Assembly (NCBI GenBank): GCA_029226955.1
Contig: JAQXZA010000012.1
Span: 20,099-84,098 of the forward strand
Length of the DNA: 64,000 nt
Source of the DNA: Clostridia bacterium
Lineage (GTDB): Bacteria; Bacillota; Clostridia; Oscillospirales; Acutalibacteraceae
Reading direction: 5' to 3'
Made by a program: the position numbers and the translations under genes. Positions 1-64,000 of the stretch are shown here, in pieces. The notes below the pieces were generated by a model, which ran no database searches, was not told the origin of the DNA, and saw only the letters and a list, made by a program, of their open reading frames with translations. Position 1 is the first letter of the stretch; each line of letters begins with the position of its first letter.

Positions 1-906
1 ACAAAGTCAGGAATAGCACCGTTCTATTCAGACAAATTCTCAAAAATTGGTTTTCAGGTAAATGAACTTTATGATGATGTTGACGCTCTTAAAGAAAAAA
101 TCGACAGAATCCTTGAAGTTAAGAATGCAATAATAAGAAATGTATATCATAAGGAAGAATTGAAGTCGGAAGATATTTTCAATAAACTTATGGAATACAA
201 GGAACTTCTTGAACCTTATGTTGCATCTACATTTGACATAGTACACGACGCTGTAACAAGCGGAAAGAAAGTTCTTCTTGAAGGACAGCTCGGTTCACTC
301 AAAGATACCGACTTTGGTATTTATCCTATGGTTACATCATCAAATACGATAGCCGGTTATGGTGCAGTAGGTGCCGGCGGTATTCCTCCTTATGAAATCA
401 AAGATGTAATCACAGTAGTAAAGGCATATTCAAGTGCAGTAGGTGCCGGCGAATTTGTCAGCGAAATACACGATGAGGCTGTCGCAAACGAACTCCGCAA
501 GAGAGGCGGCGATGGTGGCGAATTTGGTGCAACAACAGGTCGTCCGAGAAGAATGGGTTGGCTTGACCTTGTTGCAACCCGTTATGGCTGTAAGGTTCAG
601 GGTGCAACTCAGGTTGCGTTCACTGTACTTGATGTACTGGGTTATCTTGATGAAATTCCTGTATGTGTTGCATACGAACTTGACGGCAAGAGAATAGACT
701 ATTTCCCGTCAACAACAAAGCTTAAAAGAGCAAAGCCGATTCTTGAAGTACTTCCGGGTTGGAAATGCGACATAAGAGGAATTAAGAAGTATGAGGATCT
801 CCCTGAAAACTGCCGCAAATATATCGAGTTTGCAGAAAAAGCAGTAGGCGTTCCGTTCAAAATGATTTCAAACGGTCCTAAGCGTGAGGACATTATTTAC
901 AGATGA
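1..906 (+). CDS. purA: Adenylosuccinate synthetase, 3' part
   Basis: Joins IMP and aspartate using GTP to give adenylosuccinate, the first committed step from IMP to AMP, in the cytosol. The frame is open from base 1 (the TKSGIAPFYSDK segment), so the gene begins outside the window and the TTG start at 160 in the ORF track is an artefact. Family segments visible are LLEGQLGSLKD near the nucleotide/IMP site, VGAGEFVSE, and the GEFGATTGRPRRMGW stretch. The C-terminus KREDIIYR fits the family's usual end, so the 3' end is complete. glmS follows after 19 bases, probably in the same transcript. Confidence 0.95.
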   Translation, partial: TKSGIAPFYSDKFSKIGFQVNELYDDVDALKEKIDRILEVKNAIIRNVYHKEELKSEDIFNKLMEYKELLEPYVASTFDIVHDAVTSGKKVLLEGQLGSLKDTDFGIYPMVTSSNTIAGYGAVGAGGIPPYEIKDVITVVKAYSSAVGAGEFVSEIHDEAVANELRKRGGDGGEFGATTGRPRRMGWLDLVATRYGCKVQGATQVAFTVLDVLGYLDEIPVCVAYELDGKRIDYFPSTTKLKRAKPILEVLPGWKCDIRGIKKYEDLPENCRKYIEFAEKAVGVPFKMISNGPKREDIIYR

Positions 907-925
907 GTTACAGGGAGGGTTAATT

Positions 926-2752
926 GTGTGTGGAATAGTTGGTTATATCGGCTATGAACAGGCTGCACCTATCCTTTTGCAAGGACTTGAAAAACTCGAA
1001 TACCGTGGATATGATTCCGCAGGAGTGTGCCTTTTTAACGGAAAAGAACTTCAGGTAGAAAAAGCAAAGGGAAAACTTGAAGTATTGAAAAACCTTACAA
1101 ATAACGGAGAAGATCTTTCCGGTACGGTTGGTATAGGTCATACAAGATGGGCAACACACGGCGAACCATCTGATGTGAACGCTCACCCTCATCTCAGTGA
1201 GTCAGGCAGATTTGCCGTTGTTCATAACGGCATAATTGAAAATTATAATCAGCTTAAAGAATATCTTATCTCAAAAGGCATAACATTCCGTTCAAAAACC
1301 GATACGGAAGTTATAGCACAGCTTATTGAGTATTATTACAAAGACAATCTTATTGATACAATAATTAAGGTTCTGTCAAAACTCAACGGTTCTTATGCGA
1401 TAGGAGTAATAAGTCAGGAAAATCCTGATGAAATTATTGCAGTCCGTAAGGAAAGTCCGCTTATTGTCGGACTTGGAGAACACGAGAATTATATTGCCTC
1501 AGATGTTCCGGCAATTCTTGCAAAAACAAGAAAAATATATCGTCTTGAAAACAATGAAATTGCAATTCTTACCCGTGAAAATGTCAGAATTATCAATACG
1601 GATAAAGAAGAAGTCAAAAAAGAAGTACAGACAGTAAACTGGGACGTAAGTGCGGCTGAAAAAGGCGGATATGAACATTTTATGTTCAAGGAAATTATGG
1701 AACAGCCAAAGGCAATTCACGATACAATAACACCCCGTATTAAAGACGGCAGAGTTGTTTTGGACGAAATTTCAATCACTGATGAACAGCTTAAAAACTT
1801 CAACAAAATTGAAATAATTGCCTGTGGTTCTGCATATCACGTCGGAGTTGTGGCAAAATATGTATTTGAAAAGATACTGAGAAAGCCTGTTGAAGTAGAT
1901 CTTGCGTCTGAGTTCAGATACAGAGATCCGATTGTAGATGATAAAACTCTTGCAGTGGTAATCAGTCAGTCTGGTGAAACAGCCGACACACGTGAGGCTA
2001 TGAAAGAGGCTCAACGACACGGAGCACACGTAATTTCTATTGTAAATGTTGTCGGAAGTTCGATAGCGTCTGAATCTGATGATGTAATTTACACATGGGC
2101 GGGACCTGAAATTGCCGTTGCAACAACAAAGGCATACAGCACTCAGCTTGCAGTAATTTATCTTATGGCAATATACTTTGGTGATAAACTTGGAAACATA
2201 TCAGAAGAAGACTACAAAATGTATGTTTCTGAGCTTGAACAGCTACCTGATAAGATAACAAAAATCCTTGAACATAAAGAAAATATACAGTATCTTGCGT
2301 CAAAGCATTTCAATAGCCGTGATGTATTTTTCATAGGCAGAAACATTGACTATGCACTGTCGCTTGAAGGTTCTTTGAAACTCAAAGAAATTTCTTATAT
2401 TCATTCAGAGGCTTATGCGGCAGGTGAACTAAAACACGGTACTATTTCACTGATAGAAAACGGAACACTTGTTATTGCTCTTGCAACCCACGAAAAACTT
2501 ATCGAAAAGATAGTAAGTAATATCGAAGAGGTTCAGGCAAGAGGTGCTGATGTTGTATGTCTTGCGTGTGAAAATCATCAGGAAATCAAAAATGTTTCGC
2601 AAAATACAATATTCATTCCTCAGGCGTGTGATATGGTATTGCCGTCATTGGCAGTAATACCGTTACAGCTTTTTGCGTATTATGTTGCCTCTCTTAAAGG
2701 CTGTGACATTGATAAACCACGTAATCTGGCAAAATCAGTTACGGTAGAGTAA
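926..2752 (+). CDS. glmS: Glutamine--fructose-6-phosphate aminotransferase (isomerizing)
   Basis: Makes glucosamine-6-phosphate from fructose-6-phosphate and glutamine, the entry step to UDP-GlcNAc and peptidoglycan. I choose the GTG at 926, not the track start at 884. It lies just after an AGGGAGGG ribosome site and gives MCGIVGYIG, which exposes the catalytic Cys after Met removal; the class II amidotransferase needs this Cys at the N-terminus. The product is 608 residues, the usual length. The N-terminal glutaminase domain (GHTRWATHG, HNGIIENY) is followed by two SIS sugar-isomerase domains (SQSGETADTREA, then SLKLKEISYIHSEAYAAGE) and the C-terminal KPRNLAKSVTVE. No glmS ribozyme space exists upstream because purA ends 19 bases away. 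Confidence 0.97.
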   Translation: MCGIVGYIGYEQAAPILLQGLEKLEYRGYDSAGVCLFNGKELQVEKAKGKLEVLKNLTNNGEDLSGTVGIGHTRWATHGEPSDVNAHPHLSESGRFAVVHNGIIENYNQLKEYLISKGITFRSKTDTEVIAQLIEYYYKDNLIDTIIKVLSKLNGSYAIGVISQENPDEIIAVRKESPLIVGLGEHENYIASDVPAILAKTRKIYRLENNEIAILTRENVRIINTDKEEVKKEVQTVNWDVSAAEKGGYEHFMFKEIMEQPKAIHDTITPRIKDGRVVLDEISITDEQLKNFNKIEIIACGSAYHVGVVAKYVFEKILRKPVEVDLASEFRYRDPIVDDKTLAVVISQSGETADTREAMKEAQRHGAHVISIVNVVGSSIASESDDVIYTWAGPEIAVATTKAYSTQLAVIYLMAIYFGDKLGNISEEDYKMYVSELEQLPDKITKILEHKENIQYLASKHFNSRDVFFIGRNIDYALSLEGSLKLKEISYIHSEAYAAGELKHGTISLIENGTLVIALATHEKLIEKIVSNIEEVQARGADVVCLACENHQEIKNVSQNTIFIPQACDMVLPSLAVIPLQLFAYYVASLKGCDIDKPRNLAKSVTVE

Positions 2753-2814
2753 ATGACGGAATTTTCGCACGATACAATTACACTAAAAAATAAAAAGCAG
2801 AATAGGGTGAAATT

Positions 2815-4356
2815 ATGGAAATAAAAAACGAATCAGTACTCATTATGGATTTCGGCGGACAGTACAGTCAGCTTATAGCAAGACGTGTCCGTGAATGTAA
2901 TGTTTACTGCGAGCTTAAATCCTATAAAACATCTGTTGAAGAAATAAAGGCAAAAGGATATAAAGGCATTATCTTTACAGGCGGGCCTAACAGTGCCTAT
3001 GACGATAAAGGACCAAAATGTGACCCCGAAATATTCAATCTTGGGATTCCCGTTCTGGGAATTTGCTATGGTGCACAGCTTATGGCACAGACTCTCGGCG
3101 GCAAGGTAAGCAGTTCAGAGGTAAAGGAATACGGAAAAACAGATGTAGAATTTGATACATCGTCTTTGCTTTTCCATGCCGCAGAAGAAAAAAATATATG
3201 CTGGATGAGTCATACAGACTATATTTCAACAGTACCGCACGGATTTAAAATTACCGCAAAATCCGCTGACTGTCCTGTTGCTGCAATGGAAAATATTGAG
3301 CGTTCACTTTTTGCAATGCAGTTCCATCCGGAAGTTCAGCATACAACAGAAGGTATGCTTTATCTTAAAAACTTCCTTTATAATGCTTGTGGTTGTACAG
3401 CTGACTGGAAAATGAGTTCGTTTGTCAATGATACAATACAACGTCTAAAAGAGGAAATAGGAGATAAAAAAGTTATTTGTGCATTATCAGGCGGTGTTGA
3501 TTCATCTGTTGCAGCACTTCTTGTACACAAGGCTGTCGGTAAACAGCTTACCTGTATTTTTGTTGACCACGGACTTCTCAGAAAGGACGAGGGCGACCAG
3601 GTTGAGTCAATATTCAGAAAACAGTTTGATATGAATCTTATCCGTGTAAACGCAAAGGACAGATTTCTCTCAAAACTTGCCGGAGTAACAGAACCAGAAA
3701 AGAAACGTAAAATTATCGGTGAAGAGTTTATCAGAGTTTTTGAAGAAGAATCCAAAAAACTTGGAAAGATAGAATATCTTTGTCAGGGTACAATTTATCC
3801 TGATGTTGTTGAAAGTGGTGTAGGTGAAGCCGCTGTAATCAAGAGCCATCATAATGTAGGCGGACTTCCGAAAGATGTAGGATTTGAGGGTATTATTGAG
3901 CCACTCAGAAATCTGTTTAAAGATGAAGTTCGTCGTGCAGGACTTAAACTCGGAATACCTGAATTTCTTGTAATGCGTCAGCCGTTCCCGGGACCTGGTC
4001 TTGCAATAAGAATTATGGGTGACATCACTGACGAAAAGCTCGAAATTCTCAAAGACGCAGACGCAATTATGCGTGAAGAATTTGCAAACAACGGACTTGA
4101 CAAAACTGTCAATCAGTATTTTGCAGTTCTTACTGGCATTAAGAGTGTCGGTGTTATGGGTGACGGAAGAACCTATGACAACACTATTGCACTTCGTGCG
4201 GTTACAACCAGCGACTTTATGACAGCCGACTGGGCAAGAGTACCTTACGATGTACTTGAAAAAATCTCTAACCGTATCATAAATGAAGTCAATAATGTAA
4301 ACCGTGTAGTTTATGATATTACATCAAAGCCCCCGGCCACAATCGAGTGGGAATGA
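2815..4356 (+). CDS. guaA: GMP synthase (glutamine-hydrolysing)
   Basis: Aminates XMP to GMP with ATP and glutamine. The 513-residue protein has the class I amidotransferase domain first ([11 protein letters not shown], the GICYGAQ nucleophile Cys, MQFHPEVQ with His and Glu). Next come the ATP-pyrophosphatase domain with the P-loop [12 protein letters not shown] and the C-terminal dimerisation domain ending KPPATIEWE. The length matches the family. The start ATG follows a GGGTGAAAT ribosome site. The last 15 bases of the gene recur almost exactly at 59553-59567. This fits the known use of the guaA 3' end as an attachment site for genomic islands; the coding sequence remains intact. Confidence 0.97.
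4342..4356 (+). repeat. Putative attachment site core at guaA 3' end (left)
   Basis: ATCGAGTGGGAATGA, the last five codons of guaA including the stop, reappears as ATTGAGTGGGAATGA at 59553-59567 (14 of 15 identical, 12 in a row). That second copy lies about 110 bases from the 3' end of an integrase. Genomic islands using the guaA 3' end are known from many bacteria. I infer that this is the left boundary of the island that fills most of the window. The true core may be shorter. Confidence 0.7.
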
Positions 4357-4371
4357 CCGAAATTCAACGAA

Positions 4372-4414
4372 AAAAGACCGCAAACCCTGATTATTACAGG
4401 GCTTGCGGTCTTTT
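4372..4414 (+). terminator. Rho-independent terminator after guaA
   Basis: AAAAGACCGCAA and CCCTG pair with CAGGG and TTGCGGTCTTTT around a short loop, ending in a T-rich run. It lies 15 bases after the guaA stop. If the attachment-site reading is right, it belongs to the island end and not to the original chromosome. Confidence 0.85.
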
Positions 4415-4426
4415 AATTTTGCTCCT

Positions 4427-4444
4427 GGTTCTGTTCCGGTTCTA
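4427..4444 (+). repeat. Paired GGTTCT repeats, possible integrase arm sites (left)
   Basis: Two GGTTCT copies start 11 bases apart (4427 and 4438), about 70 bases inside the putative left attachment core. The same hexamer pair with the same 11-base spacing occurs at 59435 and 59446, inside the other end. Direct repeats flanking a core are what tyrosine integrases bind with their arm-binding domain. The rest of 4445-4753 is AT-rich with no gene visible; it must hold the promoter of the next cluster, for which TTGTCT at 4645 and TATAGT at 4668 are one weak candidate. Confidence 0.35.
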
Positions 4445-4753
4445 AGATTATAATTTAACTGATAAATTAAATTAAGGTGTAATTAGTGAAAGATAATGCT
4501 AATATTTTTGAAATTGAGATATGAATGTAGTTATCTGACCAAAATTCTAAAGATCTTATTTTGAACATTGATTTGTTGTATTGGATATAATCTATATATT
4601 ATCACTATGACGATATGATAAATTCAGCAAAATATACAATTACTTTGTCTATATTTCTTATAATTTTTATAGTGACTATGAATAAGCTTTATAGTATAAT
4701 TATTATGTGATTATTATTTGTATTGATCTATTATAATTATTGGAGGTTAAATT

Positions 4754-5158
4754 ATGTTTTTAAGTTATTTAAAAGAAGAAAACAAGGAACGCTTTTTAAA
4801 ATTATGTGTTCATGCCGCACTATCAAACGGAGTATTTGCTAAAGAAGAAAAAGAAATTCTGGAAACTTATTGTCAGGAAATGAATTTACCTGTACAGGTT
4901 CCTGATATAGAAGAACCGTTAGAAGTTCTGCTTAAAGATATTTCAGAAAATACGAGTGAAACAGAGAAAAAAATTATTGTTCTTGAAACTTTGGGACTTA
5001 TTAAGTCAGATGGTGTATATGACGAGCAAGAAAGAATGTTTATGAAAAAATTTGTTAACGCCATAGATATAAATGAAGAACTTTTCAGTAAAATAAATAG
5101 TCTTCTTGATATTTATTCTGTTGTATTTCAAGAACTGTATAAAACAGTCATTGAATGA
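4754..5158 (+). CDS. TerB-like small helical protein
   Basis: A 134-residue all-helical acidic protein. It resembles the TerB/TerB-like fold: an N-terminal segment FLKLCVHAALSNGVFAKEEKE, with the phrase 'A..NGVF...E', is echoed by a second half LGLIKSDGVYDEQERMFMKK. These two half-repeats, each with a DG/NG turn followed by acidic residues, are typical of TerB domains, which are thought to sense or bind metal at membranes. An AGGAGG-type site (TGGAGGT) precedes the ATG. It is the first gene of a tight four-gene cluster (gaps of 18, -1 and 2 bases), so it probably works with the next three. The function is unknown; the TerB assignment is by eye. Confidence 0.65.
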   Translation: MFLSYLKEENKERFLKLCVHAALSNGVFAKEEKEILETYCQEMNLPVQVPDIEEPLEVLLKDISENTSETEKKIIVLETLGLIKSDGVYDEQERMFMKKFVNAIDINEELFSKINSLLDIYSVVFQELYKTVIE

Positions 5159-5176
5159 TAACAGGAAGTATGAATT

Positions 5177-6505
5177 ATGGAAAATGTAAATAAATTCCAA
5201 ATATTTATAGCTGACAGTGAAGAGAATAAAAGACTTATACAGAAAGAAAATAAATGTGATATAGCTGATTATCTGGTTGCCGTTGCCTGCGGTGCTGTCG
5301 GTGGTCTTGTTGATATATTTTTGGTTGGGACTCCGACAGACAGCGTTTTAGGCAAGTGGACCGATGCACAAGTGGATAAAGCTGTTATGAATTTTGCAGG
5401 TATGCTGGGATGGAATCCAAAAGAAAAAAATATCCATAATGTAAATAGTGCCATTGGATATTTAGAGAAAGGACGGACAAACGGATTTCGTGGATTTAAA
5501 GTAAACTATGATCAAAGAAAACCAACAGATGTAAACAATCTTTTTAATATAGCACCAAAAACACACCACATGATGTCGCTGGCACATTCGCCTGATATAG
5601 TAGGTCTTTTCTTTTCGATATTAAACCAGTTTACATCAACATCATCTTTTGTTGCAAATGGAAAATTGATTACAGTTGCAACAGATACGTTTGAACTTCG
5701 TGGTGGAAATTTCCTGATGAAAATAATGTGTGGAATCGCCAACTGGTTTGGACATTTAATGTCTGATGTAGCAGGAAGTTCAGGTTCGCATAAACGAGGA
5801 ACAGGGATAGTAATGCCATTTTATGAATTTTTTGGTTTTTGTAAATCCGGTAATTTTTCAACCCAAAACGGAACCAAAGCTTTATCTGAAATAGCCATGC
5901 AGGCATTTACACAGGGATATGATTTCAGGTTTGGTTTAACTCAAATGATTCCTGTTGTGATTACTGAGCTTAGTATAAGATTGATATGGTCTTTGAGGCA
6001 ACATTTTCAATATAACAAACCAATCAAGGATTGTATTCCTACCGAAAAACATAACGATCTGAGGATGATGTTGCTTTTAGGCAACGGTATACTTTGTGTT
6101 ATGGATGGTGTTGATGCGGCTATTCGTTCAAATGGAGATACTTTGAATTTATTTATGCATTTGAATTTGATAGCATGGTTTCGATTGATAATGCTTGTAT
6201 TCAAAGAAATATTCATAAGATTAGGCATAAAAGATAAACTTCAAATGGAAATAGACGCATTCAAAAGAATTAATGTTGTCTTGCAGGATTATTTAAAAGA
6301 ACTTGAAAAGATTGATATTGAGTTATTTAAAAAAGAAACAAATCAATATAATAATTTTATGGTGTCTTTAAATTCGGCAAGAAACGAAAAGGATTTGAAT
6401 TTACTTTTACTGAATATATATGACGAATTAGGAATAAAAAAGCCATGGCAAGGTGATTTTGATCAGCACATGTCAGATAAAAACGGAACGCTGGTGTTTG
6501 AGTGA
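5177..6505 (+). CDS. Conserved hypothetical protein, probably membrane-associated (442 aa)
   Basis: I do not recognise a named family. Near the N-terminus there is a hydrophobic segment (IADYLVAVACGAVGGLVDIFL) that could insert in a membrane. Two further hydrophobic stretches are LFFSILNQF around residue 145 and LNLIAWFRLIMLVFKEIFI around residue 345. The segment FGHLMSDVAGSSGSHKRGTG is unusually rich in His, Gly and Ser and looks like a conserved active or binding site. The C-terminal 90 residues are charged and helical. The gene sits between the TerB-like gene and a Cys-cluster gene, with TGATG overlap to the latter, indicating translational coupling and one operon. Confidence 0.6.
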   Translation: MENVNKFQIFIADSEENKRLIQKENKCDIADYLVAVACGAVGGLVDIFLVGTPTDSVLGKWTDAQVDKAVMNFAGMLGWNPKEKNIHNVNSAIGYLEKGRTNGFRGFKVNYDQRKPTDVNNLFNIAPKTHHMMSLAHSPDIVGLFFSILNQFTSTSSFVANGKLITVATDTFELRGGNFLMKIMCGIANWFGHLMSDVAGSSGSHKRGTGIVMPFYEFFGFCKSGNFSTQNGTKALSEIAMQAFTQGYDFRFGLTQMIPVVITELSIRLIWSLRQHFQYNKPIKDCIPTEKHNDLRMMLLLGNGILCVMDGVDAAIRSNGDTLNLFMHLNLIAWFRLIMLVFKEIFIRLGIKDKLQMEIDAFKRINVVLQDYLKELEKIDIELFKKETNQYNNFMVSLNSARNEKDLNLLLLNIYDELGIKKPWQGDFDQHMSDKNGTLVFE

Positions 6506-6762
6506 TGTTTAAGTGTGACCGCTGTGGGTGCTGTTGCAGAAATGTTGATAAATCAGAATTATATTCGGACCTGGACAGAGGAGACGGAACATGTAAATAT
6601 CTTGTGGATAATTTATGCTCAATATATGATTCACGCCCTTTGTTTTGCAGAATAGATCTGTGTTATGAATTGTTTTTTTCTGACAGTATGTCATACAAAG
6701 AATATTGTAGATTGAATACTGAAGTATGTCAAAAATTAAAAAAAGAAAATGAGGGGAAGTAA
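6505..6762 (+). CDS. YkgJ-type cysteine-cluster protein
   Basis: An 85-residue protein with the CxxCGxCC pattern (CDRCGCCCRN) near the start, followed by CKYL, CSIYDSRPLFCR and further Cys residues. This arrangement defines the YkgJ-like zinc- or iron-chelating cluster family. I place the start at the ATG at 6505, which overlaps the preceding stop as TGATG; the track's GTG at 6502 has no better ribosome site. The protein is short compared with most YkgJ members and is probably a single metal-binding unit. It may supply a metal-dependent modification or maturation step for the neighbouring membrane proteins, but this is a guess from context. Confidence 0.7.
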   Translation: MFKCDRCGCCCRNVDKSELYSDLDRGDGTCKYLVDNLCSIYDSRPLFCRIDLCYELFFSDSMSYKEYCRLNTEVCQKLKKENEGK

Positions 6763-6764
6763 TT

Positions 6765-7802
6765 ATGCCATTACCTTTAATTATAGGAATAGCTGCAGCA
6801 GTTGCAGGTATCGCAGGAATCGGTTCGGGGATTCACGGCGGTGTTAAAATGAAAGAAGCAAATGACAAAATGAAGAGTGCCGAAGAAAAACAAAAAAGAA
6901 ATACCGAAAAGTTTGAGAAACAACAAGAGATAACTTATAAATCTATGGATTTGTTAGGCAAACTTGAATTGAAAATTTTGAAAAGCTTTAGCGAGTTTTC
7001 AAATACCATAGAGAAGATTCAAAACAGACCTCAATTCAAAAACTTTTCAAAAGAAGGCGAAGAACTGCCTACATATGACAAAACCGAACTGGAAGATGTA
7101 TCTATAGGAGCAGGAATTTTACTTGGGGGATTAAGTGGAGCTGCACTTGGAGTTGCAGGTGGATTTGCTGCGGCTGGTGCAACAACAGCAGCTGTTGCAG
7201 CTCTCGGAACAGCATCAACCGGTACAGCTATTGCGTCACTGAGTGGAGCTGCGGCGACTAATGCAACATTAGCAGCACTGGGTGGCGGAGCAATTGCAGC
7301 TGGTGGAGGCGGCATAGCTTTGGGCACGACAGTTCTTGGAGCAGCAACTCTTGGAGTTGGAGTCCTTATTGGCGGAGTAATTTTTGGTATAACAGGTAAT
7401 ATACTTTCAGGTAAAGCAGATGAAGCTTATAGTCAAATGGAAGAAAACGAAAAGCAGATAAATAAAATTTGCAACTATTTGGCTGATTTGGATTTGGTTG
7501 CAAAAAAATATTATGATACCCTTAAAACAGTCAATTCAAAATATGAGGAAACTTTTGGTTATATTTGGTATATAGTTAATAAGCTTAACAAAACCGATTG
7601 GAATGATTTTTCTGAAGTTGAAAAGACAGCAACTCAAAATACGGTTTTATTGGTAGGCTTACTTTATAAAATGTGTAAGGTTAAACTTGTTAATAAATCT
7701 GAAAATGATAATGAAATAAATACAATAAATCAAACAGAAATTGACGATACAATCGAAAAGGCAAACACAATTATTAAAAACTTACAATGGATTGATAAGT
7801 AA
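6765..7802 (+). CDS. Glycine/alanine-rich membrane protein (glycine-zipper type)
   Basis: A 345-residue protein. It has an N-terminal hydrophobic helix (PLPLIIGIAAAVAGIAGIG), then a charged helical stretch of about 90 residues. A long Gly/Ala-rich hydrophobic region (roughly residues 120-215) follows, with many small-xxx-small patterns such as GGLSGAALGVAGGFAAAG, and then a helical C-terminal half. Such glycine-zipper blocks occur in pore-forming and membrane-inserting proteins. It starts 2 bases after the Cys-cluster gene, so it is the last member of the 4754-7802 operon. A role as a membrane effector is possible but unproven. Confidence 0.6.
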   Translation: MPLPLIIGIAAAVAGIAGIGSGIHGGVKMKEANDKMKSAEEKQKRNTEKFEKQQEITYKSMDLLGKLELKILKSFSEFSNTIEKIQNRPQFKNFSKEGEELPTYDKTELEDVSIGAGILLGGLSGAALGVAGGFAAAGATTAAVAALGTASTGTAIASLSGAAATNATLAALGGGAIAAGGGGIALGTTVLGAATLGVGVLIGGVIFGITGNILSGKADEAYSQMEENEKQINKICNYLADLDLVAKKYYDTLKTVNSKYEETFGYIWYIVNKLNKTDWNDFSEVEKTATQNTVLLVGLLYKMCKVKLVNKSENDNEINTINQTEIDDTIEKANTIIKNLQWIDK

Positions 7803-7892
7803 GTATTCATAGATTTATTAAGATACTAAAGCAGCGAAAAATCAGAAAAATATTATTCGGGAGATTGTTAAAATGGATATGCAAAAGTAAAT

Positions 7893-7910
7893 TTACACAC
7901 TTTACTTAAC
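7893..7910. repeat. Orphan IS256-type terminal sequence
   Basis: TTACACACTTTACTTAAC here matches TCACACACTTTACTTGAC at 12082-12099 (16 of 18), the sequence that follows the IS256-like transposase relic. No transposase is adjacent, so this is probably a solo end left by an older insertion. The rest of 7803-8031 shows no gene. A weak hairpin (AACCAGC at 7908 with GCTGGTT near 7948) could act as a terminator for the preceding cluster. Confidence 0.4.
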
Positions 7911-8031
7911 CAGCCTTTACGAAAAAGTGAGCTATATCTTTCAGCTGGTTTTCTTTGATAATGAAGTTGTTTATTACTGTAAAAAGGAGTATAATAATAA
8001 ATAAGAAAACCTTTTCAGTGGAGGTGCAAAA

Positions 8032-9609
8032 ATGGGTATCTACCTCAATCCGAATAATGACCGTTTCTATGAAGCGGTAAATTCACCAATATATATTGAT
8101 AAGACAGGACTTATATCTGTGGTCAATCAGAAAATAAAAACAACAGAAAAATTTATCTGTGTCAGTCGCCCAAGGCGTTTTGGAAAGTCTATGAATCTTG
8201 GTATGCTTGCGGCTTATTACAGCGTTGGCTGTGACAGCGATGAACTTTTTCAAGGACTTTATATATCCAAAGAAGAAAGCTATCGTAAGCATCTTAATAA
8301 GTATAATGTCATTTACATCAATATGCAACAGTTTCTTAGTAACAGTCATAATATCAATGAAATGCTGTCATTTCTGAAACAAAGTCTGATGTATGATCTG
8401 GAAGATGATTTTTCTGACATTAAGCTGCGTGAAGAGATGGGGCTTACATACAATCTTAACAGAGTCTATCAGAAAAAAAGAGTACCTTTTGTTGTACTGA
8501 TTGATGAATGGGATTGTGTCATGCGTGAGCATCGCAATAACAAGGATGCTCAGAAAATCTATCTTGACTTTTTGCGTGATTTCCTCAAGGATCAGGACTA
8601 TGTTGCCTTTGCATATATGACAGGCATTTTGCCTGTCAAGAAATACGGTACTCATTCAGCTCTCAATATGTTCGATGAATATTCTATGCTCGGCTCAGAA
8701 AAAATGCAGAAGTATATAGGCTTTACTGACGCAGAAGTAAGGATGCTGTGTGAAACATACAATGCAGATTATTTTGAAATGAAAGCGTGGTATGACGGTT
8801 ATCAGCTCGATGGAGAGGAATTGTATTGTCCTCGTTCTGTTGTGAAAGCTGTTGATACAAAGAAATTTATGGGTTACTGGACAGAAACAGAAACCTATGA
8901 AGCTCTTTCAGTCTATATCTCCATGAATTTTGACGGCTTGAAAGATGCAATTGAGAAACTTCTTGCAGGTCAGGAGCAGCCTGTAGATACAAGAACTTTT
9001 TCAAACGATATGATTACTTTTGCCAATAAGGATGATATTCTGACCTTGCTTATTCATCTCGGATATCTTGGTTATAATTCCGACAAAAAAACAGCGTATA
9101 TTCCGAATAAAGAGATATATGATGAATTTTTAGTCAGTATGAAGGTAACAGGACTCTGGAAAGAAACAATCGAAGCGGTTTCAAAATCAAAACAGCTTCT
9201 TTCCAATACGCTCAACGGCAACGCCGAAGTTGTAGCCGAATCCATTGAAGCAGTCCACGACAGCAACTCGTCTGTGATAAATTACAATAATGAACAGTCT
9301 TTAAGATTCATTATTCTGATCGCATATTACTATGCGAAAGAGCAGTATGACATAGTTCAGGAAATGCCTGCTGGAAAGGGTTTTGCGGATATTATGTTAA
9401 TTCCCAAGCCCAGAACAGGTATTGAATCCTATCCGCCAATGGTGATTGAGCTTAAATGGGATAAGTCAGCCGAAACTGCAATCACACAGATTAAGGACAA
9501 GAATTATCCCGAAAGGCTGAAAAGCTTCGGAAAGGTTTTGCTTGTGGGTATAAGCTACGATAAGGACACCAAAAAGCATAACTGTATAATTGAAAAGCAT
9601 AATTTGTAA
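8032..9609 (+). CDS. AAA-ATPase-like protein with C-terminal PD-(D/E)XK nuclease-like domain
   Basis: A 525-residue protein of the AAA-ATPase_like plus PDDEXK_9 type that is abundant in gut anaerobes. The N-terminus has IYIDKTGLI and the P-loop-like RPRRFGKSMNLGML; VVLIDEWDCVM is the Walker B. The C-terminal domain has KGFADIMLIP, then VIELKW and a following Gln-containing helix, the D...ExK pattern of restriction-type nucleases. The ATG follows a GGAGGTG site. The family's role is unproven; mobile-element or defence functions have been suggested. It stands alone, with about 230 and 510 non-coding bases on either side. Confidence 0.85.
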   Translation: MGIYLNPNNDRFYEAVNSPIYIDKTGLISVVNQKIKTTEKFICVSRPRRFGKSMNLGMLAAYYSVGCDSDELFQGLYISKEESYRKHLNKYNVIYINMQQFLSNSHNINEMLSFLKQSLMYDLEDDFSDIKLREEMGLTYNLNRVYQKKRVPFVVLIDEWDCVMREHRNNKDAQKIYLDFLRDFLKDQDYVAFAYMTGILPVKKYGTHSALNMFDEYSMLGSEKMQKYIGFTDAEVRMLCETYNADYFEMKAWYDGYQLDGEELYCPRSVVKAVDTKKFMGYWTETETYEALSVYISMNFDGLKDAIEKLLAGQEQPVDTRTFSNDMITFANKDDILTLLIHLGYLGYNSDKKTAYIPNKEIYDEFLVSMKVTGLWKETIEAVSKSKQLLSNTLNGNAEVVAESIEAVHDSNSSVINYNNEQSLRFIILIAYYYAKEQYDIVQEMPAGKGFADIMLIPKPRTGIESYPPMVIELKWDKSAETAITQIKDKNYPERLKSFGKVLLVGISYDKDTKKHNCIIEKHNL

Positions 9610-9867
9610 TTCAAAAAGAATTTTGATATAGTACCAAACAAGTGCCTATATGACAGCAACGGTTTCATAATATCAAAGCCGCAGTAATGTGCAATTAAAA
9701 GATTATTTTGGAGATAATCCAAAAGGTCTGTAATACAGGAAAAATATTCACACTTCATAATAATAGCAGCATGAAGTGAGGTGCTTATTTAATCTGTGTT
9801 TCCTAAGTTTTATTTCTGTCTTAATCTTCTGATACCGTTTTTTATATAAAACTCTCTAATCTTTTTC

Positions 9868-9899
9868 GTTGTAGACGACTGAATACAATCGTCTACAAC
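9868..9899 (+). terminator. Hairpin with T-tract
   Basis: A perfect 11-base stem, GTTGTAGACGA/TCGTCTACAAC, around a 10-base loop, followed by TTTTATT. It lies about 260 bases after the preceding gene. The rest of 9610-10029 has no open frame that I would support. Confidence 0.7.
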
Positions 9900-10029
9900 T
9901 TTTATTATTCATATTTTTGCATGAATTTATATTTCAGACAAGATGGAGGTTAGCTTGACAGTTACTTTTTATCAAACATTCTGCAGTTTGATATGTATTG
10001 TATTGAAATATAAAATTTAGTCAATCATA

Positions 10030-10106
10030 AATTAGTAAAACTTAAATCATCTGTTGACAACACCACAAAAGTAAATTATAATTAAGTAAATCGTATTTTA
10101 CTAATT
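10030..10106 (+). promoter_or_regulatory. Promoter flanked by an inverted repeat
   Basis: TTGACA (10054-10059) and TATAAT (10077-10082) are exact consensus boxes with a 17-base spacer. They are enclosed by an 11-base inverted repeat, AATTAGTAAAA at 10030 and TTTTACTAATT at 10096. A strong promoter bracketed by a perfect inverted repeat suggests control by a dimeric repressor or by looping. It drives the ATPase gene at 10123. Confidence 0.7.
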
Positions 10107-10122
10107 ATAAGGAGAGATATAA

Positions 10123-11511
10123 ATGTTTATAGGCAGAGAACAAGAACTTCAATCATTAAACAAGCATTACAATTCTGATAAATTTGAGTTTGCGGTTATT
10201 TATGGGCGTCGTCGGGTTGGGAAAACCGCTTTGATAAATGAATTTACAAAAGATAAAGAGACTATTTTCTTTACGGGCGTTGAAACTAATGCTAAACAAA
10301 ATCTTGATAACCTTTCAAGATGCATTATGGAATATAATACAGGTATAGCTGTTGACTCATCTTTTTCAACATTTCAATCTGCATTGGAATATGTTTTTGA
10401 ATTAGCAAAAACAAAAAGAATTGTACTTGTAATTGATGAATATCCCTATGTTGCCCGTTCGTCAAAGAGCCTTGCCTCCACACTTCAGCTTTTAATTGAC
10501 AAAAATAAAGATACATCAAAGCTGTTTTTAATTCTTTGTGGTTCGTCTATGTCTTATATGGAAGACCATGTCTTAGCATATAAAGCCCCACTGTATGGAA
10601 GAAGAACGGCACAATTCAAAATCAAGCCGTTTGACTTTTTTGAATCTTGCCGTTATTTAGTGAAACTGTCTGATATTGATAAGGCATTGGCATACGGAAT
10701 TGTTGGCGGAACTCCTCAGTATCTTATACAGATTGATGATACTCTTTCCATTGAGGATAATATCAAAAATACCTATCTCAATTCTTCCTCAGTTCTCTTC
10801 GAGGAACCGAACAACCTTTTGAAACAGGAAGTGCGTGAACCAGCCATTTATAATGCAGTTATTACAGCAATAGCTAACGGTTGCTCCAAAATGAGTGAGA
10901 TTTCAAATAAGATTGGCGAGGAAACAAGCGTATGTGCTACTTATATTAAAAACCTGATTACGCTTGGCATTGTAAAAAAAGAATCCCCATACGGCGAAAA
11001 ATCAAGCCGCAAAACCATTTACTCCATTGAGGATAATATGTTTCGTTTTTGGTATCGCTTTATTCCTGAAAACACTTCGCTTATCTCTCGTGGGGCAACT
11101 GAGATTGCATATAAGCGTATATCCCCAAAAATTTCATCATATATGGGTGGAGTGTTTGAGGAGATTTGCAAACAATATCTTTGGAAACTGTTGCTTGAAG
11201 GAAATTGTGCTGTAAACTTCAGCGACATAGGGCGTTGGTGGGGTACAAATCCCAAAACCAGAAGTCAGGAGGAAATTGATATTATGGGGGCAGACCATGA
11301 CTTCGCTCTGTTTGCCGAGTGTAAATGGACAAATGAAAAAGTCGATAACGGTGTGCTTGAAACCCTTGTAGAACGCAGCAATTTATTCAATTACAAGAAA
11401 AAACATTTCTATCTTTTTGCCAAAACCGGTTTTACGCAGGGATGTATAAATAAAGCAGCAGAAATAGGTAATGTAACGCTTGTTACCTATGGTGATATGC
11501 TGAAACAGTAA
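10123..11511 (+). CDS. Archaeal-type ATPase (ATPase_2) with DUF234 domain
   Basis: A 462-residue STAND-like ATPase. The N-terminus reads MFIGREQELQSL and the P-loop is GRRRVGKTAL. The Walker B is VLVIDEYPYV, and GSSMSYMEDHVL resembles sensor 1. A winged-helix segment follows (MSEISNKIGEETSVCATYIKNL). The C-terminal DUF234 region carries EEIDIMGADHDFALFAECKW, a D..ExK-like pattern of PD-(D/E)XK nucleases. This architecture is common in mobile DNA of archaea and Firmicutes; its job is unknown. It has its own strong promoter, so it is expressed independently of its neighbours. Confidence 0.85.
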   Translation: MFIGREQELQSLNKHYNSDKFEFAVIYGRRRVGKTALINEFTKDKETIFFTGVETNAKQNLDNLSRCIMEYNTGIAVDSSFSTFQSALEYVFELAKTKRIVLVIDEYPYVARSSKSLASTLQLLIDKNKDTSKLFLILCGSSMSYMEDHVLAYKAPLYGRRTAQFKIKPFDFFESCRYLVKLSDIDKALAYGIVGGTPQYLIQIDDTLSIEDNIKNTYLNSSSVLFEEPNNLLKQEVREPAIYNAVITAIANGCSKMSEISNKIGEETSVCATYIKNLITLGIVKKESPYGEKSSRKTIYSIEDNMFRFWYRFIPENTSLISRGATEIAYKRISPKISSYMGGVFEEICKQYLWKLLLEGNCAVNFSDIGRWWGTNPKTRSQEEIDIMGADHDFALFAECKWTNEKVDNGVLETLVERSNLFNYKKKHFYLFAKTGFTQGCINKAAEIGNVTLVTYGDMLKQ

Positions 11512-11579
11512 TACACTTATTATTAACTGAAAACTTATGATTTATTGATTTTTCCCTCTTATACGCTTTACTTTAACAA

Positions 11580-12053
11580 CTCAATCAATCTTCAAGGATG
11601 TTGTAGTTCAGCGTTGTATCGTTCATATTATATACCAAGTAAGGATTATAAAGCCTTTACAGCACATTTAAAGAAGGTTATATGCTGCCTCAAACTTAAA
11701 GTCTGCCGAAGCTGAATTTGAGCGATTTAAACAGGCTTGGAGCAACTATCCGGGTGCAGTGAATGTATGGGTAAGAAACTGGCAGAGCGTTGCACAACTG
11801 TTTAACTATGGCAGTGCGAAAGGTTATGTATACCACTAATGTCATTGAAAGTGTCAATTCAAGTTTTCGCAAGGTTACGAAAAAAGGAGCTTTCCCAAGC
11901 GAAGACGCTCTTTTAAAGCTCCTGTATCTGCGTATTACAGAACTATACAAAAAATGGAATAACCACCCAGCCACTAACTGGGCTCTCGTCAGAAATCAAC
12001 ACTCTATGGACGACTCTTTACAGGCAAGGATTCTTAAATATGAAAACTTGTGA
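11580..12053 (+). pseudogene. IS256-family transposase remnant
   Basis: The 3' third of a Mutator/IS256 transposase. KSAEAEFERFKQAWSNYPGAV is read in one frame, and TNVIESVNSSFRKVTKKGAF to the C-terminus is read in another after 11820. The frame changes around GNYGSA, and the region before 11690 has further frame breaks. The N-terminal DDE residues are absent, so it cannot be active. A terminal-repeat-like sequence follows at 12082. The insertion marks the left edge of the hydrolase gene set on the minus strand. Confidence 0.8.
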
Positions 12054-12081
12054 TTGATTATTTTTTCCTTTAAAAATAAAC

Positions 12082-12099
12082 TCACACACTTTACTTGAC
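12082..12099. repeat. IS256-type right end
   Basis: TCACACACTTTACTTGAC lies 30 bases after the transposase remnant's stop and matches the orphan copy at 7893. This is the expected place for the right terminal repeat of an IS256-like element. Confidence 0.5.
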
Positions 12100-12146
12100 A
12101 AACCCATTCATTGCGTCAATTACGATATTATAATAAAATCTTCTGT

Positions 12147-12860
12147 TTACATAAACTCAACTAAGCAGCAAAGTATTCCATCGCCGTAAATTCCCACCGT
12201 TTCCTTGAACTCTTGAGAATTATATTTCAGAAAAACAGTGTTGTTCTCTGTGACAGGCTTCTTGTAGGATATTCTGATTTTTGAAAAAGAATCTCTGTCA
12301 AAACTATCCATTGGCAACGCCTGCAACGCAAAGTCAATATAACGGGTATTGTGAACATGACCGTTAAAATCTATGTCACTGCGGCGTAAATTAAGTTCCG
12401 TTTCCGCCGAATACTCAGTAGGTGTGCGAAGTCTTTGAGAGAATTCAAAAATTTCCTTATCTTCCGGCTGATAAGAAGCAAACAGTTCCTCGCTTATGCG
12501 TGTCAGTTTCGATGTCTTTAGGTCAATAAGAGCAAATTTTGCCTCAGCACGGATAACCTCTATATCGTCATTGTCGGATATAATAAAATCACGGAATGCG
12601 GTACTTGCCGGAGTTTTACCTCTTACCCAGGTTGTAATGTTAAGACACTCGCCATTTTGAGGACGGCGTAAGATTTTTACCTGCCACTCGGTCAGAATCC
12701 ACGCAATACCGTTCTTATTTGCATCGGCTATACTGTCACCGGCACTTCGAGAATGGTCGTTTGCCGCAGTTTCTAAAATTTGCAAAATAGCTTCATATGA
12801 CAGATTTCCGTTTCGGTTGTAATCGCTCGGTCGGGGTATATATCTTGCATGATAGTACAT
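12147..12860 (-). CDS. Acyl-ACP thioesterase
   Basis: Hydrolyses acyl-ACP to release free fatty acids in the cytosol. The 237 residues form two hot-dog domains, as in the FatA/FatB-like bacterial family (about 240-250 residues). The first has the AWILTEWQVKILRRP helix/strand and the second has the catalytic-type segment DFNGHVHNTRYIDFALQALP, with Asp, Asn and His. The start follows AAGGAGG. It is the last gene of the minus-strand set, 51 bases after the esterase gene. It may alter membrane lipids together with the neighbouring esterases, though the link is only positional. Confidence 0.85.
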   Translation of the reverse strand: MYYHARYIPRPSDYNRNGNLSYEAILQILETAANDHSRSAGDSIADANKNGIAWILTEWQVKILRRPQNGECLNITTWVRGKTPASTAFRDFIISDNDDIEVIRAEAKFALIDLKTSKLTRISEELFASYQPEDKEIFEFSQRLRTPTEYSAETELNLRRSDIDFNGHVHNTRYIDFALQALPMDSFDRDSFSKIRISYKKPVTENNTVFLKYNSQEFKETVGIYGDGILCCLVEFM

Positions 12861-12911
12861 GAATGCCTCCTTATAGTCGATTTTTTCTTAATGCCCGCTA
12901 ATTTGTATTAG

Positions 12912-13802
12912 TCAGTATTTAAGATTTTTAAGCCATTCTTTAATATCTTCCTCTGCTTGACGAGATAAAGCAAACTGTTCTTCGTTAGCAAATTCGGATT
13001 TATCTTCTGCTGAAAGTCCTTTCTGAAATTCGGGATAGGGTGAATGTATAAACGGATGCTGCCCGCCGTCGTATTCTTTTACGGTATAAGGAACGCCTGC
13101 CTCTTTTAATACTTTTTGATATTGCGGCGATTGTTGCGAAATTTCGTCAGCACCACCTAAACTGAAAAATGCAGGGGCAAGTGTTGAACTTACTTTTTCG
13201 GGCAGCCCCGTTGTCCACGGGCAGAGAAGAATTTGTGATTCCAACTTAAAACCTTTTGCATCCAGCGCAATAGCCGCTTTTGCAGCTAAAAATCCGCCTG
13301 CGCTATGCCCGATAACCGAAAACTTAGTAACATCTGCATTGTATTTGTCTGCGTTCTGTTCAAAATAAGCAACCGTATCCGTGATTTCTGTAACGGCATA
13401 ATCCATAGGCTTTGTATCCAATTTTGTGTAATTAATTGAAACTACGATAACATTCCAATCGTTTGCCCAATAATCGCATTGCGTATCCATTTCATCTGCG
13501 TCGCCCAAAAAGAAACCGCCGCCGTGAGCATTGAATAAAACGGGCAATTTCGCATCTGTCGATGTTTTGGGAATATAAACATTTGCATGAATGTCGCCTT
13601 TGCCTTTTCGTTCAATGACAAGTCTTTGCCCAATGAGTTCACTGTCGGATTTTTTATATTCATTGCGCAGTGCTTCGTTTTCGGTACGCATATTCGTCAT
13701 AAAGGCAACCAAGCCGCCAAAAATAAGTGTAAATACAACAGTCAAAACACTTAAAGCAACAACTGATATTTTCCAAAATTTAGATAATTCTTTAAATTTC
13801 AT
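12912..13802 (-). CDS. Membrane-anchored alpha/beta hydrolase (esterase family)
   Basis: A 296-residue hydrolase of the hormone-sensitive-lipase/BD-FAE type. The oxyanion-hole motif is HGGGFFLGDA and the nucleophile elbow is GHSAGGFLAAKA. The late Asp/His are expected around GGADE and DGGQHPFIH. An N-terminal helix (residues about 11-37, SVVALSVLTVVFTLIFGG) anchors it to the membrane with the enzyme probably outside. The first ten residues KFKELSKFWK are shared with the 66-residue protein encoded just upstream, whose stop is 1 base before this ATG (TAAAATG). The substrate is unknown; an acetylated or acylated carbohydrate is plausible. Confidence 0.85.
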   Translation of the reverse strand: MKFKELSKFWKISVVALSVLTVVFTLIFGGLVAFMTNMRTENEALRNEYKKSDSELIGQRLVIERKGKGDIHANVYIPKTSTDAKLPVLFNAHGGGFFLGDADEMDTQCDYWANDWNVIVVSINYTKLDTKPMDYAVTEITDTVAYFEQNADKYNADVTKFSVIGHSAGGFLAAKAAIALDAKGFKLESQILLCPWTTGLPEKVSSTLAPAFFSLGGADEISQQSPQYQKVLKEAGVPYTVKEYDGGQHPFIHSPYPEFQKGLSAEDKSEFANEEQFALSRQAEEDIKEWLKNLKY

Positions 13803-13803
13803 T

Positions 13804-14004
13804 TTATACCCCCATCAAACTGAGCAACGGATAAATGTTTTCCATAAAATATCCTATTGCCGCTCCAATAGCGGCAAGCGTAGTTATGGTAAGTCCGATA
13901 ACCATACATTTCCAAAACTTTGAAAGCTCTTTGAATTTAAGTTTCTTTTTCCCTTTCGGGCTTTGTTCCGCAGAACATTTTTGATTAAAAACTTGTTCTT
14001 CCAT
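13804..14004 (-). CDS. Small single-helix membrane protein
   Basis: 66 residues: a charged N-terminus, the block LKFKELSKFWK, and one transmembrane helix (MVIGLTITTLAAIGAAIGYF). The FKELSKFWK block plus helix is the same module that starts the following esterase. This gene therefore looks like a stand-alone or truncated copy of the membrane anchor, perhaps a partner subunit or a remnant of a second hydrolase. A good ribosome site (GAAGGAGA) and tight coupling to the next gene support real expression. Confidence 0.65.
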   Translation of the reverse strand: MEEQVFNQKCSAEQSPKGKKKLKFKELSKFWKCMVIGLTITTLAAIGAAIGYFMENIYPLLSLMGV

Positions 14005-14035
14005 TTTGTTCTCCTTCTACGTAGTTGTAAGATGT

Positions 14036-15281
14036 TCAGAAACTCTTGTCCAATAATTCTAATCCGTAAGTCTTTATATTTCCGCCGACTGCGTCTTGAA
14101 GCCAATTTGCAATACTCGGATTATCGCCTCTCTTATCGAAATAAATTTTAGTGCCTGTTGCCGTATGAACTGTTAAATGACCGTCCTTTTGTGTCTCCTC
14201 GTCCCAAATATAAATTCCGCAATCAGGTATTTGCTCTTGCATATCGGTTAGCATCTTTTTCAATAATTGCTGAAATCTATCGCCTTCGGCTTTTCCGATT
14301 GACAAAGGCATATCTTTTTGAGATCCTTCATCGAAAAATCTTTGTGCCATTGACAAATTGTAATCGCGTACGGAACAGTCAAATAGAATTTTCATGTTGC
14401 CTCTTTTGCTATGCAATGCAACAAGTGAATCAAGTGTGATATTATCCGAAGTAACAACATCGCTAAACGCCTTGGGCGAATTCCACTCATTCACCATTAT
14501 ATCGTGCCAATCTTCGGTAATAAGCAGAGAACTGTCCACATGTACGGTAACATCTTGCGGATTGTTGAACAATTCAATTGCATCGTCCGCCAAAATAGCC
14601 GCTCCGAAACCACCAGCGCTGGAACCTGTAACGAGTAGCTGTTCGGGCGAATCGTTGATATAGTCAAATATCTTCGTCACCAGCTTGCGATAATTATTGT
14701 ATCCTTCGTAATGAATGGTTTTCGTGCTTCCGTCCAACGCAGTATATTCTTTTGTGTTCGTTCCCGCATGGAAATCGCCGTTACAATATGGTACGCCGAT
14801 AAATGTCCAATCTTTAAACATATTGTCTTCTGCGGAGTTTCCGATTCCCCATTCCTTTATAGCGTAAGTCATAACATTCAGTCCCGTGTTCAAACGAGGA
14901 TTATAAAATCCGCCCTCAACATCCATAGACCTTGCCGCCGTATAATCATTTACGCTAAAACTGCCGCCATAGAAATATAGGACGACTTTGTTCTCGCTCC
15001 CCCTTGCGGAAATATCCCTGCCATTTGCTGCCGTCCGAGCTGACAGCATCCTCAATATCTACCGCATACCATTCTCCGACTTTGGGTTCGCCGATCAATT
15101 GCGGCAAATCTTTTCCCATAGTTTTGTTCACAAAAAAGTTTAATATACTGTTAAAGGATAAAGAAATGATAAGGATGACTGCGATTATGATCGAAAAAAT
15201 AATAAACAATTTCTTTTTCTTACTTTTCTTTTCCGGTTTTTTGTCTGTAACGGACTCGTTCAAATCCATTTGTTCACTCAT
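14036..15281 (-). pseudogene. Pectinacetylesterase-like hydrolase, frameshifted
   Basis: Two frames make one protein. Residues 1-96 (108-codon frame, 15281 to about 15000) contain a Lys-rich N-terminus, a transmembrane helix (LFIIFSIIIAVILIISLSF) and VGEWYAVDIEDAVSSDGS. The other frame continues as GSENKVVLYFYGGSFSV. It has VTGSSAGGFGAAIL, the Ser nucleophile of the pectinacetylesterase/notum-like family, and later DGHLTVHT with the His. Dropping one base from the five-C run at 14999-15003 joins them as SKWQGYFRKGSENKVV. It is either a recent frameshift or a homopolymer sequencing error. The intact protein would be a membrane-anchored carbohydrate deacetylase of about 414 residues. Confidence 0.8.
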
Positions 15282-15296
15282 TTTTTATATCTCCTT

Positions 15297-16001
15297 TTAA
15301 TTGAGATTATCAATGTAACTTAATAGTTGCATAAAACTACCGCGTGAATATTTTGAAATGTCTTTTCTCTCATTATTCAGCAGGCAGTCGGTAAGTAAAA
15401 AGAAATCTACACCAATCGGCATTGCAGCAGCATCTTCGGTTGTATCGTTGCCCACCATCAAGCAATCGCCGGGTTTAACGCCTATCTTTTCGATTATCTC
15501 TTTGTAGTAAAGCGGGTTCGGCTTGCAATAATGGGAGTTTTCGTAAGAAGTTATCAAAGCAAAATCATCGGGATTTACGCCTGCCCATAGCATTCTTTTC
15601 TTTTGTGCCGCCATAGGAAATATGGGGTTCGATGCGAGTACAAGGGTAAAGCCTTTTTCTTTTAATGTCTGAATTGTCTGATTGGCTTGCTCGTTATAAC
15701 TGTTATGGCTTTTCAGCTTATCAAAATCAGTTTCGTAAAACTCATCAAATTTGACTGCATCCGAATAGACCTTGTCGCCGAAAATCCCGGCAAATTCCTT
15801 CCAGAATACTTGCTCGTTCGTTTGCTTTCCGTTATTCATAACCATAGCCTTTGTGCTTTGCCATACGCCGTCAATCAGTCGTTTCGGCTCGTAACCGTAT
15901 GGGGCAAGCTTCTTTGACAACCTGTCAAAATATGCCATAGTAAATTCGTCCTGTTGCATAGGCAACAGTGTTCCGTCTAAATCAAATAAAATTGTTGTCA
16001 T
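15297..16001 (-). CDS. HAD-superfamily hydrolase
   Basis: A haloacid-dehalogenase-type phosphatase. Motif I is FDLDGTLLP (catalytic Asp pair), motif II is VLASNP, and motif III/IV is KPNPLYYKEII plus VGNDTTEDAAA. I start at the ATG at 16001 (MTTILFDLD), 8 bases after AAGGAGG; the ATG at 16007 is too close to that site and the track start at 16040 has none. The protein is 234 residues, normal for a soluble HAD with a helical cap. The substrate is unknown. It lies between a DegV fragment and the pectinacetylesterase-like gene and is probably co-transcribed with both. Confidence 0.88.
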   Translation of the reverse strand: MTTILFDLDGTLLPMQQDEFTMAYFDRLSKKLAPYGYEPKRLIDGVWQSTKAMVMNNGKQTNEQVFWKEFAGIFGDKVYSDAVKFDEFYETDFDKLKSHNSYNEQANQTIQTLKEKGFTLVLASNPIFPMAAQKKRMLWAGVNPDDFALITSYENSHYCKPNPLYYKEIIEKIGVKPGDCLMVGNDTTEDAAAMPIGVDFFLLTDCLLNNERKDISKYSRGSFMQLLSYIDNLN

Positions 16002-16017
16002 CTTCATTTCCTCCTTA

Positions 16018-16362
16018 TTATGTTCGGTACAGAATACCAATCATATTCGGTCCTGTATTTATTCCGATTACACATCCTACCTGATATTCAGCAATCGGAG
16101 GTATATCCAATGCTTCTGCACATGCTGTTTTCAGGTTTTCAAATGCTTCCCCATTGTTTCCGTATACGAGGGCGTAATTCGTTCCGGGCTTTCGCTCACT
16201 TATACATCTTTCAACGAGAGAGGAGATTGCGTTTTTATCACCTCTTGCTTTTCCGATGATTTTTGCATCTCCGTCCTCAAATGCTATTAAAGGTTTAAAA
16301 CTCATTACATTTCCGATCCAAATTGACTTTAGCTGTAAGCTTTGGTACAATAGAGTTAACAA
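16018..16362 (-). pseudogene. DegV-family protein, 3' fragment
   Basis: Only the C-terminal third of a DegV fatty-acid-binding protein remains. NVMSFKPLIAFEDGDAKIIGKARG corresponds to the domain 2 strand after the lipid pocket, and the end YQVGCVIGINTGPNMIGILYR is the family's C-terminal motif. The N-terminal lipid-binding domain, with its T/S-S-x-D phosphate contacts, is absent and nothing upstream restores it. DegV proteins present fatty acids to acyl kinases, which fits loosely with the acyl-ACP thioesterase at the end of this gene set. Confidence 0.75.
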
Positions 16363-16387
16363 GATACAATTGTTGTTATTTGAAACG

Positions 16388-16475
16388 ATAGTATCATTTG
16401 TATTATATAAAATATCCCTATGAATTTCAATGGGAGTAGGACTAATTGAGACTTAACGGTATATATAGTATCATT
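16388..16475. promoter_or_regulatory. Possible regulator operator repeats
   Basis: TAGTATCATT occurs at 16388-16397 and again at 16466-16475, just before the TetR-type gene, in the space between that gene and the minus-strand set. Two identical 10-mers in a divergent promoter region are reasonable operator half-sites for the regulator, but no clean palindrome is visible. Confidence 0.3.
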
Positions 16476-16491
16476 ATTATGAGGTAGCAAA

Positions 16492-17016
16492 ATGGGACGA
16501 GGTACAAAAACAACTGAATTTCTGAAGGAGTGTCTGGCGGACGCATTGATTCAGCTTATGCGTGAAAAACCGTTTGAAAAAATATCTATACAGGAAATCG
16601 CAGACAAATCGGGTGTAGGTCGGGCTACTTGGTTTAGAAATTACAAAGGAAAAAATGAAGCCCTTACATTTAAGCTTATTGTTTTATGGAATCGTTGGTC
16701 TGATGAGCATAATGTTTCCGTGCGTGACCGCTTTACTTTGCAAAATACAAAGGATTTTTTTCAATTTAATTACGAGATTCGCAGTATTGTTCAGACGATT
16801 TACTCTTCCGATATGCAGTCTGCCGTGTATGACGCCTTTTATCAGGTAATGATGCCGCAGTACGGAGCGAATGCAAAGGAATGCTATCAGGCACGTTTTT
16901 ACTCATACGGACTTTTTGGCTTGCTTGATGAATGGGTAAAACGAGGATTTAAAGAAACTCCTGATGAAATGGTAAATATACTATATCAGGTTATGGATGA
17001 TAGAAATGATAATTAA
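16492..17016 (+). CDS. TetR/AcrR-family transcriptional regulator
   Basis: 174 residues. The N-terminal TetR helix-turn-helix is ALIQLMREKPFEKISIQEIADKSGVGRATWFRNYKGK, with the family's F/Y-N/H-Y-F pattern seen here as TWFRNYK. The C-terminal helical domain resembles the TetR_C_7-like region. The gene is divergent from the minus-strand hydrolase set and probably controls it. A GAGGTAG site precedes the ATG, and two strong hairpins follow the stop. Confidence 0.9.
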   Translation: MGRGTKTTEFLKECLADALIQLMREKPFEKISIQEIADKSGVGRATWFRNYKGKNEALTFKLIVLWNRWSDEHNVSVRDRFTLQNTKDFFQFNYEIRSIVQTIYSSDMQSAVYDAFYQVMMPQYGANAKECYQARFYSYGLFGLLDEWVKRGFKETPDEMVNILYQVMDDRNDN

Positions 17017-17047
17017 TTCAACACCGTTGAAAATGCACCCAACACAC

Positions 17048-17132
17048 AAATGCACCCGTTTATTTTATGGGGTGCATTTGTATCAAAATAAGAACCGTAA
17101 TTCTGATACAATCTATCAGGATTACGGTTCTT
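17048..17132 (+). terminator. Two stacked terminator hairpins
   Basis: The first is AAATGCACCC/GGGGTGCATTT (17048-17080). The second is stronger: AAGAACCGTAATTCTGA at 17090 pairs with TCAGGATTACGGTTCTT at 17116 (one G-U), followed by TTCTG. They end the regulator transcript and insulate it from the IS remnant to the right. Confidence 0.8.
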
Positions 17133-17214
17133 TTCTGTTTGCAGCCAGACAATAAAAAACTCTGATTTTCAAGACTTTTTCGTCTAAGGATTTTTCTCGG
17201 TTAAATCTTTAAAA

Positions 17215-17252
17215 GTAATCGTGTGAAAGATGGGTAATCGTGCGAAAGATAG
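17215..17252. repeat. Tandem duplication of a 19-base unit
   Basis: GTAATCGTGTGAAAGATGG is followed at once by GTAATCGTGCGAAAGATAG (2 differences). It lies in the non-coding stretch 17133-17323 between the terminators and the IS remnant. No function is evident; it could be a paired protein-binding site. Confidence 0.6.
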
Positions 17253-17323
17253 GGTGTAGCATATTTTATCCGTTCGTCCAACGGTGTGATGTCTTTGATT
17301 ATCCTTATAACAACTGCTAAATT

Positions 17324-17964
17324 TACCATTTTCCAAGTTTTCATAAAATAAAAAGTGAATTACTAGCCAAAAGGTGATAAAATGATAGATGACCAAATCA
17401 ACCATTGAAAACCTAAAGGAGTAATTTACATGAAAATATTATACACCAAAACACCTATAATAAGCAAGCTAAAAAGCATTTTGGAAAATATTTTCAAAAG
17501 AAAGCACTCCAATCAAAGAACATCTTTTTGATTTGTTAATATCGGTATTGTGTCTGAATGGGTTTCAATCAGTAAAATTCAACTATGAACATTGCATTGA
17601 AAGCATGTCCGGATTTAAGTTAAAGTCATATTATTTTACTCTTAATGAAAGCCGTATTGATCTTACAGAGTGGCTGAAAAACATAATAAATATGGCTTTA
17701 TCAATAATTCCTCTGAAGCTTAAAGAACAACCAATTATTTTGTCTGTTGATGATACAATGGTAGAAAAGTACGGAGAAAACTTTGAAAACAGCGAATTAC
17801 TTTTTGACCACGCAAAACATAACGGTTCAAATTATTTAAAAGGTCATTGCTTTATAAGCCTTATGCTTTCTATACCTGTACTTGAAAATAATCAGATTCG
17901 TTATATATCTTTTCCAGTAGGATATAGAATTACCAGTTTCCAAGAAATAATCAAAAGCATCTGA
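17324..17964 (+). mobile_element. Truncated, frameshifted DDE-transposase insertion sequence
   Basis: From about 17324 the sequence matches the last 138 bases of the window nearly base for base (TTTCCAAGTTTTCATAAAATAAAAAGTG, the GGTGATAAAATG stretch, CCTAAAGGAGTAAT). This is the left end and leader of one IS. The transposase starts at 17430 (MKILYTKTP) but loses frame near 17494. It then resumes at LFDLLISVLCLNGFQSVKF with a DDE-type core: ILSVDDTMVEKYGENF, the LFDHAKHNGSNYLKGHC motif and FPVGYRI. It stops at 17964, well short of a full transposase (about 400 or more residues). IS4/IS701-like superfamily is my best guess. It cannot move by itself. Confidence 0.75.
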
Positions 17965-18100
17965 AGACAACAAAAGAGCATTTTTGGGATAAAAAATTTT
18001 GATATAGTAACAAAAATCAAATGTATAATATATATGTGTCGAGCCTAGAGTGGTGGGGCTGTACGCCTTTAAAGGAACATAAAGGAGCATAATAAATTTT

Positions 18101-18131
18101 CCTCCATGCTTAATTGCATGGAGGTTATTTT
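18101..18131 (+). terminator. Terminator hairpin
   Basis: CCTCCATGC/GCATGGAGG stem with a 6-base loop, followed by TTATTTTTTG. It lies upstream of the YqaJ gene in a 250-base stretch (17965-18218) with no ORF. The transcript it ends is not obvious; a short RNA from about 18000 is possible. Confidence 0.65.
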
Positions 18132-18218
18132 TTGTTAAAGTTCATTTTTTCAAGCAGATATTATATATATGATAGCAATATCAAATTACTAAAACATAAA
18201 ATCTATGGAGGTGTTTTT

Positions 18219-19163
18219 ATGAAAGTTTTAGTAAAAACAAAAGACCTGAGCCGTTCCGACTGGCTCAGGTATCGTGCTATGGGCATAGGAGGTTCTGATG
18301 TTTCCGTTGTTGCGGGCATTAATCCTTACCGCTCGGTATATCAGCTGTGGCTTGAAAAAACAGGACAGATTGAACCTGAACAGAGCGACAGCGAATATGC
18401 ACATTTCGGTACACTGCTGGAACCTGTCATTCGCAAGGAATTTACTGAACGGACAGGATTAAAGGTAAGACAGAAACATATGATTCTGCAAAGTGAAGAA
18501 TATCCCTTTATGCTTGCAAATCTTGACGGCATAATCAATGTTGATGGGGAGAGGTGCATTTTTGAAGCAAAAACAGCTTCGGCTTATAAAACCGATGACT
18601 GGCAAAATGGAATACCGCCTGAATATATGCTGCAAATACAGCATTATATGGCGGTAACCGGTGCAAAGAAAACTTACATAGCTGCTTTGATTGGCGGCAA
18701 TCATTTCATCTGTAAAATGATTGAGCGTGATGATTCAATTATTCAAAAGATTATTGCTATGGAAAAGTGTTTCTGGGAAGTCCATGTTCTGGGCGGTGTT
18801 GAACCTGTCCCTGACGGTTCATCAGCTACAACAAAATATTTAAACGGCAAATACAGCAATGTAAACGGTAATACGGTAAAGCTGCCGGAAGATATTATTC
18901 CTGAATGTGAAGAGTATAACAGACTTTCAAGTCAGATTGATGAATTGAATACTGAAAGAGATGCCGTTTGCAACCGTATAAAAAATGTACTGAAAGACAA
19001 TGAATTCGGTTTGGCAGGGAAGTATAAAATCTCATGGAAAAATGTCAATTCATCCGGCTTTGATAAAACCAGATTCAAGGCAGATAATCCCGAACTGTAC
19101 AATCAGTACATAACACATTCACAATACAGGCGTTTCAGTGTAAGTCAGGCGGTGACGGCATAA
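18219..19163 (+). CDS. YqaJ-type viral recombinase/exonuclease
   Basis: A lambda-exonuclease-like PD-(D/E)XK nuclease that would resect DNA ends for annealing-type recombination. I start at the ATG at 18219, 6 bases after GGAGGTG; the track start at 18114 lies before the terminator hairpin. The 314 residues contain GIGGSDVSVVAGINPYRS (YqaJ signature) and FGTLLEPVIRKEF. The catalytic part is LANLDGIINVDGERCIFEAKTA (Asp, then ExK) with the PPEYMLQIQHYMAV helix. The stop overlaps the next ATG (TAATG), coupling it to the annealing-protein gene. It belongs to the mobile element's recombination module. Confidence 0.9.
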   Translation: MKVLVKTKDLSRSDWLRYRAMGIGGSDVSVVAGINPYRSVYQLWLEKTGQIEPEQSDSEYAHFGTLLEPVIRKEFTERTGLKVRQKHMILQSEEYPFMLANLDGIINVDGERCIFEAKTASAYKTDDWQNGIPPEYMLQIQHYMAVTGAKKTYIAALIGGNHFICKMIERDDSIIQKIIAMEKCFWEVHVLGGVEPVPDGSSATTKYLNGKYSNVNGNTVKLPEDIIPECEEYNRLSSQIDELNTERDAVCNRIKNVLKDNEFGLAGKYKISWKNVNSSGFDKTRFKADNPELYNQYITHSQYRRFSVSQAVTA

Positions 19164-19864
19164 TGGAAGATGTTAAAATCAGGTTGTTAAGAGCCGATGA
19201 AATTGAGTGTCGTATAGGCACTATAAGCGAAAAGGGATTATCCCTTTTGTTGTATAAGGACGCAAGAGCCGATATGAAAATTCTTGATGAAACCTTCGGC
19301 TGCTTTGGCTGGAAACGTACTCATCAGAGCATTGACGGAAATCTTTATTGTACAGTTGAGATCTGGGACAGTGATAAAAAATCGTGGATAGCAAAGCAGG
19401 ATGTCGGTACGGTCAGCTATACAGAAAAAGAAAAGGGTCAGGCTTCTGACAGTTTCAAACGAGCCTGTGTTTCTGTGGGTATCGGGCGTGAATTATATTC
19501 AGCACCGTTTGTTTGGATATCTGCTCAGAAATGTAATATTCAGCGAAAAAATGATAAGCTGATTTCCTATGACAAATTTTCTGTAAGTGAAATATCCTAC
19601 AATGAAAATCGTGAAATAATCGGTTTGTCGATTATAAACGACGATACGGGAGAAATTGTATATTCTATGATTCAAAAAGGTTCTCAAAAAGCCAATCCTG
19701 TAAATTCACAGTTTTATGAATTTAACAACGAACTGAAAAGAACAGGCGTACTACTTGATGCGGTGCTTGCAAGATACGGTGTCGGCAGTATAGAAGAAAT
19801 GACACCGGAATTACTTAACAAGGCGATTAACAGCCTTAAAAAAACAAAGAACAAATCAGCATAA
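19163..19864 (+). CDS. Rad52/22-like single-strand annealing protein
   Basis: A 233-residue protein with the Rad52/Rad22 core seen in phages and integrative elements. GCFGWKRTHQSIDGNLYCTVEIW, DVGTVSYTEKEKGQASDSFKRACVSVGIGRELY and VWISA match the beta-beta-beta-alpha core with the conserved 'KG.ASD..KRA....GIGR.LY' helix. It should coat single strands exposed by the upstream YqaJ exonuclease and anneal them, forming a SynExo-type pair. The translation is coupled by TAATG overlap. A strong terminator follows. Confidence 0.85.
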   Translation: MEDVKIRLLRADEIECRIGTISEKGLSLLLYKDARADMKILDETFGCFGWKRTHQSIDGNLYCTVEIWDSDKKSWIAKQDVGTVSYTEKEKGQASDSFKRACVSVGIGRELYSAPFVWISAQKCNIQRKNDKLISYDKFSVSEISYNENREIIGLSIINDDTGEIVYSMIQKGSQKANPVNSQFYEFNNELKRTGVLLDAVLARYGVGSIEEMTPELLNKAINSLKKTKNKSA

Positions 19865-19871
19865 AAACAGA

Positions 19872-19918
19872 AAACGAACCGTTGGCGATGAAATGAATTT
19901 ATCGCTGACGGTTCGTTT
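19872..19918 (+). terminator. Terminator after recombination genes
   Basis: AAACGAACCGTTGGCGAT (19872) pairs with ATCGCTGACGGTTCGTTT (19901) with two imperfect positions, followed by TTTGTTT. A-runs on the other side could let it work in both directions. Confidence 0.85.
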
Positions 19919-19957
19919 TTGTTTATAAATAATTATTATATGAAGGAGAGCTTTACT

Positions 19958-21079
19958 ATGAACGAAATTACTATGTGCAGTTACTGCGGCTGTGAAATCG
20001 AGGACAATGTATATGAGGTTGAGGGAGAGTATTTCTGTGAAGATTGTTACGAAGATGAAACCTTTGAATGTGAATGCTGCGGTGGCAGATTTCTGAACAG
20101 TCACGACCATGGGGATGAAAACATAGGACTTTGCCCGGATTGTTACGATGAACATTATCATCGTTGTGTGCGTTGTAACTGCCTGATTCATTCCAGTAAT
20201 GCATATTGGTATGACGGTGATGCCTATTGCAGCGATTGCTATGAGGATGATGAAGATTGTGAAGATGATGACGGTTATATAAATGATTATTATTACAAGC
20301 CTTCACCTGAGTTTTATAAATGTCCTGATGAAAAGCGGGTTCGTTATTATGGCGTTGAGTTGGAAATAGACAGGGGAGGCAGAGATGAGTACAATGCGGA
20401 AGAAATTTATAACACCGCCAACAAAGGCAGTGACATACTCTATATCAAATCTGATGGTTCACTTGATGACGGTATGGAGCTTGTAAGTCATCCCTGTTCG
20501 CTGAAATACCACAGATATAACTTTCCGTGGTTTGATATTATGCAGAAAGCAAAGGATCTTTATTACCGTTCACATAATACAAGCACATGCGGATTGCATA
20601 TACATATCGGCAGGGCAGAACTGGGTGCAACCATAGAACAGCAGGAAGAAGTTATTGGCAGAATTATGTTCTTCTTTGAAAGCCACTGGAATGAAATGTT
20701 CAAATTTTCAAGAAGAAGCGAATATTCACTTGACAGATGGGCATCAAGATACGGCTATAAAGACAGACCGAAAGAAATTCTTGAAGATGCCAAGAAGAAC
20801 AGCAAGGGCAGATATGTCTGTGTGAATATCACTAATGAAAATACAGTTGAAATAAGAATGTTCAGGGGAACTTTGAAATGGAATACATTTATGGCAACGA
20901 TTGAAATGGTTGATTCCATCTGTGAAAATGCAGTCAATCTTACTGACAGCGATATACATAAGCAGTCATGGAATGACTTTGTTATGCTGATAAACCCTGA
21001 ATACAAAGAGCTTATAAAGTATCTGAAAGAAAAACGACTTTATGTTAATGAACCGGTAGAAAACGAGGAGGAAATTTAA
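19958..21079 (+). CDS. Amidoligase with N-terminal zinc-ribbon (LIM-like) repeats
   Basis: 373 residues from the ATG at 19958, which follows AAGGAGAG; the track start at 19919 lies inside the terminator tail. The first 95 residues hold three CxxC/CxxC zinc-binding units (CSYCGCEI, CEDCYED, CECCGGRF, CPDCYDEHYHRCVRC, CSDCYED). The rest is an Amidoligase_2 domain: YYGVELEIDRGG, KSDGSLDDGMELVSHP, CGLHIHIGR and VEIRMFRGTL. This COOH-NH2 ligase fold is predicted to form amide or isopeptide bonds using ATP. The zinc units probably bind the target. A class II glutamine amidotransferase follows 1 base later, as in published predictions of mobile-element amidoligase operons. Confidence 0.85.
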   Translation: MNEITMCSYCGCEIEDNVYEVEGEYFCEDCYEDETFECECCGGRFLNSHDHGDENIGLCPDCYDEHYHRCVRCNCLIHSSNAYWYDGDAYCSDCYEDDEDCEDDDGYINDYYYKPSPEFYKCPDEKRVRYYGVELEIDRGGRDEYNAEEIYNTANKGSDILYIKSDGSLDDGMELVSHPCSLKYHRYNFPWFDIMQKAKDLYYRSHNTSTCGLHIHIGRAELGATIEQQEEVIGRIMFFFESHWNEMFKFSRRSEYSLDRWASRYGYKDRPKEILEDAKKNSKGRYVCVNITNENTVEIRMFRGTLKWNTFMATIEMVDSICENAVNLTDSDIHKQSWNDFVMLINPEYKELIKYLKEKRLYVNEPVENEEEI

Positions 21080-21080
21080 A

Positions 21081-22031
21081 ATGTGTGCAATATTCGGACT
21101 TGTAAATTATAAGCATGTTATAAGCGGAAAACATCTTAAAGAGCTTGTGGAAGCTCTTTCAACAGAATCAGAGGTAAGAGGAACAGATGCTTCGGGCATT
21201 GCGTATGTGAAGAACGGGGAAATGGTAATCTATAAAAAGCCAAAGCCTGCACATAAGATGAAATTCTATTTTCCTGCTGATACAACCATACTGACAGGTC
21301 ATACCCGTATGACAACTCAGGGAAATGCAAAGTTTAACTTCAACAATCACCCGTTTGCAGGCAAAACTGCTGACGGGTGTTTTGCACTTTGTCACAACGG
21401 TGTAATCTATAATTATGATTTTCTGGAAAAGACTGAGGATTTTCCGGATACTCATATTGAAACGGACAGTTATGTTGCAGTGCAGCTTATTGAAAAGTAT
21501 GGCAGACTGGATTTCGGCACCATTGCAAAAATGTCGGAAACGGTTCAGGGGTCGTTTGTATTCACCATTCTTAACGATGACAACACGCTGTACATATCCA
21601 AAGGAGATAATCCCTTGTGTCTTATCCATTATAAACAGCTTGGATTGTATGTATATACATCAACAATTGATATTATGCAGGCAGTGCTTAAAGGCAGTTT
21701 TCTGGAAAGATTTCCTTTTGAAGTTATCAATGTAAATGAAGGCGAAATTATCAGCATAAGTAAAAACGGTAAACTTGAAAGAAGCTGTTTTACTTTTGAG
21801 GATTATGGTTTTAATTTATATTACGACAGATATTATGACTATTATAAGGATAAACTTGATGACAGTTATCTTTACAGTATTTGCAATATGTTTGGTATAT
21901 CACAGGAAGATATGATTCTTCTGTATGAAATGGGGTACTGCGATGAAGAAATAGAAATGATGCTTGATGACAAGGAACTTTTGCAGAGCTGCATTGAAGA
22001 GGCAAAAATGTGCATAGGTGAGTATATCTGA
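21081..22031 (+). CDS. Class II glutamine amidotransferase (GlmS N-domain-like)
   Basis: 316 residues beginning MCAIFGLVNYK, so Met removal exposes the Cys nucleophile. Other glutaminase landmarks are RGTDASGIAYV, TGHTRMTTQGNAKFNFNNHPF, CHNGVIYNYDFL, ETDSYVAVQLIEKYG and GSFVFTILNDD. No second synthase domain follows. The C-terminal 90 residues are Asp/Tyr-rich and helical, so the enzyme probably supplies ammonia to, or removes it with, the adjacent amidoligase. GAGGAGG precedes the ATG. A terminator at 22121 ends this two-gene unit. Confidence 0.88.
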   Translation: MCAIFGLVNYKHVISGKHLKELVEALSTESEVRGTDASGIAYVKNGEMVIYKKPKPAHKMKFYFPADTTILTGHTRMTTQGNAKFNFNNHPFAGKTADGCFALCHNGVIYNYDFLEKTEDFPDTHIETDSYVAVQLIEKYGRLDFGTIAKMSETVQGSFVFTILNDDNTLYISKGDNPLCLIHYKQLGLYVYTSTIDIMQAVLKGSFLERFPFEVINVNEGEIISISKNGKLERSCFTFEDYGFNLYYDRYYDYYKDKLDDSYLYSICNMFGISQEDMILLYEMGYCDEEIEMMLDDKELLQSCIEEAKMCIGEYI

Positions 22032-22120
22032 GTTGATATTATAATATTATCGAAAATTGGTTTGACTTGGATAATTTCCGGTGATAAAATAAATTCAGAG
22101 GGTATTTTTGAAGTATTAAG

Positions 22121-22158
22121 TGTCGGGAATGTGCATGAAACATTTCACATTTCCGACA
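22121..22158 (+). terminator. Terminator hairpin
   Basis: TGTCGGGAATGTG/CACATTTCCGACA (one G-U pair), then TTTAAAAAAT. It overlaps the start proposed by the ORF track for the next gene (22120), which argues for a downstream start for that gene. Confidence 0.75.
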
Positions 22159-22209
22159 TTTAAAAAATATCCCCAAAAAATTTATATTATTGAAAGGATG
22201 TCAAGAACA

Positions 22210-23697
22210 ATGAGCAAAAAATCAATGGATCAAAAACAGAAAGAATATTTCCAGTCAATCCGTAAAAAAATTCTTAAAAGGTTAGGAAACGATAAACAAG
22301 TGTCACCATATGAATTTGATGATGATATTACAGATAAGCAAGATAGATTCAATGAATCTACGAGTATCGCACATATGGTCACAAGATTCATGAATTCACT
22401 TGTAGATCCGGAATCACCATTTCAATGGTTTGATTTTACGGAAAAGAATAAAGATGTTTTTGTTGAATTAGGGGTTATTCTTATCCAACGATCATCAGAT
22501 AATCACCAAATATACAGCCAAATGAAAAAATTGAATACAATGACTGATTTTAAAATTTTTATCAAAGATTTTAACAATGTTAGCCTTGATGAAATTTGTA
22601 AGAAAAACCCTCAATTAGAAATCCTAACACATGATAATTTTAGGCGTTGCATGAATTCTGTTACTGAACGTGTCAAGATTTATAATATCGCAAATTACAA
22701 AGACACGGTTCAGATAATTAAGGATGCAAATACTGAAGTTTTTATAGAAATCGATAAAGCAAAAAAAGCATTACATAATGCAGGTTACAACAGCTCCGTT
22801 CCTGAATATATTGAGTATTATATGGATTTGATTGACCATATTGTTAAAGTGTCAATTTATTTGATAAATTACCGGGGTATAGTATGCAACAGCTATATTA
22901 GCCAATTAAGCTTTGATGAGTTTTTTGATAAAATGATAGACGGAGCTAAGGCTATAAAAGAAAAATTAAGAGAAGTACTATTGAAAAATAAAAAATTCGT
23001 GAACAGCGATATCAAGGAAAAAATCACCAGGTTTGCTTATTACCTTGAACGCAAGGCTGCATACAAAGAATCCGCAGAAACAATGAATTTGCTTTGTGAT
23101 GAAATAGACAGTGATCCTGAAAAATTTGATTTGGATCGCAACTATTTGAAATACAGATACTCATTCAATCGTATAAGAAGTTCTGGTAAAAATAGCAAAG
23201 TAAAGAAAGCAAAAGTTTTGGTAACAGAATCCGAAAGAGTGACTAATTATAACCAAAAAATAAAAAGCATTAAGGCTTTAATGATTTTTGCCCGGGATAA
23301 TTTTCACAATGAAATTATTGATTATAATTGCAGAAATGTAAAGGCTCTTTTCCGGGAAATATATGTCATAAAGACACAATCTCCTGTGTTAAAACGAACT
23401 GCAAATACAATAGTCAGGGATTTTGAGTCCAAAAAATTATTCAAAAAACCGGGAGAATCATATACGAATGAAGAACGAAAAATACTGGAGCAAAAAACCC
23501 GCTTTTTGGATTTAAAATGTACAAGAGGATTACTTTCCGCTCTTGGAATGTCGTCTTATTACAGTAAATATTGTGAGTTAAGACAAATTATGTGGGATAC
23601 TTTGTTATTATCTTACAGTGCAATAGACGAGGATTATATTTATAGTGTTATCAGGGATATCGGGAATCTGTTTACTGACCTGCTTCTGATTGAATAA
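22210..23697 (+). CDS. Hypothetical helical protein (about 495 aa)
   Basis: I do not recognise this family. I prefer the start at 22210 (MSKKSMDQKQKEYF) or 22198, both just after a GAAAGGA site; the track start lies in the terminator. The protein is mainly alpha-helical and Lys/Asp-rich, with segments such as IEYYMDLIDHIVKVSIYLINYRG and YYLERKAAYKESAETMNLLCDEID, and no membrane segment. No catalytic motif stands out. It has its own transcript, between two terminators, within the mobilizable element, which makes it a cargo gene; a defence or anti-defence role is possible but not shown. Confidence 0.6.
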   Translation: MSKKSMDQKQKEYFQSIRKKILKRLGNDKQVSPYEFDDDITDKQDRFNESTSIAHMVTRFMNSLVDPESPFQWFDFTEKNKDVFVELGVILIQRSSDNHQIYSQMKKLNTMTDFKIFIKDFNNVSLDEICKKNPQLEILTHDNFRRCMNSVTERVKIYNIANYKDTVQIIKDANTEVFIEIDKAKKALHNAGYNSSVPEYIEYYMDLIDHIVKVSIYLINYRGIVCNSYISQLSFDEFFDKMIDGAKAIKEKLREVLLKNKKFVNSDIKEKITRFAYYLERKAAYKESAETMNLLCDEIDSDPEKFDLDRNYLKYRYSFNRIRSSGKNSKVKKAKVLVTESERVTNYNQKIKSIKALMIFARDNFHNEIIDYNCRNVKALFREIYVIKTQSPVLKRTANTIVRDFESKKLFKKPGESYTNEERKILEQKTRFLDLKCTRGLLSALGMSSYYSKYCELRQIMWDTLLLSYSAIDEDYIYSVIRDIGNLFTDLLLIE

Positions 23698-23891
23698 CGC
23701 AGATTCAGCGAAGAACACTTGATTGTATCAAGAATGATAAACGCTTATATTTCAAGCCGTCATAGGTTAAGATGACAACTTTTTATATGATGCTTTGCTG
23801 TCTTTATTTTGTAGCAAGAGGCATAATGTACATTTTATACAAAAAACATCATCGTTATTATAAAAAATTCGTCAAATAAAATTTTATATAA

Positions 23892-23938
23892 AAAATCGGC
23901 GTATCAGGCTATAAAATGTAGTTTGGTACGCCGATTTT
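23892..23938 (+). terminator. Terminator hairpin
   Basis: AAAATCGGCGTA/TACGCCGATTTT with a 23-base loop and a trailing TGTTATG. The 480-base gap 23698-24177 otherwise shows no gene. Its right part must contain the promoter for the replication/mobilization genes. Confidence 0.7.
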
Positions 23939-24177
23939 GTTATGTTGTTTGTAAAAATTGATGTTAAATTTATCTTTTCATAAGAAGTTGTTGGTATTCT
24001 ATATACAAATACCTTAAAAATATTTTGACAAAAAAATGAAAAACTCATTCATTATACAGACGAGCTTCCTTAGTGTATAATCATTTTCAAGATAAAACCT
24101 TGCGGACACAGTTTCGTAAGGTGTATCGAAACCGGTTTTGATAATTATCTTAAAAAATTAACCAGGAGGTTACTTCT

Positions 24178-25560
24178 ATGATAAAAGGTATAATTAAAGT
24201 TCAGGCACCTGAGAAAGCAAACTATCAGGATGTGTATGAACTTATCAAGGAAAAAAACGTCGTATGCTGTGTGAATAACACAATTTATATTCAGAACGAC
24301 AATGAGCTGTGGATCAAGGTATCTGATAATAAAGCAGTTTTAATGATCCGAAGCATGTTCGCCGACAGTAACTGGCAACCATTTCTGGGTACAGACAAAG
24401 TATTGACTCTGATCCGGAATTTAAAGACCGATCCCTCTCTGCAAAAGCCGGAAAGTGATTTTATACATCCTGACCTGATAAGATTTAAAAATGGTATATG
24501 GAATATCTCCTGTGATAGTTTTCAATATTTAAATTCCAAACCATTATTCAGAAGGTCGGTTGATGTTTGCGTTCCGATTGAAGTCGAAGAAGAATCTCCG
24601 GAATTTGTTAATTTCTGTGAACATGTTTTTGATCAGAAAAATTACACACAGAAGAAACAGGTACTTTATGAGATTATAGGTTATGCCATATCTGATATTG
24701 AAAATGTAAAAAAGGCGATATTCCTCATAGGTCCAAGCAATACTGGGAAATCTGTTATTTTAAGATTTATCCAAAGGCTGGTTGGCGAAGAGAATGTCAG
24801 CAATATTTCTCTTGACAATTTTGCCCACAGATTCAGCGTTGCTGAAATGGCAGGCAAATGTCTGAATATAAGCGGTGAAGTGCCAAGCGGAGTGCTGACC
24901 GGAAAAGCATTGGACATTTTTAAAAATCTGACAGGAGGTGACAAAATTGAAATAGAGAAAAAGGGCTGTCAGCCTTCCTCAGCAAAAATCGCTACCAAGT
25001 TGCTGTTTGCCGGTAATACTTTACCGGTGTTCAGTAATGTGGACGGTACAGACTCACTTGTAGAACGCTTGCATATCATTTTATTTGATAAGCAGGTTGA
25101 AGAAAGTGAGAGGGATAAAGATCTTGAAAATAAGCTGTGGGAACAAAGGGATCTGATTGTAAGATACGCATTAACTGCTGTAAATCGATTTGTTTCAAAC
25201 AACAAAGAATTTATAGTTCTTGATGATGAAAAGCAATTATTACAATCAATGGCGAAAACTGCCAATCCTGTTTCATACTTCCTGGAAAGCTGTATGGAAT
25301 ACGGAGAAGAATATTTTATACATATATCTGATGCTTATGAAGCTTTTCGTAAATTTGCAGCTGAAGAAGCTTTGCCTGATGTTCCAAGAACAATATTTCG
25401 TAATATGGTTGCAATGCATGCAAATATATGTATATGTAAAACAAAAAAGCGGTTAGGAAAAAATTCACCTAAAAGCTGTTTTCAAGGAATAAAATTAAAA
25501 AATTATTTGTATGACAAAAAGCAAGATACCGAAATGTATGACACAGAGGAGGAAATTTAA
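24178..25560 (+). CDS. D5/P4-type superfamily 3 helicase
   Basis: A 460-residue replication helicase of phage/plasmid type. An N-terminal D5_N-like region (FIHPDLIRFKNGIWNI) precedes the SF3 helicase core. Its Walker A is FLIGPSNTGKSVIL, its Walker B region is KCLNISGEVPSG, and the C motif is KLLFAGNTLPVF; an arginine finger-like SLVERLHIILFD follows. The C-terminal winged helix is HISDAYEAFRKFAAEE. No primase domain is fused, so a separate or host primase is needed. An AGGAGGT site precedes the ATG and the RHH gene follows 1 base after the stop. Confidence 0.88.
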   Translation: MIKGIIKVQAPEKANYQDVYELIKEKNVVCCVNNTIYIQNDNELWIKVSDNKAVLMIRSMFADSNWQPFLGTDKVLTLIRNLKTDPSLQKPESDFIHPDLIRFKNGIWNISCDSFQYLNSKPLFRRSVDVCVPIEVEEESPEFVNFCEHVFDQKNYTQKKQVLYEIIGYAISDIENVKKAIFLIGPSNTGKSVILRFIQRLVGEENVSNISLDNFAHRFSVAEMAGKCLNISGEVPSGVLTGKALDIFKNLTGGDKIEIEKKGCQPSSAKIATKLLFAGNTLPVFSNVDGTDSLVERLHIILFDKQVEESERDKDLENKLWEQRDLIVRYALTAVNRFVSNNKEFIVLDDEKQLLQSMAKTANPVSYFLESCMEYGEEYFIHISDAYEAFRKFAAEEALPDVPRTIFRNMVAMHANICICKTKKRLGKNSPKSCFQGIKLKNYLYDKKQDTEMYDTEEEI

Positions 25561-25561
25561 T

Positions 25562-25885
25562 ATGTCTAATAAAGAAAAGATAAGCGTTTGGTTAGACCCG
25601 GAAATCAATGAGATGCTTGAACGGATCAAGCAGAAAACAGGACAGAATAAAAGTCGTTTGATAAACAGAATATTAAAACAAAATTCTGCTGATATAATAA
25701 TTATAGAGTCAACAAAAATCGCGGCATCGCTTTTTGATATCCGGCGTTTACTGAAGCAAATGCCGGATGATGATTCCGTCAAAGTGAAAGTTGAAGCTGC
25801 TTGCGACTTGCTGACACAGGAACTATATAATTTGTTTGATAAAGGGGGCGATTCAAATGGCAATTTTGAAAGCGATAAATGTTAA
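25562..25885 (+). CDS. Ribbon-helix-helix protein, probable relaxosome accessory
   Basis: 107 residues from the ATG at 25562, after GAGGAAAT; the track start at 25511 lies inside the helicase gene. The N-terminus ISVWLDPEINEMLERIKQKTGQNKSRLINRIL is a ribbon-helix-helix DNA-binding unit. A helical tail follows. Its 3' end overlaps the relaxase start at 25857, a usual arrangement for MobC-like proteins that help the relaxase at oriT. Confidence 0.75.
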   Translation: MSNKEKISVWLDPEINEMLERIKQKTGQNKSRLINRILKQNSADIIIIESTKIAASLFDIRRLLKQMPDDDSVKVKVEAACDLLTQELYNLFDKGGDSNGNFESDKC

Positions 25886-26633
25886 GAATGCAGACAGAAA
25901 GAGATTTCTTGAAGCACTTGACTATGTTTCAAATCCTGCCAAAAATCCTGATACAGACTTGTCGGACAAAGCCAAAAAGTTTGAAATGGTAACTTTGGTT
26001 AACCGTAAACTTTATGGACAGGAAGACTGCAAAAGACAATTTAAGCAGTATATTATATCCATGGAAAATGAATGACCCGATAATCCCCATAACCGTGAAA
26101 GATTCAACAAAGCATTTTCCGGGGTTGTAAATGAATGTGAAATGTATTTCATGAATAAGGGATACATGGCGTCAGGATATATTCATTATAATACAAATCA
26201 TCCTCATTGTCATATACTGCTTGAAACCTGTAATGGAATAAACGGTAAGCAATATACAGAGTCACAATCCGATCTTGCAAACTTTAAAAAATTTGTAAGT
26301 TCAATACTCCTCAGTTATGGATTTGACGAAAAAATACTTATTGAGGTTAAATTCATTACCGAAGAAGAATTGTTTCAGGAGGAACAATCCGATATTATAT
26401 CCGATGATAAAATTGACTCCGTTGATAAGCATTGTAAATCTTCGGACGACGGCAAGGAAAATTTCACTTCGGAAATATTGCCATGGAACATTGGAACTAT
26501 GGAACACAGCCGAACACATATTCCGCAAAGAGTAATGTGCTTAACAGTAGCACCGGAACAAAAAAAGGAAATGTGTAAAATAGTACCGCAAAACAAAAAG
26601 AAAATTATGTGCAACATAATTTCACACAAATAA
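25857..26633 (+). pseudogene. Relaxase (MobA/VirD2 type), interrupted by TGA
   Basis: One frame encodes MAILKAINVKNADRKRFLEALDYVSNP, an N-terminus typical of relaxases of mobilizable Clostridia elements, up to SMENE. An in-frame TGA at 26073-26075 is followed directly by PDNPHNRERFNKAFSGV and the metal-binding motif HYNTNHPHCHILLETCNG. Reading through the TGA gives about 258 residues with the expected motif order. The N-terminal piece retains the region for the catalytic Tyr; the His triad lies after the stop. So it is inactive unless the stop is a sequence error. The element may therefore need mobilization in trans. Confidence 0.75.
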
Positions 26634-26652
26634 ATGTCAGGAGGATAATAAC

Positions 26653-26835
26653 ATGCAAAATAAACTTTATTATAGTGCTATGGATGTTTCGGAACTTTTA
26701 GGGATTTCACGATCAAAAGCCTATTCCATAGTAAAAGAAATGAATAAGGAACTTTCCGAAAAAGGCTATATTGTAATTGCCGGAAAAGTTCCCAAGAAAT
26801 TTCTTGAAGAAAAGTGCTACGGCATTATAGACTGA
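26653..26835 (+). CDS. Excisionase-like small DNA-binding protein
   Basis: 60 residues with a MerR/Xis-type helix-turn-helix: YYSAMDVSELLGISRSKAYSIVKEMNKEL, then a short wing (GKVPKKFLEEK). It follows AGGAGGAT and precedes the integrase by 74 bases, the normal place for a directionality factor. It probably biases the integrase toward excision by bending the attachment site. Confidence 0.75.
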   Translation: MQNKLYYSAMDVSELLGISRSKAYSIVKEMNKELSEKGYIVIAGKVPKKFLEEKCYGIID

Positions 26836-26909
26836 TGATTATATATTGATATGAATTTCCGGGAGGCAGCAATGTCTCCCGGAATGAATTTTAAGGAGCG
26901 TAGAGAGCA

Positions 26910-28007
26910 ATGACAGTAACTAAAAACTCAAAAGGACTGTGGGATGTACAGTTTTACTATAAGGATTATCAGGGCAAAAACATCAAAAAGCATAAGCGTA
27001 ATTTCAAAACCAAAAAGGAGGCCGTTGAATGGGCGGAAAGATTTATCGCACAGCAATCACATAATTTAAATATGGATTTTGAATCGTTCTGGCAGCTTTA
27101 CAGGGAAGATATGTCAGGTCGTCTCAGAGAAAATACTTTCCGCACAAAAGACTATATTGTAGAACTGAAAATTCTTCCGTATTTTGGCAAAAAGAAAATT
27201 GCTGATATTACCGCTGCTGATATAAGACGATGGCAGAATAGTCTTATAAGACAAGGATATGCCCCTACATACTTAAAAACAATCCATAATCAGCTCAGTG
27301 CAATTTTCAACTATGCTGTCAGATATTACGATTTGCCTAAAAATCCCTGTATACAGGCAGGATCAATGGGAAGACGAAACGCACAGGAAATGCAGTTCTG
27401 GACGCAGGAAGAATTTGAAACATTTATCGAGGCTGTAAAAGATAAACCCATTTCCTACTATGCTTTTATGATTATGTACTGGACAGGTATCAGGGTAGGG
27501 GAATTGCTTGCACTCACAATTTCCGATTTTGATGCGGAGGAGAAAACCTTGTCGATTACAAAATCATATCAGAGAATAAACGGAAAAGATGTTATTACCG
27601 AACCCAAAACATCTAAAAGCAATCGAGTAATAACGCTTCCGAACTTTCTTGCAGCAGAAATTGAAGAGTATATCAGTAAGCTTTACGGTATGATGCCAAA
27701 TGACAGGATGTTTGTAATTACAAAATCTTATCTGGAAAAAGAGATGATCAGAGGGGTAAGAATTTCAGGCGTGAAGAAAATCAGGTTACATGACCTTCGA
27801 CACAGTCACGCATCGTTGTTAATTTCCAAATTAGGAGCACAGCCAAATCTTGTTGCGGATCGTCTCGGACATGAAAAAATACAGACAACACTTTCTGTAT
27901 ATTCGCATCTTTATCCTAACCAGGCACGAAATCTTGCTGATAAGTTAGATGAACTTGTTGACAAATCTGACGAAGAGGAGATTGATGAAAATGCCAAGCA
28001 ACCATAA
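26910..28007 (+). CDS. int: Tyrosine site-specific integrase
   Basis: 365 residues: an N-terminal AP2-like arm-binding domain (SKGLWDVQFYYKDYQGKNIKKHKRNFKTKKEA), a SAM-like core-binding domain (PYFGKKKIADITAADIRRWQ) and a catalytic domain. The catalytic residues are Arg in YWTGIRVGELLAL, HDLRHSHASLL, LGHEKIQTTLSVYSHLYP and its Tyr. All key residues are present, so it should be active. It is closely similar to the broken integrase at 59678-60752. Its 3' end overlaps the next gene, which starts at 27991. Confidence 0.93.
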   Translation: MTVTKNSKGLWDVQFYYKDYQGKNIKKHKRNFKTKKEAVEWAERFIAQQSHNLNMDFESFWQLYREDMSGRLRENTFRTKDYIVELKILPYFGKKKIADITAADIRRWQNSLIRQGYAPTYLKTIHNQLSAIFNYAVRYYDLPKNPCIQAGSMGRRNAQEMQFWTQEEFETFIEAVKDKPISYYAFMIMYWTGIRVGELLALTISDFDAEEKTLSITKSYQRINGKDVITEPKTSKSNRVITLPNFLAAEIEEYISKLYGMMPNDRMFVITKSYLEKEMIRGVRISGVKKIRLHDLRHSHASLLISKLGAQPNLVADRLGHEKIQTTLSVYSHLYPNQARNLADKLDELVDKSDEEEIDENAKQP

Positions 28008-28413
28008 AGAGCATCCCACAATATCCTTTCGTCCGAGTGAATGGGCAAGAAAAATTATAGAACAAAGGGCAGAGCTTAGTGGGATGTATAAAAAAGACTT
28101 CATTACAAGAAGCTGTGTATATTCAAATATAGTCGTGGTAGGCAAAAATGAAAATATACAGCGTATAGTTGATGAGGCACAGGAAATGCAGGCAGTTATG
28201 ATAGAACTGCTTGAACAAATTTATTCCGGTAGGTTTAAGTTGTCTGATGAAAGTTATAATCAGCTCAAAGAAGATTATATGGCTTTTACGATAACATTAG
28301 TTGATATACTTGACGGAGCCGCCTATTTGTTTGAAAAGGAGGCAGTCAAAAATCGAAAAAACTGGAAAGCAGAACTTGAGTTAGAGCAATACCGAAATAT
28401 TTTAAAACTGTAA
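27991..28413 (+). CDS. MobC-like/RHH mobilization protein
   Basis: 140 residues from the ATG at 27991 (MPSNHKEHPTISFRPSEWAR); the upstream start in the track is inside the integrase. ISFRPSEWARKIIEQRAELSGMYKKDFI is a ribbon-helix-helix-like DNA-binding start often seen in plasmid mobilization proteins of Firmicutes. The rest is a long helix pair. The 17-base overlap with int indicates coupled translation, so it may assist integration/excision or transfer. Confidence 0.65.
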   Translation: MPSNHKEHPTISFRPSEWARKIIEQRAELSGMYKKDFITRSCVYSNIVVVGKNENIQRIVDEAQEMQAVMIELLEQIYSGRFKLSDESYNQLKEDYMAFTITLVDILDGAAYLFEKEAVKNRKNWKAELELEQYRNILKL

Positions 28414-28490
28414 AATTCAAAGCACAAAACAGATTCGCATAAACCGCCAGGGGTGGTTTATACGGAGAAGTTTTGTGCTTTGAATTTTTT
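28414..28490 (+). terminator. Long terminator hairpin closing the mobilizable module
   Basis: AATTCAAAGCACAAAAC (28414) pairs perfectly with GTTTTGTGCTTTGAATT (28470). An inner stem (ATAAACC...GGTTTAT) and a T-run follow. It ends the int transcript. The next 500 bases (28491-29007) are very AT-rich, contain no gene and presumably hold the BREX promoter. Confidence 0.8.
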
Positions 28491-29007
28491 TGAAGGTTAA
28501 AGAGAAAATCTTAACATTTTGTTTTTAGTGAATTTTACTATATATTATTGATTTTAAAGATAAAATAATGAAAAAATTTCTATGGCATTGTGAGAAATGC
28601 TTGTTTTTTCTTTGTGCTTATGATATTATTTAGTAAACTATTTTTTGTGTGAATTTGAATTATTGAGACGAAGATTGCATTGTAGCTACTTGTTATAGTA
28701 AACTTTGGAAGCTTCTTGTTGACTGAAATATGAATAAAACCGGCATAAAAAGCATCCGAAGTAAGCTTTAATCTAATACTTCGTTTGGGTAAAAACGAAA
28801 CAGTATCTTTTAAGAGTATTGAAAAAATATGTATGGCTCTGAAGTGTAATATTATTAGGAAAATATTTAGGATATACTCTCTTACTTATAAAAGCGAGAG
28901 AGTATGTCACTAAATAAAATTTCACTAATATGTAGCTGGTAAATGAAGAAAATAAAGAAAACAAATTGAAGTCTTGATTTGCAGACGGCGAAAGGAATAG
29001 GGTAAAG

Positions 29008-29430
29008 ATGGGAAATATTATACCTGCTTGGAAATTTTCAAAAAATAATATTTCTGGGCTATTAAAACCAATCATTTATTGTTGTCCATATGAAGGCATT
29101 GCAGATACAGCAGTGTCAATCAACCTGCTTTTAGCTAAGAAATTGGTTGAATGCAGATTAACCCGAAGGACAATGCGAATAGAGACCTTTTTTAATCAAA
29201 TCTTGAGTCAGTTGCCAGATGGTGCTGTAATCAAGGATTTTGATGTAATGTTTAATCCAAAATATAAAGTAGACGTGCTACGAATTATGACAGTTGCATG
29301 CAAAAAGAAACCATTCAGTGTTATATGGCCTGGAAAATGTGAAGATGGAAAGCTGTTCTATGCTGAAGATGGTTACCTTGATTTCAAGGTGTTCAATGTA
29401 GAAGAATACGATGTAACATGTGTTGTTTAA
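29008..29430 (+). CDS. brxF: BREX-3 BrxF-like protein (no visible P-loop)
   Basis: First gene of a BREX type 3 operon. The part from about residue 33 (SINLLLAKKLVE) to the end (DFDVMFNPKYKVDVLRIM, VIWPGKCEDGKLFYAEDGYLDFKV) has the strand order and the 'W.G....G.L.YA..G..D/EY' tail that I associate with BrxF, a small NTPase. BrxF proteins normally begin with a GxxxxGKT/S P-loop about 20 residues in; here the frame opens after a stop at 28975 and shows no such motif. So it may be N-terminally truncated or divergent. The gene ends 13 bases before brxC. Confidence 0.7.
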   Translation: MGNIIPAWKFSKNNISGLLKPIIYCCPYEGIADTAVSINLLLAKKLVECRLTRRTMRIETFFNQILSQLPDGAVIKDFDVMFNPKYKVDVLRIMTVACKKKPFSVIWPGKCEDGKLFYAEDGYLDFKVFNVEEYDVTCVV

Positions 29431-29443
29431 GGAGGAGCATAAA

Positions 29444-32400
29444 ATGAAATATTCTGAGTTAATCAGTTTCAATCCCATTGAGGATGTCATACAGCTTGTA
29501 ACAGCTGGAGATACCAATAAGGCTCGTGAGTATGTAAAAACCTATGTTATGTCTGATTCAATGGCAGAAGCTTTACAGGCTCCGATTATTGACCAATTGC
29601 AAATGGACGAGGTGGTTGATAACAAAGGCGTGCTGGTAGTTGGTAACTATGGTACCGGTAAATCTCACTTGATGTCCGTTATCTCTGCTATTGCAACGGA
29701 TGCTGACAATTTGCAGTATCTACAAAATCGTAAGTTTGCCAAGCAGATGGAACCTATTGCTGGCAAATTTGAAGTTCTGCGCATTGAGATCGGTGGTCTT
29801 GTTATGCCTCTGTATGATGTCATAATGGGCGATGTGCAGGATGACTTTGATAGTCGTGGTATCAAATTTGAAGTACCTGAATACGGCAGCGTAAAGAGCC
29901 TTAAGACCGTTATCAAAAATATGATGATTGCCTTCTCTAAGAAGTATCCTGATAAGGGTTATTTGATCATCGTTGATGAGTTCCTGTCTTATCTTTCTTC
30001 CCGTGATGAGAGAGAAATCGTTCTTGACCTTGAATTCTTTCGTGCTCTTGGTGAGATGTGTTCTAAGTCCAAGTTGCGTGTCATTTTTGGCATGCAGGAG
30101 AAAATTTTTGATAATCCTCGCTTCAGCTTCGTGGCCGACACACTGAAACACGTTAGTGATCGTTTCACTCAACTTATTATTACAAAGGAAGCTACATCCT
30201 ATGTTGTGTCTGAGCGTATTTTGAAAAAAACGCCCGAGCAAAAAGCAATGATTCGCAAACACCTTGAACAGTTCTGTGGTCTTTATACCGGCATGTCATC
30301 CAGATTGGAAGAATTTGTGGACTTGTTCCCGATTCATCCTTCCTACATTGACGTATTTAATAAAATTTATTTGATAGAGAATCGCCACATCCTGAAGAAT
30401 ATCTCGGTAACCATCAAGAGCATCTTTAACACCGAGGTTCCTCAGAATGCACCGGGCATCATTTCCTTCGATAACTATTGGCCTGCAATCAAGTCTAATG
30501 GTCTGCTGAAGAGCGATGTGACCATCAGTCGTGTTGTGAATGCCAGCCAGCAGTTGGAAGATATTATCAACCGTGCTTTCCCGAAAGCTGTGTACAAGCC
30601 TCTGGCGACAAAGATTATCTATGCTTTGAGTGTGCACAGGCTTACTACCAACGGTCTGGATGTGCAGTTTGGCATGACTGCGGAAAATTTAAAGGATGAC
30701 CTGTGCCTGTATCTGCCTATGCCGGAGCAAGATGCAGATTTTCTGCTTTCTCTCATCAAAACCACTTTGCGTGACATCATGACTACCGTTTCCGGTCAAT
30801 TCATCATTTATAACGATGCAAACAATCAGTATTACATTGACGTGGATAAAATTGTGGACTACGATGCAAAGATTAAGCAGAAGGCTTCCATTCTGGCTGA
30901 TGGGGAATTGAACCGCTATTTCTATGATGTTGTTTATCGGTGCTTGGAGTGGGACGCAAAGCAATATGTTACCAACTTCAATATTTATGAATATGATCTA
31001 AATTGGGATTCTCACAATATTTTCCGTGAAGGATACTTGTTTATGGGTCTGCCAGGAGAGCGTAGCACTGCCCAGCCGGAGCGTGATTTCTATATTCATA
31101 TCATGCCTCCTTATGACGAGAACGGCAGTTGTGTGAAGAATCTTACTGATGAAGTATATCTGTACTTCAAATCCTCGGATGAATTCCGTGAAATTATGAG
31201 CTTCTATGCTGCAGCACAGAGTCTTGCCCAGATCAGCGAAGGTAAAGATAAGGAAGCATACAATAACAAGGCGAATATACTCCGTAAGAGTCTAATTAAG
31301 TATCTGAATGAAAATAAGAACACTTGCTTCGATGTAATTTATCAAGGTAAGAAGCGTCAGATGATTGAAGCTTTGAGAGGTCGCTATAACCGTGACATGA
31401 CCTTCAAGGATACCATCGACCTTGCAGCGTCACTGTGTCTCGATGAGTATTTTTGTGATAAGTACCCGGACTTCCCGATTATGAAGACCAAGATTACCCG
31501 CCGCAACATGGCAGACTGTGCTCGTGCGGCGTTTGACCATTTTGCTGGAAGAAAGACGCAGCAGTCTACATTAATGCTTCAAAGCTTTGGCATTCTGGAT
31601 GGCGACAAAATTCGTCCAGAAGGCTCCAAGTATGCAGCTTACTACATTGACCAAATTCGTAAGCTGCCGCCGCAAGGCGTTCTGAATTATTCTGACATAT
31701 TTGAGCCTTGCTTCATGGATACATATATCGAGAAGAAGTTCAAGATTGAGTTTATCTTTACTCCAATCATTTTCTTGTCTATGGTGTATGGTGGATATGC
31801 TGTTATTACAACAAAAGGCGGAAAGACCATCACAGCTTCCAATTTGGATCAGATTCCAAAGACCAATGTTACGGATCTGTACGAGTTCAAATATCTGTCT
31901 AGACCAGCTCAGATTTCTATGGCCGAACTTAAGAAGCTGTTTGAAGTGCTGGATATCAATCCTGCATTATTGGATAATCCGAATGACCGTGAGAAAGGTG
32001 TGGCTTATCTGCTTACCAAGGCACAGAAGCTGGCTAACTCTGCTGTACTGTCAGCAAACAAGTTGAATAATGGATTCGACCTGTGGGGAGAGCCTTTGGC
32101 AAATACCGCAGAGGTCGCTATGCTACAGAAGGCTTGTGCTGCTGTTAGGGACGAGTTTAGCAACTATCAGTCGAAGTTCAACACTCCTGCTAAACTGAAT
32201 AACTTTAGTCTTTCTATGGAACAGGTTGATACGCTGGCTGAACAAATCGCACAGATGTTGAAGATTCCGCAGTTTTTAAGCTTCAAGTCCGGTTGTGCTG
32301 ATATAGTTTCTTATATTGCAAACATTGAATATATTAATTTGGGTGAAGCATTCAAAGCAGAGGTTGATTCTGCGAAAGCCGAGTTTCGTGCTATCCGTGA

Positions 32401-33136
32401 TAGTATCATGGATGGTGCTTCTGGCGAAGTTGCTGCTCAGAAGGTTGATGTTGTCCTGTCCAAAGTGAAGGAAAAATATATCAACATCTATTTTGAAAAC
32501 CATAAAAAGAAGAGACTGGATATTACCGATGCCCAGCGAAGAGGAAAAATTCAGGAAGGTCGTTCACTGGCAAGTCTACGCAAACTACGATCCATTGAAA
32601 TTTTGTCCGCTGCTAAGCTGACCGATATTGAGACCGAAATGTCCAGTATCAAGGTCTGCTATGAACTGACACCGGAAGAACTGAAAACTACGCACATTTG
32701 TCCGCACTGCCGCTATCATCTTGACGATAAGGTGAAACCAGTATACGGTCAGTTGGACAATCTGGAAATTCGTATTGATGACCTGCTTACCGAGTGGACA
32801 CAGACTCTACTCAATACTATTTCTGATCCGATCGTTGCCAGCCAAAAGAAGTTCCTGTCCACCGAACAGCAACGGGCAATTGACGATTTTATTTCAAGTG
32901 GCACTCTGCCAAAGCGTGTGGACGACTTCTTTGTTAAGGCTATCAACGCATTGCTGAAGGGCTTTGAACCGGTGGTTATCGATATTGATGATCTGATGGA
33001 AAAACTGGAACAAATGCCGCCGATGGATGAAGCATCCTTCAAGGCAAAGGTAAACGAGCTGATTTCTTCCTATACAAAGGGTAAGGATTCTGGCAAACTG
33101 CGTATCGTTGTGAAACGCAGAGAAAGTGAGGGTTAA
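29444..33136 (+). CDS. brxC: BREX protein BrxC (large P-loop ATPase)
   Basis: 1230 residues. I start at the ATG at 29444 (MKYSELISFNPIEDVIQL), after AAGGAGGAG; the track start at 29420 overlaps brxF. It has a Walker A VVGNYGTGKSHLMSV near residue 67, a Walker B YLIIVDEFLSYLSS and a long helical body. Near the C-terminus there is a zinc-ribbon-like CPHCRYH. BrxC/PglY ATPases are required for BREX, which methylates host DNA and blocks phage replication. GC content and codon use look higher here than in the surrounding cargo. All remaining BREX-3 genes follow in order. Confidence 0.9.
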   Translation: MKYSELISFNPIEDVIQLVTAGDTNKAREYVKTYVMSDSMAEALQAPIIDQLQMDEVVDNKGVLVVGNYGTGKSHLMSVISAIATDADNLQYLQNRKFAKQMEPIAGKFEVLRIEIGGLVMPLYDVIMGDVQDDFDSRGIKFEVPEYGSVKSLKTVIKNMMIAFSKKYPDKGYLIIVDEFLSYLSSRDEREIVLDLEFFRALGEMCSKSKLRVIFGMQEKIFDNPRFSFVADTLKHVSDRFTQLIITKEATSYVVSERILKKTPEQKAMIRKHLEQFCGLYTGMSSRLEEFVDLFPIHPSYIDVFNKIYLIENRHILKNISVTIKSIFNTEVPQNAPGIISFDNYWPAIKSNGLLKSDVTISRVVNASQQLEDIINRAFPKAVYKPLATKIIYALSVHRLTTNGLDVQFGMTAENLKDDLCLYLPMPEQDADFLLSLIKTTLRDIMTTVSGQFIIYNDANNQYYIDVDKIVDYDAKIKQKASILADGELNRYFYDVVYRCLEWDAKQYVTNFNIYEYDLNWDSHNIFREGYLFMGLPGERSTAQPERDFYIHIMPPYDENGSCVKNLTDEVYLYFKSSDEFREIMSFYAAAQSLAQISEGKDKEAYNNKANILRKSLIKYLNENKNTCFDVIYQGKKRQMIEALRGRYNRDMTFKDTIDLAASLCLDEYFCDKYPDFPIMKTKITRRNMADCARAAFDHFAGRKTQQSTLMLQSFGILDGDKIRPEGSKYAAYYIDQIRKLPPQGVLNYSDIFEPCFMDTYIEKKFKIEFIFTPIIFLSMVYGGYAVITTKGGKTITASNLDQIPKTNVTDLYEFKYLSRPAQISMAELKKLFEVLDINPALLDNPNDREKGVAYLLTKAQKLANSAVLSANKLNNGFDLWGEPLANTAEVAMLQKACAAVRDEFSNYQSKFNTPAKLNNFSLSMEQVDTLAEQIAQMLKIPQFLSFKSGCADIVSYIANIEYINLGEAFKAEVDSAKAEFRAIRDSIMDGASGEVAAQKVDVVLSKVKEKYINIYFENHKKKRLDITDAQRRGKIQEGRSLASLRKLRSIEILSAAKLTDIETEMSSIKVCYELTPEELKTTHICPHCRYHLDDKVKPVYGQLDNLEIRIDDLLTEWTQTLLNTISDPIVASQKKFLSTEQQRAIDDFISSGTLPKRVDDFFVKAINALLKGFEPVVIDIDDLMEKLEQMPPMDEASFKAKVNELISSYTKGKDSGKLRIVVKRRESEG

Positions 33137-35619
33137 ATGAAACCGAGAAAATTGACAAAAGAGGACATTGATAAAGTACGAAACATAGAGGGTTTCCCCA
33201 TCGGTAGTGACGAGGATATTATCGCACTCTCAGATGCACCTATGTATACTGCATGTCCAAACCCGTTCATTGCTTCATTTTTGGAAGAATACGGAACGGT
33301 ATATGATGAAGAAAGAGATGAATGTGTGCATGTTCCGTATACAGATGATGTTGCCGAAGACAAGCATGATTTGATATATAATATTCATACCTATCATACA
33401 AAGTGCCACCAAAAGCAATTATGACATATTTAGAGCATTACACAAAACCTGGTGATGTTGTTTTGGATGCGTTCTCTGGTTCAGGGATGACCGGAATAGC
33501 TGCACAATTATGTCCTAGTGGGCAAAGAAACGCTATTCTTATTGATTTATCGCCGTATGCTTCATTTATAAGCATGAATTATAACACTCCTAATGATGAA
33601 AAAATTATTTTCGATTTGGAAGCAATTATAAGTGATTTAGAATCGCAATACGGTGACTTTTACCGAACTAATCATGTGGTGGATGGTCATGTTCAAAAAG
33701 GAATTGATGGACGAAATATTGAGGGAACAATAAATTATACTATTTGGTCGGATGTTTTCTTCTGCCCACATTGCGGTCATGAGATGGTCTATTATCATTC
33801 TGCACTTGATGGAAGAATGAAAGCAATGAAAAAGTTTAATTGCCCTGAGTGTAATTTTGAGATTACAAAAGCCAATATGATTCTCAAAAAGACGACAGAA
33901 GTCGATGCTTCAGGTAAATTGTATGAGTTTGTTCAAAAAAAACCAGTTCTTATTAATTATTCTATTGGAAAAAAGCGTTTCTTTAAAGAGCCAGACGAGT
34001 GTGATTTGAAAAAAATCGCAGAAGCCCGTCCGACAAAATGGATTCCAAGAGATGAATTGCCAGTTGGATATAATACAGAACAGCCGAAGCATTCTCATGG
34101 GATGTGTTGGGTGAATTCATTCTACACCAGTAGAACACAGTTATTCTTAAGTGAAGCGTATGATAGATTTAGGAAAGATAAGAAAAAGATATTCTTGTTT
34201 ACAAGCATTTTGCCTAAAATGACACTTTTAAATCGATATATGCCTGAACACGGAAGTCGAGCCTTAGTTGGACCAATGGTGGGTACATATTATGTTCCAT
34301 CTTTAAGTGTAGAAAACAATGTTATTAATCAGCTTCGTTTTCAATTGCAAAAACTTGGTCATTTGTCTTACTCAAAAGGGAATGTGTTGGTTAGCAACCA
34401 ATCAGCAACAGATCTTAGCAATATTCCTGATAATAGCATTGATTATATTTTTGTTGACCCTCCATTTGGAGCAAATATCATGTACTCGGAGCTGAATTTT
34501 ATGCCCGAAAGCTGGCTGGGTATAAAAACTCAAAATAAGGAAGAGGCGATTGTTAATAATATACAAAAGAAGGCACTTCCTGAATACACAAATTTGATGT
34601 ACAGAAGTTTTGCAGAACTATTTCGAGTCTTAAAGCCTAATCATTGGATAACTATTGAATTTCATAATTCCAAAAATGCTGTATGGAATGCTATTCAGCA
34701 AAGTCTACTGGCGGCAGGATTTGTTATTGCAGATGTAAGAACCTTGAGCAAAGAAAAGAAAACGGTAATGCAGTACAAGTCTGATAACACTGTGGATCAA
34801 GATCTTGTTATATCGGCCTATAAACCTAAGGATAGTTTTAGAAAATCATTTCTAAGTAAAGTGGGTAGTGAAGATACCGCATGGGAGTTTACAAGACATC
34901 ATTTAGAAAATCTTCCAGTTGTTGTTGTTTCAAATGATAAGATTGAGGTGATTTCTGAAAGACAGGCTTTCTTACTATTTGACAGAATGGTAGCTTATCA
35001 TATTATGCAAGGATTGCCTGTGCCTATGAGTGCAACAGATTATTACCGCGGTCTCGACGAGAAATTCTTGAAACGTGATGGTATGTACTTCTTGGCTGAT
35101 CAGGTCAACGAGTATGACACTGCAAGAATTAAGACCGATGTAGAAAACATTCAGTTGAGTATGTACGTTACTAATGAAAAGACCGCTATTTCTTGGTTGT
35201 ATCAGCAGCTGAGCGATGAGTTCGGTGGTCCGCAGACCTATGCAGAACTGCAACCGAAATTCATGCAGGAAGTTAAATCTATTGATAAGTTTGAAGCTAT
35301 GCCGGAGCTGTCTACACTGCTGGAAGAAAACTTCTTGCAGGACGAAAAAGGCCGTTGGTATATTCCGAACACTACCAAGGAAGGCGATGTAATCAAACTG
35401 CGTGAAAAAAAATTGTGGAAGGAATTTGAAGGCTATATGAACTCAAAAGGCAAGCTGAAGTTGTTTCGTTCAGAAGCTATTCGTGTCGGCTTTTCTCGCC
35501 TCTGGAAAGATAAGAACTATCAGGCAATTGTTGATATTGCAGAACGACTGCCTGAGCAGACTATTCAGGAAGACGCAAATTTGCTTATGTACTATGATAT
35601 TAGCTTGGGGAGAGTGTAA
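33137..35619 (+). pseudogene. pglX: BREX adenine-specific DNA methyltransferase PglX (BREX-3 type), frameshifted
   Basis: Residues 1-88 are read from the ATG at 33137 (MKPRKLTKEDIDKVRNIEGFP to HTYHTK). The continuation VPPKAIMTYLEHYTKPGDVVLDAFSGSGMTG lies in another frame from 33403. Adding one A at 33400-33402 joins them. The joined protein of about 827 residues has the SAM-binding motif DAFSGSGMTG, a zinc-ribbon (CPHCGHEM..CPECNF) and the catalytic DPPFG of N6-adenine methylases (YIFVDPPFGANIMYSE). The first two-thirds are AT-richer than the last 600 bases, which resemble brxC. Without PglX the host marks would be lost, so the frameshift matters for whether BREX is active. Confidence 0.85.
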
Positions 35620-35631
35620 GGAGTTGAATAT

Positions 35632-36624
35632 ATGAAATTCACTGAATCTATGTTAGATAACTATTCTCAACCATTGAGTGCAACAGAGGATCAATACTGC
35701 CAAAATGCTATATGCATGGTCAGTGATGCTCTGAAACGCTTGGGTTTTACCGATGACGGCAAAGCAATCAGTCCGTTGTATCCGGATACATATGCATATT
35801 CTCTTCAACTGAGAAATGCAAGTAACAACCGAAAAATCAAACTATTTGTTCAAGGATCATATGCAAACAATACCAATGTACGTACGCAAAGTGATGTTGA
35901 TATCGCAGTAATCCAAGAGGAAGTGTTTATAACCGAATATCGTTCATCCGGATCAATCTATCCGCAGTCAGACTCAGATTATGGTTTTTTCACTGTACCA
36001 AAAGCTGCTAAAAGTTTTAAGGATGAAGTCCAAGAATGTCTCATCTATAAATTTGGGACAGATGTTGAGAGGAAGAACAAATCCATCAAGGTCCATGGTA
36101 ATACATACAGAAAGGATGCGGATACGGTTCCGTGCAAACGGTATAGAGACTACCGTGGCGACTATAGTAAAAATGAGTCGAACTATGTTGGTGGTGTTGT
36201 GATTACGCCCGATCATGGATCTCGTATTATCAATTATCCTGAGCAGCACATTGCAAACGGTCGAAGTAAAAATGTTGCAACGCATTATCATTATAAGAAG
36301 ATGGTACGCATAATGAAAAAAATGAGATATCTTATGGAAGATAGCTATTATCCTTCATACATAACAGCGGCATCAGGAGTTAATTCTTTTATGTTGGAAT
36401 CACTTCTGTGGAATATTGAAGATCCGTGGTATTTAGATAATTGTGGCATATACAGAAAGGTATTTGCTTTCAAGCAGATGATTACTTACCTTTCCTCTCA
36501 TAAGGGCTCGTTTAAGTTATACAAAGAAGCAAACGGAATAAAGCCTTTGTGTGCAAACAACGAAGCTTACAATAATCTTTGTGCATTCGTTGATGTGCTT
36601 TCTTCGTTCTATGAGTACGAGTGA
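35632..36624 (+). CDS. CD-NTase, cyclic-oligonucleotide synthase of CBASS
   Basis: 330 residues. The cGAS/DncV-like nucleotidyltransferase signature is KLFVQGSYANNT followed by SDVDIAVI (GS helix plus DxD metal site), around residue 73-92. A later acidic residue is expected in the CKRYRDYRGDY/VVITPDHG region. The C-terminal half is the helical OAS-like part (HYHYKKMVRIMKKMRYLMED). On phage infection such enzymes make a cyclic di- or trinucleotide that switches on an effector; here that is the Cap15-like protein 15 bases downstream. There are no Cap2/Cap3 ubiquitin-like genes, so this is a two-gene type I CBASS. It is nested between pglX and brxHII. The ATG follows AAGGAGT. Confidence 0.88.
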   Translation: MKFTESMLDNYSQPLSATEDQYCQNAICMVSDALKRLGFTDDGKAISPLYPDTYAYSLQLRNASNNRKIKLFVQGSYANNTNVRTQSDVDIAVIQEEVFITEYRSSGSIYPQSDSDYGFFTVPKAAKSFKDEVQECLIYKFGTDVERKNKSIKVHGNTYRKDADTVPCKRYRDYRGDYSKNESNYVGGVVITPDHGSRIINYPEQHIANGRSKNVATHYHYKKMVRIMKKMRYLMEDSYYPSYITAASGVNSFMLESLLWNIEDPWYLDNCGIYRKVFAFKQMITYLSSHKGSFKLYKEANGIKPLCANNEAYNNLCAFVDVLSSFYEYE

Positions 36625-36639
36625 TTGGAGGAAAGTGGA

Positions 36640-37200
36640 ATGAACGAACATGTGAAAAAACTGATTAAGCCAATGGTTATTTTTGCTGCGATCATTTTTG
36701 CGTGCTGTTTCTTTATTAAAAAGCCAGAATCATATGATGACTATACTTCGTATTTAGGTTATTCTATTTCCGGTGTTTGTGTTCTTTTTGTTGTGTATGA
36801 AAGAGTATTATGGCGTATTATTCCTTGGAATAGACCACCAATCTTAAAAAAGAAGTATGCTGGTAAACTTTCATATGTGTATAAGAAACAACATGGTTTA
36901 AAAGATATCTCAATTCGTGTCAAGCAAACATGGCTTTCAGTTGAGATCACGACTAAAACAGACATCAATTCAAGTTATACCATCACGGGTACAATTGTGA
37001 ATGAGTACGGAATTGATGTGCTGTATTATACTTATATGACCGATCCTTCTGCTGTACATCAGGGAAAGAATCCCATTCAATACGGAACATGCCGAATGGT
37101 ATTGAATGATAATAACAAAAAAATTAAAGGTAAGTATTGGACTTCAAGTCAAACAGTTGGAGATTTGGAGTGGGAAGAGATTTCTGAAGGTAGGAGTTAA
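36640..37200 (+). CDS. cap15: Cap15-like CBASS effector (two TM helices plus beta-barrel)
   Basis: 186 residues from the ATG at 36640, after TTGGAGG; the track's TTG start is inside that site. There are two transmembrane helices (PMVIFAAIIFACCFFI and YLGYSISGVCVLFVVYERVL). A beta-rich soluble domain follows, with KYAGKLSYVYKK, SVEITTKTDINSSYTITGTIV and GTCRMVLNDNNKKIKGKYWTSS. This is the S-2TM-beta (Cap15) layout: the barrel binds the cyclic nucleotide and the helices cluster and disrupt the inner membrane, killing the infected cell. Its position directly after a CD-NTase supports the call. Confidence 0.82.
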   Translation: MNEHVKKLIKPMVIFAAIIFACCFFIKKPESYDDYTSYLGYSISGVCVLFVVYERVLWRIIPWNRPPILKKKYAGKLSYVYKKQHGLKDISIRVKQTWLSVEITTKTDINSSYTITGTIVNEYGIDVLYYTYMTDPSAVHQGKNPIQYGTCRMVLNDNNKKIKGKYWTSSQTVGDLEWEEISEGRS

Positions 37201-37202
37201 CT

Positions 37203-39875
37203 ATGTATAACATCGGTGATTTTGCTTTTGATACAGTAGCTGGTGTCAATGTGCAGATCATGGAGCATATTGAGCTATGGGGATATACTTCCTATAAGGT
37301 GTTTAATCCAGCAACTGGGAATGTATATAGAGTATCAGAGGAACAATTACATATATGCGGTAATGAGACACATCTGGATGAGAATTATCTACGGTATATC
37401 ACACTGCTCTCGAAAATCAAAAACGAGACCGCCAGTGGCTTTCTGTCTGCACTGGCAAGTGGAATTATCCCATTGCCGCATCAACTTCATGTGCTGAATC
37501 GTGCAATAGAGACAAATAACATCCGCTACATACTTGCAGATGAAGTGGGTCTTGGTAAAACCATAGAGGCTGGTATGATTATCAAAGAATTAAAGAGCCG
37601 TGGTCTTGTTAAGCGTATTCTGGTTGTTTGCCCGACCGGTCTGGTTACGCAGTGGGCATCAGAAATGCATGAGAAGTTCCACGAGAAATTTCATGTGATT
37701 TTACCATCAGATTACGACACGATTCGACGCTTAACTGATGAGGAGGATGTTTATGGTCAATATGACCAAGTAATCTCTCCAATGGATTCTATTAAACCTA
37801 TAGAAAAGCACGTTGGTTGGACCAATGAGCGTGTAAAAAAATATAACGAGGAACGCATTTATTCAATCATAAACAGCGGATGGGATCTGATCATCATTGA
37901 TGAGGCTCACCGCGTTGCTGGTTCTTCCGGTGATGTGGCTAGATACAAGCTGGGCTATCTGCTGTCGCAGGCAAGCCCATATTTGCTGCTTCTGTCTGCA
38001 ACACCTCACAATGGTAAGACTGAACCGTTCCTACGCCTTGTTCGATTGTTAGATAAAGAGGCATTCCCTAACGCAAAGTCTATTGTGAAGGAACAGGTGG
38101 CTCCATATATTATTCGTACTGAAAAGCGTGAGGCTATTGACAACAATGGTAATCTGCTATTTAAGAAGCGTATTACCCATCTTGTAGAACTGAAATGGGA
38201 CGAGCGTCATACATTTCAACGTGAGCTGTATGAGTTGGTTAGTCACTATGTATCCCAGACATACGACAAAGCCAAGCACAATCGTAAAAAGAATATGTGC
38301 CTTATTTTCCTGCTGATTATTATGCAGCGTATGGTCACCAGTAGCACAGCGGCGGTGCGACAAAGCCTTGAACGTCGTTTGGAAGTATTAAAATCTCAGA
38401 ATACTCGCATCAGTTCTTTGACAGAAACAGATCTGACCGAATTGGATATTGAAGATAATGTTGTTGACGCTTTGGAAGCAATATCTCTCAATATGTCAGA
38501 GGAAATCGATGAACTGGAGCATATAATCGCTGTAGCAAAACAGGCAGAGTTTCAGCACCCGGATGTTAAGGTGGAACGCCTTATTGATATTATTGACGAA
38601 GTCCTCAGCGAAGACCGAAACCAAAAAATTATCATTTTCACGGAATTTGTTGCCACGCAAAAGTATCTTCAGAATCTACTTGAAAACAGAGGCTTTACCG
38701 TTTCTATTCTGAATGGTAGCATGGGTATTGATGAGCGTAATGAAGCATTGCAGGAGTTCAAAACCAAAACCAGCGTCTTTATTTCTACAGATGCTGGTGG
38801 CGAAGGCTTAAACTTGCAGTTCTCCAATATTATTATCAATTATGATCTACCGTGGAATCCGATGAAAATCGAACAGCGTTGTGGTCGTGCAGACCGTATT
38901 GGACAGCAACGTGATGTTCATATTTATAACTTTATTGTTGCGGATACAGTTGAGAACCGTGTTCGTGAAGTGTTGGAACAGAAGCTATCTGTCATCTTCA
39001 AAGAGCTGGGCGTTGATAAATACTCCGATGTTCTTGACAGCGAAGTAGCCGAGCTTAACTTCACAGAAGTATATATGAACTCTATCGGCAAACCTTCTTC
39101 CGTGGAGCGTAACATGTACCCAGTTGAGGCCGAAGTGAAACATCAAGTAGCAAATGTCCAGAAGTACAAGGATATCATCCGTGAGGAGAAGGATCTGACA
39201 CAGCTTGTGGGAACCGAGTCCAATTTTGATGTAGATACAGCTCTTCGACAGATGTTGGCATATTATAAAAGTTGGAAAGGTCAAGACCTGCATCTGATTG
39301 ACCGAATCGGCATTAACGACGAAGAAGTCATCCAGCATTTGCACACCGAAATATTTCAGGACAGAAACTCCCGACTCATGTCGATAGGAATTAAAAATTT
39401 CCCTAATGAAGCCGGATATTTCATGTTGTGGGAACTGTCTATTTCCGATGAAGAAAGTGGTAAACGCATTATACCCATTTTTATCAATGAAAATTTTGTC
39501 CTCCGTCCGATGGCAGGAAAGCACATTATGGATGTATTCCTTGATAGCACCAGTAGGTTGATTATTGGTTCCGCTCCGAATATAACAGATGCAGATTACC
39601 GACAACTCGAAAAGTTGAGTATGGATTTTGCCTATGACACTTTTATTGAATTGAAAGAGAAGCAGGGCAAGCTTAATCAGGAAAGTTACAACAAATATAT
39701 GTACGCCATACAACTCCGTGAAGATGCAGCGGGACATATTGGAATTGAAAATATCCGCCGTTCCAGACTAGCAAAACTGGAGCGTGAGAAGGCTTCTATT
39801 GAGGCTAAATATAAAAAAGGAAGCCAGATATTTCCTGACTTCCGCTTGATGATTCTTGTTAGATTGGAGACATAA
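37203..39875 (+). CDS. brxHII: BREX-3 helicase BrxHII (SNF2-type SF2)
   Basis: 890 residues. The helicase motifs are in order: GIIPLPHQLHVLNR (Q region), DEVGLGKTIEAGM (I), VVCPTGLVTQW (Ia), IIIDEAHRVAG (II), LLLSATPHNGKTE (III), then IIIFTEFVATQKYL, STDAGGEGLNLQFS (V) and QRCGRADRIGQQ (VI). This is the SNF2/RapA-like helicase that marks BREX type 3. The gene starts 2 bases after the Cap15-like gene, so the CBASS pair is transcribed within the BREX operon. pglZ begins 3 bases after its stop. Confidence 0.9.
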   Translation: MYNIGDFAFDTVAGVNVQIMEHIELWGYTSYKVFNPATGNVYRVSEEQLHICGNETHLDENYLRYITLLSKIKNETASGFLSALASGIIPLPHQLHVLNRAIETNNIRYILADEVGLGKTIEAGMIIKELKSRGLVKRILVVCPTGLVTQWASEMHEKFHEKFHVILPSDYDTIRRLTDEEDVYGQYDQVISPMDSIKPIEKHVGWTNERVKKYNEERIYSIINSGWDLIIIDEAHRVAGSSGDVARYKLGYLLSQASPYLLLLSATPHNGKTEPFLRLVRLLDKEAFPNAKSIVKEQVAPYIIRTEKREAIDNNGNLLFKKRITHLVELKWDERHTFQRELYELVSHYVSQTYDKAKHNRKKNMCLIFLLIIMQRMVTSSTAAVRQSLERRLEVLKSQNTRISSLTETDLTELDIEDNVVDALEAISLNMSEEIDELEHIIAVAKQAEFQHPDVKVERLIDIIDEVLSEDRNQKIIIFTEFVATQKYLQNLLENRGFTVSILNGSMGIDERNEALQEFKTKTSVFISTDAGGEGLNLQFSNIIINYDLPWNPMKIEQRCGRADRIGQQRDVHIYNFIVADTVENRVREVLEQKLSVIFKELGVDKYSDVLDSEVAELNFTEVYMNSIGKPSSVERNMYPVEAEVKHQVANVQKYKDIIREEKDLTQLVGTESNFDVDTALRQMLAYYKSWKGQDLHLIDRIGINDEEVIQHLHTEIFQDRNSRLMSIGIKNFPNEAGYFMLWELSISDEESGKRIIPIFINENFVLRPMAGKHIMDVFLDSTSRLIIGSAPNITDADYRQLEKLSMDFAYDTFIELKEKQGKLNQESYNKYMYAIQLREDAAGHIGIENIRRSRLAKLEREKASIEAKYKKGSQIFPDFRLMILVRLET

Positions 39876-39878
39876 CAG

Positions 39879-41342
39879 ATGTTTGGGGACTATGTGTTTG
39901 AGAAATCCTCCGCACCATATACAGACAAAATTCTACTTCTGGATGATGATAATCTTAATAGTCGAGCAAATTATATATCCGTATTCTCTGCACATGGTTT
40001 TGAAATCGTAAGATATACTGATGATCTTACTTTCAGAATTAAGTATGAGGAAAAGTTGAAGACATTCGGTGAAAAAATGGCTGTCATTGCCCACTCTGAA
40101 CAGTATATCCCTTACGATTTACTTATACGGCTTACGTCATATATAGTTTCGCTGGAGAACTTATTTCCAAAACTAAATACGACAATGTTGAAAGATATGG
40201 ATAAAGCAGGTCTTGATCTTTTGTGTGCTACTTATTCTAAAAATTTCAACGACCTTCGACAAAAGCATGATACAGAAATGTTTTTGAGACTGGAGGTTTA
40301 TTCCAAAAGTAATATAAAGGCATATCTTAAAAAAACAGTGAGTGACCTTGTTGAGAGAGCAAATCATGTCTCCTGTTACAGCGAGTGGTTCACGATTGCT
40401 GAGGAAAAGGCACAGATTGATGTGATGGCAGTGCAATATGATGTAGATGTTGACACGCAGGAAATTAACCGTCTGTTCCAGCAGTATGCACTGATTCAAT
40501 TCGGAAAACTGTCACAGGACATTGACAAAGTTTCACCAGTTTTGGTAAGCAAGGCAATGGATTATATGCATGACCATAGCGATAAGTTTATTGTAATTGT
40601 CATGGACGGAATGTCTGAGTTTGACTGGAAAATAATTTCTAACTCATTCAAGGACCTACAATATGAGAAAACCTCAATCTTTGCAATGATACCAAGCACT
40701 ACATCAATTTCTCGTCAGTGCTTGCTGTCTGGCAAATATCCAAGTCAGCTACTGGAACCATGGAAGCAGAGCAAGGAGAAAACAGAGTTTGTAAATTGTG
40801 CAAAAGACCTCGGTTATTTAGATTCTCAGATTGGATATGAACGAGGATACGATGTGCAATTTGGTTCCTTTGTACGATGCGGAGCTGTAATCATAAATGA
40901 CGTGGACGATATGGTTCATGCACAGACACAAGGTCGACTCGGGATGTTCAATGATATTACTGTGTTGGCGAATCAGAAAAAACTACTGAAGATGACACAG
41001 CACTTCCTTACTACAGGTTACGATGTATATATTACAGCGGATCACGGAAATACTACCTGCACTGGAATTGGAAAACTCATAGGAACCGGTGTTGAAGTGG
41101 AAACTAAGAGCCGCAGAATTGTAGTACTGAAGGATTTTGCTGATAAGGCAGGTCTGATTGAGAAGTATAGACTTATCGAATATCCTAAATATTATCTTCC
41201 AAAGGAATATGATTACCTGATTTGTGATGTTGGCGATTCTTTTGATATAAAAGGTATCGATATAATTACACATGGTGGCATCACGTTGGATGAGGTGGTT
41301 GTACCTTTCATTAAAATAAAGGCGGTACAGAATAATGGCTAA
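39879..41342 (+). CDS. pglZ: BREX protein PglZ (alkaline-phosphatase superfamily)
   Basis: 487 residues. The metal-binding phosphatase core is visible as FIVIVMDGMSEFDWKI (first Asp), MIPSTTSISRQCLLSGKYPSQ (nucleophile region) and VYITADHGNTTCTGIG (Asp-His pair). PglZ is the one protein present in all BREX types; its exact target is not settled. It lies between brxHII and brxA, and its stop overlaps the brxA start by 8 bases. Confidence 0.9.
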   Translation: MFGDYVFEKSSAPYTDKILLLDDDNLNSRANYISVFSAHGFEIVRYTDDLTFRIKYEEKLKTFGEKMAVIAHSEQYIPYDLLIRLTSYIVSLENLFPKLNTTMLKDMDKAGLDLLCATYSKNFNDLRQKHDTEMFLRLEVYSKSNIKAYLKKTVSDLVERANHVSCYSEWFTIAEEKAQIDVMAVQYDVDVDTQEINRLFQQYALIQFGKLSQDIDKVSPVLVSKAMDYMHDHSDKFIVIVMDGMSEFDWKIISNSFKDLQYEKTSIFAMIPSTTSISRQCLLSGKYPSQLLEPWKQSKEKTEFVNCAKDLGYLDSQIGYERGYDVQFGSFVRCGAVIINDVDDMVHAQTQGRLGMFNDITVLANQKKLLKMTQHFLTTGYDVYITADHGNTTCTGIGKLIGTGVEVETKSRRIVVLKDFADKAGLIEKYRLIEYPKYYLPKEYDYLICDVGDSFDIKGIDIITHGGITLDEVVVPFIKIKAVQNNG

Positions 41343-42042
41343 AATGGTTGGATTATCCCGAAACCTGAAACTCCAATGGCTGAATAGGGTTGTAGAGCTG
41401 GTTTTGGAAGACTTAACAGAACAAGAAATAAAGGATCGGTTGAATGAGTATCTGAGTTTTGAAATTGAGAGTCCTACAAATATTCGTAAGACTAGAGAAA
41501 TCCTTATGAACATCTGGGTTTACGAAAACGAACAAGCCAATAAAATCAAGATGTCTGCGCTGGAGCTTATCAAGACATATCCTGAATATGATCTGGTAAT
41601 TCATTGGTGCATGATGATGGTTGCATATCCTGTTTTTGTGGATATGTGTAAGCTCATCGGTAAAATGGCAGAGTTCCAAGATGAAATCACTCTTGCACAG
41701 TTGAAACAGAAACTATTTGATGAATGGGGTGAACGTACCACGCTGTTCCATTCCATTGATAAGCTGGTAGCTACATTAAAAGCGTTGAATGTAATAGTGT
41801 GCGATAAGCCAGGTAAGTACCACATTAATACGCATAGAGTGAGTAACCCAAAAGTTATTTCATTGATGGTTTATACAATGATGATTGTGGACGATAGTGG
41901 TTATTACACCTTGAATGACATCAATTCGTCGGCTTACCTTTTTCCGTTTGATTACAAAATAGAAAAAGAAACTCTATTTGAAGACAGTAGGTTTGCAATG
42001 AATAATTTTGGAGGAGAATTGTCAATCTCACTGAATGACTGA
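41335..42042 (+). CDS. brxA: BREX protein BrxA (DUF1819)
   Basis: 235 residues, mostly helical, matching BrxA in size and place. It contains KIKMSALELIKTYPEYDLVIHWCMMMVAYPVFVDMCKLIGK, the recognisable core, and a winged-helix-like segment (LAQLKQKLFDEWGERTTLFHSIDKLVATLKALNVI). BrxA is a small DNA-binding protein needed for BREX. In type 3 it is the last gene, as here. The start overlaps pglZ. Confidence 0.87.
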   Translation: MAKMVGLSRNLKLQWLNRVVELVLEDLTEQEIKDRLNEYLSFEIESPTNIRKTREILMNIWVYENEQANKIKMSALELIKTYPEYDLVIHWCMMMVAYPVFVDMCKLIGKMAEFQDEITLAQLKQKLFDEWGERTTLFHSIDKLVATLKALNVIVCDKPGKYHINTHRVSNPKVISLMVYTMMIVDDSGYYTLNDINSSAYLFPFDYKIEKETLFEDSRFAMNNFGGELSISLND

Positions 42043-42065
42043 TTAACGAAATTAGGACGGTCACG

Positions 42066-42296
42066 ATGAAACAGTTTTCATGGAACAAATACTATAACAA
42101 TTTTTACGATTGTTCTCTGAGTACGCAGAAAAAATCCCCATACGGACTTACCAATTTCGGTTCGGCAGATGAAGTATATGGGGTCATTGCTAAGTTCTCT
42201 TTTTATAATCAGAAGTTTTCAACGAGATTTGTAGAAAAAAGAACTATCAGCGGAGCTTGTTTTACTTCCGATTGTGTGAAAGTTTTATCACTTTGA
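42066..42296 (+). CDS. Short hypothetical ORF, probably truncated
   Basis: 76 codons, MKQFSWNKYYNNFYDCSLS then SPYGLTNFGSADEVYGVIAKFSFY and FSTRFVEK. The composition looks like real protein for about 60 residues; the end SGACFTSDCVKVLSL reads like a decayed tail. Its stop lies inside the terminator stem. It may be the 5' remnant of a small accessory gene whose 3' part was lost when the BREX block was inserted. No function is known to me. Confidence 0.4.
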   Translation: MKQFSWNKYYNNFYDCSLSTQKKSPYGLTNFGSADEVYGVIAKFSFYNQKFSTRFVEKRTISGACFTSDCVKVLSL

Positions 42297-42325
42297 CACA
42301 TTAATGAGTCGAAGTGATAAAACTT
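42280..42325 (+). terminator. Terminator ending the BREX/CBASS operon
   Basis: AAGTTTTATCACTTTGA (42280) pairs with TCGAAGTGATAAAACTT (42309) over 17 positions with one G-U. The symmetrical sequence could also stop transcription coming from the right. Between it and the SUKH gene end (42326-42515) I see only AT-rich DNA. Confidence 0.75.
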
Positions 42326-42515
42326 ATTTAATCGCTTAACTTATCTTCATATAAACTGGTGTTTGATATACTCCTATATCTTTTTTGCATTTTTTCAGCA
42401 TCTATACGTATTACTTAATTTTCTGAAAGTTAGAGATAAAAACTCCAATCAGGCATATAGACATGCACTTATTATGCTACTGAATGATAGTTTAACATAT
42501 GTTTTTAACTTTATT

Positions 42516-42920
42516 TTATATAGAATACAGAGAGTTAATAAAATCAGAAAAACTATTAGTTATATTTTCTGTGGTATTGGTTTCGTGATTTAAAAAGATG
42601 ATAGAACTATCACACTTATTAAAACATATCAAATTTCCTGAGCAGTCCGTTGCAAATGCGATATAAGAAGCTTGAAAACTTTCATCATCACGCTCATTGA
42701 CAGCCCATATTGTTTCACGGTCATCACGATTAAACGAAAGTAACGATGCAAGCTCATGTTCTTTTGTATCCACCGTATCAAATATTTTGTTAGACGGACG
42801 ACCACCGTTATTTTTCGATACACAATCTTTATAATCGTTCGGGAATTTGAAATTAAATTGTTCCTCAAAGTCGTTAATTAACTGTAATGATTTAATTGGT
42901 TTTATATATTTCCAGTCCAT
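42516..42920 (-). CDS. SMI1/KNR4 (SUKH) family immunity protein
   Basis: 134 residues from the ATG at 42920, 7 bases after AGGAG; the track start at 42938 lacks a site. The SUKH features are INDFEEQFNFKFPNDYKDCVSKNNGGRPS at the start (the 'LP.dY..fl...NGG' motif), then a central strand region ASYIAFATDCSGNLICFN and a C-terminal SFSDFINSLY. SUKH proteins neutralise nuclease toxins of polymorphic systems. It lies 8 bases after the WHH nuclease gene and should protect the host from that toxin. Confidence 0.87.
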   Translation of the reverse strand: MDWKYIKPIKSLQLINDFEEQFNFKFPNDYKDCVSKNNGGRPSNKIFDTVDTKEHELASLLSFNRDDRETIWAVNERDDESFQASYIAFATDCSGNLICFNKCDSSIIFLNHETNTTENITNSFSDFINSLYSI

Positions 42921-42928
42921 ATTTACTC

Positions 42929-43504
42929 CTATCTGCACTCTTGACCACCGCCCCAGATGGATTTACCACCCATATGAGCAGTTTTATCGTGCGTTTCAAA
43001 ATCTACAAGTTGCATTTTTCCAACTTCTTCATTATGATGCCAAACCTTTCCGTCAGGTTTTTCTCCGTCTAAAATTTGCTCAATCTGGTCATCTGTAAAC
43101 TTTTCACGAAGAGAAGGATTTGCTTCAATTGCATCTTTTAACTGTTTGTTGCACTCTTTAAATTGTTTAGCATCGCTTTCTGCCAGCAATTCTTTCGGAA
43201 GTTGAGCATCAAAGTCGCTATCAAAAATCGGGAAAACACCCTCTATTTTTCTATCGCCTAAATCAATAATCTTTTTTTCAAATGGAACCCCGGTTTTTGG
43301 TTGAACATCACCTGCAAGATGTTCATTAGGACACTTAATATGCTCAACTGTATTACTTTCAAGCCTTTTATCTACATCGTATTTTGAGGGATCCTCTGTA
43401 TCCTGCTTTTGATTTACATCAATTCTCTTGTCAGGGTCAAAAGATTTGTTTTCAGAAACAGAGGGCATACTAACTTCATTCAATTTAACTGATTTAATAT
43501 CCAT
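42929..43504 (-). CDS. WHH-type HNH/Endo VII nuclease toxin
   Basis: 191 residues. The C-terminal nuclease domain has GVPFEKKIIDLGDRKIEGVFP, DGKVWHHNEEVGKMQLVD (the WHH motif) and THDKTAHMGGKSIWGGG, a signature of polymorphic-toxin DNases. The N-terminal 75 residues are charged and carry two copies of an (F/Y)DxDKR(I/L) motif (SFDPDKRIDV, KYDVDKRLES), probably a delivery or docking tag. No signal peptide is seen. Its ATG overlaps the HerA-like gene's stop (TAATG), so toxin, ATPase and dynamin-like gene form one operon. The cognate immunity gene follows. Confidence 0.87.
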   Translation of the reverse strand: MDIKSVKLNEVSMPSVSENKSFDPDKRIDVNQKQDTEDPSKYDVDKRLESNTVEHIKCPNEHLAGDVQPKTGVPFEKKIIDLGDRKIEGVFPIFDSDFDAQLPKELLAESDAKQFKECNKQLKDAIEANPSLREKFTDDQIEQILDGEKPDGKVWHHNEEVGKMQLVDFETHDKTAHMGGKSIWGGGQECR

Positions 43505-46500
43505 TATCGTAGACCTCCGTTTTCAGCCCATTTTTTCATATCTGCTTGATTACCAAGCTCCATGAATACATAATCGGTAATAACAGCTTGAATTATATCA
43601 CGGCGTGTCCTGTCATCTATTTCATGTATAAGATTATTAAGCAGTGCTTCTTCTGCCCGGTTTGTCCATTCAAAAGCGTCAGGATTATCATTATATGCTG
43701 AAATAACGGCAGATTTGACATTTGGGAACAATGCTGACATAATCGGAGCAAGCTTTGTCATTCTGGGTTCTTTTGGCGGTTTTTCAAGCAGTTTTGCAAT
43801 AGCTACCTGTATCGAAGATTTGATACCGTTTTCCTGAAGCATGGGAAGAATGTCTGTAAGAATTGTTTCACGGCTCTTTTTTGTGCCATTACTCAAAAGT
43901 TGTGCAACAGATACCATATGATCTGATTTGTGGTCAGATTTAATTTTCTTTTCACGCTGATATTTGTATGCAGTATCAGGCGTCTTGCACTTATCAACCT
44001 TACAGAGTACAGGCTGAATCCACTCATTCTGATAAACAGCAGCTACACCGCAAGGCAGTTTGGCAAGCTCAGTAATCTGGTTTTCGTTGAGATTTGCAGC
44101 CTTTCCAACAAGTTCTCTGTCTGAAATATCGGGAAGTCTCATTATAATCTTTGTATTGGTATTTCTGATAGCCGCCATATCCAAAAATCCCGGCGACTGG
44201 TCTGCGATAATAAAGCCTTCTCCGTATGTACGCATTTCTGCAATAGCATTTGCGATCATCTCTACACTTTTACCGAGAAGATTGGCTGTTTCCGATGTTT
44301 GTTCGGTAGATGTGCGTTTAAGCAGATTATGAGCTTCTTCAAGTACGGTAATATGTTTTAATGGAGCATTCATATCACCCTGTAACATACGATATTCTTG
44401 CAATTTCAGCACAAGCATCCCCATAATCAGCGACTTTGTTTCGCTTGAACCCACACGGCTTAAATCCACAATTACATTTTCATCAAAGAGAGCCTCCATA
44501 GAAATCTCATCGTCTGTGAAAATAAGACCGTTTATACCGTTTGTAAGAGAATTAAGTCTTGTAAGAAGCGAACCTTTATATGCACCTTTATTTTCGGTAT
44601 CATACTCACTGCTATCAATAATAGCCTTGACATTTCGGGCAACATCGGAGAACTGAGGATATAGATTATCACCATAAATATTTTCAGATTCGGTAAGATC
44701 CCAACCGCAATCTTCATAGGATTTTTCAACAGCGTTTTTGAGTACCGCAGGCATTGCTGCATACATAGGCCAGCAGACATTGAATATTTCAACAAGTCTG
44801 TCCAAATGTTCAAGAATGTGTATTCCTTTCGGAAACGAAAATGGATTTATTTTGAGAAGAGGAGAGATGTCAGGATTTGTTCCATAAACTGAAACATCCT
44901 TATGATTTCCGAAAACATTTTTGTATTCGCCTTTTGCAGGCTCAATAACAAGAAAGTTTGCTCCATTTTTTCTTGCCTGATTAATAATTCTGTATACGGT
45001 ATTTGATTTACCAGAACCTGTAGAACCTGTAATGAATGTGTGAGAAGCAAGAGAATTCATTTCAAGTGATACAGTGTTGTTTTCCTCATGATTCATATGG
45101 AAGATATGACCGAGTTTCAAGTATTGTGTATCACTTTTTGGGTTACTATATGTAACGATATTACGACCGAATTCCGCACATTCAATAACAGGCAAACCTG
45201 CGATTGATTTCTGTGGAAAGTTCAGCGAATATGCAAGTTCTTTACCAGAAAGACTTGTTGTCGCTGTTACTATAGACGGATAAACATTGTATGCTCTGTC
45301 CTCCTTTATCATTTCTGCATTTAACGCAAAGATAGGGTGTCGGAGTTCTTTGATATATCCTGCGATTTCCTTTGCAATATCTCGTTCTTCGTCAACAGTG
45401 CCTTTCCATACATTTATTGCTGATTTTGACATATAGGAGTCTTCACCCAATGTCAAAGCAAGGTAAGAATGAGCAACATTGTTGGCAACATCATAGTCCT
45501 CACTGAGTACATAAGCGGCAAAGTCCCACATACCAAGAGCTGTACTCTGTTCCAGACGCTTCATCTGATTTTCAAGCAATTCCAAAGCGTGCTTTACATT
45601 GAAATTTGTAAAGCTCTGGGTAATGCCTTCATTTTTTCCTATCATTGCTGTTACAGTAGATGACCTTGCAAAATTTGCACCAAAGTTCGCACCAAAATTA
45701 ACAGCTTTTGATACGCCTGATGTTGCTGCAAGAGATTTTGTAACGGCTTTTCCAAGAGTATTGGCAACAGCTGTACCTGTGTTCTTAGCAACAGTATTGG
45801 ATAAAGTATTGGTAATGCCCTTTGTAATTGTATCAGCAGCGGTTTTTCCGAGTGTTTTGGCTAAATTGCTACTCCAACCGTGAGATGAACTTTCTCCAAA
45901 TTCTACTGACTTATTAGATCCAATCTGTGCTGTAAAAGAACCGGGAATCACTCCACCTCCAGCTGTTGCAGAGACAGACTGTGATGAACTATACGATAAT
46001 GAAGAATTTACACTTTGACTGTCATTTTCTCCCTCTGATATAGTTTCACTACTGTTATCTCCCTCCATATGAGCTTCGCTATCAGACTCAGCCGTAGCTT
46101 CGCTGTGTGAAAGAGAGTCTGATTTGGACTCTGTCCTTGTTGTCGCCTCATTTTGAGTATTGGCAGAAGCATCCGTAATAGAGTTATTCTGACCATTCTG
46201 AATGCCTGCACTTGCACCAACATTAACTCCGACTGTAGCTGAGGAACCGATAGCTTGGTTTTCAGTATATGTAAAGTTTGTCTGCCAGGAAGCATAGGGA
46301 ACCATACCTGAATAAAGTTCTCCAAGTTTCAGTTTTCTTTCTTCTATATCCTGAATAGGTGTGGCAAGAAGTACAATCGTGTATTCTTTTTTCTTTTCGG
46401 TTGGAATAGTTCCATCAAGAAGCTTTTCAATAGTTTGACTGATGAATTTCTCGGACTTTTCTGTAGGAATATTTGAAGCAGTAGCTACAGAATACGACCT

Positions 46501-47082
46501 GTCATTCTTCATACAAGGAATAATGCCCATACCTTCGTCCTGCCATTCAGCACCTGGGAAGTTTCCTCTGATAGCTTCAATAAGTCTGTTTTTATACGAG
46601 TTTGTATTAACATTATTATCTGCATTGTCGGTATTTACAACGGCAAGATACACATCTGTACCTTTCTGTGTTCTGTTGAATACCAATGCGATATTGCAGT
46701 TTTCATTGGATAATACAGCATATACATTGACAAGCTTTTCAAGAGAGTTTTCCTTTTTGTCCTGAACCCATTTTGTAATTTTGAAATAGCGAATATTATG
46801 TTCGGGAATAAATTTTTCCGGATATTCAGATTCTTTTGTAACAGGTAAGTATAAATCCTTGATTTGTGGCAGATATGCATTAAAAATCTCCACACTGCTT
46901 GCCGCCATCATTCGCCAAGTCGTATCAATAGCAAGTTTGTCCTTCGGGTCAGGCTTTTCAAGGAGATATTCTTCTCGTTTAAGCTGTACTTCTTCAACTT
47001 GATTTGAACTTAATGCAGCTAACTTGGCAACTTTATTACCTGCTCCATTTCCGATTTTCTTTACAATATTTTTAATTCCCAT
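43504..47082 (-). CDS. HerA/FtsK-like ATPase with Ser-rich linker (copy 1)
   Basis: 1192 residues from the ATG at 47082, after GAGGAGG. Residues about 1-265 form a mixed domain of unknown type. Residues about 280-400 are Ser/Glu/Asn-rich (SLSHSEATAESDSEAHMEGD), followed by a Gly/Ala/Ser/Thr stretch. The ATPase core has Walker A ITGSTGSGKSNTVYRI near 685, VIEPAKGEYKNVF, Walker B ITVLEEAHNLL near 910 and EMRTYGEGFIIADQSP. The DUF87/HerA core usually forms hexameric DNA or protein pumps. It is a paralogue of the 50874 gene. It is coupled by overlap to the WHH toxin, so it may export, position or regulate that toxin. Confidence 0.82.
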   Translation of the reverse strand: MGIKNIVKKIGNGAGNKVAKLAALSSNQVEEVQLKREEYLLEKPDPKDKLAIDTTWRMMAASSVEIFNAYLPQIKDLYLPVTKESEYPEKFIPEHNIRYFKITKWVQDKKENSLEKLVNVYAVLSNENCNIALVFNRTQKGTDVYLAVVNTDNADNNVNTNSYKNRLIEAIRGNFPGAEWQDEGMGIIPCMKNDRSYSVATASNIPTEKSEKFISQTIEKLLDGTIPTEKKKEYTIVLLATPIQDIEERKLKLGELYSGMVPYASWQTNFTYTENQAIGSSATVGVNVGASAGIQNGQNNSITDASANTQNEATTRTESKSDSLSHSEATAESDSEAHMEGDNSSETISEGENDSQSVNSSLSYSSSQSVSATAGGGVIPGSFTAQIGSNKSVEFGESSSHGWSSNLAKTLGKTAADTITKGITNTLSNTVAKNTGTAVANTLGKAVTKSLAATSGVSKAVNFGANFGANFARSSTVTAMIGKNEGITQSFTNFNVKHALELLENQMKRLEQSTALGMWDFAAYVLSEDYDVANNVAHSYLALTLGEDSYMSKSAINVWKGTVDEERDIAKEIAGYIKELRHPIFALNAEMIKEDRAYNVYPSIVTATTSLSGKELAYSLNFPQKSIAGLPVIECAEFGRNIVTYSNPKSDTQYLKLGHIFHMNHEENNTVSLEMNSLASHTFITGSTGSGKSNTVYRIINQARKNGANFLVIEPAKGEYKNVFGNHKDVSVYGTNPDISPLLKINPFSFPKGIHILEHLDRLVEIFNVCWPMYAAMPAVLKNAVEKSYEDCGWDLTESENIYGDNLYPQFSDVARNVKAIIDSSEYDTENKGAYKGSLLTRLNSLTNGINGLIFTDDEISMEALFDENVIVDLSRVGSSETKSLIMGMLVLKLQEYRMLQGDMNAPLKHITVLEEAHNLLKRTSTEQTSETANLLGKSVEMIANAIAEMRTYGEGFIIADQSPGFLDMAAIRNTNTKIIMRLPDISDRELVGKAANLNENQITELAKLPCGVAAVYQNEWIQPVLCKVDKCKTPDTAYKYQREKKIKSDHKSDHMVSVAQLLSNGTKKSRETILTDILPMLQENGIKSSIQVAIAKLLEKPPKEPRMTKLAPIMSALFPNVKSAVISAYNDNPDAFEWTNRAEEALLNNLIHEIDDRTRRDIIQAVITDYVFMELGNQADMKKWAENGGLR

Positions 47083-47093
47083 AAATACCTCCT

Positions 47094-49664
47094 CTAATCG
47101 AGTGTCCTCCAAGACATCAATTCTTCAATAGCATTTAATGAGTGCTGAATTGTAGATTGGTTATCTTCTAATTCTGTGATTTTCTCAGTTTCTTCCTTGA
47201 TCATATCAGACATATCTCTTAATTTAGGATTATATTCAGTGATATTTTCCTCAATAACAGCGGAAAGACTTTCTTTCCATGTCCTGAAACTGCTGTAACT
47301 GCTCTTGTTCATTTCAACTGCCATTTCTGTAATGACTTTGGATATTCTGTCGTTATAGCTGTTTGCAAGTTTTCGTATATTCAGCTTTTCGTCGTCAATT
47401 AAGCGTATTCCTAAAAGATTACCTCTTAAAAATCTTGCCTTTATGAATACATCATCTGCGTCATCGTTAAAGGAGAGGGGTTGATAGTTCATAATGATTT
47501 TTGAAAGCTCATCTCTCTGCGTAGAGGATAATGCATCTGAATCTGTTATAATGTCAACCAAAACATTTCTTAAAGATTGTGCATTCTGCTGCCAGTGCTC
47601 TTTTATTGAATTGCTGAGAATTTCCTGTGCAAGAATGGTATTCTTTTTATACTGCTCGATTACGATTTGTAAAAGCTTGTCAGAAGTTTCTTTATCAATC
47701 TCTTTTTCAGCAAGAGCTTTTTCGCTCTTGCTTTCTTTTAAAGTTGTATAGTCACGAACTAAATCATCTTTCATTTTGCCGATCCGATCTAAGAATTTAC
47801 CTTCACCACTGAAAATTTCTTTTATATTCTTCTTGGTGTTTAAGGAAATCTTATTTTTGGAGTCTTCATAATCTTTTTCCTGAATTGAAAAATGACGCTC
47901 TTCTGTATTTTCCTGGTGTAAAGTTTCAGTGATTTTTTCAAGTGCATTAACTTCATAGCGGAATGTCAGATTTTCAGAAATGAAAGATTTGATAAAAGAC
48001 TTTGATTCCTTGTCAAATTCGTATTCGGAATCTTCAGAAGTTTTTTTGAGATTATCGATTAAGATAGCCTTGGCATTTTCAAGTTCTTTGCGTCTTGCTT
48101 CACGCGTCCTCTTTAAAGACTCTGTTCTGGATACAATTCTTCTGTCTGTTTTTTCGATAACTTGTTTCAAAAACATATAAACCATCTGACATTTGTTATA
48201 TGCCGCGTGTTTGCTTGCAAAATTCTCCATTTCCTGCTCCACACAATACAGACCGCTGTTTGCATATATGAGGTTCGGACATTCTGAAGAATATTTCTCA
48301 ACATTTTTCTTTATCTGATATGGCATAATATTGTATTTATACAGAGTAGCATAGTCTTCATCTTCAGGATTATTATACATTTCCTGCTGCAAACGGTATA
48401 TTTTGCGATAATGATTATCCAAAAGAACTCCGTTATTTTTTGCACCTAATCCCATAATAGAAGAAACAAAGTATATTCCGCTTGCATACATTTTTTCAAT
48501 AGAGTTATATTCAAGTATTTTCTGTTCTTTTTTCTTTGAAAAGCCGCCTTCGTCCAAATCGGAAATGTCAGCCCTATTCATAATAATCATTGTAAAACGC
48601 TTGTCTAAAGCCTTAATGTTGAGTATTTTTTCACATAAACTTGCATTGTCTGTAGTATCAATGGACTCATAAGTCGAAACCCATACAGGAATACCATTAG
48701 AGAAACCTTCCAGTGCCTCTTCTAATACCTTTGTATGTTCTATGTTTGACTCAGAATTAGAACCCGGTGTATCAAATATAACAAAGTTATTATATGACTG
48801 ACCTAAAACACCGCATTTTGAAAAAGGAATTTCCAATTCAATGACATTACTTATAACAGTTTCATCTTTGTATTTTTTTTCATATCCGTTAATATGTTCA
48901 AGAGCAATTCTTACGAAAGCATTCATATTGTTTGTCTTGTTTTCTTTTATGGAATTAAAAATATCCTGAACAAGTTCATTTTCTACATTACCCGTCAAAA
49001 GACGATACTCCATTCCTTCAAAAAGAATTACAAACAATTCATTTTTGTATGAAAATTTTATTTTTGCATTATCAGGATACTTGGAACGCTCTATTTTATA
49101 TATTTTAGCTGTAACCGGGTCGCCACCGCTTGGTAATATCTCAGCACCAATAAGAGCATTAATAAAAGTTGACTTTCCAGCACTACAATTTCCAAATACA
49201 CATATAGGGATAATATCTTTAAGTGCATCAGATACCTTGTTCAAGTCTTTAAGAACATTCATATCATCTTTAATGATTTTTTCAATGATAGGTTGAACTG
49301 TTGAAAAAATTTCTTTTATCGGCTCAAATATAATTCTTGCATTTTCTAAAATATTCTGCGTTCTGGAAAGTACAATTTTATCATTGATACCATCTTCTTT
49401 GCATACATTTTCAACTTCGGTGTATTCGTCCTGTGTACCCTCAAATTGTATTTGTATTTTATCGCCGTCAATGTAATACTCTGTAATTATCGTATCAATT
49501 ATTTCTTTGATGCGAAAAGGAAGAAAGTTTCTTCCGGATTCGTACTCTCTCAACTTGCTGTTTATATTGCTTTCTTTTATATTTTCCCACTGATGAGATT
49601 GTTCTTTATAGCTGAAAAATTTAATTTCTCTTGTGTATGGATTACTGATAATTTTGATTATCAT
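47094..49664 (-). CDS. Dynamin-like large GTPase
   Basis: 856 residues from the ATG at 49664; 49673 and 49676 are alternative ATGs nearer the GGAG site, and the track start at 49760 is unlikely. GTPase motifs: G1 FGNCSAGKSTFINAL, a switch I Thr in GGDPVTAKIY, G3 VIFDTPGSNSESN and G4 IMNRADIS. The C-terminal half is long helices and coiled coil (ESLKRTREARRKELENAKAIL), as in bacterial dynamin-like proteins that remodel membranes. There is no clear paddle or TM helix. The HerA-like gene starts 11 bases later. A membrane-directed role in the same system is likely. Confidence 0.85.
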   Translation of the reverse strand: MIIKIISNPYTREIKFFSYKEQSHQWENIKESNINSKLREYESGRNFLPFRIKEIIDTIITEYYIDGDKIQIQFEGTQDEYTEVENVCKEDGINDKIVLSRTQNILENARIIFEPIKEIFSTVQPIIEKIIKDDMNVLKDLNKVSDALKDIIPICVFGNCSAGKSTFINALIGAEILPSGGDPVTAKIYKIERSKYPDNAKIKFSYKNELFVILFEGMEYRLLTGNVENELVQDIFNSIKENKTNNMNAFVRIALEHINGYEKKYKDETVISNVIELEIPFSKCGVLGQSYNNFVIFDTPGSNSESNIEHTKVLEEALEGFSNGIPVWVSTYESIDTTDNASLCEKILNIKALDKRFTMIIMNRADISDLDEGGFSKKKEQKILEYNSIEKMYASGIYFVSSIMGLGAKNNGVLLDNHYRKIYRLQQEMYNNPEDEDYATLYKYNIMPYQIKKNVEKYSSECPNLIYANSGLYCVEQEMENFASKHAAYNKCQMVYMFLKQVIEKTDRRIVSRTESLKRTREARRKELENAKAILIDNLKKTSEDSEYEFDKESKSFIKSFISENLTFRYEVNALEKITETLHQENTEERHFSIQEKDYEDSKNKISLNTKKNIKEIFSGEGKFLDRIGKMKDDLVRDYTTLKESKSEKALAEKEIDKETSDKLLQIVIEQYKKNTILAQEILSNSIKEHWQQNAQSLRNVLVDIITDSDALSSTQRDELSKIIMNYQPLSFNDDADDVFIKARFLRGNLLGIRLIDDEKLNIRKLANSYNDRISKVITEMAVEMNKSSYSSFRTWKESLSAVIEENITEYNPKLRDMSDMIKEETEKITELEDNQSTIQHSLNAIEELMSWRTLD

Positions 49665-49713
49665 AGCTTTCATCATCTCCAGAAATAATTTTAATATACA
49701 TAAATTTATTCTT

Positions 49714-49742
49714 ATAATATCACATTTTTCGTCCAATTGCAA
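49714..49742 (-). promoter_or_regulatory. Candidate promoter of the dynamin-HerA-toxin operon
   Basis: On the minus strand TTGCAA (49737-49742) and TATTAT (49714-49719) have a 17-base spacer and lie about 50 bases before the likely start. The 300-base divergent region 49665-49972 has no gene and serves both operons. Confidence 0.45.
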
Positions 49743-49902
49743 CAAATAAACTGGTGTCAAATGTAAATAATATGTTCTCGTTTTATCGACCTGATTTATT
49801 TCGCAAAAAAGATTCTGCTTTTTAAGAAAATACGGATTAAAATTTCGTTGATAATAAATGTATAATATTTTTAATGATGTTGTATTTTTTTTGATAAAAT
49901 TG

Positions 49903-49931
49903 TTGAATTATTGCGTAGTATGTGATATAAA
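49903..49931 (+). promoter_or_regulatory. Candidate promoter of the GrpE-like/HerA/Hsp70-like operon
   Basis: TTGAAT (49903-49908) and TATAAA (49926-49931) have a 17-base spacer and lie about 40 bases before the ATG at 49973. It points away from the minus-strand promoter in the same gap. Confidence 0.45.
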
Positions 49932-49972
49932 TAATATATAATGCTATATAAAATATTTCAGGGGGAATAAAT

Positions 49973-50854
49973 ATGGGTTTTAAGGAAAAAGAATTTAAAG
50001 AAAAACTTATGGTAGCTTTGGATGATCCCGAAGTAAAAAATAAGATTCGACAGATATTATCTTTAAATCAAGAAAATAGTAATAACTTTATAAATCACTA
50101 TCAATATGAAAGTCCTAAAAACAGTAACTTAATAAGTGAATATAAAGAAATTAAGCAAAATTATGATACACTGAAATCAAAATACGATGCACTACTAAGT
50201 AAATGTCAAAAATTAAAAAATCAGAATGATTCATTAGATAACAAAATACAAACTTTAAATAATAACATCAACGCAATTACAGAAGAAAAGAATAGTTATG
50301 AAGCAAGTTGTAAAAAACTTCGTCAAAATAATCAAAGCTTACAGGATAGTGTCAACGAAAAAGAAAACATTATATCTGAAATATCCGAAAAAGCTGAAAA
50401 GACAGCTCAGACTCTTAAAGGCTTTATAGCTGTATTTGGAGAACCTGCTGAATATTTTAAACGATACTTAAACATAAGACCTGATATACGAAGAATTTTG
50501 TCAACATTTATTTCTGATGAAAATGCAGTTTTATTTATTTCTTCATGTTCAAGGTTTGACAACCTTGAACGACTTTGGGATTATATTAAAACTATATTGT
50601 ATGATGAATCCTGTCTTGATGATGCCAAAATATTGTCAGATATTTTTTACTACTTTTTCGGTATTTTCAATCAGAGTATGAAAAACGCTTATTATGTTCT
50701 TGATGAAACAAGGATAGGTGACCGTTTTGATGATGAAAAGCACTCAAAAGGTCCGAACAGTAAAGCGTCTGGAACAATATCCAGAGTTTTGCTTAAAGGT
50801 TTTATATCAGTAAATACAGGGGATTATATTCGTCCGACCATAGTCGTAGTATAA
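49973..50854 (+). CDS. Coiled-coil protein with GrpE-like C-terminus
   Basis: 293 residues. Residues about 55-145 are a long coiled coil (LKSKYDALLSKCQKLKNQND and similar). A helical middle follows. The last 45 residues, GDRFDDEKHSKGPN, ASGTISRVLLKGFIS and GDYIRPTIVVV, follow the pattern of the GrpE beta-wing ('GD.FDP..H', 'GTI..VLQKGY', 'RVIRPA.VVV'). GrpE releases ADP from Hsp70, and an Hsp70-like gene ends this same operon, so I infer a dedicated exchange-factor-like role. The protein is longer and more diverged than true GrpE, so the match needs a profile search. An AGGGGGAA site precedes the ATG. Confidence 0.6.
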   Translation: MGFKEKEFKEKLMVALDDPEVKNKIRQILSLNQENSNNFINHYQYESPKNSNLISEYKEIKQNYDTLKSKYDALLSKCQKLKNQNDSLDNKIQTLNNNINAITEEKNSYEASCKKLRQNNQSLQDSVNEKENIISEISEKAEKTAQTLKGFIAVFGEPAEYFKRYLNIRPDIRRILSTFISDENAVLFISSCSRFDNLERLWDYIKTILYDESCLDDAKILSDIFYYFFGIFNQSMKNAYYVLDETRIGDRFDDEKHSKGPNSKASGTISRVLLKGFISVNTGDYIRPTIVVV

Positions 50855-50873
50855 AATACAGGAGATGTATAAA

Positions 50874-53800
50874 TTGAATACTAATGATTTTGTAAAAAAA
50901 TATCTTTCCAGTACCAACCTTATGTATGTATCGGATAAGATAAGTATTGATTCATCTGAAGAAATAGACTTGATGCATTTATGCCTGTACCGTGTTAATG
51001 AAGTCTGTTTTGACGATAAAGCTCCAAGAAAAGAAGCACTGGAAAATGTAATGACTTCTTTAAGAATTCCGGGCATAAATGTTGTCTTTCTGATTGTAGG
51101 CGAAAAAGATAATGTAAGTTTCTATTATGGTGTTTCAAAAGATAAAACATCGGATTTTAAACAGGAACTCGGCATTTATGAAATAGGAAATACTATTCTT
51201 CAGCCAGCAATATTGGGTAATTTCAGGGGCAGTAAAGTTTCTGAGATAGATCCAGATCAAAAGAAGAAAATACTCGAACAAATTAACAGTCTGAAATACG
51301 GCAGAGTTATCGAGGGAGTTCCGGGTGCAAACAAAGATGATGAAAAATTTCAGGGCATTGACCGACTTGTAAATGTTATGTACGGTTCTGAATTTTGCTT
51401 TATGATTATTGCAAAACCACTTGAACTTGATTCTATACTTGATTTGCAGGAAAATCTGTACCACTTATATACTGATATATTATCTCCGCTCGCAAAAATG
51501 AATATACAGTCAAGCAGCGGTGAAAGCAACGGCACTTCTACAAGCCATACAGAAGGTGAATCAAAAGGCGAAAATAACAGTTCAACAGATTCTTCCGGAA
51601 CAAGTCACTCGGATTCAGATGGAACCAACACATCTGATTCAAAAAGCGAAAATGATTCAGACTCAAAAAATCGAAGTGATTCTTCAAGTGAAGAAACAGG
51701 AAGCAGTTCTACATCTCACTCCACTCAGGAAGGAACATCACACACAAGGGGTCGTAGTAAAACAACCGGAACAAGTGAAAGCCACACAGACGGAACAAAT
51801 ACAGGACATTCGGATACCAAAGGAACATCAACCGGTTCAAGCAAAAGTGACACAACATCTGACAGTAAAACAAAATCTACTTCCAGTAATACATCATTTG
51901 AAATTAACAACAAGGAAGTTCAGGACTGGATTAAATATCTTGACGAGGTGCTTTTTCCAAGAATTGATTACGGTAAGGGCAAAGGTCTGTTTATTACTTC
52001 AATGGCTGTATTTGCAAATAATAAGAGCGTCCTTGAAAAATTACAGAATACTGTTATAGCACTCTATTCGGGAGAAAACGGCAACAGAGTTCCACTGAAA
52101 GCTACGGATATGAATGATTTGTCAACTCAGATGGTAAAGTCATTCTGTTTGCCGCAAGGAAAAATCTATTTTACAAATCCTGATGATGAATTAAAAGCAC
52201 GAATTGCAATGTCGCAATATATAGATAAAACGGGAAATGCATATCTCGGAAACTGGATTACAACAAATGAATTGGGACTTATTGCAGGACTTCCACAAAA
52301 AGAAATTGTAGGTCTGGCACTCAAAGAAGAAGTAGAATTTGGTCTTAATACCGACAACAGCATAAAAGATGAAAACAAAATTGAGCTTGGTCATCTTATT
52401 CAGAACGGAAATATTCTTGAATACAATAATGTATATCTTGATAAATCCGTTCTTGACCAGCATATATTTGTTTCGGGAGTTACAGGAAGCGGAAAGACAA
52501 CAACCTGTCAGCAGATATTAAATAAAAGTAATCTGCCATTTCTGGTAGTTGAACCGGCAAAAACAGAGTACAGAATAATGAAGAAAGATTATAACGATCT
52601 TCTTGTTTTTACGATAGGAAACAATAATGTTGCACCGCTCAAAATGAATCCGTTTGTTTTTTATCGGCACGAAAGTATAACATCAAGAGTCGATATGCTT
52701 AAAGCCTGTATAGAATCTGCCTTTGAAATGGAAGCTGCCATACCGCAGATTATCGAATCCGCTATGTATAAAAGCTATGAGGACTACGGCTGGAACATTT
52801 CGACAAATCAGAACAGTATGTTTGATGACCCGTTTGAAGACGGTTCAGAAGCATTTCCTACACTTGATGACCTTATACGAAACACTAAAATTGTAGTTGA
52901 GGAACAGGGCTTTGATGCAAGATTAAAAAATGACTACATAGGTTCAATCAATGCAAGACTTTTAGGACTGCTTGCAGGAAACAAAGGACAAATGCTTAAT
53001 ACACATCAGTCAATAGATTTTGTGGATTTGCTTGATAAGCGTGTTGTTTTTGAGCTTGAAGATATACGAAGTGCGTCTGAAAAATCTCTTATTATGGGCT
53101 TTATACTCATAAACCTTTCCGAAGCGATAAAAGAGAAGTATCGTCAGTCAGGTGCATTTAAACACATTACGCTTATTGAAGAAGCACACAGACTTTTAAG
53201 CAAATGTTTGCCAGGTGACGATCCGAATAAAAAGCACGGTGTTGAAATGTTTTCAGATATGCTTGCTGAAATACGCAAATACGGAGAATCGCTTGTTATT
53301 GTTGACCAGATACCGAATAAGCTGACTCCTGAAGTTCTGAAAAACACAAACACAAAAATCATTCACAGGATTTTCGCATCAGATGATAAGGATGCTATCG
53401 GAAATACTGTAATGCTTGATGATTCTCAAAAGAAGTTCCTGTCAAATCTTAAAACAGGGGAAGCAATCTTCTTTTCAAACGGATTTGACAAAGCGGTTCA
53501 GATTAAAATCAATCCGTCTTACAATACATCAGATAAAGTTATTGATGATTCTGAAATTATTGATACGGTGAGAGATTATTATTCAGTACATTACAAGAAA
53601 AATCTGATTATGGGTCTTAAACTTTTTGACGGTAAACCATCAGTCGATGAATATAACAGCATTAAACTGTTAAGTGACGGACTGGCTGATGAATACTGGA
53701 AATATGTAGTCAAATACAATGTTCCACTGAAAATCAAAAAGGAAATCAAAGCCGTTATGAATAGAATTGGTTCAGACAGATTTAATGAGTATCTTTGGGA

Positions 53801-53948
53801 GTATATTATATGCAAGCAAAAGTATTTATTACATCAGGCGAAAAACGGCAGACAAATACTTAACAACATTATTACTGACAGTTTGTCAGATAACGATACT
53901 TTGAACGAATTTTCAAAATATTTCAAAAAACAATCAGGAGGAATTTAA
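50874..53948 (+). CDS. HerA/FtsK-like ATPase with Ser-rich linker (copy 2)
   Basis: 1024 residues from the TTG at 50874, 9 bases after CAGGAG; the ATG at 50865 touches that site and is unlikely. An N-terminal domain (about 1-210) is followed by roughly 130 residues of almost pure Ser/Thr/Gly/Asp/Glu (SSTDSSGTSHSDSDGT and similar). The ATPase core has Walker A VSGVTGSGKTTTCQQI near 535, VEPAKTEYRIM, Walker B ITLIEEAHRLL near 765 and AEIRKYGESLVIVDQIP. The order and motifs match the minus-strand HerA-like protein, so they are paralogues that may form a mixed or paired ring. Confidence 0.82.
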   Translation: MNTNDFVKKYLSSTNLMYVSDKISIDSSEEIDLMHLCLYRVNEVCFDDKAPRKEALENVMTSLRIPGINVVFLIVGEKDNVSFYYGVSKDKTSDFKQELGIYEIGNTILQPAILGNFRGSKVSEIDPDQKKKILEQINSLKYGRVIEGVPGANKDDEKFQGIDRLVNVMYGSEFCFMIIAKPLELDSILDLQENLYHLYTDILSPLAKMNIQSSSGESNGTSTSHTEGESKGENNSSTDSSGTSHSDSDGTNTSDSKSENDSDSKNRSDSSSEETGSSSTSHSTQEGTSHTRGRSKTTGTSESHTDGTNTGHSDTKGTSTGSSKSDTTSDSKTKSTSSNTSFEINNKEVQDWIKYLDEVLFPRIDYGKGKGLFITSMAVFANNKSVLEKLQNTVIALYSGENGNRVPLKATDMNDLSTQMVKSFCLPQGKIYFTNPDDELKARIAMSQYIDKTGNAYLGNWITTNELGLIAGLPQKEIVGLALKEEVEFGLNTDNSIKDENKIELGHLIQNGNILEYNNVYLDKSVLDQHIFVSGVTGSGKTTTCQQILNKSNLPFLVVEPAKTEYRIMKKDYNDLLVFTIGNNNVAPLKMNPFVFYRHESITSRVDMLKACIESAFEMEAAIPQIIESAMYKSYEDYGWNISTNQNSMFDDPFEDGSEAFPTLDDLIRNTKIVVEEQGFDARLKNDYIGSINARLLGLLAGNKGQMLNTHQSIDFVDLLDKRVVFELEDIRSASEKSLIMGFILINLSEAIKEKYRQSGAFKHITLIEEAHRLLSKCLPGDDPNKKHGVEMFSDMLAEIRKYGESLVIVDQIPNKLTPEVLKNTNTKIIHRIFASDDKDAIGNTVMLDDSQKKFLSNLKTGEAIFFSNGFDKAVQIKINPSYNTSDKVIDDSEIIDTVRDYYSVHYKKNLIMGLKLFDGKPSVDEYNSIKLLSDGLADEYWKYVVKYNVPLKIKKEIKAVMNRIGSDRFNEYLWEYIICKQKYLLHQAKNGRQILNNIITDSLSDNDTLNEFSKYFKKQSGGI

Positions 53949-53949
53949 A

Positions 53950-54684
53950 ATGGGTATTTTTGGTAGTATAGTAAGTGGTATAGGCAGTGCACTCAGTAGT
54001 GTAGGACATGCAATATGCAGCGGCATATCTCATATATGCGGTGGATTAGGAAAACTTGGAAGTGGTATTTCCAGCTTTGCAGAAAAAGCTATCGGAATAG
54101 GGGAGAAATTTTTTCCGCATTTAGAAACACTGGAAGTTCTTAAATTGGCTGTTCATATTATTGTTACAATAGCTGAAGCATTGGGACTTAAAGAAAAAGA
54201 AAAAGACTCTCCTGAAGAAATAGCTATGAAAGCAGAAGAAGCAGATAAAAAGCCGGAGGATTTTGAATCTACGGAAGCATACATCAAATACCTCCAAAAC
54301 GAAATTCAGCTTGACAAAGAAAAAATGGAAAAACTTACTCCTGAGGAAAAAACCGAATATGCAGTAGTAGGTTCAGCAATTTATCTTAAAGCGGCTGCTG
54401 AAAAGTTAGGTGTTGAACCGATTGACGCTCCTATTATTATGGATTTTGCAAAAGCAGGTATAGATCCGAAAGAAATGGTCAGTATTATCAAGGAGCTTAA
54501 AAACAATGGCATAACAGATACAAAGTCAATAAGCGATTATCTTCACGGTCATGCACAGGATCTTAATACATCTGAAAAAGTCGAAAAATCCATTTTTGAC
54601 GGTATCAAAAATATGAACCCTGATATGTCGAAAAAAGATGTTTATGATAAAATTTCCGACATAGAAAATGCAGTAGGATACTGA
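53950..54684 (+). CDS. Gly/Ser/Ile-rich amphipathic N-terminus protein (244 aa)
   Basis: Family not recognised. The first 45 residues, GIFGSIVSGIGSALSSVGHA then ICSGISHICGGLGKLGSGISSF, form a repeated small-hydrophobic pattern suited to an amphipathic or membrane-inserting segment. A second hydrophobic helix (LKLAVHIIVTIAEALGL) follows. The remaining 160 residues are charged and helical (SPEEIAMKAEEADKKPEDFE; EAYIKYLQNEIQLDKEKMEKL). It starts 1 base after the HerA-like gene with a strong AGGAGG site. It may be the membrane pore or substrate of the neighbouring ATPases; this is a guess. Confidence 0.6.
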   Translation: MGIFGSIVSGIGSALSSVGHAICSGISHICGGLGKLGSGISSFAEKAIGIGEKFFPHLETLEVLKLAVHIIVTIAEALGLKEKEKDSPEEIAMKAEEADKKPEDFESTEAYIKYLQNEIQLDKEKMEKLTPEEKTEYAVVGSAIYLKAAAEKLGVEPIDAPIIMDFAKAGIDPKEMVSIIKELKNNGITDTKSISDYLHGHAQDLNTSEKVEKSIFDGIKNMNPDMSKKDVYDKISDIENAVGY

Positions 54685-54694
54685 GGTGAATTAA

Positions 54695-55222
54695 ATGACT
54701 GAATATAAGCCGTCGATAATGAGATGTCTTTTTCTGAAAATCAAGAGTGATGTTTTTACTGTTATCTTTACGGATACATATCACATACTTACTTTCGATG
54801 GAGAAAAATACACAACATACAACAATAAATTCTGGGAACGCTTTAAAAATCGTGTATCTTACCTTAATGAACAAGAAAATGACTTTTGCTTTGTTTCAGA
54901 CGATGAAAAATGGGATATTCCGGAATGGATAACAAAGTCAGCATGTAATACCACTGAATCTATGTGGAACTACAACACGCTTGCTGACGCTTTGAATGTT
55001 TTACAGCTTAACTGTAATATGTACATAAAGGATTTGTACGGTGACACAGTATATAACTATCGTTCAACTTTTCCTGAGAAAAAATATGAGCTTAAAATAA
55101 ACTATATGGCAAAGCAAAAAAATAAAGATAATACAAAACGCAATAATAATTCAGGTGTTTCAGAATTTGAGCGATATTTCCGCAATGCACTGATTAAGGA
55201 TAAAGAAAGGAACAAAATCTAA
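54695..55222 (+). CDS. Hypothetical protein (175 aa)
   Basis: No family recognised. It is a mixed alpha/beta protein rich in aromatic residues (TDTYHILTFDGEKYTTYNNKF, DDEKWDIPEWI), with a Lys/Asn-rich basic tail (KQKNKDNTKRNNNSG). No signal peptide or transmembrane segment is seen. Its stop (TAA, 55220-55222) directly abuts the ATG of the Hsp70-like gene, so the two are translated together. It could be an adaptor or co-chaperone for that protein, by position only. Confidence 0.55.
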   Translation: MTEYKPSIMRCLFLKIKSDVFTVIFTDTYHILTFDGEKYTTYNNKFWERFKNRVSYLNEQENDFCFVSDDEKWDIPEWITKSACNTTESMWNYNTLADALNVLQLNCNMYIKDLYGDTVYNYRSTFPEKKYELKINYMAKQKNKDNTKRNNNSGVSEFERYFRNALIKDKERNKI

Positions 55223-56177
55223 ATGGATACAAATAAGGTTACAAGAGTCGAACTTAAAGGAAGTATATTGAACAATATTTCAAATGCATTTTATATAAAT
55301 TTATTAAGGGAAATGCTAAATAATATTATCACTTCCACTTTTGACACGGTATTCAGTCAGAAGTGGGTGCCTGTTAGCGGTCACTACTATACACCACGGG
55401 TTGGTTTGTTTGTCGAAAAAGCAAACAGTTACCCTAATTCCGGTTATTCACGTTCAGCACTCTTTGATATTGCAACAAGAGAAATGAGTGAGAAAGAAGT
55501 AACTAATCTTTTTAAAATAAACAAAGCGGATTGTCCGATAACGAATGCTATTAAAGCTTCATACTCATATAGAGGTCATCACTATATTCAATTCGAGTCG
55601 GGAAGTTTAATATTTGAAAGTGGAGAGAGTAGTAGTTGGCGTGACAACGATTGCATAAAAATTGCAACGGCTGTGTGTTCAAAAACAAAGTTCAAACAAT
55701 TAGTTCTGTCAGGAAAAATCCGTCTTGAAGGCAGTGATTATAAAACTATAAATGATATTATCGATTTTATGGTTAAAAAATCCACTGACATTGATAATAT
55801 GGACAGTAATGATTTAATGGTACTGGCTAAAAACCTGAAAATAGATAAAACCGCATTACAACAAACAAACGAAATGATAAAAAAGGGCATAAAGCTTGGT
55901 GTAAATGCGGAGGAATTTTTCAAAAATGAAATACTTTCTTGTGATGAAAAAAGAGCGGAACTTGAAAAATATGATTCAAAATGCCTTGAAGATGTTAATC
56001 TCGGTCACTGGGAACTCTGGAATAATAATCTGAAAAATGCTGTTATTACCGCTGATTTAACTACTCCTCTTATAGCAAGAAATCCTGTTTCTGATGTTCA
56101 TTATGACGGAATAATAGGTATAGACTTTGGTACAAAAAGCACAATAGTATCCTGCCAGAACGGTAAAAACAAAACTA
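55223..56177 (+). pseudogene. Hsp70-like ATPase, 5' part (split by IS630)
   Basis: Encodes residues 1-318 of a protein of about 965 residues. The first 295 residues are an N-terminal extension of unknown fold (MDTNKVTRVELKGSILNN; ASYSYRGHHYIQFESGSLIF), absent from ordinary DnaK. The actin-type phosphate-1 loop DGIIGIDFGTKSTIVSCQ follows, where Hsp70 proteins normally start. The frame is then cut by the IS at 56178 and ends 6 codons into it. Joining 56177 to 57461 restores NKTRLLRIGIGQ without any gap. In the present state the truncated product lacks almost all of the ATPase. Confidence 0.85.
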
Positions 56178-57458
56178 GTATTTCATCCTTTAATTAACTC
56201 GACTTTTTGACAGGCAGTGTATCAACAATGATTTCTTCCGATACATCAATGTCATCAAGATTATATTTCCAATGGAACACAATAGGTTCTTCATTTATTT
56301 CTGCAAAATATTTGTAGATTCGATTAGTAAGTTCCTCCTTAGATTTGACACGGATACCTCTGAGCATCTGACGTGTCATCTTGCTAAAGAAACCTTCAAC
56401 CATATTGAGCCATGATCCATGTTTGGGAGTGAATACAAATTCGAATCTTCCCGGTACGGTCGTCAAGTATTTTCTGGTCGCCTCTGATGTATGAACTTTA
56501 AGATTATCGAGTACTATGCGCACTTTGTCTCCTTTTGGGTACTTGTTGTCTAATAGCTTCAAAAATTCAATGTATTCCTTGCTGCTGTGCTTGTCTCTTA
56601 CAAGAGGAATCGCTTCTCCTGTTTGAAGATCAATTGCAGCTAATAATGAAAGAGTACCCAAACGTTTATATTCGTAATCTCTACTGATGGTCGAATGCTT
56701 CTCGTCCGGCATTAAATCATCTGATGTTGCTGCAATAGCCTGTATTCCTGGCTTTTCATCATAAGACAGCACATGAACAGGTGTATCATCAGATACAATA
56801 AGCTTTCCAGCTTCATCAAACTGCATTTCGAGCTGTTTATACACAAGCAGGACATTATGCATTTTGGAATCAAAATCAGGATCTCGGTTCTCACAGTAAT
56901 AAGTTATTTTATGTGGCTTTATATCTGCCGCATCAAGAATCTTATTTACTGTACTTTTATGAATGGTGGAAAGTCTTGTGTATCCAGCTGCTTCGGCAGT
57001 TTTATTAATATGTGAAGTCAGCTTAGCATATGTCCAGGTTTCAGCAGCATATCCAAAATCAATTGGTTTCTGGCAGGCAATGTTAATAATCCAAGCTTTT
57101 TCTTCGTCTGTAATCTCAGCATTTCTGCCACGGCCAGGAGCATCAAAGAGTGCTTTTTCAATGCCGCCTTCTTTAAACTTTTTTAGGCAAAGCATGACGC
57201 TGCAGCGGTTAAGACCTACTTTATCAGCAATTGCATCTATTGATACGGCATCCGCACGTAATAATAGGATTCGTGCTCTTGTGACTGTTTGAGCCTGAAT
57301 TGTTCTAGCACGAGTTTGAAGTTCGAGATATTCTTTTTCTTCCTTACTAAGTTCAATTGATGATGCTCTTTTTCCCATGAAAATGTCCTCCAAAATCTTT
57401 ATAAGAACATTATAGCACAGCTTTCTAATATAGTCGAGTTATTAAAAAGATATTATAC
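56178..57458 (-). mobile_element. IS630-family insertion in the Hsp70-like gene
   Basis: A 1281-base element flanked by TA on both sides (56176-56177 and 57459-57460), the target duplication of the IS630/Tc1/mariner group. The ends are imperfect inverted repeats: the outer CTAGTAT and inner TAACTCGAC blocks occur at both ends in opposite orientation (23 of 29 positions agree when aligned). It contains one transposase gene. The clean TA duplication and restored host frame indicate recent insertion. Confidence 0.88.
56194..57378 (-). CDS. IS630 transposase
   Basis: 394 residues from the ATG at 57378, after TTGGAGG; the track start at 57393 lies before that site. The N-terminus is a pair of helix-turn-helix domains (SIDAIADKVGLNRCSVMLCLKKF). 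The DDE catalytic core has VHVLSYDEKPGIQA (first Asp), RIVLDNLKVHTS (second Asp) and TPKHGSWLNMVEGFFSKMTR (Glu). All three acidic residues are present, so it may be active. It is read opposite to the gene it interrupts. Confidence 0.92.
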   Translation of the reverse strand: MGKRASSIELSKEEKEYLELQTRARTIQAQTVTRARILLLRADAVSIDAIADKVGLNRCSVMLCLKKFKEGGIEKALFDAPGRGRNAEITDEEKAWIINIACQKPIDFGYAAETWTYAKLTSHINKTAEAAGYTRLSTIHKSTVNKILDAADIKPHKITYYCENRDPDFDSKMHNVLLVYKQLEMQFDEAGKLIVSDDTPVHVLSYDEKPGIQAIAATSDDLMPDEKHSTISRDYEYKRLGTLSLLAAIDLQTGEAIPLVRDKHSSKEYIEFLKLLDNKYPKGDKVRIVLDNLKVHTSEATRKYLTTVPGRFEFVFTPKHGSWLNMVEGFFSKMTRQMLRGIRVKSKEELTNRIYKYFAEINEEPIVFHWKYNLDDIDVSEEIIVDTLPVKKSS

Positions 57459-57460
57459 TA

Positions 57461-59403
57461 GACTTCTTCGTATAGGTATAGGACAGCTCAGCAAACGGGC
57501 AGAGCTAAAACACTATGAAAACCCTACGGTTATGGAATTTATCAGTCTTGACAGATTTATGAAAGCATATAATAATGAACAGGGCAGACCACATACATCA
57601 ATTCAGGATCTTACTGTATCGCATAAAGCCTACAACAGCATGAAAAACTGTGAACAAAGTGATTTGTTTTATTCGTTTTTCTATGATATAAAGCAATGGT
57701 GCGGTGACGGAGAACGATACAAACAAATCAAAATTATTGACCAGAATAAGCAAGAACACATATTGCCAAAATATCTTGATATAAAAGATAACGAGTTTGA
57801 CCCTGTTGAAATTTACGCATATTATCTCGGACTTTTTATAAATAATATGCGTAACGGGATATACATTAATTATATACTGTCTTTCCCAGTTACATACGAA
57901 AAAGCGGTTAAGGAAAAACTTCTGAACAGCTTTACAAAAGGTATCAAAAAATCCTTGCCTGACGCAGTTCTGTCCGACAACAATGTTATGAATAAATTTA
58001 AAGTAAGACAGGGAATAAGTGAGCCAGCCGCATATGCAATATGTGCACTTAAAAATTTCGGCTTGAATCCAATAGGAAATCAAAAAATATTCTATGGCAT
58101 TTTTGATTTCGGCGGCGGTACAACCGACTTTGATTTTGGTCTTTACAGATGTGCTGATGAAGAAACGGAAGACAGATACGACTATGTGATCGAACAGTTT
58201 GGTTCTGAGGGCGATAAATTTCTTGGCGGTGAAAATCTTCTTGAACTTCTGTCCTTTGAAATTTTCAAGGCAAATCAGCACAACCTTAGATATAAGAGTG
58301 ATGAAGAACCGGGCTATTCATTCTTTAAACCTACCGAATGTGACGACTTTGCCGGCAGTGAAACGCTTATTTCAAATTCACAGGAGGCAAAAAGAAATAC
58401 CAAACAGCTTATGGAGGCTCTTCGTCCGATATGGGAGGGCATAGTTGACTATAAAGATAAAAACAATACCCAAGCTCAAAAGAACGAAAAAACTTCAACT
58501 AAATATTATACTCATGAAAGCGGATATATTCTGAAAAACGGTCAGGAAATTTTCCAGTCAGGAAAAATAATGGTCGATCTGTTTGATAAAAACGGTAAAA
58601 GACATCCTGGTGTTGCGTTGGATATCGTGAACAAAAGCAGTAATATCAATGTTGATATATTCGGTATATTAGAAAGAAGAATACAAAAAGGCGTAAACAA
58701 CTTTTTTGAGGCGTTAAAACTTTCGTTTGACAACAGAATTTCTGACGGTCAGGATAATATTCATATTTTTCTTGCCGGAAATTCATCAAAATCTCCAATT
58801 CTTCATAAGTGTTTTATTAACACTATGAAATTGCACAGTGATAAAATATCTGACGGACGAGAAAAAAATCCAGCCAAATATTTCAAATTATATTATCCGC
58901 TTGGTACACCGGAAGCAATAAAAATTCAAAAAGAAAACAAAGTAGACGTTGATCTTAACGATGTAATGATGCCAACAGGAAAAACAGGCGTTGCCTATGG
59001 TCTGATAGAAGGCAGAACCGGTGGAAATATAAAGGTCATATCCAGCATACCCGCCGGAAAAGAAATAAGGTTCAATTACTATGTCGGCAGAGCCAAAAGA
59101 GGTGCTTTCAAGGTTATACTCGACAGAAACATTGAATATGGTAAATGGGTAAAATTTATTGATGCAGGTCTTGATGAGTTTGAATTGTACTATTCGGATC
59201 TTCCTGAATCAGCAAGCGGCTCTTACAGCGTTGAAAATATGAAAAAGAAAATCCGTATGATAGATTATACCGATGATGAAGCAGATATTTACATAAGAGC
59301 GGTAGCCCCTTCAAAAATAGAGTATTCCGTTGCCAAAAGTCCAGAGGACGCTCAGAATGGCAAATTCTTATGCGATACAGTTGTTATTGACTTAAACGGC
59401 TGA
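57461..59403 (+). pseudogene. Hsp70-like ATPase, 3' part (split by IS630)
   Basis: Continues the frame of the 5' part: RLLRIGIGQLSKRAELKHYENP, then YILSFPVTYEK. The phosphate-2 loop FDFGGGTTDFDFGLY is at about residue 534 of the joined protein. The adenosine-type loop IHIFLAGNSSKSPIL is present, and a C-terminal beta-rich region ends VVIDLNG. The track's start at 57532 is an internal ATG. The fold is clearly Hsp70/actin-like, but there is no typical EEVD-type tail or DnaK substrate lid. With the GrpE-like protein at 49973 it suggests a dedicated chaperone cycle in this operon. It is the last gene of the plus-strand operon. Confidence 0.85.
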
Positions 59404-59415
59404 CAAATGTGTACT

Positions 59416-59452
59416 GGTTCTATCAGACCCCTACGGTTCTACAATGGTTCTA
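59416..59452 (+). repeat. GGTTCTA repeats, possible integrase arm sites (right)
   Basis: GGTTCTA occurs at 59416, 59435 and 59446, about 100-135 bases left of the second attachment-core copy. The 11-base spacing of the last two equals that of the GGTTCT pair at 4427/4438 near guaA. Together with the core repeats they would make a complete attP after circularisation. The stretch 59404-59677 has no gene. Confidence 0.4.
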
Positions 59453-59552
59453 AAACAGTGTGCAAACATAGAAACCTTGATGATGAATCCGTTATTTTTA
59501 AACGAAACGGATGTTAAAAACGGTTCAAAATATAAAAATATCAATGTTTTGA

Positions 59553-59567
59553 ATTGAGTGGGAATGA
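59553..59567 (+). repeat. Second copy of guaA 3'-end attachment core
   Basis: ATTGAGTGGGAATGA matches the guaA terminus (4342-4356) at 14 of 15 bases. It is not part of any gene here. It sits 110 bases from the 3' end of an integrase, the normal int-attachment site geometry. It probably marks both the right end of the 55 kb island and the left end of the next element. Confidence 0.7.
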
Positions 59568-59677
59568 TTAACAAAATGGCTGAAATACGCATTAAAACTA
59601 TGTTTACAATGTCAATTTTAAATTAAGCGTACCAAAATCGTACTAAATACGGCAAAAAATAAAAAACGTTTATATTT

Positions 59678-60752
59678 TTACTCGTTTAAAAAGTTATCGT
59701 GCAGCTCTTCAAGCTTACTTGCTACTTCTGATTGTTTATTCGGATATAAGTGCGAGTAGGTTTGAAGTGTTGTTTCGATATTCTCGTGTCCGAGTCGTTC
59801 GGATATGAGAAGCGGGGAAAAGCCAAGTTCAATCAGCAATGATGCGTGACTGTGTCTGAGGTCATGTACTCGTATCTTCTTGACATTTGCTTTTTTGCTG
59901 TACTTTTTCATTCGTTTCCACAAATAATATTTGTTGAACGGAAACAGTCGTTGCTCAGAAGACAGATTATAAATCTTGCTTGCGTAGTCTTGTATCTCTG
60001 TCATCAGGAATGAAGGCAAGGTAATTACTCTTTTGCTCTTTTTGGTCTTGGGGGTGAGTATCAGGTCTTTACCTTTGTACCGTGCGTAGTTTTTATTGAT
60101 TTTTACAGTACCGTTTGTAAAATCAAAATCGGATATATTTAGTGCGAGCATTTCGCCGGAACGCATACCTGAATAATACAGCAGCATAAACATCACGTGA
60201 GCGTGTATGTCATCAAACAGCATTGATGAACGTATTAAATTCTTCTTGCGTCCAGAATTGCATATTGTCAGCGTTCTTTTTTCCCATACTTCCGCAATCT
60301 CTTGCCGGGTTACTTTTCAATCCGTAATACTTGACGGCAAAGTTGAAAATTGCCGACAGCTGATTGTTGATAGTTTTGAGGTAAGTTTCTTTGTAGTTTT
60401 CGGGTGAGGATATAAGCTCGGTCTGCCAATTACGGACTGTTGTCGCCGTAATTGTGTTTATAGGCATATCTCCAAAGAACGGCAAGAGTTTAGTATTTAT
60501 CATAAACTCTTTGTTTGACAATGTGGTCGGCTTGATTCGTGGGGCTATATCATCTTTGTACAGTTCGACAAGGCTTCTGAAAGTCATTGAGCAGTCAGCA
60601 GAGGATTTGCGGATAAATTCGTTTTCCCACTCTTTTGCCTCTCGCTTGGTAGCAAAGCCTTCTTTCTTTTTACGCTTACGTTTGCCTTGCCAGTCGGTAT
60701 AGTAAAAGCTACAATACCATTTGCCGGTTTCTTCATTTTTATATTGTGGCAT
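59678..60752 (-). pseudogene. int: Tyrosine integrase, frameshifted
   Basis: Two frames form one integrase. MPQYKNEETGKWYCSFYYTDWQG to EEFNTFINAV (arm- and core-binding domains) is read to 60213. DDIHAHVMFMLLYYSGMRSGEMLAL to the end (catalytic Arg, HDLRHSHASLL, LGHENIETTL and Tyr in YSHLYP) is read in another frame. Removing one base from the AAA at 60214-60216 joins them as INAVDDIHAHV, giving 357 residues. It closely resembles the intact integrase at 26910. The 3' end faces the guaA-type attachment copy, so this is the best candidate for the enzyme using that site, if not disabled. Confidence 0.85.
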
Positions 60753-60809
60753 AAATATTCCTCCTTAAAATTTTCCGCTGTCGGACTCGCACTCCGGCAG
60801 CGGATTTTT

Positions 60810-61451
60810 TTAATTTACATTCTCAACTTCTTTAGCTGTTACTTCAAATTTTAGTTCTGTTCCGCCTATTGGCTTATATGATACTTCAAGTTTTTGCCAG
60901 TTTTCAGGAACTTCAAAAGCAATAGCACCTTGCAATTTTTTGCCGGCAGCTAAGTCACCTGAAAATATTTTATATCCATCCGGATAATACAGCAATGTTG
61001 ATTGAGTAATGCTCATATCATCACAGTAAGCTTTGATATAAAACATATTTATATGCTCATCTTCAGAAGATACATTTTCAGCTTTGAGATTTAAAACTAC
61101 ATACTTTTTGCCGCTGTCTGGCTTTTGTTCAAAACTCTTTTCATTAATAACTGAATACGACTTTGCAGATTGAAATATAATTTTTAAGGTATCACTTGTT
61201 GCAGATTCACCGATATGTGCGACTGCTTTATCAGTTGCATTTTCTTTGCTGCTTTCAACAGATGATTCAGCCGGCTCAGATGAGATTGTTACAGGTTGGC
61301 TACTGTTTGTTGCTGATGATTCCACAGGTTCAGATGATATGGTTACAGGCTTACTGGTTTTTGATGATGTTTCTCCGCAAGCAGTTCCTGCACCTACAAG
61401 CAAAACGGCAGAGCAAAGTGTAGCCATAATAATTTTTGCATTTCTTTTCAT
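60810..61451 (-). CDS. Secreted lipoprotein (DUF4352-like)
   Basis: 213 residues with a lipoprotein signal (KIIMATLCSAVLLVGAGTAC, lipobox Cys at about 25), then a Ser/Pro-rich linker with a duplicated KPVTISSEPVESS/QPVTISSEPAESS unit. An immunoglobulin-like beta domain follows (GKKYVVLNLKAENVSSEDEHI; GDLAAGKKLQGAIAFEVPENW), typical of DUF4352/telomeric-repeat-like lipoproteins on Gram-positive mobile elements. It should be attached to the outside of the membrane. The function is unknown; surface exclusion is one possibility for element-borne lipoproteins. Confidence 0.8.
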   Translation of the reverse strand: MKRNAKIIMATLCSAVLLVGAGTACGETSSKTSKPVTISSEPVESSATNSSQPVTISSEPAESSVESSKENATDKAVAHIGESATSDTLKIIFQSAKSYSVINEKSFEQKPDSGKKYVVLNLKAENVSSEDEHINMFYIKAYCDDMSITQSTLLYYPDGYKIFSGDLAAGKKLQGAIAFEVPENWQKLEVSYKPIGGTELKFEVTAKEVENVN

Positions 61452-61559
61452 AATTTGTCAATCCTTTCATTTTATGCGTGATACGTCTTGATTGTTAGAT
61501 GTTTTCACGCTATAATATTGATGAAAGGTAGTATTTTCCACTTACTATTTTTCGTTTAA

Positions 61560-61598
61560 GCCGCTCTCTGACCGCTACTCAGAGGGCGGCTGTTTTTT
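61560..61598 (+). terminator. Hairpin with T-run
   Basis: GCCGCTCTCTGA/TCAGAGGGCGGC stem with a 7-base loop, then TGTTTTTTT on the plus strand. It abuts the 3' end of the minus-strand HsdR-N-like gene; on that strand it is preceded by the A-run and could also serve as its terminator. Confidence 0.55.
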
Positions 61599-62617
61599 TA
61601 TAGATATTTTTTAATCTCATCAACAGAACTTAAATCTTGTGCAGGAGTTCCGATTTTACGGAGCTGAATAGAACAATCGGATTTTGAAATCTTAATTATA
61701 CCAAACTTTCTTTCAACGGAATATATATGTAATTTTAAATAATCATCATTTTCTTCTTGCTGAAATGAAAAATCCGATAAACAATCAGTTAATAATTTTA
61801 TTATTTCATCAGTTATTGATTGAGGTGTAGAAATATTTGATGTTTCTACTGTTTTTGGTGTTTCTGTATGTTCATCATCATTGTTTTCTTGTGGCTGCAA
61901 TTCCAAAATAGAATTTTCTATTGTAACACCTAAAACTTTTTTCATTGCTCTTTTTGTGGCTTCACGATATTTTTCAATCATCTGAGATGTAATTCTGTTT
62001 CCGGTTTTTACTTCAGGACGCAAGAGAAAATATTTAACTATTTCATCACTTGGAGAAATTAAATCTTGCATTAAGGTCTTTTCAACAACTTTTTCATATT
62101 TTTGATAAAATGCTTTTGAAATAATACTCTTTAAGTCAAAATTATCTTTATGGAACTGGTTTATTAAAGAAGTATAAATTATCGGGTCATCATCTATTAA
62201 ATTAAACGATAAAAAAGGCTCATCATCCATAACATTCGGAGCATTCAAGTCGCTGAAAAATTGATAAGTAACACCATTTGTCAAAATAGCAATACGGCAA
62301 CGGTTTGTAGCAAAGTAACGATATAATTGACCCTGTTGCTGTTTTTGAAGTTTCATTCCTGCACGCTTTACTTCTATGAGAATAACAGGTTCTCCGTCTT
62401 TAAGAATGGCATAATCTATTTTTTCGCCTTTTTTTGTTGCAACATCACAGACAAATTCCGGCATAAATTCATTTGTATTAAATACATCATATCCCAAAAG
62501 TTGAAAAAACGGCATAACAAGAGAGGTTTTTGTTGCTTCTTCGGTCAAGTCGTCAAAATGCTTTTGTGTTCTCTTAACCTTAGATAAATATCGTTTAAGA
62601 TCTTCTTCAAAACTCAT
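61598..62617 (-). CDS. Stand-alone HsdR N-terminal-like endonuclease
   Basis: 339 residues. The N-terminal domain resembles the type I restriction enzyme R protein nuclease (HSDR_N). TSLVMPFFQLLGYDVFNTNEFMPEF is followed by EKIDYAILKDGEPVILIEVKRAG, the Asp and ExK of the PD-(D/E)XK site, and then QGQLYRYFATNRCRIAILTNG. No helicase, M or S genes are nearby. The C-terminus has a small beta domain (LHIYSVERKFGIIKI). Such lone proteins are common on phages and integrative elements, where their role is unclear. It lies between the lipoprotein and the repressor. Confidence 0.82.
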   Translation of the reverse strand: MSFEEDLKRYLSKVKRTQKHFDDLTEEATKTSLVMPFFQLLGYDVFNTNEFMPEFVCDVATKKGEKIDYAILKDGEPVILIEVKRAGMKLQKQQQGQLYRYFATNRCRIAILTNGVTYQFFSDLNAPNVMDDEPFLSFNLIDDDPIIYTSLINQFHKDNFDLKSIISKAFYQKYEKVVEKTLMQDLISPSDEIVKYFLLRPEVKTGNRITSQMIEKYREATKRAMKKVLGVTIENSILELQPQENNDDEHTETPKTVETSNISTPQSITDEIIKLLTDCLSDFSFQQEENDDYLKLHIYSVERKFGIIKISKSDCSIQLRKIGTPAQDLSSVDEIKKYL

Positions 62618-62667
62618 ATAATACTACCTTTCTATTACTGCCCTTGTCATTGTTGATAAGGGTAGTT

Positions 62668-63081
62668 TTATTTTTTTGTTTTGCTTTCATTTTCGATTTC
62701 ATCAATTTTTGCAATTATTTTTGAACGCTGAATTAAATCAAGTTTTTTTATCATTTCAAGCAATTTAAGGTCATCTTGTTCTGTTGTATTTATGTTGATA
62801 TTTCCGTTAATAGCTTGATTACCATTATTGTTGTTATTTCCGTTTATGTATGTGCCACCGGTTATGGTAGGGTTGTCTGTTCTACCTAATAGATAATCAA
62901 CAGAGCAGTCGAGGTAGTCGGCGATTTTGGCAAGACTATCTCCTTTTAACATAGAACCATTATACATATTTGATAGGGTGTTTTTATTTAGGTCAAGGTC
63001 TTCTAACATTGTTTTTAGTTGCACATTTCTTGTTTTAGCTGTATTTTTTATTGTTTCAGCTATTTTGGTAGATTCATACAT
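62668..63081 (-). CDS. XRE-family repressor with Asn/Gly-rich linker
   Basis: 137 residues. An N-terminal Cro/CI-type helix-turn-helix (QLKTMLEDLDLNKNTLSNMYNGSMLKGDSLAKIADYLDCSVDYLLGRT) is followed by a repetitive linker (GTYINGNNNNNGNQAINGN). A C-terminal helix pair follows (LKLLEMIKKLDLIQRSKIIAKI) for dimerisation. It is divergent from the XRE gene at 63314, the usual genetic switch layout of an integrative element; the operators should lie in 63082-63313. Confidence 0.88.
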   Translation of the reverse strand: MYESTKIAETIKNTAKTRNVQLKTMLEDLDLNKNTLSNMYNGSMLKGDSLAKIADYLDCSVDYLLGRTDNPTITGGTYINGNNNNNGNQAINGNININTTEQDDLKLLEMIKKLDLIQRSKIIAKIDEIENESKTKK

Positions 63082-63313
63082 AAATTAACACTCCTTTTTG
63101 TATATTGATACAAAATCAATATTTTTATGGAAAATATACTTGAAATCCATAAAATTATGGAATATAATATAACCAAGCTATTCAAAAGGGTGCAGAAAAC
63201 CCCAAGATATGAAAGCCTTGATAATATTTAACTGTTTGTCGACCTTATTATACATTATTTTGGTGAAAATATCAATAGCTGAGTTATATTTTCGACAAAA
63301 AGAGGTGATTGAA

Positions 63314-63508
63314 ATGTCGTTCTCAGAAAATGTTAAGAAGTTCAGAGAAGAAAAAGGAATGACACAGGGAGAACTTGCGACTCGTGTTAAAGTTGCACAA
63401 CCTATGATTGCTCTGTACGAAAAAGGGGAAAAAGTCCCCAACATTTTTAACGGTGTCCGTCTTGCCAAAGCACTCGGCACAACCTGCGAGGAACTGGTGG
63501 CGGAATGA
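63314..63508 (+). CDS. XRE-family regulator (Cro-like)
   Basis: 64 residues from the ATG at 63314, after AGAGGTGAT; the track start at 63209 has no site. It is a single helix-turn-helix domain: FREEKGMTQGELATRVKVAQPMIALYEKGEKVPNIFNGVRLAKALGTTCEELV. It is divergent from the larger repressor and probably opposes it in the element's lysogeny-like switch. The next gene starts 15 bases downstream. Confidence 0.85.
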   Translation: MSFSENVKKFREEKGMTQGELATRVKVAQPMIALYEKGEKVPNIFNGVRLAKALGTTCEELVAE

Positions 63509-63523
63509 AAGGGGGTGAAATAA

Positions 63524-63736
63524 ATGGAGAAAAAGCCATTTTTTCCGATACTTGAAGCTGAAATTGCAAAGCGTGGCATAAAGAAAAAAGATATAGCAGA
63601 GCGACTTGAAATTACACAAAAATCTTTGAGCAATAAATGTATGGGCAAAACGAAATTTTTGTTGGACGAGGCTATTATTATTCACTCTATGTTTCCGGAC
63701 TTGTCAATAGACGAGCTGTTCAGCCACAGCGGGTGA
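63524..63736 (+). CDS. Small helix-turn-helix regulator
   Basis: 70 residues, PILEAEIAKRGIKKKDIAERLEITQKSLSNKCMGKTKFLLDEAI. This is an XRE-like helix-turn-helix of the kind found as early genes on Firmicutes phages and elements. It has a GGGGTGA site and follows the Cro-like gene in the same direction. Confidence 0.75.
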   Translation: MEKKPFFPILEAEIAKRGIKKKDIAERLEITQKSLSNKCMGKTKFLLDEAIIIHSMFPDLSIDELFSHSG

Positions 63737-63772
63737 GTGTTTCCGTACCCGTGTCAAAGATGTTGAAAGAAG

Positions 63773-63889
63773 GTGATAAAAATAGATGTTGTAGTAATAA
63801 TTGTTCTGTTAGTGTTGCTCATAATTATCGCTTCTACTTTTTGGGTTTTTATAATAAATAATACCAGTTTCCAAGTTTTCATAAAATAA
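63773..63889 (+). CDS. Possible 38-residue membrane peptide
   Basis: A GTG-started frame after GAAAGAAG encodes VIKIDVVVIIVLLVLLIIIASTFWVFII, a single hydrophobic helix, and then runs into the IS left end. The spacing from the ribosome site is poor. It may be a truncated small membrane-protein gene of the second element, or chance. Confidence 0.3.
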   Translation: MIKIDVVVIIVLLVLLIIIASTFWVFIINNTSFQVFIK

Positions 63890-64000
63890 AAAGTGAATTA
63901 CTGACCAAAAGGTGATAAAATGGTAAATGACCAAATAAACCATTGGAAACCTAAAGGAGTAATTCACATGAAAACATTATATACCAAAACACCTACAATA
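63863..64000 (+). mobile_element. Left end of an IS (same type as at 17324)
   Basis: From ACCAGTTTCCAAGTTTTCATAAA onward this matches 17324-17460 with scattered substitutions. The transposase begins at 63968 (MKTLYTKTP) after AAAGGAGT, and the window ends 11 codons in. Here the start of the frame is undamaged, so this copy may be the intact one. It lies in the same orientation as the truncated copy 46.5 kb to the left. Confidence 0.75.

Follow-up and report, generated by a model that had tools for sequence, protein, structure and literature searches.

An IS630-family insertion splits the Hsp70-like gene at the end of an uncharacterised five-gene operon

The window, the 64,000 nucleotide stretch of DNA that was analysed here, contains a five-gene operon that ends in a gene for an Hsp70-like protein. 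This gene spans 55223–59403 and is interrupted by an IS630 element. The locus therefore raises the question of whether the two pieces were a single gene before the insertion and, if so, what has become of the protein and of the system to which it belongs. The operon order, all on the forward strand, is a coiled-coil protein of 293 aa (49973–50854), a HerA/CedD-like ATPase of 1027 aa with a Ser-rich insert (HerA1, 50865–53948, recognised by family scans and relatives), a small protein of 244 aa with a Gly/Ser-rich N-terminus that is conserved beside HerA1 (p244, 53950–54684), a small protein of 175 aa that is conserved between p244 and the Hsp70-like gene (p175, 54695–55222), and the Hsp70-like gene itself. 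The four genes upstream of the Hsp70-like gene are intact in the window. It is highly probable that transposition of an IS630 element into a CTAG site has split the last of the five genes, which would leave the strain with no working Hsp70-like ATPase and the operon with its chaperone step missing.

The insertion sequence

A complete IS630-family insertion sequence of 1281 bp is present at 56178–57458, with limits that were confirmed base for base by script. It is recognised by the family of its transposase, its ends and the TA duplication that flanks it. The left copy of the TA target-site duplication is at 56176–56177 and the right copy at 57459–57460, both read from the sequence and found by script. 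The left terminal inverted repeat (56178–56204) and the right (57432–57458) match in 21 of their 27 outer bases, and their local alignment score is 17, whereas the highest score among 2000 shuffles is 14. Removal of the IS and one TA, joining 56177 to 57461, gives an in-frame sequence of ...NGKNKT-R-LLRIGIGQ... and 965 residues followed by a stop. The original prediction of an exact insertion, with TA on both sides, inverted-repeat ends and a reading frame of 965 codons that is restored when the element is taken out, was therefore correct; overall its facts were right and its caution sound.

The transposase is encoded on the reverse strand. Its open reading frame (56194–57393) is 399 aa long from a TTG at 57393, however the ATG at 57378 is the likely start, as in relatives, giving a gene of 56194–57378. 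It matches the NF033545 IS630 model with an E-value of 1.4e-67 (228 bits, cut-off 100) and PF13358 DDE_3 with an E-value of 2.1e-23 (83 bits, cut-off 28.6). The frame is intact and two relatives share the D-D-E motifs (YDEKP, VLDNL, and VEGFF) with little or no change. A promoter-like TCGACT-17-TATAAT sequence, TG-extended, lies within the right end of the IS on the reverse strand (57409–57437). This is probably the transposase promoter, as judged by a consensus match only in a region where the number of such sites is near chance. The own assembly, a draft of 150 contigs, has this one full IS copy, the other copies amounting to one diverged 87-base fragment at 72%. It had been suggested that the IS and transposase look functional; the intact frame and conserved D-D-E agree with this, but with one full copy to judge from, function is plausible rather than more. 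The element shares its DDE_3 transposase, TA duplication, inverted repeats and CTAG preference with the IS630 family (IS630, ISY100; Tc1/mariner superfamily), of which it is an ordinary member.

The Hsp70-like protein and its probable partner

The pieces of the Hsp70-like gene have no match in Pfam, the NCBIfam DnaK model reaches 16.4 bits on them against a cut-off of 648, and searching the sequences of the PDB with the Hsp70 profile gave no match. Alignment by hhalign of the Hsp70-like profile to 18 DnaK sequences has an E-value of 4.4e-5 and a probability of 69%. A model of the intact homologue from locus L008 (pLDDT 70, pTM 0.54) was used for a fold search, in which the best matches are DnaK, Hsc70, and BiP (E 7.5e-14) and nearly all of the top 50 are Hsp70 chains. 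As modelled, the protein has the Hsp70/DnaK fold. The actin/Hsp70-type ATPase motifs (phosphate 1, catalytic Lys, and phosphate 2) are present in the profile alignment, where GIDFGTKST aligns with phosphate-1, the K of DIKQW with DnaK K70, SEP with E171 of the EP motif, and DFGGGT with phosphate-2 (D194/T199). These residue numbers follow the established numbering of E. coli DnaK. The protein differs from DnaK in its length of ~965–1000 aa, in a variable N-terminal region of ~240 residues, and in falling below Pfam recognition.

The likeness to the pairing of Hsp70/DnaK with GrpE, which begins with the ATPase motifs and the fold, extends to a GrpE-like partner in the operon. Comparison by hhalign of the C-terminal domain family of the coiled-coil protein with GrpE has an E-value of 3.7e-7, where the best of 100 column shuffles is 0.023 and reversed GrpE gives 0.58. 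The top eight PDB fold matches for a model of the window protein are all GrpE chains, these being individually weak (best E 3.9e-3). Pfam GrpE (PF01025) does not reach this protein, either among its own Pfam matches or in the search of its own genome at E<=10, and it is therefore named GrpE-like and not GrpE. An ordinary canonical GrpE is encoded elsewhere in the genome. On the profile and fold comparisons, the coiled-coil protein is probably a nucleotide-exchange factor. This suggests that the Hsp70-like protein probably goes through a true chaperone cycle of ATP with a partner dedicated to it, and in this respect the GrpE-like finding matters more than the insertion.

What the insertion removes

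The IS interrupts the ATPase domain beyond its first beta-hairpin, with phosphate-1 on one fragment and all of the other catalytic motifs on the other. The 5' piece (55223–56177) contains the variable N-terminal region and the phosphate-1 motif, and its reading frame runs into the IS, where it gains 6 IS-encoded residues to reach a total of 324 aa before a stop at 56197. The strain could still make this fragment. The 3' piece (57461–59403) contains the rest of the ATPase domain and the C-terminal part, and this 646-codon remainder, having neither a phosphate-1 loop nor a good start, would not be expected to provide a working Hsp70-like ATPase. No second Hsp70-like copy was found in the draft assembly of the own genome in the searches of the genus genomes and the sample of 399 genomes of the phylum. 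Because phosphate-1 has been cut from the other catalytic motifs and there is no other copy, the Hsp70-like ATPase function is very likely to have been lost.

The original prediction held that the system may be disabled at its Hsp70-like component. This is likely, should the system need its Hsp70-like protein, since no other copy is present in the genome. The machine concerned is uncharacterised, is made up of several genes and is intact in related bacteria; here the insertion strikes the sole copy of one of its parts. The window strain can thus be seen as a natural mutant, and intact relatives (L008, L012, and the G636 locus) are preferable for study of the operon. The missing step would most likely be a chaperone cycle, driven by ATP and GrpE, in which a client is remodelled or loaded for the HerA-type pump, which would itself be part of a defence or translocation machine.

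It is unlikely, yet deserves some weight, that the 324-aa fragment or the remainder of the operon keeps a function without the Hsp70-like protein. The Hsp70-like gene is the last in the operon, so that the intact upstream genes should be unaffected in cis, and a plasmid locus with a DUF2357 gene has relatives of HerA1 and p244 but none of this Hsp70 family. However, the other loci with HerA1, p244, and the GrpE-like gene also have the Hsp70-like gene, which is broken in L055. Loss of a working component is the better reading of the split gene.

Target site and age of the insertion

The reconstituted target is the sole CTAG in the Hsp70-like gene, being 1 of its 235 TA steps. A preference of IS630 for TA within CTAG is attributed to Tenzen and Ohtsubo (1991) where their work is cited in PMC2170065. 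ISY100, an IS630-family member, inserts by cut-and-paste into TA, and IS630/Tc1-mariner elements are cut-and-paste (PMC2170065). The nearest copies of the IS that were found are relatives in L036 (IMG/VR), with a transposase that is 81% identical, and in L004 (another genome of the same family), with DNA that is 71% identical. Both have the same ends and the same context, with CTA to the left of the IS and TAG to its right. A diverged IS fragment on contig C143 likewise has ends like those of the window IS and the same CTAG context. The CTAG target and the matching ends and contexts in the relatives indicate that the insertion in the window is a genuine IS630 transposition and, as an event, a routine one. 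The element would have moved by cut-and-paste into the TA of this CTAG, duplicating the TA and splitting the gene.

There are no stops in either piece of the Hsp70-like gene across 965 codons. Given the fraction of substitutions that would produce a stop, and with indels ignored, this corresponds to a neutral divergence of no more than ~2.1% (95% bound). The absence of stops supports a recent event, as had been claimed in the statement that the operon was intact until recently, and the reading frames are consistent with this. The nearest intact Hsp70-like homologue is ~58% identical, too distant to give a direct view of the empty site. A 26-base empty-site pattern has no match in viral contigs.

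Precise excision could restore the gene in a fraction of the cells, making the IS a reversible switch of the phase variation kind. The exactness with which the frame is restored, the cut-and-paste mode of the family and a transposase that looks intact are all in keeping with this, but excision by cut-and-paste often leaves footprints, no excised copy was seen in the viral contigs, and nothing suggests regulation. A switch is therefore improbable, and a simple disruption is preferred.

The gene before the insertion

Homologues of the Hsp70-like gene were taken from eight loci in genome contigs, five genomes of the same genus (the window's own included), five more genomes in the sample of 399 of the phylum, and one Acinetobacter plasmid. 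All eight of the loci, and further genomes, have a single ORF that covers both of the window pieces with one residue between them. In the per-locus alignments that reach the junction, the last residue matched by the 5' piece is k and the first matched by the 3' piece is k+2. Likewise, an alignment of eleven homologues across the junction, all of which run through it, has exactly one column between the two pieces. The residue in this column varies among the homologues, and the split codon of the window, AGA, would give R. Relatives of the Hsp70-like protein were found in two plasmids and in none of the phage records and viral contigs. On these alignments the pieces were one gene before the insertion, and both extra junction residues and a two-protein design, which the original prediction had named as the findings that would overturn it, are excluded.

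That the pieces are naturally separate proteins, or that homologues have extra residues here and nothing is broken, has very little probability: the 3' piece does have an open frame of 623 aa from its first in-frame ATG at 57532, but inspection of the sequence upstream of this ATG showed nothing like a ribosome-binding sequence, every homologue spanning the site is one ORF, and the IS lies between the phosphate-1 motif and the remainder of the ATPase. An assembly chimera can be given hardly any credence either, for although the assembly is a draft and IS elements often cause misjoins, the single full copy, exact TA duplication, in-frame flanks, and the CTAG target of the family would all need to have arisen by accident.

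Related operons and known systems

The operon is of more interest than the insertion within it. All or most of its five genes recur in L005, L008, L011, L012, and G636, and rearranged versions are present in L052 and L055. On a plasmid of Acinetobacter piscicola (L037) a rearranged version is accompanied by a WYL regulator, another Hsp70-like gene, a HEPN gene, and a short dynamin-family gene, after which comes an integrase. The combination of a GrpE/Hsp70-like pair, a HerA-type ATPase and two small genes is found repeatedly within Bacillota and also on a plasmid of Acinetobacter. In G636, G962, and G1090 the GrpE-like/Hsp70-like pair instead adjoins genes whose features are VgrG-like, PAAR-like, and tube-like.

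The pair is thus common to HerA-type and contractile-injection-like operons, and from this a hypothesis can be framed, and put to the test, for a system that is as yet uncharacterised. This would be a mobile machine in which the GrpE/Hsp70-like pair powers or loads either a HerA-type ATPase with p244 and p175 or a contractile-injection-like apparatus, the window strain being a natural chaperone knock-out. It is a tentative proposal, held with slightly more doubt than belief. The BREX-like island upstream of the operon, and the WYL regulators and integrase in its relatives, suggest that the operon may have a role in defence or translocation.

The tested family and defence libraries do not name the system of the operon, and the literature search found no paper that describes this gene set. 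PADLOC 2.0.0 gives only matches of HerA-type ATPase models to the ATPases and weak coiled-coil matches, and assigns the Hsp70-like, GrpE-like and small genes to no named anti-phage system. A relative of HerA1, 45–48% identical over the ATPase part, and one of p244 adjoin a DUF2357 gene on a plasmid of Photobacterium damselae. This locus fits the description of the Type III-A CoCoNuT 'EccE3-HerA' extension, in which an EccE3-HerA ATPase is accompanied by a small helical protein (PMC11090510). In contrast, there is no McrB-like GTPase and no DUF2357 among the scanned proteins of the window operon, and the window Hsp70 family is not detectable in Photobacterium proteins. CoCoNuT membership was therefore rejected, HerA1 and p244 being held in common but the Hsp70 family and the core genes not. 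Predicted GTPase-centred conflict systems have HSP70 and GrpE genes side by side (PMC7159879). These are likened to the window operon by their described gene content, and differ in having a TRAFAC GTPase core where the window has a HerA-type ATPase.

Several of the related loci have features of their own. In L018 (234–15129), L051 (9564–20000), and L054 (583–12275) the GrpE-like/Hsp70-like pair directly adjoins contractile-injection-like genes, which encode VgrG-like, PAAR-like with an AHH nuclease and Imm11 partner, and tube-like proteins and a large sheath-sized protein. A contractile-injection link for the window strain itself was rejected after a sheath gene was sought in its genome; within the genus only G636 has one. 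G636 also encodes a protein of 876 aa that has a DFGTSNTT motif of the actin/Hsp70 type. The Hsp70-like gene of L055 (10713–13299) is broken by an internal deletion of ~107 codons and a frameshift, with HerA1 and p244 intact alongside. If this is not an assembly error, it is an independent loss in a similar operon. Three tandem Hsp70-like genes are present in L007 (2–8676), the last two separated by a GrpE-like gene, and there are two Hsp70-like genes in L052 as well as in L037. Similar small proteins are encoded 3' of the Hsp70-like gene in L006 (2542–3123), L007 (4761–5258), L012 (8541–8758), and L019 (6021–6530). That of L019 is a DUF6273 protein (Pfam); no such protein was seen in the window.

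Neighbouring genes

A divergent operon on the reverse strand at 42929–49760 encodes a dynamin-like GTPase of 888 aa, a HerA-like Ser-rich ATPase of 1202 aa, and a protein of 191 aa that contains a Colicin-DNase/WHH domain. A pair related to this operon is found on contig C4 of the same genome (39% and 66% identical). The BREX-like island is at 29420–42042 and contains a DUF6079 protein, a DNA methylase, a protein that has a nucleotidyltransferase domain and another that has a Cap15 cyclic-dinucleotide receptor domain, a BrxHI-like helicase, and PglZ. The presence of a Cap15 domain within a BREX-like island looks unusual. On the other side of the Hsp70-like gene, at 59678–60752 on the reverse strand, there is a tyrosine integrase in two overlapping frames, split at ~60213–60223 by what is apparently a single frameshift.
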